Positions 1 to 64,000 of a stretch of 64,000 nucleotides of DNA are shown here, piece by piece. The stretch lies in assembly GCF_041260155.1 (NCBI RefSeq), contig NW_027248277.1, positions 20,364,872 to 20,428,871 of the forward strand, read 5' to 3'. Under the pieces are notes generated by a model that ran no database searches, was not told the origin of the DNA, and saw only the letters and a list, made by a program, of their open reading frames with translations. Numbering within the stretch: the first letter of the stretch is position 1; each line of letters starts with the position of its first letter. The stretch comes from Ptychodera flava (taxonomy: Eukaryota; Hemichordata; Enteropneusta; Ptychoderidae). The position numbers and the translations under genes were made by a program.

Positions 1-246
1 CTTCCACTGCAAATGCTATGTTTGCCATCCAGCATCATGGCACTCTTGATGATTTCCATATATTTGCACTTTTTCCGGAATTTGCTGCTGCAAAAATTCC
101 TCAGTTGGAACTGTCAACTTTATCACCACGCATTTCCTTTGTGTAGTCGAATAAATGGTGACGTCCGGTCGCTTGGCTTTAATAATGTGATAGTGTGCAG
201 AAAGTTTTATTCGTTACAGAGCTCAAAGGAAGCACAAAAAATATTG

Positions 247-475
247 AAATTTGGTCCAATTTTAATGTAAATGGTCATGCGAATTGATTACCATGAAATA
301 TGCCCGTATTTCAACTTTCATTGTTTGGTTCCAGGGTGTGTGACCGAATACGGTCAGGGATTGCGCGGATAGCACAAAGAAAGCACATTCAGGATCAAAA
401 TTTGGTCCAATTTTAATGAAAACGGTCGTATGAACCCATAATGTAATGAAATTTACCCGTATCTCGAATGCCACT
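247..475. repeat. Short internal direct repeat
   Basis: Two related stretches begin at 247 and 398 with the shared start aaatttggtccaattttaat and continue with similar sequence. The spacing is about 151 bp. The pair is repeated in copies B and C of the 5.3-kb unit. Confidence 0.6.
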
Positions 476-1345
476 CTTTGATTTTAAGATGGAAAATGGT
501 TGGCCTGATACTGTCACGGAATCTGTCCAATCTTTAGGCTGCGTTCACAAATAATGGTTGGGGGAGGAGGGGGGTCTCGAGGAATCGTGACTGAAATCTT
601 ATTTTCTCTCAGCTCCCTCAAATAGCTTTAAAAATTTTAAGTCCCCCGTCTGTATGATCAAAAATTTCAAGTCCCCACCCATTATCATCAGTGGTCTTCC
701 CAGGATTTTCTGGTAGAGTGGAGACCAATCTGTTGTTAACCAAAAATTAACGAATGGCGGCCACCACACTATAATTGCTCGGGGATAACACTGATCATAT
801 AGCCACATATGTATTAGGGATGCATGCAATGAAAATATATAAACAGTATTTGGCAGTTCTGCTCGCAAATGTTCAACACTACCTGCTATTAGCAGTTTGT
901 AGAGCCATATTCCTAAAGCTAGTTCTTAAATTGATTCATTTTTAACACATCAGAGGACTTTTTATTTATCAGTCAGAGCCACTTTTACTTAATCCAACTC
1001 GATCTAGCCACGCCAATGGCACCTGCAGAAGAGCACACAAAATGATGACCATGAAAGAGTATGCAAATTGTTAATTCCTGGCAACATGGATGCTACTTAT
1101 AAATTTTACAAAATTGACAATACTTGAGGGTTAAAATATTCCATCAAATAAAAGTTTTAATTGTTGAAATTTTTTGGTGTCATCATGGTAAATTTGGTAA
1201 CATTAAAATAAGTCCATCTGGTCATACATTTTTTTATTTAAATTAGAATCTTTACTATACAAATTTTACTTATAGTGTTAATTTACCATGAGAATATTAA
1301 AATTTAGAAATTCAAGCATGGTGACCCCATCTTTTTTGATTATTC

Positions 1346-1538
1346 TCATACGCCAGAATTCAAAAGTCCCTGATAACTATCCCGTCTCCTGGTCTTGATG
1401 TGTTGCTTTCTGGCCTGATCTTGTGTACAAATATATGTTCCGCTGTCATGAGTGTCACATGACCCGAACTCTTCTTCAGCTACTTCATAGTCAGAGCTAT
1501 ATCTGTCACTACTTCTATTGTATACAGTAGCAGTGACA
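1346..1538 (-). CDS. Candidate 3'-terminal coding exon (copy A)
   Basis: On the minus strand a strong acceptor (pyrimidine-rich tract ending ccttgcag) is followed by an open frame of about 63 codons ending in TGA at 1346-1348. The predicted tail is hydrophilic, with acidic and Ser/Tyr-rich parts, then a basic RRR motif, and ends in LLNSGV. The frame is kept in all three tandem copies. No upstream exon was found and I recognise no family, so it could be the cytoplasmic tail of a receptor-like gene or an accidental open frame. A DSGTYIC stretch recalls immunoglobulin domains, but nothing else of such a domain is present. Confidence 0.3.
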
Positions 1539-2413
1539 CTGCAAGGAGGCAGTAGCTGTATTAACTTTGATATAATTTTGACAATAATTTTTTTCTGTGT
1601 ATACAACAGTATTCTTGTTCTACTCCCTACAGAGTGTGAACTATCCAGTATTCAGCTTGCTAACACAGCCTGTGAATATGTATCCAGCATTTGTATCAAC
1701 ATTCCTATATGCAAGCATTTGTCGACAAACTGAATAATATGCATTTCAGCACACTGTAGGAACACAGCAAGCAAGTGTATTTGATATATTACGTAGAACT
1801 ATTAAAAAAATTATCGACAGTTGCAGCTTCTGCTCCGATACTAGGCCTACCTGTTTGCTTTTAGATTTTTTCGAGACAAAAGTTATGAAATGAGGGAAAT
1901 TGATTCTAGATCTTGTATAATCATTACTAAAATAACACACAACAGTGAGCCAAGCAGTTCATTTTGTCATCAGCTGTGAATAAATGTGATTGACAAACAA
2001 ATACGATTTCACAAAGTTTCTTTCTACTTAACTCATAAGTACACCATTGAAGACAGTAGCCTAGAGGTATCAGCATGAGTGTCTAAATTGTTCATTCTCA
2101 ACATTTTTGCTGTCATCATTTCAAAAGTTCAATACCTTTATGTCAACTTCTTCTCGCGGGGAGACATATATCTGGTGTGGCATGATTTTAGAATAGGGAC
2201 TTGCTCAAAATTCAAAAGAATTTGTGAAAAATAGACATATCTATGATAGGGCTTTAAATTATTTCTATATCTAGCCACTGATAGTCAAAGTTGAATACCT
2301 GTTGTTTATGGCATGAGAGGTGTGTTTGGTAAGTTCAGCCTTACGATGTTGACAGGTTAAATTGTCAAAAAACTTACCTTTGCTGTATTCATATTACACG
2401 TTCATTTTTAGCA

Positions 2414-2860
2414 AGATTTAAAAATCGCAAAAGCCGCAAACGCGAAAGCAGAGGAGAAAAACAGTCTCAAAAAAGTCCCATTGTCAGTATTTGTTATTGA
2501 GAAACTGGATTCAGCGTGTTGTCCTGAAACAAGCTGTAACTAGCGCGAATCCAATGGCGACAAGGCATAGCTGTTTTGGAATTGTCCCTTCGACCTATTC
2601 ATTACGTTGTCCTTATTACCCACACTGCACTTCGGGGCAGTCTGGGTAACCAAGACTACCTTTCATGGCAAAAATAATTGATGCAAACAGATATCGGATA
2701 AAGGTTTTCTATCTGCTTTTACAAAGCTTGTTGACGTTGTACTAAATCTTTTCAGGCAACTGGGAACTTCAACAACTATACTTAGCACTGAGGCAAACCA
2801 AAATGGACGCTTCTACTTTGTAAATTTAATCAGGAAAATAATGCAAATCTTTACATAATC
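2414..2860 (+). other. Candidate plus-strand splice acceptors and short exons
   Basis: Two acceptor-like sites lie here. One ends in a T-rich tract and tag near 2414 (cag in copies B and C), followed by an open frame. The second, before 2756, has in copies B and C a perfect TACTAAC branch point followed by catctttgtcag; copy A has a shorter version. Two different frames are open after the second acceptor and copies disagree by single bases, so no protein is called. An ATG at 2554 with a possible GT donor after 2645 would join in frame in copy A, giving about 64 residues, but this could be chance. Confidence 0.2.
2616..2649. repeat. 13-bp inverted repeat (hairpin)
   Basis: TTACCCACACTGC and GCAGTCTGGGTAA pair with one mismatch around an 8-nt loop containing TTCGGG. 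The hairpin is unchanged in the other copies of the unit, at 7891-7924 and 13178-13211. Its function is unknown. It may be a foldback relic. Confidence 0.6.
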
Positions 2861-5297
2861 AACAAACGGGGTATTTTTCATTCAATGGGACATTAAAAGT
2901 AAAAAGTAACTTTACAAAATTTATAAATAAAGAAAATTCTTCCTGATGTCTTATAACTTGTTATTGCTAAATTTGGAAACATTAAGTACTTCATCATCAA
3001 GATATGAATTTGAATTTTAGCAGTCTCTCAGGCTTACAAATAATAGGGACCTTCCCCCTTTTACTACTTAGATAATTGGCCATCGTTCTTCCACGTGATG
3101 TCTTGAAAACTGATAGTATGCTTTGCATCGTGCATGATTTCATTTTCGTTCATTAATACTGGCTAGGGATGAATTCTTGCTAAATTTACATGAAACCAAA
3201 CATAATGAAAATACCAAATTTATTGAAAGATCACACTTTTGATGAAACAGTTGATAACCTTGAACAGGAAATTTTGTTTATTAATCTTTGATGCTTTGCT
3301 GTTGGATGAGCCTGATCAACCACTAAAATATGGCTGATTCTGCAAAGAATTATTTCCAAAACACAATCCACAGTTATTGTTACTGGTCATGTTGTAAGGT
3401 TACCCATTTCATTCATCACCATGCCAAAATTACGTGCTGTTTTGCAACTATCTCCTAAAAGTGAAAAAAACGGATATGAAGACTTGTTTTTCAAACATCT
3501 GAGTCTCACTTTACATATCAATTAGACTTCAAAAGTGAAAGAGACTCTGTCAGCTACTGTGAAATTGAAATCTTCCTTCAAACCAATTCAACTATGCAAT
3601 AATTTGACGCGTTTTCACAGTTCAACTTCCAATGTAGCATATATTACTCTGTCTATACTGAATGGGTTTTTAAATACTTCAATATATTTCGAGTATTGTG
3701 CTGGTAAATTGACATTCAGGTATGCTGACAATGAAGTGACCTTGAAAGAAGTTTGGTAGCACTTTTGGAAACTGTATTACTGCTTAGGGGAGGTAAGATA
3801 CACCTGAGACAGCTTAGTTTTATGTTCACAAAAGTATTGTATAATTTAACTCAGTCAAACTTTAAATCATAAGTCTGTTCATTAGTGAATGGCATTTATA
3901 AGATGTGAGAGATGTTTCACTGAGATACTTTGCTGTGCTCAGAGTATAATGTTCGAATGTTTTAAAAATCACGCATGATTTTGCCCACCTTATTATTTTT
4001 ACAGATTTTTAACACATTACAAATAACTGTTGGCTGTAATTTGCCAGGTTGTTCCTACCACTAAACATACACTGTTTCACACCTTTGCTTAAACCCTTCT
4101 TTTCACTTTGACACCTCCCTTTAGCATTGTCCATTACTCACAATGCATTTGGCCTTGTGCTTCTTTGTCCATTCTGCAAGTACATCTGATGAAGGAGAAT
4201 GTTGTCTTCGAAAGCTTATGTTACAGTAAAACAGTTGATCAACAGTGTGCTACCCTTAACAATATTGATGTTTACCTAAGATTAATCGTTTGCTTTTGAC
4301 GAGTTACTTTGAGTGTCAAGTTTATTGAGATCAACGTCCTCTTTGGGGGTAATGAACTTGACACTTATGGTGACCCCTCAGAATCGAATGTTTAATTTTA
4401 CGCTAACTGTCATAACTAAAAATAGTGTCATTTGTGTTTCAATCAATATTGTATTATTTCAATAGTTTCACACGAAATTTATGTAAAATTAGCTGTTGGT
4501 CCGTAGCTGTGGTGATTTACGAGACGTTGACTGAAAACAACACAGCGACCGACCTACAGCTAATGCAAATATGCCCCCTCAAAACCGCCTAGTTCAAACT
4601 TCGAACACCCCTCAGAACCATGTAATAAAACGCAACCCCTTCCCCTATTTCCTCCCGTAAAATTGAGTCTCCCGAAACTGAAGTCAGATGGAGCCAATTT
4701 CTAATGTCGAATTTGTTTTGTGTTTACATTTTACGATGGGAGTTGACATGACGTCATGAATATTGTTTATCGTACTCAGGACTACTAAAAACGTACTTGC
4801 GTGTGGCAATTTACCCACTTCGTGATTCCGATTTTCATTAATTTACCCAATTAGTGATCCGATTTTCAATAATTGATTAGAAATAGGATGACCGATGAAG
4901 TTAACACCATGACCATCCAGAGCCACTTTCTGGCATGGTCTGCAACACTGCCTTTATTTGACATGCACAGAAAATAAAAGATATAACACCAAGCCCAGGG
5001 TCATCTTTTGACTACCTATTCAGATTTCAAACAGATTGCAGCTGCTCTAGACTGTGACGGGCGGTGGTAGGTTAAGTGCTTTGGCCCTGGGGACCCTCCC
5101 TCTCCAGCTTCCGTGCTGTTGTCTGTTCCGGTCTGTGTACTAACTTCCAAAGATTTTATTATTTCTTGCTAGCCAGAGTGTATGTTGCTCTCAGGGCTGT
5201 CATGGAGATGTTATATGTACAGCCATCCTGATTTCTTTATTTGAGAGACCCATGTATTGAGGCATGAACGGAGAGTCACATTAACCTCTGGAACCCA

Positions 5298-8200
5298 CTT
5301 CCACTGCAAATGCTATGTTTGCCATCCAGCATCATGGCACTCTTGGATGATTTCCATATATTTGCACTTTTTCCTGGAATTTGCTGCTGCAAAAATTCCT
5401 CATTGGAACTGTCAACTTATCACCACGCATTTCCTTTGTGTAGTCGAATAAATGGTGACGTCCGGTCGCTTGGCTTTAATAATGTGATAGTGTGCAGAAA
5501 GTTTTATTCGTTACAGAGCTCAAAGGAAGCACAAAAAATATTGAAATTTGGTCCAATTTTAATGTAAATGGTCATGCGAATTGATTACCATGAAATATGC
5601 CCGTATTTCAACTTTCATTGTTTGATTCCAGGGTGTGTGACCGAATACGGTCGGGATTGCGCTGATAGCACAAAGAAAGCACATTGAGGATCAAAATTTG
5701 GTCCAATTTTAATGAAAACGGTCGTATGAACCCATAATGTAATGAAATTTACCCGTATCTCGAATGCCACTCTTTGATTTTAAGATGGAAAATGGTTGGC
5801 CTGATACTGTCACGGAATCTGTCCAATCTTTAGGCTGCGTTCACAAATAATGGTTGGGGGAGGAGGGGGGTCTCGAGGAATCGTGACTGAAATCTTATTT
5901 TCTCTCAGCTCCCTCAAATAGCTTTAAAAATTTAAGTCCCCCGTCTGTATGATCAAAAATTTCAAGTCCCCACCCATTATCATCAGTGGTCTTCCCAGGA
6001 TTTTCTGGTAGAGTGGAGACCAATCTGTTGTTAACCAAAAATTAACGAATGGCGGCCACCACACTATAATTGCTCGGGGGATAACACTGATCATATAGCC
6101 ACATATGTATTAGGGATGCATGCAATGAAAATATATAAACAAGTATTTGGCAGTTCTGCTCGCAAATGTTCAACACTACCTGCTATTAGCAGTTTGTAGA
6201 GCCATATTCCTAAAGCTAGTTCTTAAATTGATTCATTTTTAACACATCAGAGGACTTTTTATTTATCAGTCAGAGCCACTTTTACTTAATCCAACTCGAT
6301 CTAGCCACGCCAATGGCACCTGCAGAAGAGCACACAAAATGATGACCATGAAAGAGTATGCAAATTGTTAATTCCTGGCAACATGGATGCTACTTATAAA
6401 TTTTACAAAATTGACAATACTTGAGGGTTAAAATATTTCATCAAATAAAAGTTTTAATTGTTGAAATTTTTGGTGTCATCATGGTAAATATGGTAACATT
6501 AAAATAAGTCCATCTGGTCATACATTTTCATTTAAATTAAATCTTTACCATACAAATTTTACTTATATTGTTAATTTACCATGAGAATATTAAAATCTAG
6601 AAATTCAAGCATGGTGACCCAATCTTTTTTATTATTCTCATAGGCCAGAATTCAAAAGTCCCTGATAATTATCCCGTCTCCTGGTCTTGATGTGTTGCTT
6701 TCTGGCCTGATCTTGTGTACAAATATATGTTCCGCTGTCATGAGTGTCACATGACCCGAACTCTTCTTCAGCTACTTCATAGTCAGAGCTATATCTGTCA
6801 CTACTTCTATTGTATACAGTAGCAGTGACACTGCAAGGAGGCAGTAGCTGTATTAACTTTGATATAATTTTGACAATAATTTTTTTCTGTGTATACAACA
6901 GTATTCTTGTTCTACTCCCTACAGAGTGTTGAACTATCCAGTATTCAGCTTGCTAACACAGCCTGTGAATATGTATCCAGCATTTGTATCAACATTCCTA
7001 TATGCAAGCATTTGTCGACAAACTGAATAATATGCATTTCAGCATACTGTAGGAACACAGCAAGCAAGTGTATTGATATATTACGTAGAACTATTAAAAA
7101 AATTATCGACAGTTGCAGCTTCTGCTCCGATACTAGGCCTACCTGTTTGCTTTTAGATTTTTTCGAGACAAAAGTTATGAAATGAGGGAAATTGGTTCTA
7201 GATCTTGTATAATCATTACTAAAATAACACACAACAGTGAGCCAAGCAGTTCATTTGTCATCAGCTGTGAATAAATGTGATTGACAAACAAATACGATTT
7301 CACAAAGTTCTTTCTACTTAGCTCATAAGTACACCATTGAAGACAGTAGCCTAGAGTAGCATGAGTGTCAAAATCGTTCATTCTCAACATTTTTGCTGTC
7401 ATCATTTCAAAAGTTCAATACCTTTATGTCAACTTCTTCTCGCGGGGAGACATATATCTGGTGTGGCATGATTTTAGAATAGGGACTTGCTCAAAATTCA
7501 AAAGAATTTGTGAAAAATAGACATATCTATGATAGGGCTTTAAATTATTTCTATATCTAGCCACTGATAGTCAAAGTTGAATACCTGTTGTTTATGGCAT
7601 GAGAGGTGTGTTTGGTAAGTTCAGCCTTACGATGTTGACAGGTTAAATTGTCAAAAAATTTACCTTTGCTGTATTCATATTACACGTTCATTTTCAGCAA
7701 GATTTAGAAATCGCAAAAGCCCGTCAAGGAGAAAAACAGTCTCAAAAAAGTCCCATTGTCAGTATTTGTTAAAGAGAAACTGGATTCAGCGTGTTGTCCT
7801 GAAACAAGCTGTAACTAGCGCGAATCCAATGGCGACAAGGCATAGCTGTTTTGGAATTGTCCCTTCGACCTATCCATTACGTTGTCCTTATTACCCACAC
7901 TGCACTTCGGGGCAGTCTGGGTAACCAAGACTACCTTTCATGGCAAAAATAATTGATGCAAACAGATATCGGATAAAGGTTTTCTATCTGCTTTTACAAA
8001 GCTTGTTGACGTTGTACTAACATCTTTGTCAGGCAACTGGAACTTCAACAACTATACTTAGCACTGAGGCAAACCAAAATGGACGCTTCTACTTTGTAAA
8101 TTAATCAGGAAAATAATGCAAATCTTTACATAATCAACAAACGGGGTATTTTTCATTCAATGGGTCATTAAAAGTAAAAAGTAACTTTACAAAATTTATA

Positions 8201-10578
8201 AATAAAGAAAATTCTTCCTGATGTCTTATAACTTGTTATTGCTAAATTTGGAAACATTAAGTACTTCATCATCAAGATATGAATTTGAATTTTAGCAGTC
8301 TCCCAGGCTTACAAATAATAGGGACCTTCCCCCCTTTTACTACTTAGATAATTGGCCATCGTTCTTCCACGTGATGTCTTAAAAACTGATAGTATGCTTT
8401 CCATCGTGCATGATTTCATTTTCGTTCATTAATACTGGCTAGTGATGAATTCTTGCTAAATATTACATGAAACCAAACATAATGAAAATACCAAATTTAT
8501 TGAAAGATCACACTTTTGATGAAACAGTTGATAACCTTGAACAGGAAATTTTGTTGATTTATCTTTGATGCTTTGCTGTTTGATGAGCCTGATCAACCAC
8601 TAAAATATGGCTGATTCTGCAAAAGAATTATTTCCAAAACACAATCCACAGTTATTGTTACTGGTCATGTTGTAAGGTTACCCATTTCATTCATCACCAT
8701 GCCAAAATTACGTGCTGTTTTGCAACTATCTCCTAAAAGTGAAAAAACGGATATGAAGACTTGTTTTTCAAAATCTGAGTCTCACTTTACATATCAATTA
8801 GACTTCAAAAGTGAAAGAGACTCTGGTCAGCTACTGTGAAATTGAAAATCTTCCTTCAAACCAATTCAACTATGCAATAATTTGACGCGTTTTCACAGTT
8901 CGACTTCCAATGTAGCATATATTACTCTGTCTATACTGAATGGGTTTTTAAATTCTTCAATATCTTTCGAGTATTGTGGTGGTAAATTGACATTCAGGTA
9001 TGCTGAAAATGAAGTGGCTTGAAAGAAGTTTCGTAGCACTTTTGGAAACTGTATTACTGCTTAGGGGAGGTAAGATACACCTAAGACAGCTAAGTTGTAT
9101 GTTCACAAAAGTATTGTATATTGTAACACAGTTAAACTTTAAATCATAAGTCTGTGCATTAGTGAATGGTATTTATAAGATGTGAGAGATGTTTCACTGA
9201 GATAAGCTGCTGTGCTCAGAGTATAATTGTTCGAATGTTTTAAAAATCACGCATGATTTTGCCCACCTTATTTATTTTTACAGATTTTTAACACATTACA
9301 AATAACTGTTGGCTGTAATTGCCATGTTATTCCTACCACTAAACATACACTGTTTTCACACCTTTGCTTAAACCCTTCTTTTCACTTTGACACCTCCCTT
9401 TAGCATTGTCCTTTACTCACAATGCATTTGGCCTTGTGCTTCCTTGTCCATTCTGCAAGTACATCTGATGAAGGAGAATGTTGTCTTCGAAAGCTTATGT
9501 TACAGTAAAACAGTTGATCAACAGTGTGCTACCCTTAACAATATTGATGTTTACCTAAGATTAATCGTTTGCTTTTGACGAGTTACTTTGAGTGTCAAGT
9601 TTATTGAGATCAACGTCCTCTTTGGGGGTAATGAACTTGACACTTATGGTGACCCCTCAGAATCGAATGTTTAATTTTACGCTAACTGTCATAACTAAAA
9701 ATAGTGTCATTTGTGTTTCAATCAATATTGTATTATTTCAATAGTTTCATACGAAATTTATGTAAAATTAGCTGTTGGTCCGTAGCTGTGGTGATTTACG
9801 AGACGTTGACTGAAAACAACACAGCGACCGACCTACAGCTAATGCAAATATGCCCCCTCAACACCGCCTAGTTCAAACTTCGAACACCCCTCAGAACCAT
9901 GTAGTAAAACGCAACCCCTTCCCCTATTTCCTCCCGTAAAATTGATTCTCCCGAAACTGAAGTCAGATGGAGCCAATTTCTAATGTCGAATTTGTTTTGT
10001 GTTTACATTTTACGATGGGAGTTGACATGACGTCATGAATATTGTTTATCGTACTCAGGACTACTAAAAACGTACTTGCGTGTGGCAATTTACCCACTTC
10101 GTGATTCCGATTTCATTAATTTACCCAATTAGTGATCCCGATTTTCAATAATTGATTAGAAATAGGATGACCGATGAAGTTAACACCATGACCATCTAGA
10201 GCCACTTTCTGGCATGGTCTGCAACACTGCCTTTATTTGACATGCACAGAAAATAAAAGATATAACACCAAGCCCAGGGTCATCTTTTGACTACCTAATC
10301 AGATTTCAAACAGATTGCAGCTGCCCTAGACTGTGGACGGGCGGTGGTAGGTTAAGTGCTTTGGCCCTGGGGACCCTCCCTCTCCATGCTTCCGTGCTGT
10401 TGTCTGTTCCGGTCTGTGTACTAACTTCCAAAGATTTTATTATTTCTTGCTAGCCAGAGTGTATGTTGCTCTCAGGGCTGTCATGGAGATGTTATATGTA
10501 CAGCCATCCTGATTTCTTTATTTGAGAGACCCATGTACTTGAGGCATGAACGGAGAGTCACATTAACCTTGGAACCCA
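5298..10578. repeat. 5.3-kb tandem repeat, copy B
   Basis: Second full copy of the unit, in the same orientation as copy A and directly abutting it. Most differences from A and C are one-base length changes in homopolymers. This pattern is typical of long-read consensus error, and also of recent paralogues. Confidence 0.9.
6638..6830 (-). CDS. Candidate 3'-terminal coding exon (copy B)
   Basis: Equivalent of the frame at 1346-1538, with the acceptor preserved and the same length. It differs by a Ser-to-Asn change near the end and a last residue of Leu instead of Val. Confidence 0.3.
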
Positions 10579-13405
10579 CTTGCACTGCAAATGCTATGTT
10601 TGCCATCCAGCATCATGGCACTCTTGGATGATTTCCATATATTTGCACTTTTTCCTGGAATTTGCTGCTGCAAAAATTCCTCATTGGAACTGTCAACTTT
10701 ATCACCACGCATTTCCTTTGTGTAGTCGAATAAATGGTGACGTCCGGTCGCTTGGCTTTAATAATGTGATAGTGTGCAGAAAGTTTATTCGTTACAGAGC
10801 TCAAAGGAAGCACAAAAAATATTGAAATTTGGTCCAATTTTAATGTAAATGGTCATGCGAATTGATTACCATGAAATATGCCCGTATTTCAACTTTCATT
10901 GTTTGGTTCCAGGGTGTGTGACCGAATACGGTCAGGGATTGCGCTGATAGCACAAAGAAAGCACATTGAGGATCAAAATTTGGTCCAATTTTAATGAAAA
11001 CGGTCGTATGAACCCATAATGTAATGAAATTTACCCGTATCTCGAATGCCACTCTTTGATTTTAAGATGGAAAATGGTTGGCCTGATACTGTCACGGAAT
11101 CTGTCCAATCTTTAGGCTGCGTTCACAAATAATGGTTGGGGAGGAGGGGGGTCTCGAGGAATCGTGACTGAAATCTTATTTTCTCTCAGCTCCCTCAAAT
11201 AGCTTTAAAAATTTTAAGTCCCCCGTCTGTATGATCAAAAATTTCAAGTCCCCACCCATTATCATCAGTGGTCTTCCCAGGATTTTCTGGTAGAGTGGAG
11301 ACCAATCTGTTGTTAACCAAAAATTAACGAATGGCGGCCACCACACTATAATTGCTCGGGGATAACACTGATCATATAGCCACATATGTATTAGGGATGC
11401 ATGCAATGAAAATATATAAACAAGTATTTGGCAGTTCTGCTCGCAAATGTTCAACACTACCTGCTATTAGCAGTTTGTAGAGCCATATTCCTAAAGCTAG
11501 TTCTTAAATTGATTCATTTTTAACACATCAGAGGACTTTTTATTTATCAGTCAGAGCCACTTTTACTTAATCCAACTCGATCTAGCCACGCCAATGGCAC
11601 CTGCAGAAGAGCACACAAAATGATGACCATGAAAGAGTATGCAAATTGTTAATTCCTGGCAACATGGATGCTACTTATAAATTTTACAAAATTGACAATA
11701 CTTGAGGGTTAAAATATTTCATCAAATAAAGTTTTAATTGTTGAAATTTTTGGTGTCATCATGGTAAATATGGTAACATTAAAATAAGTCCATCTGGTCA
11801 TACATTTTTCATTTAAATTAGAATCTTTACCATACAAATTTTACTTATATTGTTAATTTACCATGAGAATATTAAAATCTAGAAATTCAAGCATGGTGAC
11901 CCCATCTTTTTTATTATTCTCATACGCCAGAATTCAAAAGTCCCTGATAACTATCCCGTCTCCTGGTCTTGATGTGTTGCTTTCTGGCCTGATCTTGTGT
12001 ACAAATATATGTTCCGCTGTCATGAGTGTCACATGACCCGAACTCTTCTTCAGCTACTTCATAGTCAGAGCTATATCTGTCACTACTTCTATTGTATACA
12101 GTAGCAGTGACACTGCAAGGAGGCAGTAGCTGTATTAACTTTGATATAATTTTGACAATAATTTTTTTCTGTGTATACAACAGTATTCTTGTTCTACTCC
12201 CTACAGAGTGTTGAACTATCCAGTATTCAGCTTGCTAACACAGCCTGTGAATATGTATCCAGCATTTGTATCAACATTCCTATATGCAAGCATTTGTCGA
12301 CAAACTGAATAATATGCATTTCAGCATACTGTAGGAACACAGCAAGCAAGTGTATTGATATATACGTAGAACTATTAAAAAAATTATCGACAGTTGCAGC
12401 TTCTGCTCCGATACTAGGCCTACCTGTTTGCTTTTAGATTTTTCGAGACAAAAGTTATGAAATGAGGGAAATTGATTCTAGATCTTGTATAATCATTACT
12501 AAAATAACACACAACAGTGAGCCAAGCAGTTCATTTTGTCATCAGCTGTGAATAAATGTGATTGACAAACAAATACGATTTCACAAAGTTTCTTTCTACT
12601 TAACTCATAAGTACACCATTGAAGACAGTAGCCTAGAGGTATCAGCATGAGTGTCAAAATTGTTCATTCTCAACATTTTTGCTGTGATCATTTCAAAAGT
12701 TCAATACCTTTATGTCAACTTCTTCTCGCGGGGGGACATATATCTGGTGTGGCATGATTTTAGAATAGGGACTTGCTCAAAATTCAAAAGAATTTGTGAA
12801 AAATAGACATATCTATGATAGGGCTTTAAATTATTTCTATATCTAGCCACTGATAGTCAAAGTTGAATACCTGTTGTTTATGGCATGAGAGGTGTGTTTG
12901 GTAAGTTCAGCCTTACGATGTTGACAGGTTAAATTGTCAAAAAACTTTACCTTTGCTGTATTCATATTACACGTTCATTTTCAGCAAGATTTAGAAATCG
13001 CAAAAGCCCGTCAAGGAGAAAAACAGTCTCAAAAAAGTCCCATGGTCAGTATTTGTTATTGAGAAACTGGATTCAGCGTGTTGTCCTGAAACAAGCTGTA
13101 ACTAGCGCGAATCCAATGGCGACAAGGCATAGCTGTTTTGGAATTGTCCCTTCGACCTATTCATTACGTTGTCCTTATTACCCACACTGCACTTCGGGGC
13201 AGTCTGGGTAACCAAGACTACCTTTCATGGCAAAAATAATTGATGCAAACAGATATCGGATAAAGGTTTTCTATCTGCTTTTACAAAGCTTGTTGACGTT
13301 GTACTAACATCTTTGTCAGGCAACTGGGAACTTCAACAACTATACTTAGCACTGAGGCAAACCAAAATGGACGCTTCTACTTTCGTAAATTTAATCAGGA
13401 AAATA
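10579..13405. repeat. 5.3-kb tandem repeat, copy C, cut by gap
   Basis: Third copy of the unit. It follows copies A and B up to the N run and is not resumed after it, so the true copy number is unknown. Its version of the block near 12985-13020 matches copy B rather than A. Confidence 0.9.
11920..12112 (-). CDS. Candidate 3'-terminal coding exon (copy C)
   Basis: Equivalent of the frame at 1346-1538, with the same length, acceptor and predicted residues as copy A. Confidence 0.3.
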
Positions 13406-13505
13406 NNNNNNNNNNNNNNNNNNNNNNNNNNNNNNNNNNNNNNNNNNNNNNNNNNNNNNNNNNNNNNNNNNNNNNNNNNNNNNNNNNNNNNNNNNNNNNN
13501 NNNNN
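13406..13505. other. Assembly gap (100 N)
   Basis: A run of exactly 100 N, the usual placeholder for a gap of unknown size. It interrupts the third 5.3-kb repeat copy. Confidence 1.
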
Positions 13506-14480
13506 AGATGTAATATTTCTTTTTATATTGAAGACAAATACTCGAACTGGTCGGGGCAACAATGTTGGTTTTAATGAAATGCCAATATCAATTTCTATCA
13601 TATTTACTCCTGTTGACATTCTTAATATGAAACAGCAAGTTTGCAACATGATAAATAACAGTAAAAAAATGTTTTCCTACATCATAAGAAATCACAATTT
13701 TTATGTATCATTTTTGATTTATACTTACCAATTGGCGTACAAACATGCTGATAACATCATCGGTCAGTCTGCATTCTGTTATAGTACCAATATCTTAATC
13801 ATGTCAGTTAAACTCAAGTGTAACTATATGTACACCGGTACATATCTTATTTCTATAGAGATTCTATCCATAGTTGACCAATTACATTTTCATAGGCCAA
13901 AGCCAGCTGGTCGTTTGCCCCAATTGATTTAGTTCGACATATCTATTGGTGAGATGAGACTGTACGGTACTTCAGGCTTTGAATCACAACAGTAATTTGG
14001 CAGCTAGCTAAATTACAGTTTGTTATTTTGTCACTCTTAGTTCAATCTTGATAGGTGTAGCATGCTAGCAGGGGTACGCTTACCCGTTGTGGACACCTGG
14101 TACCACCATTTTATTAGTGGTTCGATATTAACTATTGATTTTGTCGGTGATTTTTGGTGTTTATTGTATTGTATCTTATTGTTTCCTGGACATGAATGAT
14201 AACCTTAGCCTTGAATGGGAACCATTGCTTGAATTGATTTAATGTCATTTTGTTGCTCCTACTTTCAAAAACTACCACCCGTATAATTACAGAATTTCAC
14301 ACCTTTTTCAGGGGTAGGGGAACTACTGGTACATGGTTACACTTTTACTTCACTTGATCACATATCCTATAAGCCACATTGGATTAGGTTAAAATCTACA
14401 AAAAATGCATCTTCTCAAGAACTGCAGGGCAAATCCACGTCAAATATTGTATGCAGAATGCTCCAACTTTGTTTACTAAA
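13506..14480. other. Single-copy AT-rich sequence, no gene seen
   Basis: An open frame of 134 codons begins at 13528 but is AT-driven, with no domain or splice context. I see nothing else supportable here. Confidence 0.4.
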
Positions 14481-14943
14481 ATTTGCAAGTAAAACTGTTA
14501 GGAGTTATGTGATCTTGGCTGCCATAATGGAATTTTGAAAAAAATCAAATTTCGTTTCTAAAATCCTCTTCTCCAGAGTCGACAAGCCATCGGAGCTGAA
14601 TTTTTGGTGATATTATTGTTATTGTGGGTACTTTACAAGTTTGCGAAAGGCACTGCAATCGGGCTCTTAGTTTGTTAGCCATGTTGTTATTAGCGAATGA
14701 CCAAATCTTCTTTTCCAAAACCAAAATACCATCTCAGCTGAAATTTTATCAATATCATCATTAACAATGCACTATAAACTGTGCGAATGACATTTCATTT
14801 GGCTGTGTGGCTCAGCGACCATATTGCCATTTTCACAAATCATACATAAACAATAAAATAATATCAAAACATGTTCAGCAGAAACAACAAACCATGTCAG
14901 CTAATCGACAATTATGGCCTCGACATTTTTGCCAATTTTCAGA

Positions 14944-15058
14944 TGACCTTTGACCTGCTAGCATATATCTCATAAACACGGGCTTTAGGTTTGGTTTCGG
15001 TTGATATTGATCATTACTGGACAACACATTTTGGACGAACTTTTATGACCTTTGACCT
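14944..15058 (+). promoter_or_regulatory. Pair of DR1 nuclear-receptor-like half-site repeats
   Basis: TGACCTTTGACCT occurs at 14944-14956 and 15046-15058. Read on the other strand it is AGGTCAAAGGTCA, the perfect DR1 element bound by HNF4/RXR/COUP-type receptors. It sits in the diverged repeat tract with no gene nearby, so a regulatory role is unproven. Confidence 0.25.
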
Positions 15059-15589
15059 ACTTTTATGTATCTCGGAAACTATAAATACAACAGATTTTGA
15101 ATTTGTAAGATATGACCAGTGTCATACCAGAATATCTCCACAAATTTTGGATGAACAAGGAGTACCTTTTACCCGATTGTGTATAACAACAATGCAACCT
15201 GCTTTGATATGAATGTATATGGTACAACAATGTCCCCTTTTCATTTGATAACCTTGACCTACTATTAGATATCTAGATATCTCATGAAGTTAAAGAAGTA
15301 AACTTATGGCAGTGAGTGGCATCAGATATATACTTTGTAGACATTACCTTTTACATGAGTAATGAACACATGTTAATTATGTGCATATGTAGTAGGTTTA
15401 GGTCTTGCAATGCCAGTAGTATCTCTTCCAATTTTTAGCACAGTATAGAACACTCTCTTTCAAGCGCTTCTGACTGACAATTTTCTGCTGTTGGCCATGT
15501 CTCCTTCAGCTAATGACTAATTTGCATATTTCACGACCTTTACTGATTAGTGAAATTTACGCTCCAGATATTTAACAATAGAAGCACTT

Positions 15590-15603
15590 GTTTCCATGGC
15601 AAC
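15590..15603 (-). promoter_or_regulatory. X-box-like palindrome 1
   Basis: GTTGCCATGGAAAC on the minus strand closely matches the RFX X-box consensus (GTNRCC-N0-3-RGYAAC). It is the first of four related sites spaced about 140-154 bp apart. Confidence 0.3.
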
Positions 15604-15743
15604 TTTTCTGAAGCTAAAAATGGTTGGTACGGAAACAAGTGGCATAGTAGCAGAGATAGTCTTTCAACATGAGATGCTCTTATTGTTTAGTTTTTGGAGT
15701 GATCAACCCTTTCTCAGTTGGGTTTTTGAAAACCAACAAATTG

Positions 15744-15756
15744 GTTGCCATGGAAC
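15744..15756 (+). promoter_or_regulatory. X-box-like palindrome 2
   Basis: GTTGCCATGGAAC is the same motif with one A missing in the right half. Confidence 0.25.
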
Positions 15757-15884
15757 AGGCTGCATGAGTATAAAGACAAAATTTGTTTATTGCAACCCAT
15801 CAAACCCCTTTTTGAATGTTGAGTTCCCTTCTAAGCTATTTTCAATGGCATTTGCCAAAAAAATGATATTTGAACCCCAAAATG

Positions 15885-15898
15885 GTTGCCATGGAAAC
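15885..15898 (+). promoter_or_regulatory. X-box-like palindrome 3
   Basis: GTTGCCATGGAAAC, 141 bp after the previous site. Confidence 0.3.
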
Positions 15899-16024
15899 AG
15901 GTGACACAATAATGGCCATTGTATTTGAATTTTTCAACCCAGATGCGCTTGTTGCGTAATTTTGGGAGCAATCAAGCCATTATGGTTACGTTTTCGAAAA
16001 ACTTATATTTCAGGTCAGCAAACG

Positions 16025-16038
16025 GTTGCCATAGAAAC
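16025..16038 (+). promoter_or_regulatory. X-box-like palindrome 4
   Basis: GTTGCCATAGAAAC, one change in the centre, 140 bp after the previous site. Confidence 0.25.
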
Positions 16039-16150
16039 ATGCTGTAAGAGCATGAAGATCACTTTTGATTATTATATGCCATTGGAAATATATTATTCTC
16101 ATTTTGATAATTATATAGATCTTTATTTAACTATTACTATTATTATTAAG

Positions 16151-16447
16151 CACTTGGCAAAATGCTTGATATACAACAATATATACACATACACTGATTC
16201 TGTACATGTGTCAAATACGTTAAGTATATGCGTACATATATTCATAAAATGCAAAACTACAGTGTACACTTGGTGTGCAAAGATCTGCATTACGTATGCT
16301 ATGATCTGCATAGATATACGCTACGCATATCAACGTATGAAATGTTCCATATACAAAGATATAAATTACGATTGCTATTAATATTGTGTTCCATATACGT
16401 CAATATACGTCAATATACTAAGCGTATATCAAGCATTTTGTCAAGTG
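16151..16447. mobile_element. ~297-bp MITE with 24-bp terminal inverted repeats
   Basis: The left end CACTTGGCAAAATGCTTGAT is matched in inverted orientation at the right end, with one mismatch over 24 bp. The interior is AT-rich, non-coding and full of short palindromic TATACG/CGTATA words. This is typical of a non-autonomous DNA transposon. No convincing target-site duplication was seen, so the superfamily is undetermined. Confidence 0.7.
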
Positions 16448-16451
16448 AATA

Positions 16452-16502
16452 TTGATGTTGTTGTCGTTGTCGTCGTTGTTGTTGTTGTTGTCGTTGTTCT
16501 CG

Positions 16503-16540
<38 letters not shown>

Positions 16541-16575
16541 GAGGTTGTTGTTGTTGTTGTTGAGGTTATGGTGGT
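16452..16575 (+). repeat. (GTT)n microsatellite
   Basis: Long imperfect GTT/GTC triplet run, just outside the right end of the MITE and before the Penelope-like fragment. It produces a spurious poly-Asn frame on the minus strand. Confidence 0.95.
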
Positions 16576-16604
16576 GGTGGGGTGGTTGTTTCCACTTACA
16601 GACA

Positions 16605-17805
16605 ATCAATGATCAACAAAACTGAAATTTTGGCAAACCATAAGTCATTCATGGATAACTTTAATATTTCAACGGATGATGACCATCATAAGTTGCCTAG
16701 CTTATACTGGATACCAAAACTCCACAAAACACCTTACAAAGCTAGGTTTATTGCAGGGATCTTCAAAATGTTCAACAACAGAGTTATCGAAAATACTGAC
16801 ATCTGTTCTTTGTACCGTTAAACGTGGACTTCAGGCATACTGTGATGTTGTCTTTTCTCGAAGTGGTATAAATCAAATGTGGATATTAAAAAAATCGAAG
16901 GAACTCTTTGATAATTTGAAATCAAGATGTGTTTCAAAAATAACATCAATTAAAACTTTCGATTTTTTCCACATTGTATACCACAATACCACATGGTAAA
17001 TTGAAAGAACGCTTGAAAAACATCATAAACCAAGCATTTTTCTACAAAAACTCTTCACGCCGTTACAAATATGTGGTATTAGGGTATAATTCTACATATT
17101 TTGTTAAAAATACTACTAATGCTAGAGTTTTTTATACCGTGAAAGACATTATCAGTATGCTTGATTTCCTCATTGACAACATATTTGTTGAATTTTGAGG
17201 ACACATTTTCCAACAGTGTATAGGAATTCCTACGGGTACTAACTGTGCTCCCTTACTTGCCGACTTATTTCTGTACCCTTACGAGGCAGAATTTATCCAG
17301 AACTTAATCAAACAGAAAAATGTCTCTGTAGCTAGAACTTTCAACTTTACATTTAGATACATAGACGATGTTATTTCAATGAACAACTTCAATTCAGTAA
17401 ATATCTCGCTATGATTTATCCTCCAAAATTGGAGATTAAAGAAACTACAGAAACGGCCTCTTCTGCTTCACATCTTGAAATTTTCCTTGAATTTGACTCT
17501 AATGGTCACCTTGCTACTAGGCTATATGACAAGAGAGATGATTTCAACTTTAGTATTATCAATTTCCTACACCTCATCAGTAATATTCCGCTCTCACCAG
17601 CTAATGGGTATACATTTCCCAGCTTATTCGATATGCAAGAGCATGCAAGTTCATATGGTTATTTTGTAGAGAGACATAGCCATCTCTCTTACAAACTGTT
17701 AAATCAAGGCTACGCCAGAGAAAGACTTCTCTCTACATTCAAAAGCTTTTTTGGCAGGTATCATATTTACTCAAAAAAATTCACTTTTTACTCGTATTCC
17801 TAGAC
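16605..17805 (+). pseudogene. Penelope-like element reverse transcriptase, broken
   Basis: Translated pieces in three frames give consecutive Penelope-like RT motifs: YWIPKLHKTPYKARFI, then TTELSKILTSVL, then TTIPHGKL, then GIPTGTNCAPLLADLFLY, then the catalytic YIDD at 17358-17369, then IYPPKLEI and LYDKRDDFNFSIINF. The family copies RNA into DNA during retrotransposition. At least three frameshifts and one in-frame stop (near 17196) break the frame, so this is a dead copy. No GIY-YIG endonuclease domain is visible downstream; it may be lost, or absent in this lineage. The 5' part is missing, with the (GTT)n tract directly upstream. The assignment to Penelope-like elements rests on the PKLHK, GIPTGTNCAPL and YIDD motifs together. 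Confidence 0.85.
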
Positions 17806-18135
17806 TTTATAACATTTTTTATCACACTCGTCCAATTTTTTATCTTTCAACTTCAAGATATAAAAGACATGCTAACAGAGCTCGTTTTTTATTTTATTCG
17901 GTGTGCATGCTCTGCGATGGTTGATTTTGTAGATGTTATTTTGTTCTAACATTTATTTTTTGTGTGTATTTTTTTTATTTTACTAAAACCCTCCTGTTAT
18001 TGAGGATGGTACTTTCTTTTTCAAACTATACGGTATATGTGTTTAAGTTTTGAATAATTAAATTGATATATGAATGTATGTGTGAATGTATATTTATTGC
18101 TCTGTCTATCTGTCAGTCTGTCTGTCGTTCTATCT
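17806..18135 (+). mobile_element. 3' non-coding tail of the Penelope-like element
   Basis: Follows the RT fragment in the same orientation. From about 17990 (ccctcctgttattgaggatg) to the GTCTGTCTGTC tract it resembles sequence in each Gal3ST unit (31069, 38038, 45003, 51893). The shared block suggests a mobile-element 3' end with a simple-repeat terminus. Confidence 0.55.
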
Positions 18136-18215
18136 TATTACCTACCATTATACCACTCCAGGTCATGTGACCTATTGTTCTTGCCATCCATTTATGCCTG
18201 AAAACATGACTGACA

Positions 18216-18388
18216 CCTATTGTTCTTATGCAAAATAAGTAATCAGTCATACTTGTATTCATATGTAAATAAGTAATCACCACACTTTTATGAAAGAAAA
18301 TCATTATCATATCAATAAAAGTGTAGTGATTACTTATTTAAATATGAAAAAAGTATGACTGATTACTAATTTGCAAGAGAACAATAGG
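18216..18388. mobile_element. Foldback element (about 75-bp arms)
   Basis: The left arm starting cctattgttcttatgc pairs with the right arm ending caagagaacaatagg, with a loop of about 23 bp and several mismatches. An extra direct copy of the outer motif (gacctattgttcttgc) lies at 18168. There is no coding capacity. It is probably a foldback MITE. Confidence 0.65.
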
Positions 18389-18467
18389 TCAAGTCGAGAT
18401 GTCTAAAGCATCCACACACATTCAATAACAAAATGAAGACAATTTGTTCAACTGATATGTTATAGCA

Positions 18468-19157
18468 TCACATTTTATAATTCAATTTTAACTTCTTTGG
18501 ACCATGCTCAATGTAAGCAACATGATTTGTTGATGAAGACTGTCCATTTTTAGATTCGGCGTCTTCTTGGGTTGGACCAATCTTGTCTGTTTTGTTACAT
18601 TGTTTTGTCGTAACTTGAGAAACTGGTTTACTTACAGATTCCTCGTATTTAACACTAGTAGATGGAGGTGGTAGTAATATATTCGACACATGCTTTTGTT
18701 TTGCAGTAGACATACATTTGAGGCGCGTAAACCGTCATCTGATCTGTGACCTGTTTGTTCTTTGATAAGCTGCTCAACGAATCCCTGATGGTACGGAGAT
18801 GTTGCCGCATTCACCTGAAATTATCAAACACAAAACCTATGTCACGAATAGCATGGAAATAAGTACAGCCTTTTTGGAACGTTTGTGGAATAGTCGAAAG
18901 AAATTCTGTGATACTGCCGCACACACAACAAATTGTTATGGTCAATGAATTTAATTTTATAACTTTACAGAATTCGTTTTGTGTATAAATATTTTAGTAA
19001 AAGAATAAATTACCTTGCCAGAATATCCAGTGTGCTGGCAGTCTGGCCAAGCCATCTTGCACATTTGCTTTGTGCAGGAGAACTTGATTATCCCTTGGCA
19101 AGGTTCATTGACAGTACAATCCCGTCCGGTGTTATCATTGCCAAGTACTTTTTTATA
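18468..19157 (-). CDS. Candidate two-exon gene fragment, family unknown
   Basis: On the minus strand an open frame ends at a good donor (AAG|gtaatt, last exon base 19014). An acceptor (gataatttcag) precedes 18814, with an intron of about 199 bp. The two join in phase 0. The upstream exon is Cys-rich (CTVNEPC, SCTKQMC, PDCQH). The downstream exon starts VNAATSPYHQGF, then needs one frame change near 18725 to continue into a Ser/Pro/Lys-rich tail that ends at 18468. An alternative reading of 19014-19330 in another frame contains KYLAMITPDGIVL, loosely like DDE-transposase segments. It may be a decayed transposase gene rather than a host gene. Confidence 0.25.
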
Positions 19158-19732
19158 AGTTTAAGTACACATCGTGGATTTTATGCGCTCCGTAGTAGCG
19201 GCTGCTCTTATAGGGCAGTTTGCCCGTGTAAAATCCACTTTGGTTGTTTTGACATGGCCGTCCATGGAACTCTAGGAAGTCTCTTGGGTCATCAGATCAG
19301 ACAAGTTGACAAGGTTCATCTCGACCGGTCGAAAACACGAAAATGGTATTGAAAGCCTGATGCATCCACGAGGCAATCGCATGCATCTACAGATTGAATT
19401 CCTTCTCGCTAGCCAATAGCCAACAAGATAGAGTAGGGCAAGCCATTTTATTTAACCAATCAGACTAAAACAGTTTCCTTCTACACAGGTGCATTATACC
19501 ACTCTGTAGCCCTTATTCAAATGCAGATTTGCAGTTGACCAGAGCCCTTGTCCTACTTGTCTGGGTCATTCTCCCAAACTCGCATGCCAGGTGCATAATG
19601 ACCTCTGTGAACCTTTCGACGTACAATGGGTCACTCCATTCCATTGTGGGTATTCATAACAAAAGTAGACGATTTATTGACAGTAATTTTCAAATTTAGA
19701 GAAGATTGGCCCGTTTTTCGTGGTATAAGTCG

Positions 19733-19863
19733 TTAATCGCACCTCGTAGGTGAGCTGTTACAGTTGTAATCACCACACTTATGGTCAGGAACTTGTAAAC
19801 ATCACTCGGCCTTCGGTCTCGTGATGATTACAACTGTGACAGCACACCTACTCGTGCAATTAA
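19733..19863. mobile_element. 131-bp foldback MITE ending in TTAA
   Basis: Arms of about 43 bp pair with few mismatches (left TTAATCGCACCTCGTAGGTG, right ending CCTACTCGTGCAATTAA). The centre contains a second small palindrome (catcactcgg...tctcgtgatg). TTAA at both ends fits piggyBac-type insertion, but only by that sign. Confidence 0.65.
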
Positions 19864-20340
19864 CTATACTAACAACATGCTTACCTAGCAAAATTTATCA
19901 ATACATTCTTTCTGGAATTTACTGAAGAGGCCAACAGAAGTGCTTGCAAGATCAGACACGCCTTTGCAACAGGAATATGGGACTGCATCAAGAGAAGGCA
20001 ATGCCGCCTGTTACCTTATAAAATATTTGCTTTATGCAAAATTAGCGTACGGATAAATTTAAGCCGTTACAGTGTGTGCCAGTGAAAGGAGGTTTTATGA
20101 TGTATGAGGGCACTTGGAAAGGATATTAACGGTTGATAGGAGTATGTACATTTTTAGACTGATCGCTCATATTTTTCACCATTCAAAAAATTGAAATGAC
20201 ATTCATGTACTTAGGTAGGATTCTAATTTTAAGTTACCCATATTAAAATATCAATCAACATTACCACTAGCATGAAATATTCCTTGCAAATCTTTAAGTA
20301 TTTTTACCGGGCATCATACGCAAAAATGTGCAACGAAGCG

Positions 20341-20710
20341 TTTGTCATCGGGGATTCCAGCCAAATCATGCAATTGAACCGATTACCGTTGCTATCCACA
20401 ATTAAGTTCGCATATTAAAATGGAAAAGCTGTCGCATTCATGCTAGGCCATCGAATGTAATGACATTTTGATAAAAAGACACCTATATTTTCTCTGAGAG
20501 AGAGAGCCACTACCCATCTAAAGTTTTTGTCATCGGGGATTCCAGCCAAATCATACAATTGAATGGGTTACCGTAGCTAGCCACCATTAAGTTTGCATAT
20601 TAAAATGGAAAAGCTGTCGCATTCATGCTACGCCATTAAATTTAATGACATTTTGATAAAAAGACACCTATATTTTCTCTGAGAGACCAAGCTGCCGCCT
20701 ATTGTTATCT
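20341..20710. repeat. 185-bp tandem duplication downstream of Gal3ST copy 1
   Basis: The block starting tttgtcatcggggattccag at 20341 is repeated from 20526. It includes the 'catgctaggcc..' and 'aaaaagacacctatattttc' segments. Other units carry this block once, for example near 31767-31920. Confidence 0.85.
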
Positions 20711-20815
20711 TCTTACATTAAACACCAGATGACTGTACACCACCATCACAAAGAGTTACGACAGCCACTTCAATAGCTGTTGTGATGTCATTTTGTCGCG
20801 GTCGATAATCACACT

Positions 20816-23081
20816 TCAGCAGAGCCATTTCAATTGTTCTTCATACACCATGTTGTTGAGGTCGGCGACGTCTGACTGCAATTCATGGCAAAATTCACCT
20901 TCTTGATCTTTCTGGCAATTGACATTCGCAGCGTTCTGTACGGATCTGAGTTTTGCAAGATCAGCTTCGAAGTCGCCATCATAGTTCGCAACCCTTCTCC
21001 AGAAAGTATCGTTGAAAAAGTTGTACAAGCGTATATCTGTAGGTGACAACTCTGTTATAATATCTCGCATTTGATTGGTGATCGGTGGTTGATACTTAGT
21101 GTGCACTTTGCAAGAATGATAGATAATATCCTCAAAGTTCCAACACATTGTCTTTTTAAGTAAAACCAGCGACTCGTCGAAATACTCCAAAAGCATGACA
21201 AGGTCGAGCTCGCCGTTCAGTCTCTGTAACGCAGCAAAGTGAAGATGTCTTGTTTGCATAAATATCAAGACCAAAGCGGGTGGAGAAGGTGTTTGTCCTA
21301 TGTAGTAATGATTTGTCAACTTTGGCATCCTGCATTAGGTTACTGAGATATCGCGCGAAAGGGTCTGGCGACATTGCCAGGTTCATGTCTCTCCTCTGGT
21401 AATAAAACCGTGATTTCAGGTGTGTATATGGCGATCGCACAATTGTGAAATACTTAGCATTTGGAATGATACGTTCAAGTGACAGGCGATCGTATTTTTC
21501 AATATGCAAACAAAGATAATCATATCCTGGAAAATCGCTACAATTGTAGTATAAAATCCCGAGACGATGATTCTTCCTGTCAGCGTTATAAGATTATCTT
21601 CAATGGTTAATTTCTTCAAGGCTGCCACAAGCTTATTCTTCATACCAAAACGAAGCAACAACGAAGACACTGTGCTTCCACCTGTCTTTTCCGTTTTATG
21701 AAGACGAATTTTGTCAACGGTTTGCAAGATCGAGGCGATGAGGTTACATAACCATGAGAAGACTTGCTGTACGATTGTCCCTTGCCATTTATGGTTGTGT
21801 CTGTGTGTTTTTCTGTTAGTTGGTCGGGCTAAAACAATGGAAAGGACAGAATTCAATAAATTCTGAGTATGTCAGGAAATGTTATCAACAAATGTAATAT
21901 TTGGCATCATCGACGTAAATGTAGCTCAGCGAGAGAAAGTGACACAATCTCTTAGAAATAATTGTAACAGACTCAACTAAGGTAGACTGCCTCTCGAGGA
22001 TAGATATTCGGACTCTCAAACTTTTACAGTAAACATTTTGGCTACCTTTTGTAGTGGCTCATCTTGAAGTGGGTAAATTATGCGCTCACCAAAACAGGCA
22101 TTTTCCTTCAAAGAGTATGCCTTACAAGTTCGTTAGAGAAAAGTTTGAGCAAATGTTTTAATTCTTTCGTTTGCGTGACGCTAACTATGTTTATGTGACA
22201 CACACAACTAACACGATAAGAACTAATTTGGGATAATTGGATTTTCATATTTTTCTAATTTCTCAAAAAATTTAGGTGTTATATGGCTGAATGTTGCGAT
22301 ATTAAAAATTATTCATAAAAACAAGTGTGTGATTTAAAAAGAAAAGCAGATGAGCCTTACAGATTAAAACGACCTCACTTCACCATCCAATTATCCGAAA
22401 TTGGTTCCAATCGTGTTAACTATTAATGTAATGGTTTGGCAAATTGAGTCTTGATCTCTTTGGAGGACTCGATATAAAACTAAGACTCATCGACTTCAAT
22501 ACAAAAATAAAAAAACACAAACAAATCAGAAACAACTTACAAAATGTTTATCTGTGAAATTCTTGTACGGTAATTCCAATAAAAAGCTGACATAAAACAC
22601 ACCTACCAACGACGAAAATTAACATTTTGGTTCTGCTACAGCGGAATGTAACTGTAATACAATCACAAACATTGAACATCAGAGAAACGATATGACTTGG
22701 ATCAACTATGAATGTATGTAACTGCTGTTGTTGTTATCATGCAATTCTTACGGAAACCTTAAACATTTCCACTCGAATTCCAGTCACCATAACTGATAAT
22801 GATAGAATTGCAACTTGCAGTAAATATCAGCAACTGTTTCTAGCTGTATATTGATACCGACATGAAACATTCACCAAAATAAATTGAATCTCGGTGATTT
22901 TGTTAAGCAAGACTGTAACTTTCCTGCATTTAGGGTACTAAATTATCCGATAAAATCTTGGAGAAGCAATTGATATCACTATTTTTGCGACTGTCTTGTG
23001 AAATGGAATAGTTAAATGTGTAAAAGTTGTTATCAAGATGGCAAAACCGTATATCTTACCATTCGAACGGGTTGTCATCAT
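20816..23081 (-). pseudogene. Gal3ST-like sulfotransferase copy 1 (frameshifted)
   Basis: Most diverged full copy, with the three-exon layout kept: exon 3 at 20816-21828, exon 2 at 22541-22651, exon 1 coding part at 23060-23081 starting MMTTRSN. Splice signals survive (donor GTAAGA after exon 1, donor GTAAGT after exon 2, acceptor ttttag before exon 3). The PAPS-binding motif EKTGGSTVSSLLLRFG and the FTIVRSPYTHLKSRFYY and EYFDESLVLLKK segments are readable, but in different frames. Exon 3 has at least four single-base indels (near 21229, 21582, 21693 and 21815) and exon 2 lacks one base and has an early stop. This number of changes argues for a real pseudogene rather than sequencing error. 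Confidence 0.85.
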
Positions 23082-23537
23082 GGTCGTTACTTATGAGCGT
23101 TGCTTTTTTAAATGCGAATCTGCAAAGACTGTTGTAGCTCCGTAGACTCCATATACTATACAGATAGCTTTCATAGCTGACAACGGGCACACTGAATTAC
23201 TTCACCCATTTATTGTCAAAAGAGATATAGTCACTATGGATATCACCATTGTCTGCAAATGTAACAGCTTGCGAAAAATAAGACACTCAAGCCTTTCACT
23301 TGATATGGATTTAACGAACATTTGGCATTTTCCTCTTAAATCAACAACTTTAATAACAGTGCAGTGGGTGTCGATATCTGTTGTAGTGTATAGACAGTCT
23401 TTGCTGACCAGATAAATATCTGTAGGTGATATTAGCGGCATTTAGTGCACAATCTGTCACATAAAAAAGCGTTTGTGAACATTAGGATCTCTCAGTTAAG
23501 AGTCAGAAATACAACACTGTACTTTTGACGATTTGAT

Positions 23538-23603
23538 GGCCTAGTGTTAGAGGGGCGTATTACCTATGACAAAGTATAGGAAATACGCCCTCTTCACTGG
23601 GCC
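23538..23603. repeat. Hairpin element upstream of Gal3ST copy 1
   Basis: GGCCTAGTGTTAGAGGGGCG pairs with the inverted CGCCCTCTTCACTGGGCC. The same imperfect palindrome lies about 450 bp upstream of exon 1 in every unit (34874-34941, 41788-41855, 48815-48882, decayed at 55742-55812). Confidence 0.65.
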
Positions 23604-23609
23604 ATGGAA

Positions 23610-24400
23610 TTGTAGGTGTGTGTGTGCTATAGAGATACATGTTTGTCACTCTGAAAAGCAATGGCGTGTTTCTTTTGGACCCACGTGTGGCTAATGTTCA
23701 ACAAGTTGTATGAAATAAAAGGAACTACGCGTCGTCGTAGTAATCCTAGAATATTTCCTTTCATATCTTCGTCGATAGTTTATTTGAAATATCAAAGTCA
23801 AAATTGATAAAATAAATACCTTATTGCTCAATAATACACTAAGGGAGTACGGTAAGGCTAAAATAACATAACCCAAGATGCAAACTTACGAACACTCGAT
23901 AAAGCTGCTGCTGGGGTAGGAACTTAAGTAAAAAAAATCACAAGAGGTAGTTTATCTTTATGAATAAGATATGCATGAACTTTTCTCTGTCATTCAAAAC
24001 AAAAACGCTAGTATTATACAAACTTGTTGATGAAAATAAAATTTCTCGATAAGTGATGTATTTGTGATATTTCATAACAAAGTTAAATTCATCCTCAACT
24101 TACGACTTACAATGTTTGCAGGATCTTTCATTAGCAGGAACATTTGGAATTGTCTTCCTACCCGATTCTATTCAAAAGTTGGGATCCGAAATTCTTTGTT
24201 TGTTAACTCGCTATGTATGCTAATTCGTCACGTATGGAAGGCCAAAATTTTGGGGTTACTTAATATGCTAAGCCGGTCTGAAAGTATGAACCACGTTGAC
24301 AACGAGAATACTCGAACAGCATTTGCATGCGAGGCTGTGTGTGGAAACAGCTACTATCTCCCCTCGTGAAGTATGATTGAATATCAGTTTCGTCTCAGTC
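23610..24400. other. Unit 1 intergenic sequence, no gene seen
   Basis: The left part to about 23840 aligns with the matching region of other units. Unit 1 then departs, and the DIRS-like fragment found in the others is missing here. Only short chance frames are present. Confidence 0.4.
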
Positions 24401-24410
24401 TCTCCTAGAC

Positions 24411-24498
24411 TGAAAGATCCGTCGCTCGAGGGCGCTGTCTACGCTCCTAACCACCTCTTGGGAACCGTAGACAGCGCCCTCGAGCGACGGATCTTTCA
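24411..24498. repeat. Perfect 33-bp inverted repeat with 22-nt loop
   Basis: The arms at 24411-24443 and 24466-24498 are exactly complementary, GC-rich, and contain the word agggcgctgtctacg. Transcription would give a perfect 33-bp stem. It is specific to unit 1. It could be a very young foldback MITE or a small-RNA precursor. Confidence 0.85.
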
Positions 24499-24509
24499 AT
24501 GTAAGTCTC

Positions 24510-26170
24510 TCTATGAGTGGCTGTGGTTCCGGAAAGATTGTGGGTATTTTCAAAGTCTAATACCACTTGACAATTGCCATGTGACTACGGTACGACAAAA
24601 CTGAACAGACGCTTTGTCGTACCAATATCTGGCACAAAAACTGAAAACGGTCGAAGCCAGTTCTGCGTAAGACTCCACTCGATTTACGACTACTATAGCT
24701 TCCTGTATTGACTGCTACTAGAAATTCATATTTTAAATGTATAACTGCTACTTCCGGCCCTTACTTATGACATAGCTTCATACGTCATACCTCATCTCAT
24801 CTCACCTCACCTCATGAGAAAGACAGAGTCTGTGTATTCGATCGTTCGGAAAAACGAATGATTTGGTCATTTGATCATAGCCTTGCAGTTAAAGAAAATT
24901 ATCTAAAATATTTATTACATCCACAAATTCAAAATTCAAATCTGCCTTATGGTAGACAACGGAGCGAGCGTTTGCTTCATCACTTGCCAACACTCCACGC
25001 GTGCTGCAAATACATCTGCCCTGGCGTAACCGACATTAAATTCAAAACGTTTAAATTCCGTGCCTATTGACCAATGAAAGAGGATTGATGTTAATTTCTT
25101 TAAAAGCAGAGGGCATGCAGTATCCAAATGTCAGAAAATAAAATCTTCTCGGAATGTTACTACGTTGGTTGTTATGGATGCCATGCTCGGCGAAGTGTCT
25201 TAGCAAAAACAGCAGAACAAGGTCGATCGACACTCTTTAGAAACAGTAAAAACGCACACCCCACTGATGAATAGCTGGCCTGTTAAATTTGGGAAGTGTG
25301 CCCTCACAATAAGTGCAGGTATAATATGAATTCCAAAAAAAAAAAATGGAAAAAGTCCATGGAAATATGTGCTGTGTAAATTTTCTCCTGTACTACAGTT
25401 TGATGCGGACCATCGATAGTGCAGTCAGTCAACAATATGCCGTTGATGCTATATACACATCTAGGTACACACGGTCAAGTGCCCCCTTGCATTGCAGGGC
25501 CAAAACGGTTCGATAATTTCAATTTGAGTCTTAATTTCCATCAAGCAATAGACTGTGGTCAAACATGGAGGTAAGGGTCAGCCACGGTCCGTGTGTCGGG
25601 GAGATTTTGGGTGAGCATATCATGGACCGCATTGTCATAATTATGGTCAGAAAATTCATAGTTAATAATCCCCTTATTATCTAACACTGTGAGCAAACTA
25701 ACTATATTTACACATAGTAATAGAGATGGCTCTTTTCGTAAAGGGTTAACAGGCGTTAATAGATGTAAGGATCGGCGAAGTTGAAATAGTTTTATCGAAT
25801 TATTGTGCGGTAGTATTTTCACTGTTTCTGATATATCTGAGTCAATGTCAAGGCCAGATTCCATGTTATCAATATTGTTAGCTTGCTCTGAGTACTTGTT
25901 ACTAATTTCTCTAATAAAAAAGCTAATGCAAAAACCAACCAGTGTTTACATACTTAACCTCAGACAATGCGTTGTCTTCCTTGATCCACTGGCGCTGGCC
26001 ACATTTCCCGCCTTTCGCGCGCGTTGACGCCAGGCCTGCCCCTTTTGCTGATGATCGGAAAATCGCTGAAATGTACTTGCTAGATTGGTAGATATCACTC
26101 ATGATATCACTCATGGAGTAATTTTAGTAGGGTACTGCACATGATGGCCCGTCATCTTTACTTGTAATTG
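24510..26170. other. Unit 1 intergenic sequence
   Basis: From about 25840 to 26150 it aligns with the upstream region of the other units (for example the word cagacaatgcgttgtcttcc, near 25960 and 36930). The left part has no counterpart in them. A minus-strand frame of 101 codons at 25559-25864 has no recognised domain. In the unit-1 version the GTAAGC donor of the equivalent frame in other units is lost. Confidence 0.4.
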
Positions 26171-26212
26171 TCACATTAGGGGAAGGCTCCATTAACTTTG
26201 ATGGTACCTGAA

Positions 26213-26240
26213 ACCCGAGTTGCTGCCTGCCAACTCGGGT
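26213..26240. repeat. 10-bp perfect hairpin at the left end of the insertion
   Basis: ACCCGAGTTG and CAACTCGGGT flank an 8-nt loop. It overlaps the inner part of the terminal inverted repeat. Confidence 0.7.
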
Positions 26241-27597
26241 GACAAACAGAAGACTTTTAATCCCCAAGGTGTTAATTTTCCATTGTTGCGATTATCTTAT
26301 CGAGCTGGTGCTATGATAGGAACGTCAGGGCTGTAACGACTCACTCAATACCACGGGCACACACATATGCTTGGACATGGAACTATGTTGACAGGAAAAA
26401 GTGAACTGCCCTTTTTCAATGCAAGTAATCTAGTTTATTCTTTAATTTAGGCTCTAAACTAAGTTTTAGAAATATGATGAAACAAAATATCGTTCTTCGT
26501 TCATTTTCATTCAAGTTTCCTATTTTCAGACGCTTCACTTCAGTAACGCGCATTGATCATATATGCAAATGTGATCAGAACAGCATGGTACGTTCTTTCC
26601 ATGTAGCGATATTTTTCTTGCACTTGCAAACAACGTAACGAGTGAGTAAGGACTCCAAGAGCTGCGCGTATCCTGTGACATTACATCTCGTATAGAGCGA
26701 ATTTAAGTCAATGAATTGCTAGCCGGATCCGTCTGTAAACAGTATGGCCACTCGTACATATTATAAGAAAGGAGAAATAGTAGAGGCAGAACGAGGCCGG
26801 TCGGCGGACGGCACAATTTTCAGTGATTTAATTCACGATATTAATTTCACAATAAAACGAATTCGCGAGCTTACCATTGATTTTTGGTGATGTTGAATAT
26901 AATTGAAAAAGATAGCTAAATTCCAGTGTTCATGTTTGATAAATTCCAAATTGACGACACCCAACGTCAGCCTGTACGACACCGTATGTGCACAACACAC
27001 CTGCAGTCGATTAGTCGATTGTGACACAGTAAGCTTACACATAATGCAATGTCGGTCGACCCACAGCCTCTCTGCCATGCATTTCTGCAGTTGTCTTTCC
27101 TATTCTGCTCAGTTAACAGACATGATTTCACAGAATATTACACAAAAACATATTTTATCATATTTGGAGGCACTGAATACTAGCATTGCAAGAGAAAGCG
27201 ACGACAAATTTTCCGGTTTGATTCCAGCCGTTAATTGCTTGTGCTACGTCAACACACTCGCAGCGATCAACCCCAGAAATTATCGCACACTATCATCATT
27301 TACGATGGGAGAAGGATCACGAAAAACAAACACCGTTTCAAGATATGATGATTTCTGTCTTCGTGTCGTAGATAGACGCAGAGAACACTTAATAGAGCCC
27401 AAAACAGCGAAAATTCGAGAAAAGCGTACACACAATCGGGGACTGTGGCATGCAGGACGAACCCAAGCTACGCATTATCACGTGACTGCCCCTCGTATGG
27501 CGGTTTGGCTGTGCGGTCCAGGTGATTGACACCTTTTACAATAGGCGTTTCCAGACCGGTGGATGGAGGGACTGTGGTCGACCTGAAATTTGACACT

Positions 27598-27780
27598 GTG
27601 ATCGACGTAGCGTTTCAAAAGTACGAAAAATGAGACCAAGTAATTGTTTGTTTATTTAGATTTGATCTAAAACCTCCCAAAACCAACAGACAAAGTCCTA
27701 CTCTTACGCAGAAAATCAACGTTTTCAAGCGTAGACTCCCACGTAGACTTTCCCTTCCGTTTAAACCACGGCCCCTCCAC
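27598..27780 (+). repeat. Left copy of a ~180-bp direct repeat around the LINE fragment
   Basis: Shares 'gcgtttcaaaagta.gaaaaatgagac' and the following ~150 bp with 29018-29200. The LINE fragment lies exactly between the two copies. Confidence 0.65.
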
Positions 27781-27805
27781 AAAACGCGATGTAGATCTAT
27801 GTAGT

Positions 27806-29013
27806 AGTAGTAGTAGTATGTTTATTATAGTGACATGTAATTACCAAAGTATATAACTCAAAGAGAAAAATACAGGATGAATTACCCAGCCCATCGGGCT
27901 TATAAGTCACTATGAAATATAATTCATTTAACAAATCATTGAGGATGCTATATAATTAGAAAAACAAAGAAATCTCACAAATCACTAATTAGGAACATAC
28001 AAAACATTTCGTCGCCTATTAAAAGCTCTATTAATGAATTTTGAGGTAACTCTTGGGTGATTTACCATGATATGTTTTAGCTTACATATATCATCGTGAG
28101 AAAAAAATTCAGGACAAGATTCACTGACAGAATTATATAAAGAAAACCGTAAGTCATCATACAATTAGCAATGGAAAATAAAATGAACTTCATCCTCGAC
28201 ATCATTCGAATCACATAGTTTACATGTACGATTGGCCACTGCCTCGCCTCTATATCGCCCTGTTTCAACCCTGAGAGGAAGGATACCAAAACGAAACTGG
28301 GCAAACAGAGACCTTTCTGATCGAGATAAGTCCAAGTTTAGGTAGCCTTCAGTGCTGTACTCTGTCTTAAAAGTGGAATAAGTACGGAGTTTTGGTTTAT
28401 TTAATACATTATTGTACCAATTTTCAACACAACTTAATTGTTTGTTCTCCTTGACCCTATCTATGTCACAAGGTGTCACATCATCAATGTCTAAACTTTC
28501 AAAAATATTATGCAACTCTGCTGACCAATTTCCAGCACACAAGTAATTATCCCATAAAAAAATTTTCTTGGTCAATCTATTTTCGTCCAAACAATTCAGT
28601 CTGTTCCAGTAACGAACCATATTAACCCATCTACGAGTGATACACATGTCCCAGCCGGTATCTCCAAGAACAGCAAGTTTAGGCGCAAATTTATGTACTC
28701 CCAGAAAATAACGCAGTGCCCTGTTTTGGACTAATTCAGGAAAAAGAAAGTTCTCATAGCCCCAGATTGATGAACAATAATCAAGAATAGGAGTTACAGA
28801 GGCATTAAACAGTTTAGTGAAAGTATTAACCCCATGTTGTTTAGATATTTAAATTTTGAGCAAATCAATCCCAGAGCCCTACCAGCAGAATCAGCTTGTG
28901 CTTCGGCAGTTACTGAAAAATCTAAGAACTCGTCAAACATAATACCGAGATATTTATATCTCGAAGCAAAAGCAATTTCATCCGTACCAATGTGAAAACG
29001 GAAATCATCTATG
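27806..29013 (-). pseudogene. 3' part of a LINE (C-terminal RT ORF), minus strand
   Basis: The minus-strand frame at 28165-28647 and its continuation upstream resemble the C-terminal region of jockey/CR1/L2-type LINE ORF2: 'LAVLGDTGW', 'NMVRYWNRL', 'FRFGILPLRVETGRYRG', then a Cys/His motif (CKLCDS...EDEVHFIFHC). The upstream part is open in other frames with one break near 28850. The element's 3' end runs into a (TAC)n tract at 27806-27820, a simple-repeat terminus as such elements often have. The catalytic RT core is missing, so the copy is 5'-truncated. I cannot place it in a clade more exactly. Confidence 0.65.
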
Positions 29014-29017
29014 ATGG

Positions 29018-29200
29018 ATTGACGTGGCGTTTCAAAAGTATGAAAAATGAGACTCAGTAACTTTTGGTTGCTTTACATTTGATCAAAAACCTACCAATCA
29101 GACGAGGCCCAACTCATACGCAGAAAACAAAAGCTCTGGAGCGTCGACTTTCTCTTCCGCGTTTGAGACTTTCTTCTCTTTCGCGTTTGAGAGAAACAAA
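29018..29200 (+). repeat. Right copy of the ~180-bp direct repeat
   Basis: Partner of 27598-27780, clearly diverged from it. It is far longer than a LINE target-site duplication, so it was probably present as a duplication before or independently of the LINE. Confidence 0.6.
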
Positions 29201-30222
29201 CGTCGGCTTTATTCGGAAACGGCCGGCTATTGGCGGGCGTAACGTCAGTCCAATGGTAAGCTGCACCCGATGTGAACGTCGGAATAATTCGGGCTGTAGT
29301 CGGGAAAGCAAGGATGACCTCGAGAGCGATTCCCAGTACAGTACACGTTCGCAGATCGCGGTACTACAGGCTGATACTAGATAGCAACAAGTTCACCGCG
29401 TAAATTGCCAGATTACATATAGCCACATCGGCACTTCTGAAATGTTATCTCCGGCTTGCAAGACAACAAAAATATCAAAATATTATTATCAAAACCAGAA
29501 TTTCGGGGCTAGAGAGCGAAACATTGCTGAAAAGTAGTCGGCCAAAATACGGAAGTAGCCAGTCAATTTGGCGGGCATCCGGCTAAAAATGAACACGCGG
29601 ATTCAAACAGAGAGGCCTGTTGCGATGGACAAGTAGCCGTTGGCTTTTGACCAGAAACATAAGTGAGTGTTCATTGATAATTCAAAGACTGGATCCGTTG
29701 ACACCAAGGTTTGCTCGTGACTTTCATTGCATTGCACGCACCTTTCCGCAATGATAGTCTGAACTGAAATTGAAAGAGCACGTTTTAGTAAAAGTCCTGT
29801 TTTGTTGTGCTGAAGTCCTGTTTTGTTGTGCTGATTTTCGCTACCGTACTTTCTTTTATAGGGGTATAAACATTCATACAAAAATAGCTTTTCGTATGCA
29901 AAATCAGCGTACGTTAATTAACTGCTAGTATTGTTTAAGCAGCATTTTATTTGAAAGGGATTCTATAGTACACTCGTTTTTGTAAACTCTTCATGCAATT
30001 TTATGAATTAAATGATGACCTCAAAGTAACAGCAAGTGCTGGACGGCACTTTCAACGCTGGTCGGAAATCCTGAGTGCCGGACAGGGGGGGGGGGCATCA
30101 TCAAGTCAGGCGCCGACTGGCATTGGCCCTGCTAAAAGTAGTTCCGACAGTGCTAATGTTTTGTTTACACTAAAAGATAATCTGTTCGCATATGTTGACA
30201 TAGAGATTAATCCTCTGATAAC
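29201..30222. other. Interior of the insertion, no gene seen
   Basis: Contains a run of nine G near 30088 and short chance frames. No domain, splice pair or repeat of note was found. Confidence 0.4.
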
Positions 30223-31068
30223 CAACTCGGGTTACTCGGGTACGTCCAAGTTAATGGAGCGTTCCCCTCATGAATTATCGCTTACATTGGAACAACAGTG
30301 CAAATTTAAAAATGTAAACAAACAAACCACGTGATAAAAAATCTATGTTCACTGGTGTGACAGAAACTAAGTACAGGATGTAGACTCAGGATCAGACTAC
30401 TACCCGTGGATCTTTATTGTACATAACCTATTTCGAAACCGTTTACCCGTTTACAATTGCTGATATTGTTGCACAGCATAAATCTAGTTTCTGAACTACG
30501 AAAAGAAATGTGTACTTAGGTAAGTTGGAATTGTGATTGTAGAGTTTTTGGGACAGAAAAGAACACTAGAAATGTGTTTAATTAACATCCTGTCACATTT
30601 AAGATGATTTCACTCTATTATATATCTAATTACGCATCTTAGTGATTATAACCAGTCCTGATAGACGAATAAGCTAGAAGTCACGGTGAACTGGTTTCTC
30701 TGCTTTGCATTCATCAAGGCGTTACCATCAGATAGTTTATAAAATTACATTATTGGTGTTGTTGTATTTTTTCTCCTAGTTAAAACTCATTTAGCCGTCT
30801 GTGATTTCTTGCATTTAAATTGTAGTTGAAGAAGATGCCCTTCAATATTTTATTTGCGTAAGTTGTGTGTTTCAAATCTAATGAGTATTCCAACACAGCC
30901 TATGAATAATTACCAGAGAAATTATAATTTCATTTCACTTCAATGCACTGCGCAGTGAATGAAGAATTACAGTCTTAGCATTAAAATCACTTTGAGTGAG
31001 AAAGTCGACTCACCTTCATTCACATCCGTTAGAGTTTTTGTGTGTAACTTCTCGAAATTACCGCAACC

Positions 31069-31139
31069 CTCCTGTTAGTGTCGATGGAACTTTCTTTTTG
31101 ATATAGTACTTGCATCTGTGTTGAAGTTTTGAATAAATA

Positions 31140-31220
<81 letters not shown>

Positions 31221-31285
31221 TGTATGTATATGTATGTATGCGTGTAGATTTTTTTGTCTGTCTGTCTTTCTCTTTGTTGTTTTGT
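31069..31285 (+). mobile_element. Penelope-like 3' tail in unit 2 with (TA)n
   Basis: Resembles 17990-18135 (ccctcctgtta..atgg.actttct..gttttgaata). It is followed by a (TA)n run at 31147-31217 and a GTCT-rich tract. Confidence 0.5.
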
Positions 31286-32052
31286 CCAATACCTACCCAT
31301 ACTACCTGCTTATACCTAACAAAATTTATCAATTCATAGCTTGTGGAATTAATGAACAGACGCATAAAAACACTTGCAAGAAAAAACACGCCTTTACTAG
31401 AGAAATATGGAACTGCATCAAGCGAAGGCAATGCCGCCTTTGCCTGCAGAGTATATATTATGCAATATTAGAGTATGGGTAAATTTAATCCTTCACAGCG
31501 TGACACACTGAAAGAAGATTCTGCATTGTAGTAGAACAATTGGAAAGAATAGTAACGGTGGATAATGGCATGTAGTTTCTGGACTGATTCTGCACAGTTT
31601 TGTCAGCATTCAAAGGATTGAAATGACTTTTCGCTACTGCGACAGGATTTGAATTTCAAATTATTCATTCTACAGTGTCAATCAACATTACCACTAGAAT
31701 GAAACGTTCCTTGCAAATCTATTAGTATTTTTACTAGGACATCATGATAAATTGTGCAAAAAGTATTTGTCATTGGGGATTCCAGCCAAAACATGCGTTT
31801 GAATGGGTTACCGTAGCTAGCCATAATTAAGTTTGCATGTTAAAATACAAAGGTAACGCATTCATGCTAGGCGATTGAGTGTAATGACATTTAGCTAAAA
31901 AGATACCTATATTTTTCCTAAGAGACAGAGCCGCTACCCATCGTTATCTTCTTACATCAAACACCAGATGACAGTACACCACTATCACAAAGAGTTACGA
32001 TAGCCACGTCAATAGCTATGGTGATGCTATTTTGCCGCGGCCGATATAGACT

Positions 32053-33678
32053 TCAGCAGAGCCATTTCATTTGTTCTTCATACACCTTGTTATTGAGTTC
32101 GGCGACGTCCGACTGCAATCTATGGCAAAAATCACGGTCCCGATCTTTCTGGCACCTGACCTTCGCAGCGTTCTGTACGGATCTGAGTTTAGCAAGATCA
32201 GCTTCAAAGTCGCTATCATAGTTCGCAACCCTTCTCCAGAAAGTATTGTTGAAAAAGTTGTACAAGCGTATATCTGCAGGTGATAATTCTGTTATAATAT
32301 CTCGCATTTGATTGTTGATCGGTGGTTGATACTTGGTGTGCACTTTGCAAGAATTATAGATAACGTCCTCAAAGTTCCAACACATTGTCTTTTTGAGTAA
32401 AACAAGCGACTCGTCGAAGTACTCCAAAAGCATGACAAGGTCGAGCTCTCCGTTCAGTCTTTCTAACGCTGCAAGTGAAGATGTCTTGTTTGCATAAACA
32501 TCTAGGCCAAAGCGGGTGGAAAAGGAGTTTGTCCAATGTAGTAATGATTTGTCAACTTTGATGTCTTCCAAGAGGTCACTTAGATATCGCGCGAAAGGGT
32601 CTGGTGACATCGCAAGGTTCATACCTCTTCTACTGTAATAAAACCGTGATTTCAGATGTGTGTATGGCGATCGTACAATCGTGAAATACTTAGCATTTGG
32701 AATGATACGTTTAAGTGACAGGCGATCATACATGTCAATGTGCAAACAAATATAATCATATCCTGGAAAATCGCTACAATTATAGTATAAAATCCCGAGA
32801 CGATGATTCTTCTTGTCCAGTCTTATAAGATAGTCTTCAATGGTTAATTTTTTCAAGGCTGCCACAAGTTTATTCTTCATACCAAAACGAAGCAACAACG
32901 AAGACACTGTGCTTCCACCTGTCTTTTCTGGTTTTACGAAGACGAATTTTGTCAAGGGTTTGCAAGATCGAGTCGATGAGGTTACATCATCGTAGGAAGA
33001 TGTTTTGCTGTAAGATTGGCCCTTGCCACTTATGTTGGTGTTTGTGTGTTCATCCGTTAGATGGTTCGGGCTTAAGCAAAACAATGAAAAGAACAGAATG
33101 CAATACATTTTGAGTATATGTCAGGAAATATTGGCAACAAAAGTAACATTTGGCATCATCAACGTAAATATGGATTAGGTAGAGAAAGTGATATAATCTC
33201 AGGGACAGATATTAGGACTGCCAAACTTTTATTTTGACCTACTTCTTTAGGGACTCATCTTGAAGCGGATATATAAAGCTCTCAATATTATTGTTATGTC
33301 CTTGAAAGAGAATAGTATGATCGCTGGAAGTTCATATATTGCGAGGCACGAACTATGGTTATATGACACAAAACGATTATGAGCGGTGGTTTGGCAGTTT
33401 ACATGGAGTCTTGTTCTGTATATCAAATTATGAGGTTTGGATAAAAATGTATACTCTTCGACTTCGATGCAAAAAGAATGAGAAATCACTCACAGAATGA
33501 TCATCCGTGAAATTCTGGTAAGGTTATTCCAAGAAAGTGCTGACAACAAAGAAACCATACCAACGACGAAAATCAACATGTTGGTTCTGCTACAGCCGCA
33601 CGTCACTGTAATAGAAACACAAGGACTGAACAGCAGAGAACAAATACGACTTTAACTATCTATCTCTGTATGTCTGTA

Positions 33679-33717
<39 letters not shown>

Positions 33718-34430
33718 ATGTATGTATGTATGTATGTATGTATGTATGTATGTATGTATGTATGTATGTATGTATGTATGTATGTATGTATGTATGTATG
33801 TTTGTACGTTCGTACGTATGTATGTGTGCACGTATGTATATACGTATGTACGTACGTATGATAGGTAGGTAGGTAGGTAGGGAGGGAGGGAGGGAGGCAG
33901 GGGAGGGAGAGAGGGAGGGCGGAAGGGAGGGAGGGAGCTAATCGATAATTATAGCATTGTCACTTGTGAAAAATATCGGCAAACGTTTCTAGCTGCGCCT
34001 AAATGAATCGAATCGCAGGGATTTTGCTAAGAAAAACTTTTAACTTTCCTGCATTTTAGTGTACTAAATTTTCCGAACACAATTGAAACTCATATGGGAT
34101 AATTGGAACTATATATTTTTCAAATATCTCAAAAGTGTGATGTGCCCTACGGCTGAATGTTACGACATCAGAAATTACCCATAAAAACAAGTGTATTGCT
34201 TAGAAAGAAAAACAGATGAGCTTATATTTGCTGATTTAGCTCATATTACTTCACTATCCAATTATCCAAAATTAGTTCCAATCGAGTTTCCGATAAAATC
34301 AGGGAGAAGCAATACGTGTCATTATTCGTGCCATTGTCCTGTGAAATGGAAAGGTTAAGTGTCAAAAATGTATTATTAAGATGGCAAAACTGGCATTGCA
34401 TATCTTACCTTTTGAAGGGGTTGACTTCAT
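32053..34430 (-). CDS. Gal3ST-like sulfotransferase, copy 2 (intact, three exons)
   Basis: Predicted to transfer sulfate from PAPS to a galactose-containing glycan in the Golgi. Exons: 34409-34430, 33494-33605, 32053-33070; introns 33606-34408 and 33071-33493. Donors are AAAAG|GTAAGA and TCT|GTGAGT; acceptors are ttctattacag and ttttgcttaag. Phases join exactly to give 383 residues. The tail MKSTPSKVTCGCSRTN is followed by a hydrophobic anchor (residues 17-33, MLIFVVGMVSLLSALSW), so this is a type II membrane protein. The 5'-PAPS loop EKTGGSTV lies at 93-100, the 3'-PAPS segment YFTIVRSPYTHLKSRFYY at about 173-190, and the family motif EYFDESLVLLKK at 261-272. The ATG at 33108 lies in the intron-2 pyrimidine tract and is probably not a start. 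Acceptor sugar and paralogue type cannot be told. Confidence 0.9.
33667..33936 (+). repeat. Compound microsatellite in intron 1 of copy 2
   Basis: (GTCT)n, then (ATGT)n, then GGTA/GGGA runs. The same compound repeat occupies intron 1 of copies 3-5, with different lengths. Confidence 0.95.
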
Positions 34431-34568
34431 GGTCGTTACTTTTGAGGGTTGCCTTTTAAAATGCGAATCTGCAAAGACTGTAGTAGTTCCGCAGACTCCC
34501 AGTAATATTAAGATATTTCCACTCGGCTGACAACGAACAGCATCTAACACGCTGAACGACTTCACCCG

Positions 34569-34575
34569 ATTTATA
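34569..34575 (-). promoter_or_regulatory. Possible TATA box of Gal3ST copy 2
   Basis: TATAAAT on the minus strand about 140 bp before the start codon. Copy 5 keeps it; copies 3 and 4 read GATAAAT at the same place, so its role is uncertain. Confidence 0.25.
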
Positions 34576-34873
34576 GTCAAAATTCACTGATAGATATCAC
34601 CATTTTCTGCAGATGTAACAGCTTGCGGAAAAGCAAACACGCAAGCCTTTCATGTTTTAAAGATTAAACGAACATTCGAGATTTTCCTTTTAACATCGTA
34701 ACCTTAATAACAGAGCAGTGGCTATTAATATTTATTGTCATATGCAGACAGTGTGCTGAAAAGATAAATCTCTGTAGGTGATATAATGGCATCGAGCGCA
34801 CAATTTGTTTGTGAAAATTGGGATCTCTCAGTTTAGAGTCAGAAATACAACACTGTACTTTTGACAATACGAT

Positions 34874-34941
34874 GGCCTAGTGTAAGAGGGGCGTATCGCC
34901 TATGTTACAGTACGGAAAATACGCCCCTCTTTCGCTGGGCC
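34874..34941. repeat. Hairpin element upstream of Gal3ST copy 2
   Basis: GGCCTAGTGTAAGAGGGGCG pairs with the inverted right arm ending TTCGCTGGGCC over about 23 bp with three mismatches. It is part of the ancestral unit. Confidence 0.65.
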
Positions 34942-35218
34942 ATGGAATCGTTGCTGTGTTTGTGCTATAGAGATACATGTTTGTCACTGTGAAAAGCAAT
35001 GGCGTGTTTCTTTCGAGCCACGTGTGGCTAACGATCAATAAGTTGTATAAAATAAAACGAGCGATGCAAGGTCATAGTGATCCTAGCATATTTCCAATTG
35101 TATCTTCGTCGATAGTTTATTTGAAATATCACAGTCAAAATTAATAATATAAATAAAAAACACTACGGGAGTGCGGTAGAGCATAGTTATTGTGAGGGAA
35201 TTCAATAAAATTCGTTAT

Positions 35219-35590
35219 TAATCAGAGGGAGACAGCTTTGGCTTTGTCAGGATTCTCTGCTTCACCAAAGTCTTCCGAATGATGGATACAATCATACCCT
35301 CGCATCGAATATATGTATAACTGCATTTGTGATACGTTGGCAAGCCAGGGCAGCAGTTCTTAAGCCAAAAGACAACGTGAGGTCAAAGAATAATAAGTTT
35401 CGCCGAGTTTATTACAGAAAATGGAAGTCAGCTGGATCGGTAATTGCCGATAAGCGCTGCTTAAATCAAGCTTAAGCAATGGGCACCCATTCCCTTTTTG
35501 AGTCTCCATAGACGTAGAATTATCATTGGTTGGATGGATATTAAAGATGAAAATTCTAACCAAGATATTATCCGTTTTGGAGTCCACCAT
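35219..35590 (-). pseudogene. DIRS-like reverse transcriptase fragment, unit 2
   Basis: The minus-strand frame contains LLKLDLSSAYRQLPIQ and GETYYSLTSR, then (in another frame here, in one frame in units 3 and 4) FGLRTAALACQRITNAVIHI and SEDFGEAENPDKAKA. These match the DIRS-type RT pattern (KxDLxxAYRQLP, FGLRSAAxACQRxT, then a degenerate xDDFxGAE active-site region). The second Asp motif reads EDFGEAE, so the catalytic pair is damaged. It is a short dead fragment. Confidence 0.6.
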
Positions 35591-35610
35591 TTACTGAATG
35601 ATCGATTTAA

Positions 35611-36060
35611 AAGCTTAGATTGAAGACTAGGCGCCTATCGATTGACGCTATCATTTTTCTCCACTTTCCGAATGAGTGAGCTACTGAGTGGCGTGTCGAG
35701 GGGATTAGATGAAAATGTACCAGCTGTAGCCCCATTTGAATAGTTCAATGTCTATTGGTGTTTTTTGTGATAGAGTATGGCAATTTTGAAGCTAATTAGT
35801 ATATCAGCCAACCACGCTGTAAGAAAGCTGTCGGAAAGCGTAGATTGAAGGCTATGCGCCTATCGATCGACGCTATCTTTTTTCTCCACTGCCTGAATGG
35901 GTGAGGTACTAAGTTGAGCAACGAAGGGGTTAGCGAAAATGGACTAGCCGTGGCCCCTGCTGTCACTTCATCAATAATCCACCTTTCAACATGATCTGAA
36001 TAATTTAATAGCGATGAGTATGTAGCATATGAGCTAACCACACTATAAGAAATCACACAT
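35611..36060. repeat. ~225-bp direct repeat inside unit 2
   Basis: The block starting aagcttagattgaagactag at 35611 returns diverged at 35836 (aagcgtagattgaaggctat). Both share the 'gcgcctatcgat.gacgctatc' core. Units 3, 4 and the 61.7-kb part of unit 5 carry the same pair. Confidence 0.8.
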
Positions 36061-36183
36061 GATTTTGTCATTCTAGTGTTGCAATTCTGCTCTCCAAATC
36101 GATATTTTCGGATTTGATGAGACAAGTATCCTGCAATGGTAAATCAGATTACATTACCGAATCATGAGTAGTTATTACATTAG

Positions 36184-36411
36184 TTAAATCCTGTGATGAG
36201 GTTGGTTGCTATACCAATGACGTTCATTGTCAACAGAAATATAGCTGAGCGCATAGACATCATGACATATTTGTTTAGACTCATTTCTGGAATGGATGAT
36301 TTCTTTTTGTGATATTAAGTCATCTTCTTTCCCATTGGATATTTTGTATTTTGTATTATTTATAGGAATTTGTCTGCTGAATTTTATCATCACACCTGAT
36401 CGTGGAAAATC
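36184..36411 (-). CDS. Conserved exon-like frame upstream of Gal3ST, unit 2
   Basis: A minus-strand acceptor (attgttcctgttgtag) is followed by 75 open codons (DFPRSGVMIKFSRQIP... ending QPHHRI) and a stop. The frame is unbroken in units 2, 3 and 4, but those units are so alike that conservation adds little. The equivalent in unit 5 (62340-62545) has indels. No family recognised. It may be an old gene or retroelement part. Confidence 0.25.
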   Translation of the reverse strand, partial: DFPRSGVMIKFSRQIPINNTKYKISNGKEDDLISQKEIIHSRNESKQICHDVYALSYISVDNERHWYSNQPHHRI

Positions 36412-36613
36412 CTACAACAGGAACAATTTCCACTGTAAACAAGTTACCGGCAGTAGCTCCCCTACAATCACAGTCATTGCCATATGAGCTATTCTCGCAA
36501 AGTGTGCATGCCAGTCAGGTGGCTTCATCGTCAGTATAAGATAGTGATTCATTATGGATTTCCCTGTTGGGGTAAATATCAAGACCAAATTCCATGATAT
36601 CAACATTATTAGC

Positions 36614-36826
36614 TTACCCTGAGAATTTGTTATAAATTTCTAAAATATACGTCAAAACAGCAATGGCTGCCTTACGTGTAACTTTGTTTCGACAAAAGAG
36701 ACACTTGGTCTGCGTTATCCTGCAAAACCACATACATAGCACTTGACTGACCCTTTCGAACATTAATCTATACATGGCAGTTTGTATGCAGATATCGCAC
36801 ATGTGCACTTTGCGATCTGGGAACAT
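36614..36826 (-). CDS. Conserved exon-like frame with donor, unit 2
   Basis: Minus-strand frame MFPDRKVHMCDICIQTAMYR... with several Cys (CDIC, CLFC), closing on a good donor (TCAGG|GTAAGC). Copies are at 43539-43751 and 50572-50784. The equivalent donor is destroyed in unit 1. No family recognised, and phase does not match the 36184-36411 frame. Confidence 0.2.
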   Translation of the reverse strand: MFPDRKVHMCDICIQTAMYRLMFERVSQVLCMWFCRITQTKCLFCRNKVTRKAAIAVLTYILEIYNKFSG

Positions 36827-37147
36827 GTTATTTAATATGAAGTCATTGATAATACACTCTGCAGTGTCTCTATCTCCTAGGCCTCCTGCAACCTTTCTTT
36901 GTCACATCTCTACTGTCTATGCTCTACCTCAGACAATGCGTTGTCTTCCTTGATCAATTGGTGCCTGCTACATTTCTCGCCTTACCAATGTGTTGGCGCC
37001 AGGCACGCCCCTTATGTCGATGATCTGACTGCTACTGAAATATCATCATGTAGGTATCACTGATGGAATTATTTCAGGAGGGCGCTACACATGATGGCCC
37101 GCCATCTTAACAATTATCGCTCACATTGGAACGACAGTGCAAAATGT

Positions 37148-37177
37148 GAACAAACAAACAAACAAACAAACAAACAA
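37148..37177 (+). repeat. (AAAC)n microsatellite, unit 2/3 junction
   Basis: Short run. The same site has about 65 bp in the next unit (44073-44137) and about 20 bp at 51107-51126. Confidence 0.9.
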
Positions 37178-38037
37178 GGCCTGCATCATCATAAAAATAT
37201 TGGATTTCCATTTGATTAGAACACTGAAAACTACCGCTTTTAAAACTATAACAAATAAACAATGTACAATCACCATTTTCACCCTTTCTTCGTGATTAAC
37301 AATGTGTTTACTAACGAGACAGAAACTACTACAGGATACAGACACAGTACCTGACTATTACCAGTGAAACTTTATTGTACATTACCTTATTTTGAAACCG
37401 TTTACCGTTTACCATTGCTGATATTGTTGTGCAGTGCAAATCTGTAGTTTCTGTACTAGGAAAGGGAAATGTGTTGTTAGGTAAGTTGGAATTGTGATCA
37501 TTGCGGAATTTTGTAGAGTTATTTTTGTACTCAAAAGAACGCTAGAAATGTATTTAATTGACATCTTCTCCCATTTAAGAAGGTTTCAATCTACTATATA
37601 TCTAATTACGCATCTTAGTGATTATAACCAGTCCTGGTAGACGAATAAGCTAGAAGTTAACTGGTTTCTCTGCTTTGCATTCATCAAGGCGTGTTACCAT
37701 CAGATAGTTTATAAAATTACATTATTGGTGTTGTTGTATTGTTTCTCCCGAGTTAAAACTCATTTAGCCGTCTGTGATTTCTTGCATTTAAATTGCAGTT
37801 GAAGAAGATGTCTTACAATATTTTATTTGCGTAAGTTGTGTGTTTCAAATCTAATAAGTATTCAAACACAGCCTATGAATAATTACCAGCGAAATTACAA
37901 TTTCATTTCACTTCAATGAACTGCAAAATGAATGAGGAATGACAGTCCTAGCATTAAAGTAACTTTGAGTCAGAAATTCGACTTCCCTGTATTCAATCGT
38001 TAGAGTTTTTGTGTGTAACTTTTTGAATTTTACTACA

Positions 38038-38129
38038 ACCCTTCTGTTATTGTGAATGGTACTTTGGTTGTGATATAGTAGTTGCATCTCTGTTGAAGTT
38101 TTGAATAAATAAACAAAATTATTTTATAT

Positions 38130-38207
<78 letters not shown>

Positions 38208-38275
38208 GGGGGGTGTGTATGTATGTATGTTTGCGTGTATATTTCTTTGTCTGTCTGTCTGTCTCTTTGTTGTTT
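38038..38275 (+). mobile_element. Penelope-like 3' tail in unit 3 with (TA)n(TG)n
   Basis: Copy of the 31069 block. The simple-repeat part spans about 38136-38222. Confidence 0.5.
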
Positions 38276-39046
38276 TGTCAAATTACCTACCCTTACTACC
38301 TGCTTATACTTAGCAAAATTTAACAATTCACTGTCTGTGGAATAAATGAACAGGCGCACAAAACCTTTGCAAGAACAAACGCGCCTTTACTAGAGAAATA
38401 TGGAACTGCATCAAGGGAAGGCAATGCCGCCTTTACCTGCAGAGTATATATTATGCAAAATTAGAGTACGGGTAAATTTAATCCTTCTCAGCGTGACACA
38501 CTGAAAGAAGATTCTGCATTGTAGTAGAACAATTGGAAAGAATACGAACGGTGGATAAGAGCATGTAGTTTCTGGATTGATTCTGCACAGTTTTGTCAGC
38601 ATTCAAAGGATTGAAATGACTTTCCGGTACTACGATAGAATTTTCATTTCAAATTATTCATTCTACAGTGTCAATCAACATTACCACTAGAATGAAACGT
38701 TCCTTGCAAATCTATTAGTATTTTTACCAGGACATCATGATAAATTGTGCAAAAAAGTATTTGTCATTGGGGATTCCAGCCAAAACATGCGTTTGAATGG
38801 GTTACCGTAGCTAGCCATAATTAAGTTTGCATGTTAAAATACAAAGGTAACGCATTCATGCTAGGTGATTGAGTGTAATTACATTTAGTTAAAAAGACAC
38901 CTATATTTTCTCTAAGAGACAGAGCCGCTACCCATCGTTATCTTCTTACATTAAACACCAGATGGCAGTACACCACCATCACAAAGAGTTACGATAGCCA
39001 CGTCAATAGCTATGGTGATGCTATTTTGCCGCGGCCGATATAGACT

Positions 39047-41345
39047 TCAGCAGAGCCATTTCATTTGTTCTTCATACACCTTGTTATTGAGTTCGGCGAC
39101 GTCCGACTGTAATCTATGGCAAAAATCACGGTCCTGATCTTTCTGGCACCTGACCTTCGCAGCGTTCTGTACGGATCTGAGTTTTGCAAGATCAGCTTCA
39201 AAGTCGCCATCATAGTTCGCAACCCTTCTCCAGAAAGTATTGTTGAAAAAGTTGTACAAGCGTATATCTGCAGGTGATAATTCTGTTATAATATCTCGCA
39301 TTTGATTGGTGATCGGTGGTTGATACTTGGTGTGCACTTTGCAAGAATTATAGATAACGTCCTCAAAGTTCCAACACATTGTCTTTTTTAGTAAAACAAG
39401 CGACTCGTCGAAGTACTCCAAAAGCATGACAAGGTCGAGCTCTCCGTTCAGTCTTTCTAACGCTGCAAGTGAAGATGTCTTGTTTGCATAAATATCTAGG
39501 CCAAAGCGGGTGGAAAAGGAGTTTGTCCAATGCAGTAATGATTTGTCAACTTTGATGTCTTCCAAGAGGTCACTTAGATATCGCGCGAAAGGGTCTGGTG
39601 ACATCGCAAGGTTCATACCTCTTCTACTGTAATAAAACCGTGATTTCAGATGTGTGTATGGCGACCGTACAATCGTGAAATACTTAGCATTGGAATGATA
39701 CGTTTAAGTGACAGGCGATCATACATGTCAATATGCAAACAAATATAATCATATCCTGGAAAGTTGCTACAATTGTAGTATAAAATCCCGAGACGATGAT
39801 TCTTCTTGTCCAGTCTTATAAGATAGTCTTCAATGGTTAATTTTTTCAAGGCTGCCACAAGTTTATTCTTCATACCAAAACGAAGCAACAACGAAGACAC
39901 TGTGCTTCCACCTGTCTTTTCTGGTTTTACGAAGACGAATTTTGTCAAGGGTTTGCAAGATCGAGTCGATGAGGTTACATCATCGTAGGAAGATGTTTTG
40001 CTGTAAGATTGGCCCTTGCCACTTATGTTGGTGTTTGTGTGTTCATCCGTTAGATGGTTCGGGCTTAAGCAAAACAATGAAAAGAACAGAATGCAATACA
40101 TTTTGAGTATATGTCAGGAAATATTGGCAACAAAAGTAACATTTGGCATCATCAACGTAAATATGGATTAGGTAGAGAAAGTGATATAATCTCAGGGACA
40201 GATATTAGGACTGCCAAACTTTTATTTTGACCTACTTCTTTAGGGACTCATCTTGAAGCGGATATATAAAGCTCTCAACATTATTGTTATGTCCTTGAAA
40301 GAGAATAGTATGATCGCTGGAAGTTCATATATTGCGAGGCACGAACTATGTTTATATGACACAAAACGATTATGAGCGGTGGTTTGGCAGTTTACATGGA
40401 GTCTTGTTCTGTATATCAAATTATGAGGTTTGGATAAAAATGTATACTCTTCGACTTCGATGCAAAAAGAATAAGAAATCACTCACAGAATGATCATCCA
40501 TGAAATTCTGGTAAGGTTATTCCAAGAAAGTGCTGACAACAAAGAAACCATACCAACGACGAAAATCAACATGTTGGTTCTGCTACAGCCGCACGTCACT
40601 GTAATAGAAACACAAGGACTGAACAGCAGAGAACAAATACGACTTTAACTATGTATGTATGTATGTATGTATGTATGTATGTATGTATGTATGTATGTAT
40701 GTATGTATGTATGTATGTTTGTACGTTCGCACGTATGTATGTGTGCACGTATGCATATACGTATGTACGTACGTATGATAGGTAGGTAGGTAGGTAGGGA
40801 GGGAGGGAGGAAGGGAGGGAGAGAGGGAGGGAGGGAGGGAGGGAGGGAGGGAGCTAATCGATAATTATAGCATTGTCACTTGTGATAAATATCGGCAAAC
40901 GTTTCTAGCTGCACCCAAATGAATCGAATCGCAGGGATTTTGCTAAGAAAAACTTTTAACTTTCTGCATTTTAGTGTACTAAATTTTCCGAACACAATTG
41001 AAACTCATATGGGATAATTGGAACTATATATTTTTCAAGTTTCTCAAAAGTGTGAAGTGACCTACGGCTTAATGTTACGACATCAAAAATTACTCATAAA
41101 AACAAGTGTATTGCTCAGAAAGAAAAGCAGATAAGCTTATATTTGCTGATTTAGCTCATATTACTTCACTATCCAATTATCCAAAATAAGTTCCAATCGA
41201 GTTTCCGATAAAATCAGGGAGAAGCAATACGTGTCATTATTCGTGCCATTGTCCTGTGAAATGGAAAGGTTAAGTGTCAAAAATGTATTATTAAGATGGC
41301 AAAACTGGCATTGCATATCTTACCTTTTGAAGGGGTTGACTTCAT
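39047..41345 (-). pseudogene. Gal3ST-like sulfotransferase copy 3 (single 1-bp deletion)
   Basis: Exons: 41324-41345, 40487-40598, 39047-40063, all splice signals as in copy 2. Exon 3 is 1017 nt instead of 1018. A run of three T in copies 2 and 4 is two T here (39690-39691), which breaks the frame just before the 3'-PAPS segment. Apart from this the protein is nearly identical to copy 2, with one Arg-to-Trp change in exon 2. One homopolymer deletion is also the commonest assembly error, so this copy may really be functional. Confidence 0.85.
40651..40853 (+). repeat. Compound microsatellite in intron 1 of copy 3
   Basis: (ATGT)n followed by GGTA and GGGA runs. It lacks the GTCT part seen in copy 2. 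Confidence 0.95.
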
Positions 41346-41787
41346 GTCGTTACTTTTGAGGGTTGCCTTTTAAAATGCGAATCTGCAAAGACTGTAGTAG
41401 TTCCACAGGCTCCCAGTAATATTAATATATTTCCACTCGGCTGACAACGAACAGCATCTGACACGCTGAACGAATTCACCCGATTTATCGTCAAAATTCA
41501 CTGATAGAGATCACCATTTTCTGCAGATGTAACAGCTTGCGGAAAAGCAAACACGCAAGCCTTTCATGTTTTAAAGATTAAACGAACATTCGAGATTTTC
41601 CTTTTAACATCTTAACTTTAATAACAGAGCAGTGGCTATTAATATTTATTGTCATATGCAGACAGTGTGCTGAAAAGATAAATCTCTGTAGGTGATATAA
41701 TGGCATCGAGCGCACAATTTGTTTGTGAAAATTGGGATCTCTCAGTTTAGAGTCAGAAATACAACACTGTACTTTTGACAATACGAT

Positions 41788-41855
41788 GGCCTAGTGTAAG
41801 AGGGGCGTATCGCCTGTGTTACAGTACGGAAAATACGCCCCTCTTTCGCTGGGCC
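41788..41855. repeat. Hairpin element upstream of Gal3ST copy 3
   Basis: Same imperfect palindrome as at 34874-34941. Confidence 0.65.
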
Positions 41856-42133
41856 ATGGAATCGTTGCTGTGTTTGTGCTACAGAGATACATGTTTGTCA
41901 CTGTGAAAAGCAATGGCGTGTTTCTTTCGAGCCACGTGTGGCTAACGATCAATAAGTTGTATAAAATAAAACGAGCGATGCAAGGTCATAGTGATCCTAG
42001 CATATATCCAATTGTATCTTCGTCGATAGTTTATTTGAAATATCACAGTCAAAATTAATAATATAAATAAAAAACACTACGGGAGTGCGGTAGAGCATAG
42101 TTATTGTGAGGGAATTCAATAGAATTCGATATT

Positions 42134-42505
42134 GATCAGAGGGAGACAGCTTTGGCTTTGTCAGGATTCTCTGCTTCACCAAAGTCTTCCGAATGATGGA
42201 TACAATCATACCCTCGCATCGAATATATGTATAACTGCATTTGTGATACGTTGGCAAGCCAGGGCAGCAGTTCTTAAGCCAAAAAAACCCCGTGAGGTCA
42301 AAGAATAATAAGTTTCGCCGAGTTTATTACAGAAAATGGAAGTCAGCTGGATCGGTAATTGCCGATAAGCGCTGCTTAAATCAAGCTTAAGCAATAGGCA
42401 CCCATTCCCTTTTTGAGTCTCCATAGACGTAGAATTATCATTGGTTGGATGGATATTAAAGATGAAAATTCTAACCAAGATATTATCCGTTTTGGAGTCC
42501 ACCAT
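42134..42505 (-). pseudogene. DIRS-like reverse transcriptase fragment, unit 3
   Basis: Here KLDLSSAYRQLPIQ and FGLRTAALACQRITNAVIHI are in one frame, which strengthens the DIRS-like assignment. The frame ends before the EDFGEAE segment. Confidence 0.65.
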
Positions 42506-43108
42506 TTACTGAATGATGGATTTAAAAGCTTAGATTGAAGACTAGGCGCTATCGATTGACGCTATCATTTTTTCTCCACTTTCCGAATGAGTGAGCTACT
42601 GAGTGGCGTGTCAAGGGGATTAGATGAAAATGTACTAGCTGTAGCCCCATCTGAATAGTTCAATGTCTATTGGTGTTTATTGTGGTAGAGTATGGCAATT
42701 TTGAAGCTAATTAGTATATCAGCCAACCACGCTGTAAGAAAGCTGTCGGAAAGCGTAGATTGGAGACTATGCGCCTATCGATCGACGCTATCTTTTTTCT
42801 CCACTGCCTGAATGGGTGAGGTACTAAGTGGAGCAACGAAGGGGTTAGCTAAAATGGACTAGCCGTGGCCCCTGCTGTCACTTCATTAATGACCCACCTT
42901 TCAACATGATCTGAATAATGTAATAGCGATGAGTATGTAGCATATGAGCTAACCACACTGTAAGAAATCACACATGATTTTGTCATTCTAGTGTTGCAAT
43001 TCTGCTCTCCATTGCTCTCCAAATCGATATTTTCGGATTTGATGAGACAAGTATCCTGCAATGGTAAATCAGATTACATTACTGAATCATGAGTAGTTAT
43101 TACATTAG

Positions 43109-43336
43109 TTAAATCCTGTGATGAGGTTGGTTGCTATACCAATGACGTTCATTGTCAACAGAAATATAGCTGAGCGCATAGACATCATGACATATTTGTT
43201 TAGACTCATTTCTGGAATGGATGATTTCTTTTTGTGATATTAAGTCATCTTCTTTCCCATTGGATATTTTGTATTTTGTATTATTTATAGGAATTTGTCT
43301 GCTGAATTTTATCATCACACCTGATCGTGGAAAATC
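43109..43336 (-). CDS. Conserved exon-like frame upstream of Gal3ST, unit 3
   Basis: Same 75-codon frame and acceptor as 36184-36411. Confidence 0.25.
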   Translation of the reverse strand, partial: DFPRSGVMIKFSRQIPINNTKYKISNGKEDDLISQKEIIHSRNESKQICHDVYALSYISVDNERHWYSNQPHHRI

Positions 43337-44072
43337 CTACAACAGGAACAATTTCCACTGTAAACAAGTTACCGGCAGTAGCTCCCCTACAATCACAGTC
43401 ATTGCCATATGAGCTATTCTCGCAAAGTGTGCATGCCAGTTAGGTGGCTTCATCGCCAGTATAAGATAGTGATTCATTATGGATTTCCCTGTTGGGGTAA
43501 ATATCAAGACCAAATTCCATGATATCAACATTATTAGCTTACCCTGAGAATTTGTTATCAATTTCTACAATATACGTCAAAACAGCAATGGCTGCCTTAC
43601 GTGTAACTTTGTTTCGACAAAAGAGACACTTGGTCTGCGTTATCCTGCAAAACCACATACGTAGCACTTGACTGACCCTTTCGAACATTAATCTATACAT
43701 GGCAGTTTGTATGCAGATATCGCACATGTGCACTTTGCGATCTGGGAACATGTTATTTAATATGAAGTCATTGATAATACACTCTGCAGTGTCTCTATCT
43801 CCTAGGCCTCCTGCAACCTTTCTTTGTCACATCTCTACTGTCTATGTTCTACCTCAGACAATGCGTTGTCTTCCTTGATCAATTGGTGCCTGCTACATTT
43901 CCCGCCTTACCAATGTGTTGGCGCCAGGCACGCCCCTTATGTCGATGATCTGACTGCTACTGAAATATCATCATGTAGGTATCACTGATGGAATTATTTC
44001 AGGAGGGCGCTACACATGATGGCCCGCCATCTTAACAATTACCGCTCACATTGGAACGGCAGTGCAAAATGT

Positions 44073-44137
44073 GAACAAACAAACAAACAAACAAACAAAC
44101 AAACAAACAAACAAACAAACAAACAAACAAACAAACA
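44073..44137 (+). repeat. (AAAC)n microsatellite, unit 3/4 junction
   Basis: Expanded form of the repeat at 37148. Confidence 0.95.
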
Positions 44138-45002
44138 CAGCCTGCATCATCATAGAAATATTGGATTTCCATTTGATTAGAACACTGAAAACTACCGCTT
44201 TTAAAACTATAACAAATATACAATGTACAATCACCATTTTCACCCTTTCTTCGTGATTAACAATGTGTTACTAACGAGACAGAAAGTACTACAGGATACA
44301 GACACAGTACCTGACTATTACCAGTGAAACTTTATTGTACATTACCTTATTTTGAAACCGTTTACCGTTTACCCGTTTACCATTGCTGATATTGTTGTGC
44401 AGTGCAAATCTGTAGTTTCTGTACTAGGAAAGGGAAATGTGTTGTTAGGTAAGTTGGAATTGTGATCATAGCGGAATTTTGTAGAGTTATTTTTGTACTC
44501 AAAAGAACGCTAGAAATGAATTTAATTGACATCTTCTCACATTTAAGAAGGTTTCAATCTACTATATATCTAATTACGCATCTTAGTGATTATAACCAGT
44601 CCTGGTAGACGAATAAGCTAGAAGTTAACTGGTTTCTCTGCTTTGCATTCATCAAGGCGTGTTACCATCAGATAGTTTATTAAATTACATTATTGGTGTT
44701 GTTGTATTGTTTCTCCCGAGTTAAAACTCATTTAGCCGTCTGTGATTTCTTGCATTTAAATTGCAGTTGAAGAAGATGTCTTACAATATTTTATTTGCGT
44801 AAGTTGTGTGTTTCAAATCAAATAAGTATTCAAACACAGCCTATGAATAATTACCAGCGAAATTACAATTTCATTTCACTTCAATGAACTGCAAAATGAA
44901 TGAGGAATGACAGTCCTAGCATTAAAGTAACTTTGAGTCAGAATTCGACTTCCCTGTATTCAATCGTTAGAGTTTTTGTGTGTAACTTTTTGAATTTTAC
45001 TA

Positions 45003-45290
<288 letters not shown>

Positions 45291-46052
45291 ACCTACCCTT
45301 ACTACCTGCTTATACTTAGCAAAATTTAACAATTCACTGTCTGTGGAATAAATGAACAGGCGCACAAAACTTTTGCAAGAACAAACGCGCCTTTACTAGA
45401 GAAAAATGGAACTGCATTAAGGGAAGGCAATGCCGCCTTTACCTGCAGAGTATATATTATGCAAAATTAGAGTATGGGTAAATTTAATCCTTCTCAGCGT
45501 GACACACTGAAAGAAGATTCTGCATTTTAGCGGCACAATTGGAAAGAATACGAACGGTGGATAAGAGCATGTAGTTTCTGGATTGATTCTGCACAGTTTT
45601 GTCAGCATTCAAAGGATTGAAATGACTTTTCGGTACTACGATAGGATTTTGATTTGAAATTATTCATTCTACAGTGTCAATCAACATTACCACTAGAATG
45701 AAACGTTCCTTGCAAATCTATTAGTATTTTTACCAGGACATCATGATAAATTGTGCAAAAAAGTATTTGTCATTGGGGATTCCAGCCAAAACATGCGTTT
45801 GAATGGGTTACCGTAGCTAGCCATAATTAAGTTTGCATGTTAAAATACAAAGGTAACGCATTCATTCTAGGTGATTGAGTGTAATGTCATTTAGCTAAAA
45901 AGACACCTATATTTTCTCTGAGAGACAGAGCCGCTACCCATGGTTATCTTCTTACATTAAACACCAGATGACAGTACACCACTATCAAAAAGAGTTACGA
46001 TAGCCACGTCAATAGCTATGGTGATGCTATTTTGCCGCGGCCGATATAGACT

Positions 46053-48371
46053 TCAGCAGAGCCATTTCATATGTTCTTCATACACCTTGTTATTGAGTTC
46101 GGCGACGTCTGACTGTAATCTTTGGCAAAAATCACGGTCCTGATCTTTCTGGCACCTGACCTTCGCAGCGTTCTGTACGGATCTGAGTTTTGCAAGATCA
46201 GCTTCAAAGTCGACATCATAGTTCGCAACCCTTCTCCAGAAAGTATCGTTGAAAAAGTTGTACAAGCGTATATCTGCAGGTGATAATTCTGTTATAATAT
46301 CTCGCATTTGATTGGTGATCGGTGGTTGATACTTGGTGTGCACTTTGCAAGAATTATAGATAACGTCCTCAAAGTTCCAACACATTGTCTTTTTGAGTAA
46401 AACAAGCGACTCGTCGAAGTACTCCAAAAGCATGACAAGGTCGAGCTCTCCGTTCAGTCTTTCTAACGCTGCAAGTGAAGATGTCTTGTTTGCATAAACA
46501 TCTAGGCCAAAGCGGGTGGAAAAGGAGTTTGTCCAATGTAGTAATGATTTGTCAACTTTGATGTCTTCCAAGAGGTCAGTTAGATATCGCGCGAAAGGGT
46601 CTGGTGACATCGCAAGGTTCATACCTCTTCTACTGTAATAAAACCGTGATTTCAGATGTGTGTATGGCGACCGTACAATCGTGAAATACTTAGCATTTGG
46701 AATGATAGGTTTAAGTGACAGGCGATCATACATGTCAATATGCAAACAAATATAATCATATCCTGGAAAATCGCTACAATTGTAGTATAAAATCCCGAGA
46801 CGATGATTCTTCTTGTCCAGTCTTATAAGATAGTCTTCAATGGTTAATTTTTTCAAGGCTGCCACAAGTTTATTCTTCATACCAAAACAAAGCAACAACG
46901 AAGACACTGTGCTTCCACCTGTCTTTTCTGGTTTTACGAAGACGAATTTGGTCATGGGTTTGCAAGATCGAGTCGATGAGGTTACATCATCGTAGGAAGA
47001 TGTTTTGCTGTAAGATTGGCCCTTGCCACTTATGTTGGTGTTTGTGTGTGCATCCGTTAGATGGTTCGGGCTTAAGCAAAACAATGAAAAGAACAGAATG
47101 CAATACATTTTGAGTATATGTCAGGAAATATTGGCAACAAAAGTAACATTTGGCATCATCAACGTAAATATGGATTAGGTAGAGAAAGTGATATAATCTC
47201 AGGGACAGATATTAGGACTGCCAAACTTTTATTTCGACCTACTTCTTTAGGGACTCATCTTGAAGCGGATATATAAAGCTCTCAACATTATTGTTATGTC
47301 CTTGAAAGAGAATAGTATGATCGCTGGAAGTTCATATATTGCGAGGCACGAACTATGTTTATATGACACAAAAATTATGAGCGGTGGTTTGGCAGTTTAC
47401 ATGGAGTCTTGTTCTGTATATCAAATTATGAGGTTTGGATAAAAATGTATACTCTTCGACTTCGATGCAAAAAGAATAAGAAATCAATCACAGAATGATC
47501 ATCCGTGAAATTCTGGTAAGGTTATTCCAAGAAAGTGCTGACAACAAAGAAACCATACCAACGACGAAAATCAACATGTTGGTTCTGCTACAGCCGCACG
47601 TCACTGTAATAGAAACACAAGGACTGAACAGCAGAGAACAAATACGACTTTAACTATGTATGTATGTATGTATGTATGTATGTATGTATGTATGTATGTA
47701 TGTATGTATGTATGTATGTATGTATGTATGTGTGTATGTATGTATGTATGTAGGTATGTTTGTACGTTCGTACGTATGTATGTGTGCATGTATGTATATA
47801 CGTATGTACGTACGTATGATAGGTAGGTAGGTATGTAGGGAGGGAGGGAGGAAGGGAGGGAGAGAGGGAGGGAGGGAGCTAATCGATAATTATAGCATTG
47901 TCACTTGTGATAAATATCGGCAAACGTTTCTAGCTGCACTCAAATGAATCGAATCGCAGGGATTTTGCTAAGAAAAACCTTTAACTTTCCTGCATTTTAG
48001 TGTACTAAATTTTCCGAACACAATTGAAACTCATATGGGATAATTGGAACTATATATTTTTCAAATTTCTCAAAAGTGTGAAGTGACCTACGGCTGAATG
48101 TTACAACATCAGAAATTACCCATAAAAACAAGTGTATTGCTTAGAAAGAAAAGCAGATGAGCTTATATTTGCTGATTTAGCTCATATTACTTCACTATCC
48201 AATTATCCAAAATTAGTTCCAATCGAGTTTCCGATAAAATCAGGGAGAAGCAATACGTGTCATTATTCGTGCCATTGTCCTGTGAAATGGAAAGGTTAAG
48301 TGTCAAAAATGTATCATTAAGATGGCAAAACTGGCATTGCATATCTTACCTTTTGAAGGGGTTGACTTCAT
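46053..48371 (-). CDS. Gal3ST-like sulfotransferase, copy 4 (intact frame)
   Basis: Exons: 48350-48371, 47492-47603, 46053-47070; the predicted protein is again 383 residues, with the same tail, anchor and PAPS-binding segments as copy 2. Three points differ. The exon-2 donor is GTGATT instead of GTGAGT, which is weaker. In the 5'-PAPS helix LLLRFG reads LLLCFG. In SLKRIIP the Arg is Pro. These could lower splicing or activity. The acceptor before exon 3 is unchanged, and intron 1 again holds the microsatellite. The protein should act in the Golgi on a galactosyl acceptor if functional. Confidence 0.85.
47655..47878 (+). repeat. Compound microsatellite in intron 1 of copy 4
   Basis: (ATGT)n followed by GGTA and GGGA runs. 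Confidence 0.95.
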
Positions 48372-48814
48372 GGTCGTTACTTTTGAGGGTTGCCTTTTAA
48401 AATGCGAATCTGCAAAGACTGTAGTAGTTCCGCAGACTCCCAGTAATATTAATATATTTCCACTCGGCTGACAAGGAACAGCATCTGACACGCTGAACGA
48501 ATTCACCCGATTTATCGTCAAAATTCACTGATATATAACACCATTTTCTGCAGATGTAACAGCTTGCGGAAAAGCAAACACGCAAGCCTTTCATGTTTTA
48601 AAGATTAAACGAACATTCGAGATTTTCCTTTTAACATCGTAACTTTAATAACAGAGCAGTGGCTATTTATATTTATTGTCATATGCAGACAGTGTGCTGA
48701 AAAGATAAATCTCTGAAGGTGATATAATGGCATCGAGCGCACAATTTGTTTGTGAAAATTGGGATCTCTCAGTTTAGAGTCAGAAATACAACACTGTACT
48801 TTTGACAATACGAT

Positions 48815-48882
48815 GGCCTAGTGTAAGAGGGGCGTATCGCCTGTGTTACAGTACGGAAAATACGCCCCTCTTTCGCTGGGCC
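48815..48882. repeat. Hairpin element upstream of Gal3ST copy 4
   Basis: Same imperfect palindrome as at 34874-34941. Confidence 0.65.
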
Positions 48883-49179
48883 ATGGAATTGTTGCTGAGT
48901 TTGTGCTATAGAGATACATGATTGTCACTGTGAAAAGCAATGGCGTGTTTCTTTCGAGCCACGTGTGGCTAACGATCAATAAGTTGTATAAAATAAAACG
49001 AGCGATGCAAGGTCATAGTGATCCTAGCATATTTCCAATTGTATCTTCGTCGATAGTTTATTTGAAATATCACAGTCAAAATTAATAATATAAAAATAAA
49101 TAATATAAATAAAAAAACACTACGGGAGTGCGGTAGAGCATAGTTATTGTGAGGGAATTCAATAGAATTCGTTATTGAT

Positions 49180-49548
49180 CAGAGGGAGACAGCTTTGGCT
49201 TTGTCAGGATTCTCTGCTTCACCAAAGTCTTCCGAATGATGGATACAATCATACCCTCGCATCGAATATATGTATTACTGCATTTGTGATACGTTGGCAA
49301 GCCAGGGCAGCAGTTCTTAAGCCAAAAAGACAACGTGAGGTCAAAGAATAATAAGTTTCGCCGAGTTTATTACAGAAAATGGAAGTCAGCTGGATCGGTA
49401 ATTGCCGATAAGCGCTGCTTAAATCAAGCTTAAGCAAGAGGCACCCATTCCCTTTTTGAGTCTCCATAGACGTAGAATTATCATTGGTTGGATGGATATT
49501 AAAGATGAAAATTCTAACCCAGATATTATCCGGTTTGGAGTCCACCAT
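49180..49548 (-). pseudogene. DIRS-like reverse transcriptase fragment, unit 4
   Basis: Same fragment as in unit 3; the KLDLSSAYRQLP and FGLRTAALACQR parts are in one frame. Confidence 0.65.
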
Positions 49549-50141
49549 TTACTGAATGATCGATTTAAAAGCTTAGATTGAAGACTAGGCGCCTATCGAT
49601 TGACGCTATCATTTTTCTCCACTTTCCGAATGAGTGAGCTACTGAGTGGCGTGTCGAGGGGATTAGATGAAAATGTACCAGCTGTAGCCCCACCTGAATA
49701 GTTCAATGTCTATTGGTGTTTTTTGTGGTAGAGTATGGCAATTTTGAAGCTAATTAGTATATCAGCCAACCACGCTGTAAGAAAGCTGTCGGAAAGCGTA
49801 GATTGAAGGCTATGCGCCTATCGATCGACGCTATCTTTTTTCTCCACTGCCTGAATGGGCGAGGTACTAAGTGGAGCAACGAAGGGGTTAGCTAAAATGG
49901 ACTAGCCGTGGCCCCTGCTGTCACTTCATCAATGATCCACCTTTCAACATGATCTGAATAATTTAATAGCGATGAGTATGTAGCATATGAGCTAACCACA
50001 CTGTAAGAAATCACACATGATTTTGTCATTCTAGTGTTGCAATTCTGCTCTCCAAATCGATATTTTCGGATTTGATGAGACAAGTATCCTGCAATGGTAA
50101 ATCAGATTACATTACTGAATCATGAGTAGTTATTACATTAG

Positions 50142-50369
50142 TTACATCCTGTGATGAGGTTGGTTGCTATACCAATGACGTTCATTGTCAACAGAAATAT
50201 AGCTGAGCGCATAGACATCATGACATATTTGTTTAGACTCATTTCTGGAATGGATGATTTCTTTTTGTGATATTAAGTCATCTGCTTTCCCATTGGATAT
50301 TTTGTATTTTGTATTATTTATAGGAATTTGTCTGCTGAATTTTATCATCACACCTGATCGTAGAAAATC
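50142..50369 (-). CDS. Conserved exon-like frame upstream of Gal3ST, unit 4
   Basis: Same frame as 36184-36411, with one Glu-to-Ala change and a final Met. Confidence 0.25.
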   Translation of the reverse strand, partial: DFLRSGVMIKFSRQIPINNTKYKISNGKADDLISQKEIIHSRNESKQICHDVYALSYISVDNERHWYSNQPHHRM

Positions 50370-51892
50370 CTACAACAGGAACAATATCCACTGTAAACAA
50401 GTTATCGGCAGTAGCTCCCCTACAATCACAGTCATTGCCATATGAGCTATTCTCGCAAAGTGTGCATGCCAGTCAGGTGGCTTCATCGTCAGTATAAGAT
50501 AGTGATTCATTATGGATTTCCCTGTTGGGGTAAATATCAAGACCACATTCCATGATATCAACATTATTAGCTTACCCTGAGAATTTGTTATCAATTTCTA
50601 CAATATACGTCAAAACAGCAATGGCTGCCTTACGTGTAACTTTGTTTCGACAAAAGAGACACTTGGTCTGCGTTATCCTGCAAAACCACATACGTAGCAC
50701 TTGACTGACCCTTTCGAACATTAATCTATACATGGCAGTTTGTATGCAGATATCGCACATGTGCACTTTGCGATCTGGGAACATGTTATTTAATATGAAG
50801 TCATCGATAATACACTCTGCAGTGTCTCTATCTCCTAGGCCTCCTGCAACCGTTCTTTGTCACATCTCTACTGTCTATGTTCTACCTCAGACAATGCGTT
50901 GTCTTCCTTGATCAATTGGTGCCTGCTACATTTCCCGCCTTACCAATGTGTTGGTGCCAGGCACGCCCCTTATGTCGATGATCTGACTGCTACTGAAATA
51001 TCATCATGTAGGTATCACTGATGGAATTATTTCAGGAGGGCGCTACACATGATGGCCCGCCATCTTAACAATTACCGCTCACATTGGAACGACAGTGCAA
51101 AATGTGAACAAACAAACAAACAAACACAGCCTGCATCATCATAAAAATATTGGATTTCCATTTGATTAGAACACTGAAAACTACCGCTTTTAAAACTATA
51201 ACAAATATACAATGTACAATCACCATTTTCACCCTTTCTTCGTGATTAACAATGTGTTTACTAACGAGGCAGAAACTACTACAGGATACAGACACAGTAC
51301 CTGACTATTACCAGTGAAACTTTATTGTACATTACCTTATTTTGAAACCGTTTACCGTTTACCATTGCTGATATTGTTGTGCAGTGCAAATCTGTAGTTT
51401 CTGTACTAGGAAAGGGAAATGTGTTGTTAGGTAAGTTGGAATTGTGATCATAGCGGGATTTTGTAGAGTTATTTTTGTACTCAAAAGAACGCTAGAAATG
51501 AATTTAATTGACATCTTCTCACATTTAAGAAGGTTTCAATCTACTATATATCTAATTACGCATCTTAGTGATTATAACCAGTCCTGGTACACGAATAAGC
51601 TAGAAGTTAAAACTCATTTAGCCGTCTGTGATTTCTTGCATTTAAATTGCAGTTGAAGAAGATGTCTTACAATATTTTATTTGCGTAAGTTGTGTGTTTC
51701 AAATCAAATAAGTATTCAAACACAGCCTATGAATAATTACCAGCGAAATTACAATTTCATTGCACTTCAATGAACTGCAAAATAAATGAGGAATGACAGT
51801 CCTAGCATTAAAGTTACTTTGAGTCAGAAATTCGACTTCCCTGTATTCAATCGTTAGAGTTTTTGTGTGTAACTTTTTGAATTTTACTACAA

Positions 51893-51989
51893 CCCTCCTG
51901 TTATTGTGAATGGTACTTTGGTTTTAATATAGTAGTTGCATCTGTGTTGAAGTTTTGAATAAATAAACAAAATTATTTTATAAATAAAT

Positions 51990-52047
<58 letters not shown>

Positions 52048-52125
52048 GGGGGGTGTATGTATGTATGTTTGCGTGTATATTTCTTTGTCTGTCTGTCTTT
52101 CTGTCTCTTTGTTGTTTTGTCCAAT
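51893..52125 (+). mobile_element. Penelope-like 3' tail in unit 5 with (TA)n
   Basis: Copy of the 31069 block, with a short TA tract (51989-52041). Confidence 0.5.
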
Positions 52126-52888
52126 TACCTACCCTTACTACCTGCTTATACTTAGCAAAATTTAACAATTCACTGTCTGTGGAATAAATGAACAGGCGCA
52201 CAAAACTTTTGCAAGAACAAACGCGCCTTTACTAGAGAAATATGGAACTGCATCAAGGGAAGGCAATGCCGCCTTTACCTGCAGAGTATATATTATGCAA
52301 AATTAGAGTATGGGTAAATTTAATCCTTCTCAGCGTGACACACTGAAAGAAGATTCTGCATTTTAGCGGCACAATTGGAAAGAATACGAACGGTGGATAA
52401 GAGCATGTAGTTTCTGGATTGATTCTGCACAGTTTTGTCAGCATTCAAAGGATTGAAATGACTTTCCGGTACTACGATAGGATTTTGATTTGAAATTATT
52501 CATTCTACAGTGTCAATCAATATTACCACTAGAATGAAACGTTTCTTGCAAATCTATTAGTATTTTTACCAGGACATCATGATAAATTGTGCAAAAAAGT
52601 ATTTGTCATTGGGGATTCCAGCCAAAACCTGCGTTTGAATGGGTTACCGTAGCTAGCCATAATTAAGTTTGCATGTTAAAATACAAAGGTAACGCATTCA
52701 TTCTAGGTGATTGAGTGTAATGTCATTTAGCTAAAAAGACACCTATATTTTCTCTGAGAGACAGAGCCGCTACCCATGGTTATCTTCTTACATTAAACAC
52801 CAGATGGCAGTACACCACTATCAAAAAGAGTTACGATAGTCACTTCAATAGCTATGGTGATGCTATTTTGCCGCGGCCGATATAGACT

Positions 52889-55305
52889 TCAGCAGAGCCA
52901 TTTCATTTGTTCTTCATACACCTTGTTATTGAGTTCGGCGACGTCCGACTGCAATTTATGGCAAAATTCACGGTCCTGATCTTTCTGGCACCTGACCTTC
53001 GCAGCGTTCTGTACGGATCTGAGTTTTGCAAGATCAGCTTCAAAGTCGCCATCATAGTTCGCAACCCTTCTCCAGAAAGTATTGTTGAAAAAGTTGTATA
53101 AGCGTATATCTGCAGGTGATAATTCTGTTATAATATCTCGCATTTGATTGGTCATCGGCGGTTGATATTCAGTGTGCACTTGGCAAGAATTATAGATAAT
53201 GTCCTCAAAATTCCAACACATTGTCTTTTTGAGTAAAACAAGCGACTCGTCGAAGTACTTCAAAAGCATAACAAGGTCGAGCTCTCCGTTCAGTCTTTCT
53301 AACGCTGCAAGTGAAGATGTCTTGTTTGCATAAACATCTAGGCCAAAGCGGGTGGAGAAGGAGTTTGTCCTATGTAGTAATGATTTGTCAACTTTGACAT
53401 CTTCAATGAGGGCACTTAGATATCGCGCGTAAAGGTCTGGTGACATCGAAAGGTTTATATTTCTCCTATTGTAGTAAAACCGTGATTTCAGGTGTGTGTA
53501 CGGCGATCGCACAATTGTGAAATACTTTGCATTTGGAATGATACGTTCAAGTGACAGGCGATCTTACATGTCAATATGCAAACAAATTTAATCATATCCT
53601 GGAAAATTGCTACAATTGTAGTATAAAATCCTGAGACGATGATTCTTCTTGTCCAGTCTTATAAGATAGTCTTCATTGTTTATTTTTTTCAAGGCTGCCA
53701 CAAGTTTATTCTTCATACCAAAACGAAACTACAACGAAGACACTGTGCTTCTACCTGTCTTTTCTGGTTTTATGAAGACGAATTTTGTCAACGGTTTGCA
53801 AGATCGAGGTGATGAGGTTACATACCCCTGAGATGATTTACTGTAAGATTGGCCCTTGCCACTTATGTTGGTGTTTGTGTGTTCATCCGTTAGATGGTTC
53901 GGGCTTAAGCAAAACAATGAAAAGAACAGAATGCAATACATTTTGAGTATATGTCAGGACATATTGGCAATGAAAGTAACATTTGGCATCATCAACGTAA
54001 ATATGGATTAGGTAGAGGAAGTGACATGAATTCTTATAAATAAATGTATTGGAGTCAAGTAAGATAGACTGCGCCTCGGGGACAGATATTGGGACTGCCA
54101 AACTTTTATTTTGACCTACTTCTTTAGGGGCTATTCTTGAAGCGGATATATTAAGCTCTCACCATTATTGTTATATCCTTGAAAGAGAATGGTATGATGG
54201 CTGGATGTTCGTTTATTGCGAGGCAAGAACTATGTTTATATGACACACAACAATTATGAGCGATGGTTTGGCAGTTTACATGGAGCCTTGTTCTGTATAT
54301 CAAATTTTTAGGTTTCGATAAAAATGGATACTCTTGGACTTCGATGCAAAACGAATAATAAATCAATCACAGAATGATCAACCGTGAAATTCTGGTAAAG
54401 TTATTCAAAGAAAGTGCTGACAACAAAGAAACCATACCAACGACGAAAATCAACATGTTAGTTCTGCTACACCCGCACGTCACTGTAATAGAAACACAAG
54501 GACTGAACAGCAGAGAACAAATACGACTTTAACTATGTATGTATGTATGTATGTATGTATGTATGTATGTATGTATGTATGTATGTATGTATGTATGTAT
54601 GTATGTATGTATGTATGTATGTATGTATGTATGTGTGTATGTGTGTACGTATTTACGTATGTATGTGTGCACGTACTATGTATATACGTATGTACGTACG
54701 TACGTATGTACGTATGATAGGTAGGTAGGTAGGTAGGTAGGTAGGTAGGTAGGTAGGTAGGTAGGTAGGTAGGTAGGGAGGGAGGGAGGTAGGTAGATAG
54801 GGAGGTAGGGAGGGAGGGAGGGTTGTAGGTAACCGATAATTATAGTATTGCAACTTGTAATAAATATCGGCAACCGTTTCTAGCTGCACCCAAATGAATC
54901 GAACCGCAGGGATTTTGCTAAGCAAAACTTTTAACTTTACTGCATTTTAGTGTACTAAATTCTCCGAACACGATGGAACTCATATGGGATAATTGGAACT
55001 TTATATTTTTCAAATTTCTCAAAAGTGTTATGTGCCCTACGGCTGAATGTTACAGCATTAGAAATTACCCACAAAAACAAGTGTATTGCTTACAAAGAAA
55101 AACAGATGAGCTTATATTTGCTGATTTAGCTCATATTACTTCACTATCCAATTATCCAAAATTAGTTCCGATAAAATCAGGGAGAAGCAATACGTGTCAT
55201 TATTCGTGCCATTGTCTGAAATGGAAAAATTAAGTGTCAAAAATGTATTATTAAGGTGGCAAAACTGGCATTGCATATCTTACCTTTTGAAGGGGTTGCC
55301 TTCAT
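52889..55305 (-). pseudogene. Gal3ST-like sulfotransferase copy 5 (three stop codons)
   Basis: Exons: 55284-55305, 54371-54482, 52889-53903. Exon 3 carries three in-frame stops: TAG at 53729-53731 inside the 5'-PAPS helix, TAA at 53590-53592 and TAA at 53564-53566, both replacing Tyr codons. The PAPS loop Gly pair is also changed (GRST for GGST), and the exon-2 donor is GTGATT. Exon 3 is otherwise in phase, one codon shorter. Three independent nonsense changes make this a genuine pseudogene. A LINE sits about 630 bp upstream of its start codon. Confidence 0.9.
54536..54826 (+). repeat. Compound microsatellite in intron 1 of copy 5
   Basis: Longest GGTA run of the set, after an (ATGT)n tract. 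Confidence 0.95.
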
Positions 55306-56166
55306 GGTCGCTATTTTGAGGGTTGCCTTTTAAAATGCGAATCTGCAAAGACTGTAGCAGTTCCGCAGACTCCCAGTAATATTAAGATATTTCCACTCGG
55401 CGGACAACGAACAGTATCTGACACGCTGAACGACTTCACCCGATTTATAGTCAAAATATATCAATTCGTCATCATTTTCTGCAGATGTAACAGCTTGCGG
55501 AAAAGCAAACACGCAGCCTTTCATGTTTTAAAGATTAAACGAACATTCGAGATTTTCCTTTTAACATCGTAACTTTAATAACAGAGGAGTGGCTATTGAT
55601 ATCTGTTGTCAAATGCAGACAGTGTGCTGAAAAGATAAATCTCTGTAGGTGATATAACGGCATCAAGCGCACAATTTGTTTGTGAACATTGGGATCTCTC
55701 AGTTTAGAGCCAGAAATACATTAGTGTACTTTTAACAGTACGGTTGCCTAGTGTAAGAAGGGCGTATCGCGTGTGTTACAGTATAAAATGTACGTTCCTC
55801 TTTCGCTGGGCCATGGAAGTGTTGCTGTGTGTGCTACAGAGATACATGTTTGTCACTCTGAAAAGCCATGGCGTGTTTCTTTTGGAGCCACGTGTGGCTA
55901 ACGATCAATAAGTTGTATGAAATAAAAGGAGCGATGGGGGAGAGGGCGCTCTACATCTGTCATCTTCGGAAACAGGGTCGGAACGCTCCGTGATTTTTTG
56001 ACAAAATTGTCGTCTTACCGCTAAACTTGTTTACCGTAAAGTGGTCAGAGTTGAAGTTTAACTGTTTGTACTGTAGAAGTAACCGCAATTGTGTTACTTT
56101 CTGGACCTTTTCGGACTTTTGAAGAAGATTTCAATTTTCCGTCTCGACAAAGGAACCCCACCCAGT

Positions 56167-57453
56167 ATGGCTGCCAGTGTGGCGGGAGTCCGAAGCTACG
56201 CACAAGTTACCAAGCCGTATGCAGACTCTGAAACCGCTGAAGACAAAAAGTCCGTTCTATTTCTAAAACAATCAGATGTCGTCAGACCAGAAACCAAACA
56301 ATGGTTAAAAGGTGAGGAGATCCTTGCTAGTATTTCTGAAATAGTGCCAATTGAGAACATTGATGGCTTACAACTGATTCGAGGTCTCTGGAGAATTTAT
56401 CCAAGAGACAATGCCGATAAGCTAATACTGCTGCAACATGGTTTGTCGTTACGTGGAAAAGCAATAGAACTATGGGATAAAAATCCATTCAGACGTGAGT
56501 TGCAAGAAGATGGAGTCAAAATCACTGTGAAAGATTTGCCATTGTCGTTAGATGACAGCGTCATCGGGAGCTCTTTATCTGCGATTGGCCTGAAAACTAA
56601 ATCTCGACCTTTCAGGCAAAGATGGCGAGTAAATGGCAAACTCACGAATATATGCAATGGGGACCGCATCGTTTTCGTTGAAAAACCAAGTAAAGAATTT
56701 CCAAAATTTATTAAAGTCGGACCTTTTACCGCGAGGCTTTTTAGCAGCTTACAGAACAGAAACTCCAGTCAAGAAGCAAAGTGTAACAAGTGCTTGCAAC
56801 TTGGACATTTTAGCTACCAGTGTACAAATCCCTGGAAATGCAGACTTTGCTTTGGCAGCGGACACCTTGCAAAGGAATGTGTTGACGCCAAGTGTGAAAA
56901 GCAGACCGAACAGGAGGTGCAAAGTGTTGTGAGCACTTCAATAGCTTCTGTGACAGAGACAGCAATTATCACATCGACGCCACAACTAGGCACAACACTA
57001 GCAAGCAACGCAAGCGATCCTATGCCTTTATCCATGTCTGCTGCAGGGTCTTCTAAATCGTCCGGTTCGTCAGCTCATCGTGATAGTCAACAGTGGCAGA
57101 AAGTTACTAGTAAGAGTGGGTCGAATAGAAGCAGTCATGACACAGGGAGCAGCGACCCAACATCTTCATCGGGACAACGGGCCTCGCAGCGATCGATATC
57201 GTCATACTTTGCTGAGAAACGGCGTGATCCAAGCGAAGCGATACCGGACGGATGTGATCAAGACGATTCCGTCGATGAAACATCGACGAATATCAGCGAG
57301 AGCGGGACTGAACAGTTCGTTGACTGTGACACAACAAAAGAGGAAATGTCCGATCTTTCACCAGAACCACCGTCGATTTTATGCCGGTTTCCGAGGACGA
57401 ATTCAAACAGTAGAAAGAAGCGCAAGAGGAAGAGGAAACAGTTGAATAAATGA
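56167..57453 (+). CDS. LINE ORF1 protein, gag-like with zinc knuckles
   Basis: Nucleic-acid-binding protein that packages the LINE RNA. The frame opens at 56089, but the ATG at 56167 (MAASVAGVRSYAQ, context cagtATGg) is the better start, giving 428 residues. The middle has a gag-like region. Two CCHC knuckles follow at roughly residues 205-240 (CNKCLQLGHFSYQC and CRLCFGSGHLAKEC). The C-terminal third is Ser/Thr-rich and ends in a basic RKKRKRKRK cluster. The frame is intact. Its stop overlaps the ORF2 start in an ATGA arrangement, which suggests termination-reinitiation. Confidence 0.9.
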   Translation: MAASVAGVRSYAQVTKPYADSETAEDKKSVLFLKQSDVVRPETKQWLKGEEILASISEIVPIENIDGLQLIRGLWRIYPRDNADKLILLQHGLSLRGKAIELWDKNPFRRELQEDGVKITVKDLPLSLDDSVIGSSLSAIGLKTKSRPFRQRWRVNGKLTNICNGDRIVFVEKPSKEFPKFIKVGPFTARLFSSLQNRNSSQEAKCNKCLQLGHFSYQCTNPWKCRLCFGSGHLAKECVDAKCEKQTEQEVQSVVSTSIASVTETAIITSTPQLGTTLASNASDPMPLSMSAAGSSKSSGSSAHRDSQQWQKVTSKSGSNRSSHDTGSSDPTSSSGQRASQRSISSYFAEKRRDPSEAIPDGCDQDDSVDETSTNISESGTEQFVDCDTTKEEMSDLSPEPPSILCRFPRTNSNSRKKRKRKRKQLNK

Positions 57454-60400
57454 GTAACAAATCACATATCATAACCTTAAACGTAAGAGGTTTGAGTAAT
57501 TACTCTAAACGTAGAGATATTTTTCAATGGCTAAAACACCAAAACGCGTCTTTTGCCGTTTTACAGGAAGTTTACGGAGAAAGTGTAAATATTGTTCAGT
57601 GGGAAAAAGAATGGGGTGGCCGAATAATACTTTCGGAAGGTGCCAATAATAGTAGGGGAGTTGCAATCCTTATTGCTAAGCATTGTAATTTTCAAATTGA
57701 CAGTGTATACAAAGATGATTTTGGTAGAATTGTTATTGTAAATGGTATGTACGAGAATACGGGTTTTTCAGTCTGTGGTGTCTACGCTCCAAATGATGCT
57801 GCACATAGAAAGTATTTTTTTGTTAACCTCACGAAGGTTATTGAAGTTAACTTGCACGTATGAACGCCTAATAATTGCCGGTGACTTTAATTGTCCACTT
57901 AACAAGAGTTTGGATAAGAGAGCTCGGGCGGTAACTATTGATAAATCCGTCCCGGCCTTACGAAAAGTACTGCAACAGTTCACTTTGGTTGATATTTGGA
58001 GAGAACGCAATCCGTCACTTCAACAGTTTACATGGAGACGATTGCATCCTATCCCGACCTACAGTAGAATTGACTACATTTTTATCTCGAAGAACATTCT
58101 AAAAGACATAAAAAGAGTTGACATCAGGCCTGCTTTGAAAACAGACCACATGGCTGTTTACTTAGAAATTATTTATAGGAAATTTGACAGAGGTCCTAGT
58201 ACTTGGAAATTTAACAAGTACCTCCTAAAGAAAGATGATTACGTTGAAAGTGTCCGTAATCTCTTGAAAAGGTGTAAAACTAAGTATGAGAATGTTGATG
58301 CCAAAGTTAGTTGGGATTTGATAAAGAAAGATGTGAAAGAATACACGATTGGGTATTGTCATAACGTAACAAAAAAATTCAAACTCTCTCATTCCGGAGT
58401 TGGAGAAGCAGTTGCGTATGGCTGGCATAACATGATTCACGAGCCGTCTGACTCCAACATTGAAGCTTATGGTTCAATTAAACAGCGTCTGGAAGATCTT
58501 TACACCCTTCGAGCCGAAGGTGCGCAAATACGCTCCAGGGCACGCTGGGTCGAAAAGGGTGAAAAAAGTACGAAGTTCTTTTTAGGTTTGGAAAAGACAA
58601 ATGCCTCCAAAAAGGAGATGAATGTTCTCCGTACAGCTCATGATACCTATGTAACTGATACAGAACAGATTCTTGAGGGACAGAAGAACTTTTATCACAA
58701 TTTATATAAAGCTAAGCTGAGAGATAGTTGCCTTGATGAATTTCTAGAGGATGCACCTGTTCCACAGCTATCCCAGAATCAGTCAGATGATTGCGAGGGA
58801 GAGTTTACAAGAGAGAATGCTTTACAGCACTATGTAAGATGGCTCCCAACAAATCTCCAGGTTCTGACGGGTTAACAGGAGAATTTTATCGTTTTTTCTG
58901 GAATGATATTTGTGAATATGTTGTGTCATCTTTAAATACGAGTTACAGGTGTGGTTCGCTATCTTTATCCCAGAGACGTGGTGTACTTACACTTTTGTTT
59001 AAGAAAGGCGCTGAGGACGACCTAAACAACTGGCGTCCAGTGTCTCTTCTAAATACCGATTATAAAATCGCTACAAAAGCCCTAGCTAATCGTTTACAGA
59101 TTGTTCTTCCTTCATTGATCCATAGATATCAAACAGGGTATATGAAGGGTCGATTTATAGGCGAAAATGTTAGACTTATCTCAGACATCTTTCATTACTC
59201 AAAGAAACATAATATTGGAAGAGTTGCCATGTTCCTTGATTATGAAAAAGCCTTCGATAGTGTTAACTGGGATTATCTTGATGAAACCTTACGACGTATG
59301 AATTTTGGTCATTCGTTTCGTCAATGGGTAAAAACTTTCTACACTAATATTCAGAGCTGTATTTTGTACAAGGGTTGGTCTTCCAGCTACTTCAGGTTAG
59401 AAAGGGGTGTCCGTCAAGGATTTTCCCTTTCTGCACTTTTATTTGTCATGGCAATTGAGATTTTAGCTTGTAAGATAAGGTACGATAAAACTATCAAGGG
59501 GTTTCGTCTGCCTGCTTGTAATGGTAATGTCAAAGAAGCAAAGATTTCTTTGCTTGCAGATGATACAACTGTCTTCGTTCAAGATTTGACTTCAGTGCAT
59601 TCTGTTCTCAAAGTAATGGAGAAGTTTCAGCGTTGTAGTGGGTTAAAGTTAAATAAAAAGAAAACACAGGCTTTTAAACTTGGTAATCTAAGAAAATGTA
59701 ACGATAGAGTGGGCGATATCAGCTGGACTGACAATCCTGTGAAAACTTTAGGAGTGTATTTTGGTTATGATGATGCTCTGTGTAAGAAGTTAAACTGGGA
59801 CGATAAGTTGAAATCACTAGGAAAGATATTGGAAGTGTGGAGAAGGCGGCAACTTACGATTTATGGCCGTATTCTCATCACCAAGTCTCTTGCTGTTTCG
59901 AAAATTATGTATCTGTCATCTGTAATTGGTATTCCCAATGATATTCTCTGTGAAGTACAACGTCTTGTTGACAGTTTTGTAAAACGTAAAAGAAGAATTT
60001 CGAACAAAGTTCTTGAAAGTGAATATAAGCTGGGAGGAGTTAAACATATTAATGTGAAATGCCAAGTGGAAGCAATGATGGCTCTTTGGGTGAAAAGATT
60101 AATAATATGTAAAGATGACACATGGACTGTTTTACCCTGGTCATATTTTCGTTTAGATAATTCCACCAACTTATTACATCAGCATACAATTTGGCAAAAG
60201 ATTCCTGTTTTTCTATTATCTGTACTCCCAGACTTTTATGTAAATGTTCTAAATGGCTGGTATGCGGTGAAACACAATGCCTCTCACGGTGTTAACCATA
60301 CACTTCTTTACTAGTCTTCTAAATTCAGGTGTTTCTATGCAGCTCACTCTGCAGGTAATAACTATGATGTCATACTTAGCGATTCTAGGATTTCAGTTTA

Positions 60401-61049
60401 CAAATTAACTTGCAAGGCGTTGTATGCTCATCTCATACAAAGGCATTCATTACATGCGAGTGATAAACTCTTGAAATGGTTTTCTAGTTTAAATATTTTT
60501 CCTGCAAGGTCAGAGAGTGACTGTCACAAAATTTGGTTGAGAGTGTACAATTTGACAAAAGAAACTAAGTTAAGAGAGTTTCAGTGGAAACTTTTACAAC
60601 GATTAACACCCTGTAACAAGTATTTATACCTTTGGAAGCTAAAATATTCAATGCTCTGTCCACTTTGTCATCAGGTTGACTCTTTGGAACACAGATTTAT
60701 TTATTGTCATGTCGCTGAGAGATGTTGGAATAAGCTTAAATACGTCATCTCCAGATGTTTTGATTTACAAATGGAAATAACACCATCAAACATTATATTT
60801 TCAGAAGCTTGTGAGAGCGTCAAAACTAAAGAAAAACGTTATGTCTTTCAACTTCTAATTCTCCTTGGTAAATGGAGCATCCATAAGTATTGGGTGAGAA
60901 TACACCGAGAATACACGAGAATACACGAGAATACACCGATTGAAGTTGTAATTAAAAATGAGGTTACTTTAAGGTACAACATACAGAAGCAGCTTGGTGG
61001 AAAGGCTGACGTATTGGCAACTTTTGAGAAGATTAAGAGTTTAATGTAA
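57450..61049 (+). pseudogene. LINE ORF2 (endonuclease-RT), two frameshifts and one stop
   Basis: Encodes the element's nickase and reverse transcriptase. APE-type endonuclease motifs: LNVRGL, LQEV, AGDFN (about 57878-57891), SRIDYIF and TDHMAV. RT motifs: NKSPGSDGLTGEF, NNWRPVSLLNTDYKI, FLDYEKAFDSV, RGVRQGFSLSALLF and LLADDTTVF (catalytic Asp pair at 59559-59564). A C-terminal Cys/His motif CPLCHQVDSLEHRFIYC ends the protein. A frameshift lies near 57855 in the endonuclease, a second near 58825 before the RT, and an in-frame TAG at 60312-60314. The LADD box and two-ORF form fit the Tx1/L1 group. All three lesions are single-base, so some could be consensus errors. Confidence 0.9.
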
Positions 61050-61349
61050 ATTTAAACCTCATACAACATGTCCATTTTCCTTTGTTTTAACTGCCACTTG
61101 GATACTTGCGTATCCATGTCACTGTAATATTCACATATTCATGTAGTTGATATGAAGGTTCAAATAAAAGATAAAAAAAGGAGCGATGCACGGTCGTAGT
61201 GATCCTAGCATATTTCGTATTTTATCTTCGTCGATGGTTTATTTGAAATATCACAGTCAAAATTAATAATATAAATATTTTATTGCTGAACAACACACTA
61301 TGGGAGTGCGGTAAAGCATAGTGTTTGTGGAGGAATTCAATAACAGTCG

Positions 61350-61732
61350 TTATTGGTGAGAGGGAGACAGCTATGGCTTTGTCAGGAGTCTCTGCTTCAC
61401 AAAAATCTTTTGAATGATGGATACTATACAATCATACCCTCGCATCGAATATATGTAAGAAACTGCATTTGTAATACGTTGGCAAGCCAGGGCAGCAGTT
61501 CTTAAGCCAAAAGACAACGTGAGGTCAAAGAATAACAAGTTTCGCCGAGTGTATTACAGAAAATGGAAGTCAGCTGGATCGGTATCTGCCGATAAGCGCT
61601 ACTTAAACCACGCTTAGACAATAGGCACCCATTCCCTTTCCGAGCCTTCATAGACGTAGAATTATCAATGGTTGGATGGGTATTGAAGATGAAAATTCTA
61701 ACCAAGAAATTATCCGTTTTGGAGTCCACCAC
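61350..61732 (-). pseudogene. DIRS-like reverse transcriptase fragment, unit 5
   Basis: More diverged copy: the SSAYRQIPIQ and GETCYSLTSR parts are readable and the rest is frameshifted. Confidence 0.55.
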
Positions 61733-62885
61733 ATACTTTTTTATGGATTTAAAAGCTTAGACTGAAGACTATGCGCCTATCGATTGACGCTATCATTTTT
61801 CTCCACTTTACGAATGGGTAAGGTACTGAGTGGCGTGGCGAGGGGGTTAGATGAAAATGGACCGGCTGTAGCCCCATCTGAATAGTTTAATAACATGGGT
61901 GTTTTGTGTGGTAGAGTATGCCAATTCTGAAGTTAATTACTATATAAGCCAACCATACTGTAAGAAAGCTGTCGGAAAGCGTAGATTGAAGACTATGCGC
62001 CTATCGATCGACGCTATCTTTTTATCTCCACTGTCTGAATGGGTGAGGTACTAAGTAGTGCAACGAAGGGGTTAGTTAAAAAGGACTAGCCGTGGCCCTG
62101 CTGTCATTTCATTAATGATCTATCTGTCAACATGATCTGAATAATTTAATGTCTATGGGTGTGTTATATATGCGCCAACCAAACTATAAGAAATCACACA
62201 CGATTGTGTCATTCTAATGTTGCAATTCTGCTCTCCAAATTGATATTTCCAGATTTGATGAGACTACTATCCTGCAATGGTAAATCAGATTACATTACTG
62301 TGTCATAAGCAGTTATGACATCAGTAAATCCTGTGATTATGTTGGTGGCCATACCAATGACGTTCATCGTCAACAGAAATATTGCTGAGCGCATAGACAT
62401 CATGACATATTTATTTAGAATCATTTCTGGAATGGAGGATTTCATTTTGTGACAGTAAATCATCTGCTTTCCTATTAGGATATTTTGTATCGTTTATAGG
62501 AATTTGTCTGCTGAATTGTTATCATCACAGCTGATCGTGGAAAATCCTACACTAGGAACAATTTCCACAGTAAACAAGTTACGGGCAGTAGCTCCCCTAC
62601 AATCACAGTCATTGCAATATGAGCTACTCTCGCAAAGTATGCATGCCGATCAAGTGGCTTCATCGCCAGTATAAGCTAATAATTTTATTGTGGATGTCCC
62701 TGTCGGGGTAAATATCAAGACCAAATTCCATGATATCAACATTATTAGCTTACCCTGAGAATAGGTAACTATTTTCTCTAATATATGTCAAAACAGTATT
62801 GGCAACGTTATACAGTTCAATCCAGTAAGTTGAGTGTGTGTGACTGTTACAAATTAAACAAGGGGAACAAAAATTTCTGGAGCGG

Positions 62886-62960
62886 TTCTCTCTGTGGCCT
62901 CTCAGCTAGTCGACTGGTGCCGTATGTTGTGGGTTCGAATCCGATTGAAAACTAGCCGTA
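62886..62960 (+). repeat. tRNA-like SINE head
   Basis: GGTTCGAATCC at 62932-62942 is a perfect pol III B box. About 35 nt upstream, ggcctctcagctagtcgac..tgg resembles an A box. No cloverleaf of a working tRNA forms, and a non-tRNA body (gaaaactagccgtattttct..) follows, as in tRNA-derived SINEs. It is absent from the matching region of other units. Confidence 0.5.
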
Positions 62961-63239
62961 TTTTCTACCCTGGGTTGGTAACTCCAAAATGCAAAAACAG
63001 AGCTCGGGAAGGAATATGACTACCTAACTGAAGGTTCCCAATTATGCAATTCTGCTCTGTTATGTAATTATGCAAATCTGTTCCCAATTACGCAATTCGA
63101 TGGGTTACCGTAGTTAAGCAAAACAAAGTTTACATATTATACTGGAAAACGCAGCGTATTCATGCTAGGCCACAGAGTGTTAATACATTTTGCTTAAAGG
63201 GCACCGATAAATTCTCTGAGAGACCAAGCTGCCACCTAT

Positions 63240-63945
63240 TATTATCTTCTTAAATGAAACACCAGAGGGCAGTACACCTCCACTACAAAAGTGACAATAA
63301 CCACTTCAATAGCTGCGCTTATGCCATTTTGATGGTGTTTGTGTATCTTTCCGTCAGATAGTCCGGAATGAAAAGAACGAATTAGATAAACTTTGAGCAT
63401 ATCAAGAAATATTAGCAACAAGTGCAACATTTGGTATCATCAACGTTAATGTCGCGTAGCTAGAGAAAGTGACATAATCTCATAGAAGTAATTGTAACAG
63501 AGTTAACAAAGGTAGACAGCGCCTAGGGAACAAATATTCGGACTTTGAAACATTTACAGTAAACCTTTTGGCCTACCTTTTGGAGGGGCTTACCGTAAAG
63601 CTTATTTGGTTAACAAAACTTTCCCTGAAATTGTATTTTTCCTTGAAAAAAGGTGGTTTGAGGGCTGGAAGTTTGCTTGACGAAAGTTTGAGTAGAAGCT
63701 ATATCTTTCAATTACAAGGAGCGAACTATGTTTCTCTGGCACACAACGATTATGGGTAATGGCTTTGCATTTTGCATGGACCCTTGGTCTGTATATCAAA
63801 TTTTGAGGTCCCCATAAAATGTAGACTCATCGACTTTGATACAAAAAACCACTTACTGGATGTTTATCTGTGAAATTCTGGTACGGAGATTAAACTAGAG
63901 AGCTGACATAAAATAACATTTTTTGTCTTCTACAGCTGCACGTCA
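63240..63945 (-). pseudogene. Gal3ST unit 6 remnant: exon 3 almost wholly deleted
   Basis: The 3' flank of the gene (as at 31950-32040 in unit 2) runs to about 63330, then jumps directly to the first ~35 nt of exon 3 (63331-63366), so roughly 980 bp of the catalytic exon is gone. Exon 2 survives at 63857-63945 with both splice signals (acceptor ctattacag, donor GTAAGT) but is 23 nt shorter than in the other copies. Exon 1 would lie beyond the window. The copy cannot encode a sulfotransferase. Confidence 0.75.
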
Positions 63946-64000
63946 CTGTAATAGAATAAAAAAGATTGAACAGCAGATAAAACAATATGACTGCCATCAA

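Follow-up and report, generated by a model that had tools for sequence, protein, structure and literature searches.

Where does the protein encoded by a sulfotransferase gene of the hemichordate Ptychodera flava begin? In the 64,000 nucleotides that we analysed (the window; all positions are counted from its first letter), a 351-codon ORF near 32 kb covers the catalytic part of a Gal3ST (galactose/galactosylceramide 3-O-sulfotransferase), and its first ATG is at 33108. An earlier sequence-only reading proposed that this ATG is intronic, and that the true start lies in two small upstream exons, of 22 and 112 nt, that supply a cytoplasmic tail and a signal anchor. We computed the exon anatomy, the identity to annotated proteins, the family membership, a fold model, and the state of each copy of the gene. 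We put the probability at roughly nine in ten that the feature is a three-exon P. flava Gal3ST gene, encoding a 383-residue type II membrane protein, within an array of ~7-kb units most of whose other copies look damaged.

A three-exon model for the 32-kb gene

By inspection of the sequence, the 32-kb gene can be spliced from three minus-strand exons (Table 1). The exons join in phase to give 1152 nt, or 383 residues and a stop. Both introns are GT-AG. The donors are AAG/GTAAGA (exon 1, with GTAAGA present in all five copies of the gene) and TCT/GTGAGT (exon 2), and the acceptors, read up to the exon boundary, are TTTCTATTACAG and TTTTGCTTAAG. Upstream of the ATG at 34430 there is an in-frame stop at 156 nt, with no in-frame ATG in between. 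The coordinates, donors, acceptors, and frame proposed earlier were all verified. (The tetranucleotide microsatellites of intron 1, at 33667-33937 and at equivalent sites in the other units, vary in length from copy to copy.)

Table 1. Parts of the 32-kb gene and the other Gal3ST copies in the window
Feature	Position	Strand	Description
Exon 1, 22 nt	34409..34430	-	ATG, first 7 residues and one base; cytoplasmic tail; P0001 residues 1-7
Intron 1, 803 nt	33606..34408	-	Holds tetranucleotide microsatellites
Exon 2, 112 nt	33494..33605	-	Remainder of tail and hydrophobic anchor, about residues 17-33
Intron 2, 423 nt	33071..33493	-	ATG 33108 of the 351-codon ORF near the 3' end
Exon 3, 1018 nt	32053..33070	-	Stem and catalytic domain, PF06990
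39-kb copy	39047..41345	-	Exons 41345-41324, 40598-40487, 40063-39047; 1-nt deletion in exon 3
46-kb copy	46053..48371	-	Exons 48371-48350, 47603-47492, 47070-46053; open; 11/383 residues differ; second donor GTGATT; residue 106 Cys
53-kb copy	52889..55305	-	Exons 55305-55284, 54482-54371, 53903-52889; three in-frame stops in exon 3; second donor GTGATT
21-kb copy, most diverged	20816..23081	-	Exons 23081-23060, 22651-22541, 21829-20816; third acceptor rearranged
Sixth remnant	63322..63980	-	Exon 2 pieces 63980-63846; exon 3 start pieces 63366-63322

The spliced product is identical to an annotated protein

We then compared the spliced product to 5.8 billion proteins. Over all 383 residues it is 100% identical (383/383) to P0001, "galactosylceramide sulfotransferase-like [Ptychodera flava]" (NCBI/UniRef). 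P0001 was produced independently of the sequence-only reading. (It is a database annotation for which the type of evidence is not given, and the paralogues P0002 and P0003 are also annotations.) We take P0001 to be the annotation of the 32-kb gene itself, and the gene model was thus already public. The anchor exons had been described as hidden, but the public protein already contains both of them.

Among the 60 matches listed, nine are named as P. flava proteins. The paralogues P0002 and P0003 are 77% and 75% identical to the product over the whole query and have a similar N-terminal tail and anchor. Five of the seven residues of exon 1 are common to both paralogues, as are 23 (P0002) or 22 (P0003) of the 38 residues of exon 2. 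No copy in the window encodes either protein, and P0003 is 12 residues shorter than the 32-kb product, ahead of the catalytic domain. When we scored the exon 1-2 peptide against relatives, the score was reached in 0 of 500 shuffles for each of P0002, P0003, P0004, and P0006, and in 18 of 500 for P0009.

The long ORF and other 5' ends

As had been claimed, the ATG at 33108 falls within a pyrimidine tract, that of the acceptor of exon 3, which follows 38 nt downstream. The first 12 residues of the 351-codon ORF and part of the 13th would therefore be translated intron. If this ORF were nevertheless the true product, then its N-terminus, MYCILFFSLFCLS, might act as a signal peptide and yield a soluble or secreted enzyme. 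The frame is open, the start is kept in four of the five copies, and the N-terminus is hydrophobic over ~11 residues. But that short hydrophobic run is the product of translating the pyrimidine tract, and the public protein is the spliced form. Also, the start is ATT in the most diverged (21-kb) copy, which keeps the ATG of exon 1 and both donors (GTAAGA and GTAAGT). The 14-residue peptide that reads through from the intron into the ORF matches none of the five relatives tested, and its score was reached in 215 to 317 of 500 shuffles. We give the 351-codon ORF almost no credence as the true product. The related statement that the long ORF lacks an anchor is right for a full-length type II anchor (the 19-residue Kyte-Doolittle (KD) mean is 1.03 at residue 1 of the ORF, versus 1.73 for the spliced protein), although a hydrophobic N-terminus is not something that the ORF lacks.

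Another way for the three-exon model to fail would be for exon 3 to be correct and the 5' part to be different: it could use a small exon at 33300-33243, the ATG at 33579 within exon 2, or additional 5' exons. We scored in-frame models with one or two introns, using splice-site matrices. The proposed model ranked second of 50, with a score of 27.90, and the exon at 33300-33243 gave the top score, 28.93. However, the model with that exon has no hydrophobic segment that could be an anchor (its maximum KD over 17 residues, or KD17, is -0.68), while among those of the 12 best models listed that have a maximum KD17 of at least 1.6, the proposed model has the top splice score. By eye, the peptide of the exon at 33300-33243 is absent from P0002 and P0003, which instead match exons 1 and 2. 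In dinucleotide shuffles of the upstream sequence, a model with as high a score arose in 1 of 100, and one that was also as hydrophobic in 0 of 100. The in-frame stop ahead of exon 1 argues against further coding exons and is still compatible with a non-coding 5' exon. Overall, a different 5' part seems very unlikely.

We also asked if the copies in the window could tell exons 1 and 2 apart by their conservation. Excluding gaps, the DNA identity with the 21-kb copy is 0.773 for exon 1 and 0.820 for exon 2, as compared to 0.794 for the 5' flank, 0.799 for intron 1a, 0.868 for the 3' flank, and 0.672 for intron 2. At the DNA level, exons 1 and 2 thus show no higher conservation than most of the flanking sequence in this comparison, and their dN/dS against the 21-kb copy is 0.64 (24 changes). 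Because the 21-kb copy is broken, this evidence is weak either way. We rejected DNA conservation as proof of these exons, since identity and dN/dS among the copies fail to set them apart from most flanks: the close copies barely differ, and the diverged copy is broken. This is why we relied on the protein paralogues instead.

The exact P. flava match, the paralogues, the ATT in the 21-kb copy, and a predicted N-terminal helix with a disordered stem (see below) support the three-exon model with its tail and type II anchor exons, and we prefer it over the 351-codon ORF. For annotation, the lesson is that in a eukaryotic gene the longest ORF can start in the pyrimidine tract of an acceptor, which mimics a signal peptide when translated (F, L, S, I, C). 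The likely membrane anchor sits instead in small upstream exons, which the longest ORF misses.

Family, anchor, and fold

The spliced product matches the Pfam family Gal-3-0_sulfotr (PF06990) with 112.2 bits (the curated cut-off is 27), and the ORF of the 46-kb copy reaches 107.6 bits. Across 39 aligned rows, two regions stand out: K91, K94, and T99 are each conserved in at least 90% of rows, and R178, P180, and S186 are invariant. We presume that these two regions form the PAPS site. The hydrophobic segment, at residues 17-33, has a KD17 of 2.18. In an AlphaFold model, the 383-residue product has a single N-terminal helix (residues 14-44), a disordered stem, and a catalytic domain with the sulfotransferase fold. 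The hydrophobic segment and the helix are consistent with a type II orientation.

In human GAL3ST1 (cerebroside sulfotransferase), the anchor is encoded in the first coding exon. Like the 32-kb product, vertebrate GAL3ST1 belongs to PF06990 and has an N-terminal hydrophobic stretch; the entries P0014, P0016, and P0023 are 29-31% identical to our product over 72-78% of the query. Human GAL3ST1 has a predicted type II topology and two coding exons, according to PMC2705865, whereas the 32-kb gene has three.

From knowledge of the family, we infer the splicing in vivo, the Golgi location, the type II topology, the activity, and the acceptor of the product. Splicing would unite the large catalytic exon with the small exons 1 and 2, which encode the cytoplasmic tail and the signal anchor. 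The anchor would then retain the protein in the Golgi, with its PAPS-dependent catalytic domain facing the lumen. There, the enzyme would sulfate galactose at its 3-hydroxyl, on either glycolipids or glycans.

A search of the PDB with the family profile found heparan sulfate 2-O-sulfotransferase at E = 0.0012. This enzyme (4ndz and 3f5f), at 13-14% identity, belongs to another family and acts on another acceptor. When the 351-codon ORF was searched as a single sequence, the sole PDB match was adenylate kinase (E = 0.57), which we took to be due to chance. A scan of Rfam at the gathering threshold gave 0 matches.

The tandem array and the state of its copies

The Gal3ST unit is ~7 kb long, and units start near 31.0, 38.0, 44.9, and 51.8 kb. 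In addition to these four units, the window has a remnant by its right edge and, at about 19.9-23.8 kb, a copy that has diverged further (Table 1). The 32-kb gene is an ordinary gene and the model proposed for it is correct. The one overstatement was that all five full copies repeat its layout. Each of the five does retain recognisable versions of all three exons, yet just two (at 32 and 46 kb) have an open frame after splicing.

The deletion in the 39-kb copy is of one base, within a run of A, and may be a sequencing error. The 53-kb copy has stops at codons 104, 151, and 159. In the 21-kb copy, several indels disrupt the reading frame, and they affect both exon 2 and exon 3. Even in the 46-kb copy, residue 106 is a cysteine (it is arginine in 37 of the 39 aligned rows), and the second donor scores 1.16, versus 5.15 for the 32-kb copy. 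More broadly, the 46- and 53-kb copies both have GTGATT as their second donor (47486-47491 and 54365-54370), where the remaining three have GTGAGT or GTAAGT, so the copies may not all splice exon 2 to exon 3 alike. This list of damage indicates which tandem members are unlikely to yield an enzyme in P. flava. Probably there is one sound gene amid decaying duplicates.

P0001 represents just one member sequence, although the product of the 46-kb copy, which is so similar, should share its 90% cluster. The three-exon layout is probably not annotated for the 46-kb copy.

Intron divergence is about 1-3% among the 32-, 39-, and 46-kb copies, and about 6-9% or 20-33% in the other comparisons. For exon 3, dN/dS is 0.16-0.59 over the ten pairs of copies, so much of the history of exon 3 was apparently under purifying selection. 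On balance, we favor the view that the ~7-kb unit was duplicated repeatedly in tandem and that the majority of the five copies have died or are dying (two are clearly broken and one has the single deleted base), with the 32-kb copy sound and the 46-kb copy open but damaged. The array would then capture, at one moment, the birth and death of genes in an expanded family of hemichordate sulfotransferases.

A caveat is that the near-identical copies could in part be an artefact of assembling a highly heterozygous genome, with haplotypes placed end to end, so that the copy number and some of the lesions would not be real. Owing to high heterozygosity, the initial assembly of P. flava came out at about double the expected size, as stated in PMC11175523, but that may not be the assembly that this window comes from. 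The small divergence between the introns of the three closest copies, and the single-base lesion of the 39-kb copy in its stretch of A, would also fit an artefact. Nevertheless, the copies are of several ages, as judged from their introns, and the regular 7-kb spacing fits serial duplication. We consider the artefact unlikely.

No paper on this array turned up in our literature searches on Gal3ST genes, on sulfatide in hemichordates, and on the P. flava genome. In the main text of the genome paper (PMC11175523), which also describes RNA-seq and Iso-Seq reads of P. flava, "sulfotransferase" and "tandem" have 0 occurrences.

Other elements in the window

Eight of the 31 stop-to-stop frames listed in the first 31 kb, picked by eye, had no Pfam match at E = 0.01. 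A second tandem repeat occupies positions 1-13405, with ~2.5 copies of a unit of about 5.3 kb at 98% identity; its frames at 599-922, 6638-6949, and 7619-7921 have no Pfam match. This repeat ends at an assembly gap of 100 Ns (13406-13505). On the minus strand at 28165-29072, frames resemble, by eye, the 3' end of a retrotransposon (with a cysteine/histidine-rich end), and the frame at 28165-28848 has no Pfam match. Frames of another, LINE-like retrotransposon interrupt the fourth Gal3ST unit on the plus strand at 55937-61172. In separate frames of this element, RVT_1 and zf-RVT score above the Pfam cut-offs, and a zinc knuckle and an endonuclease score just below them.
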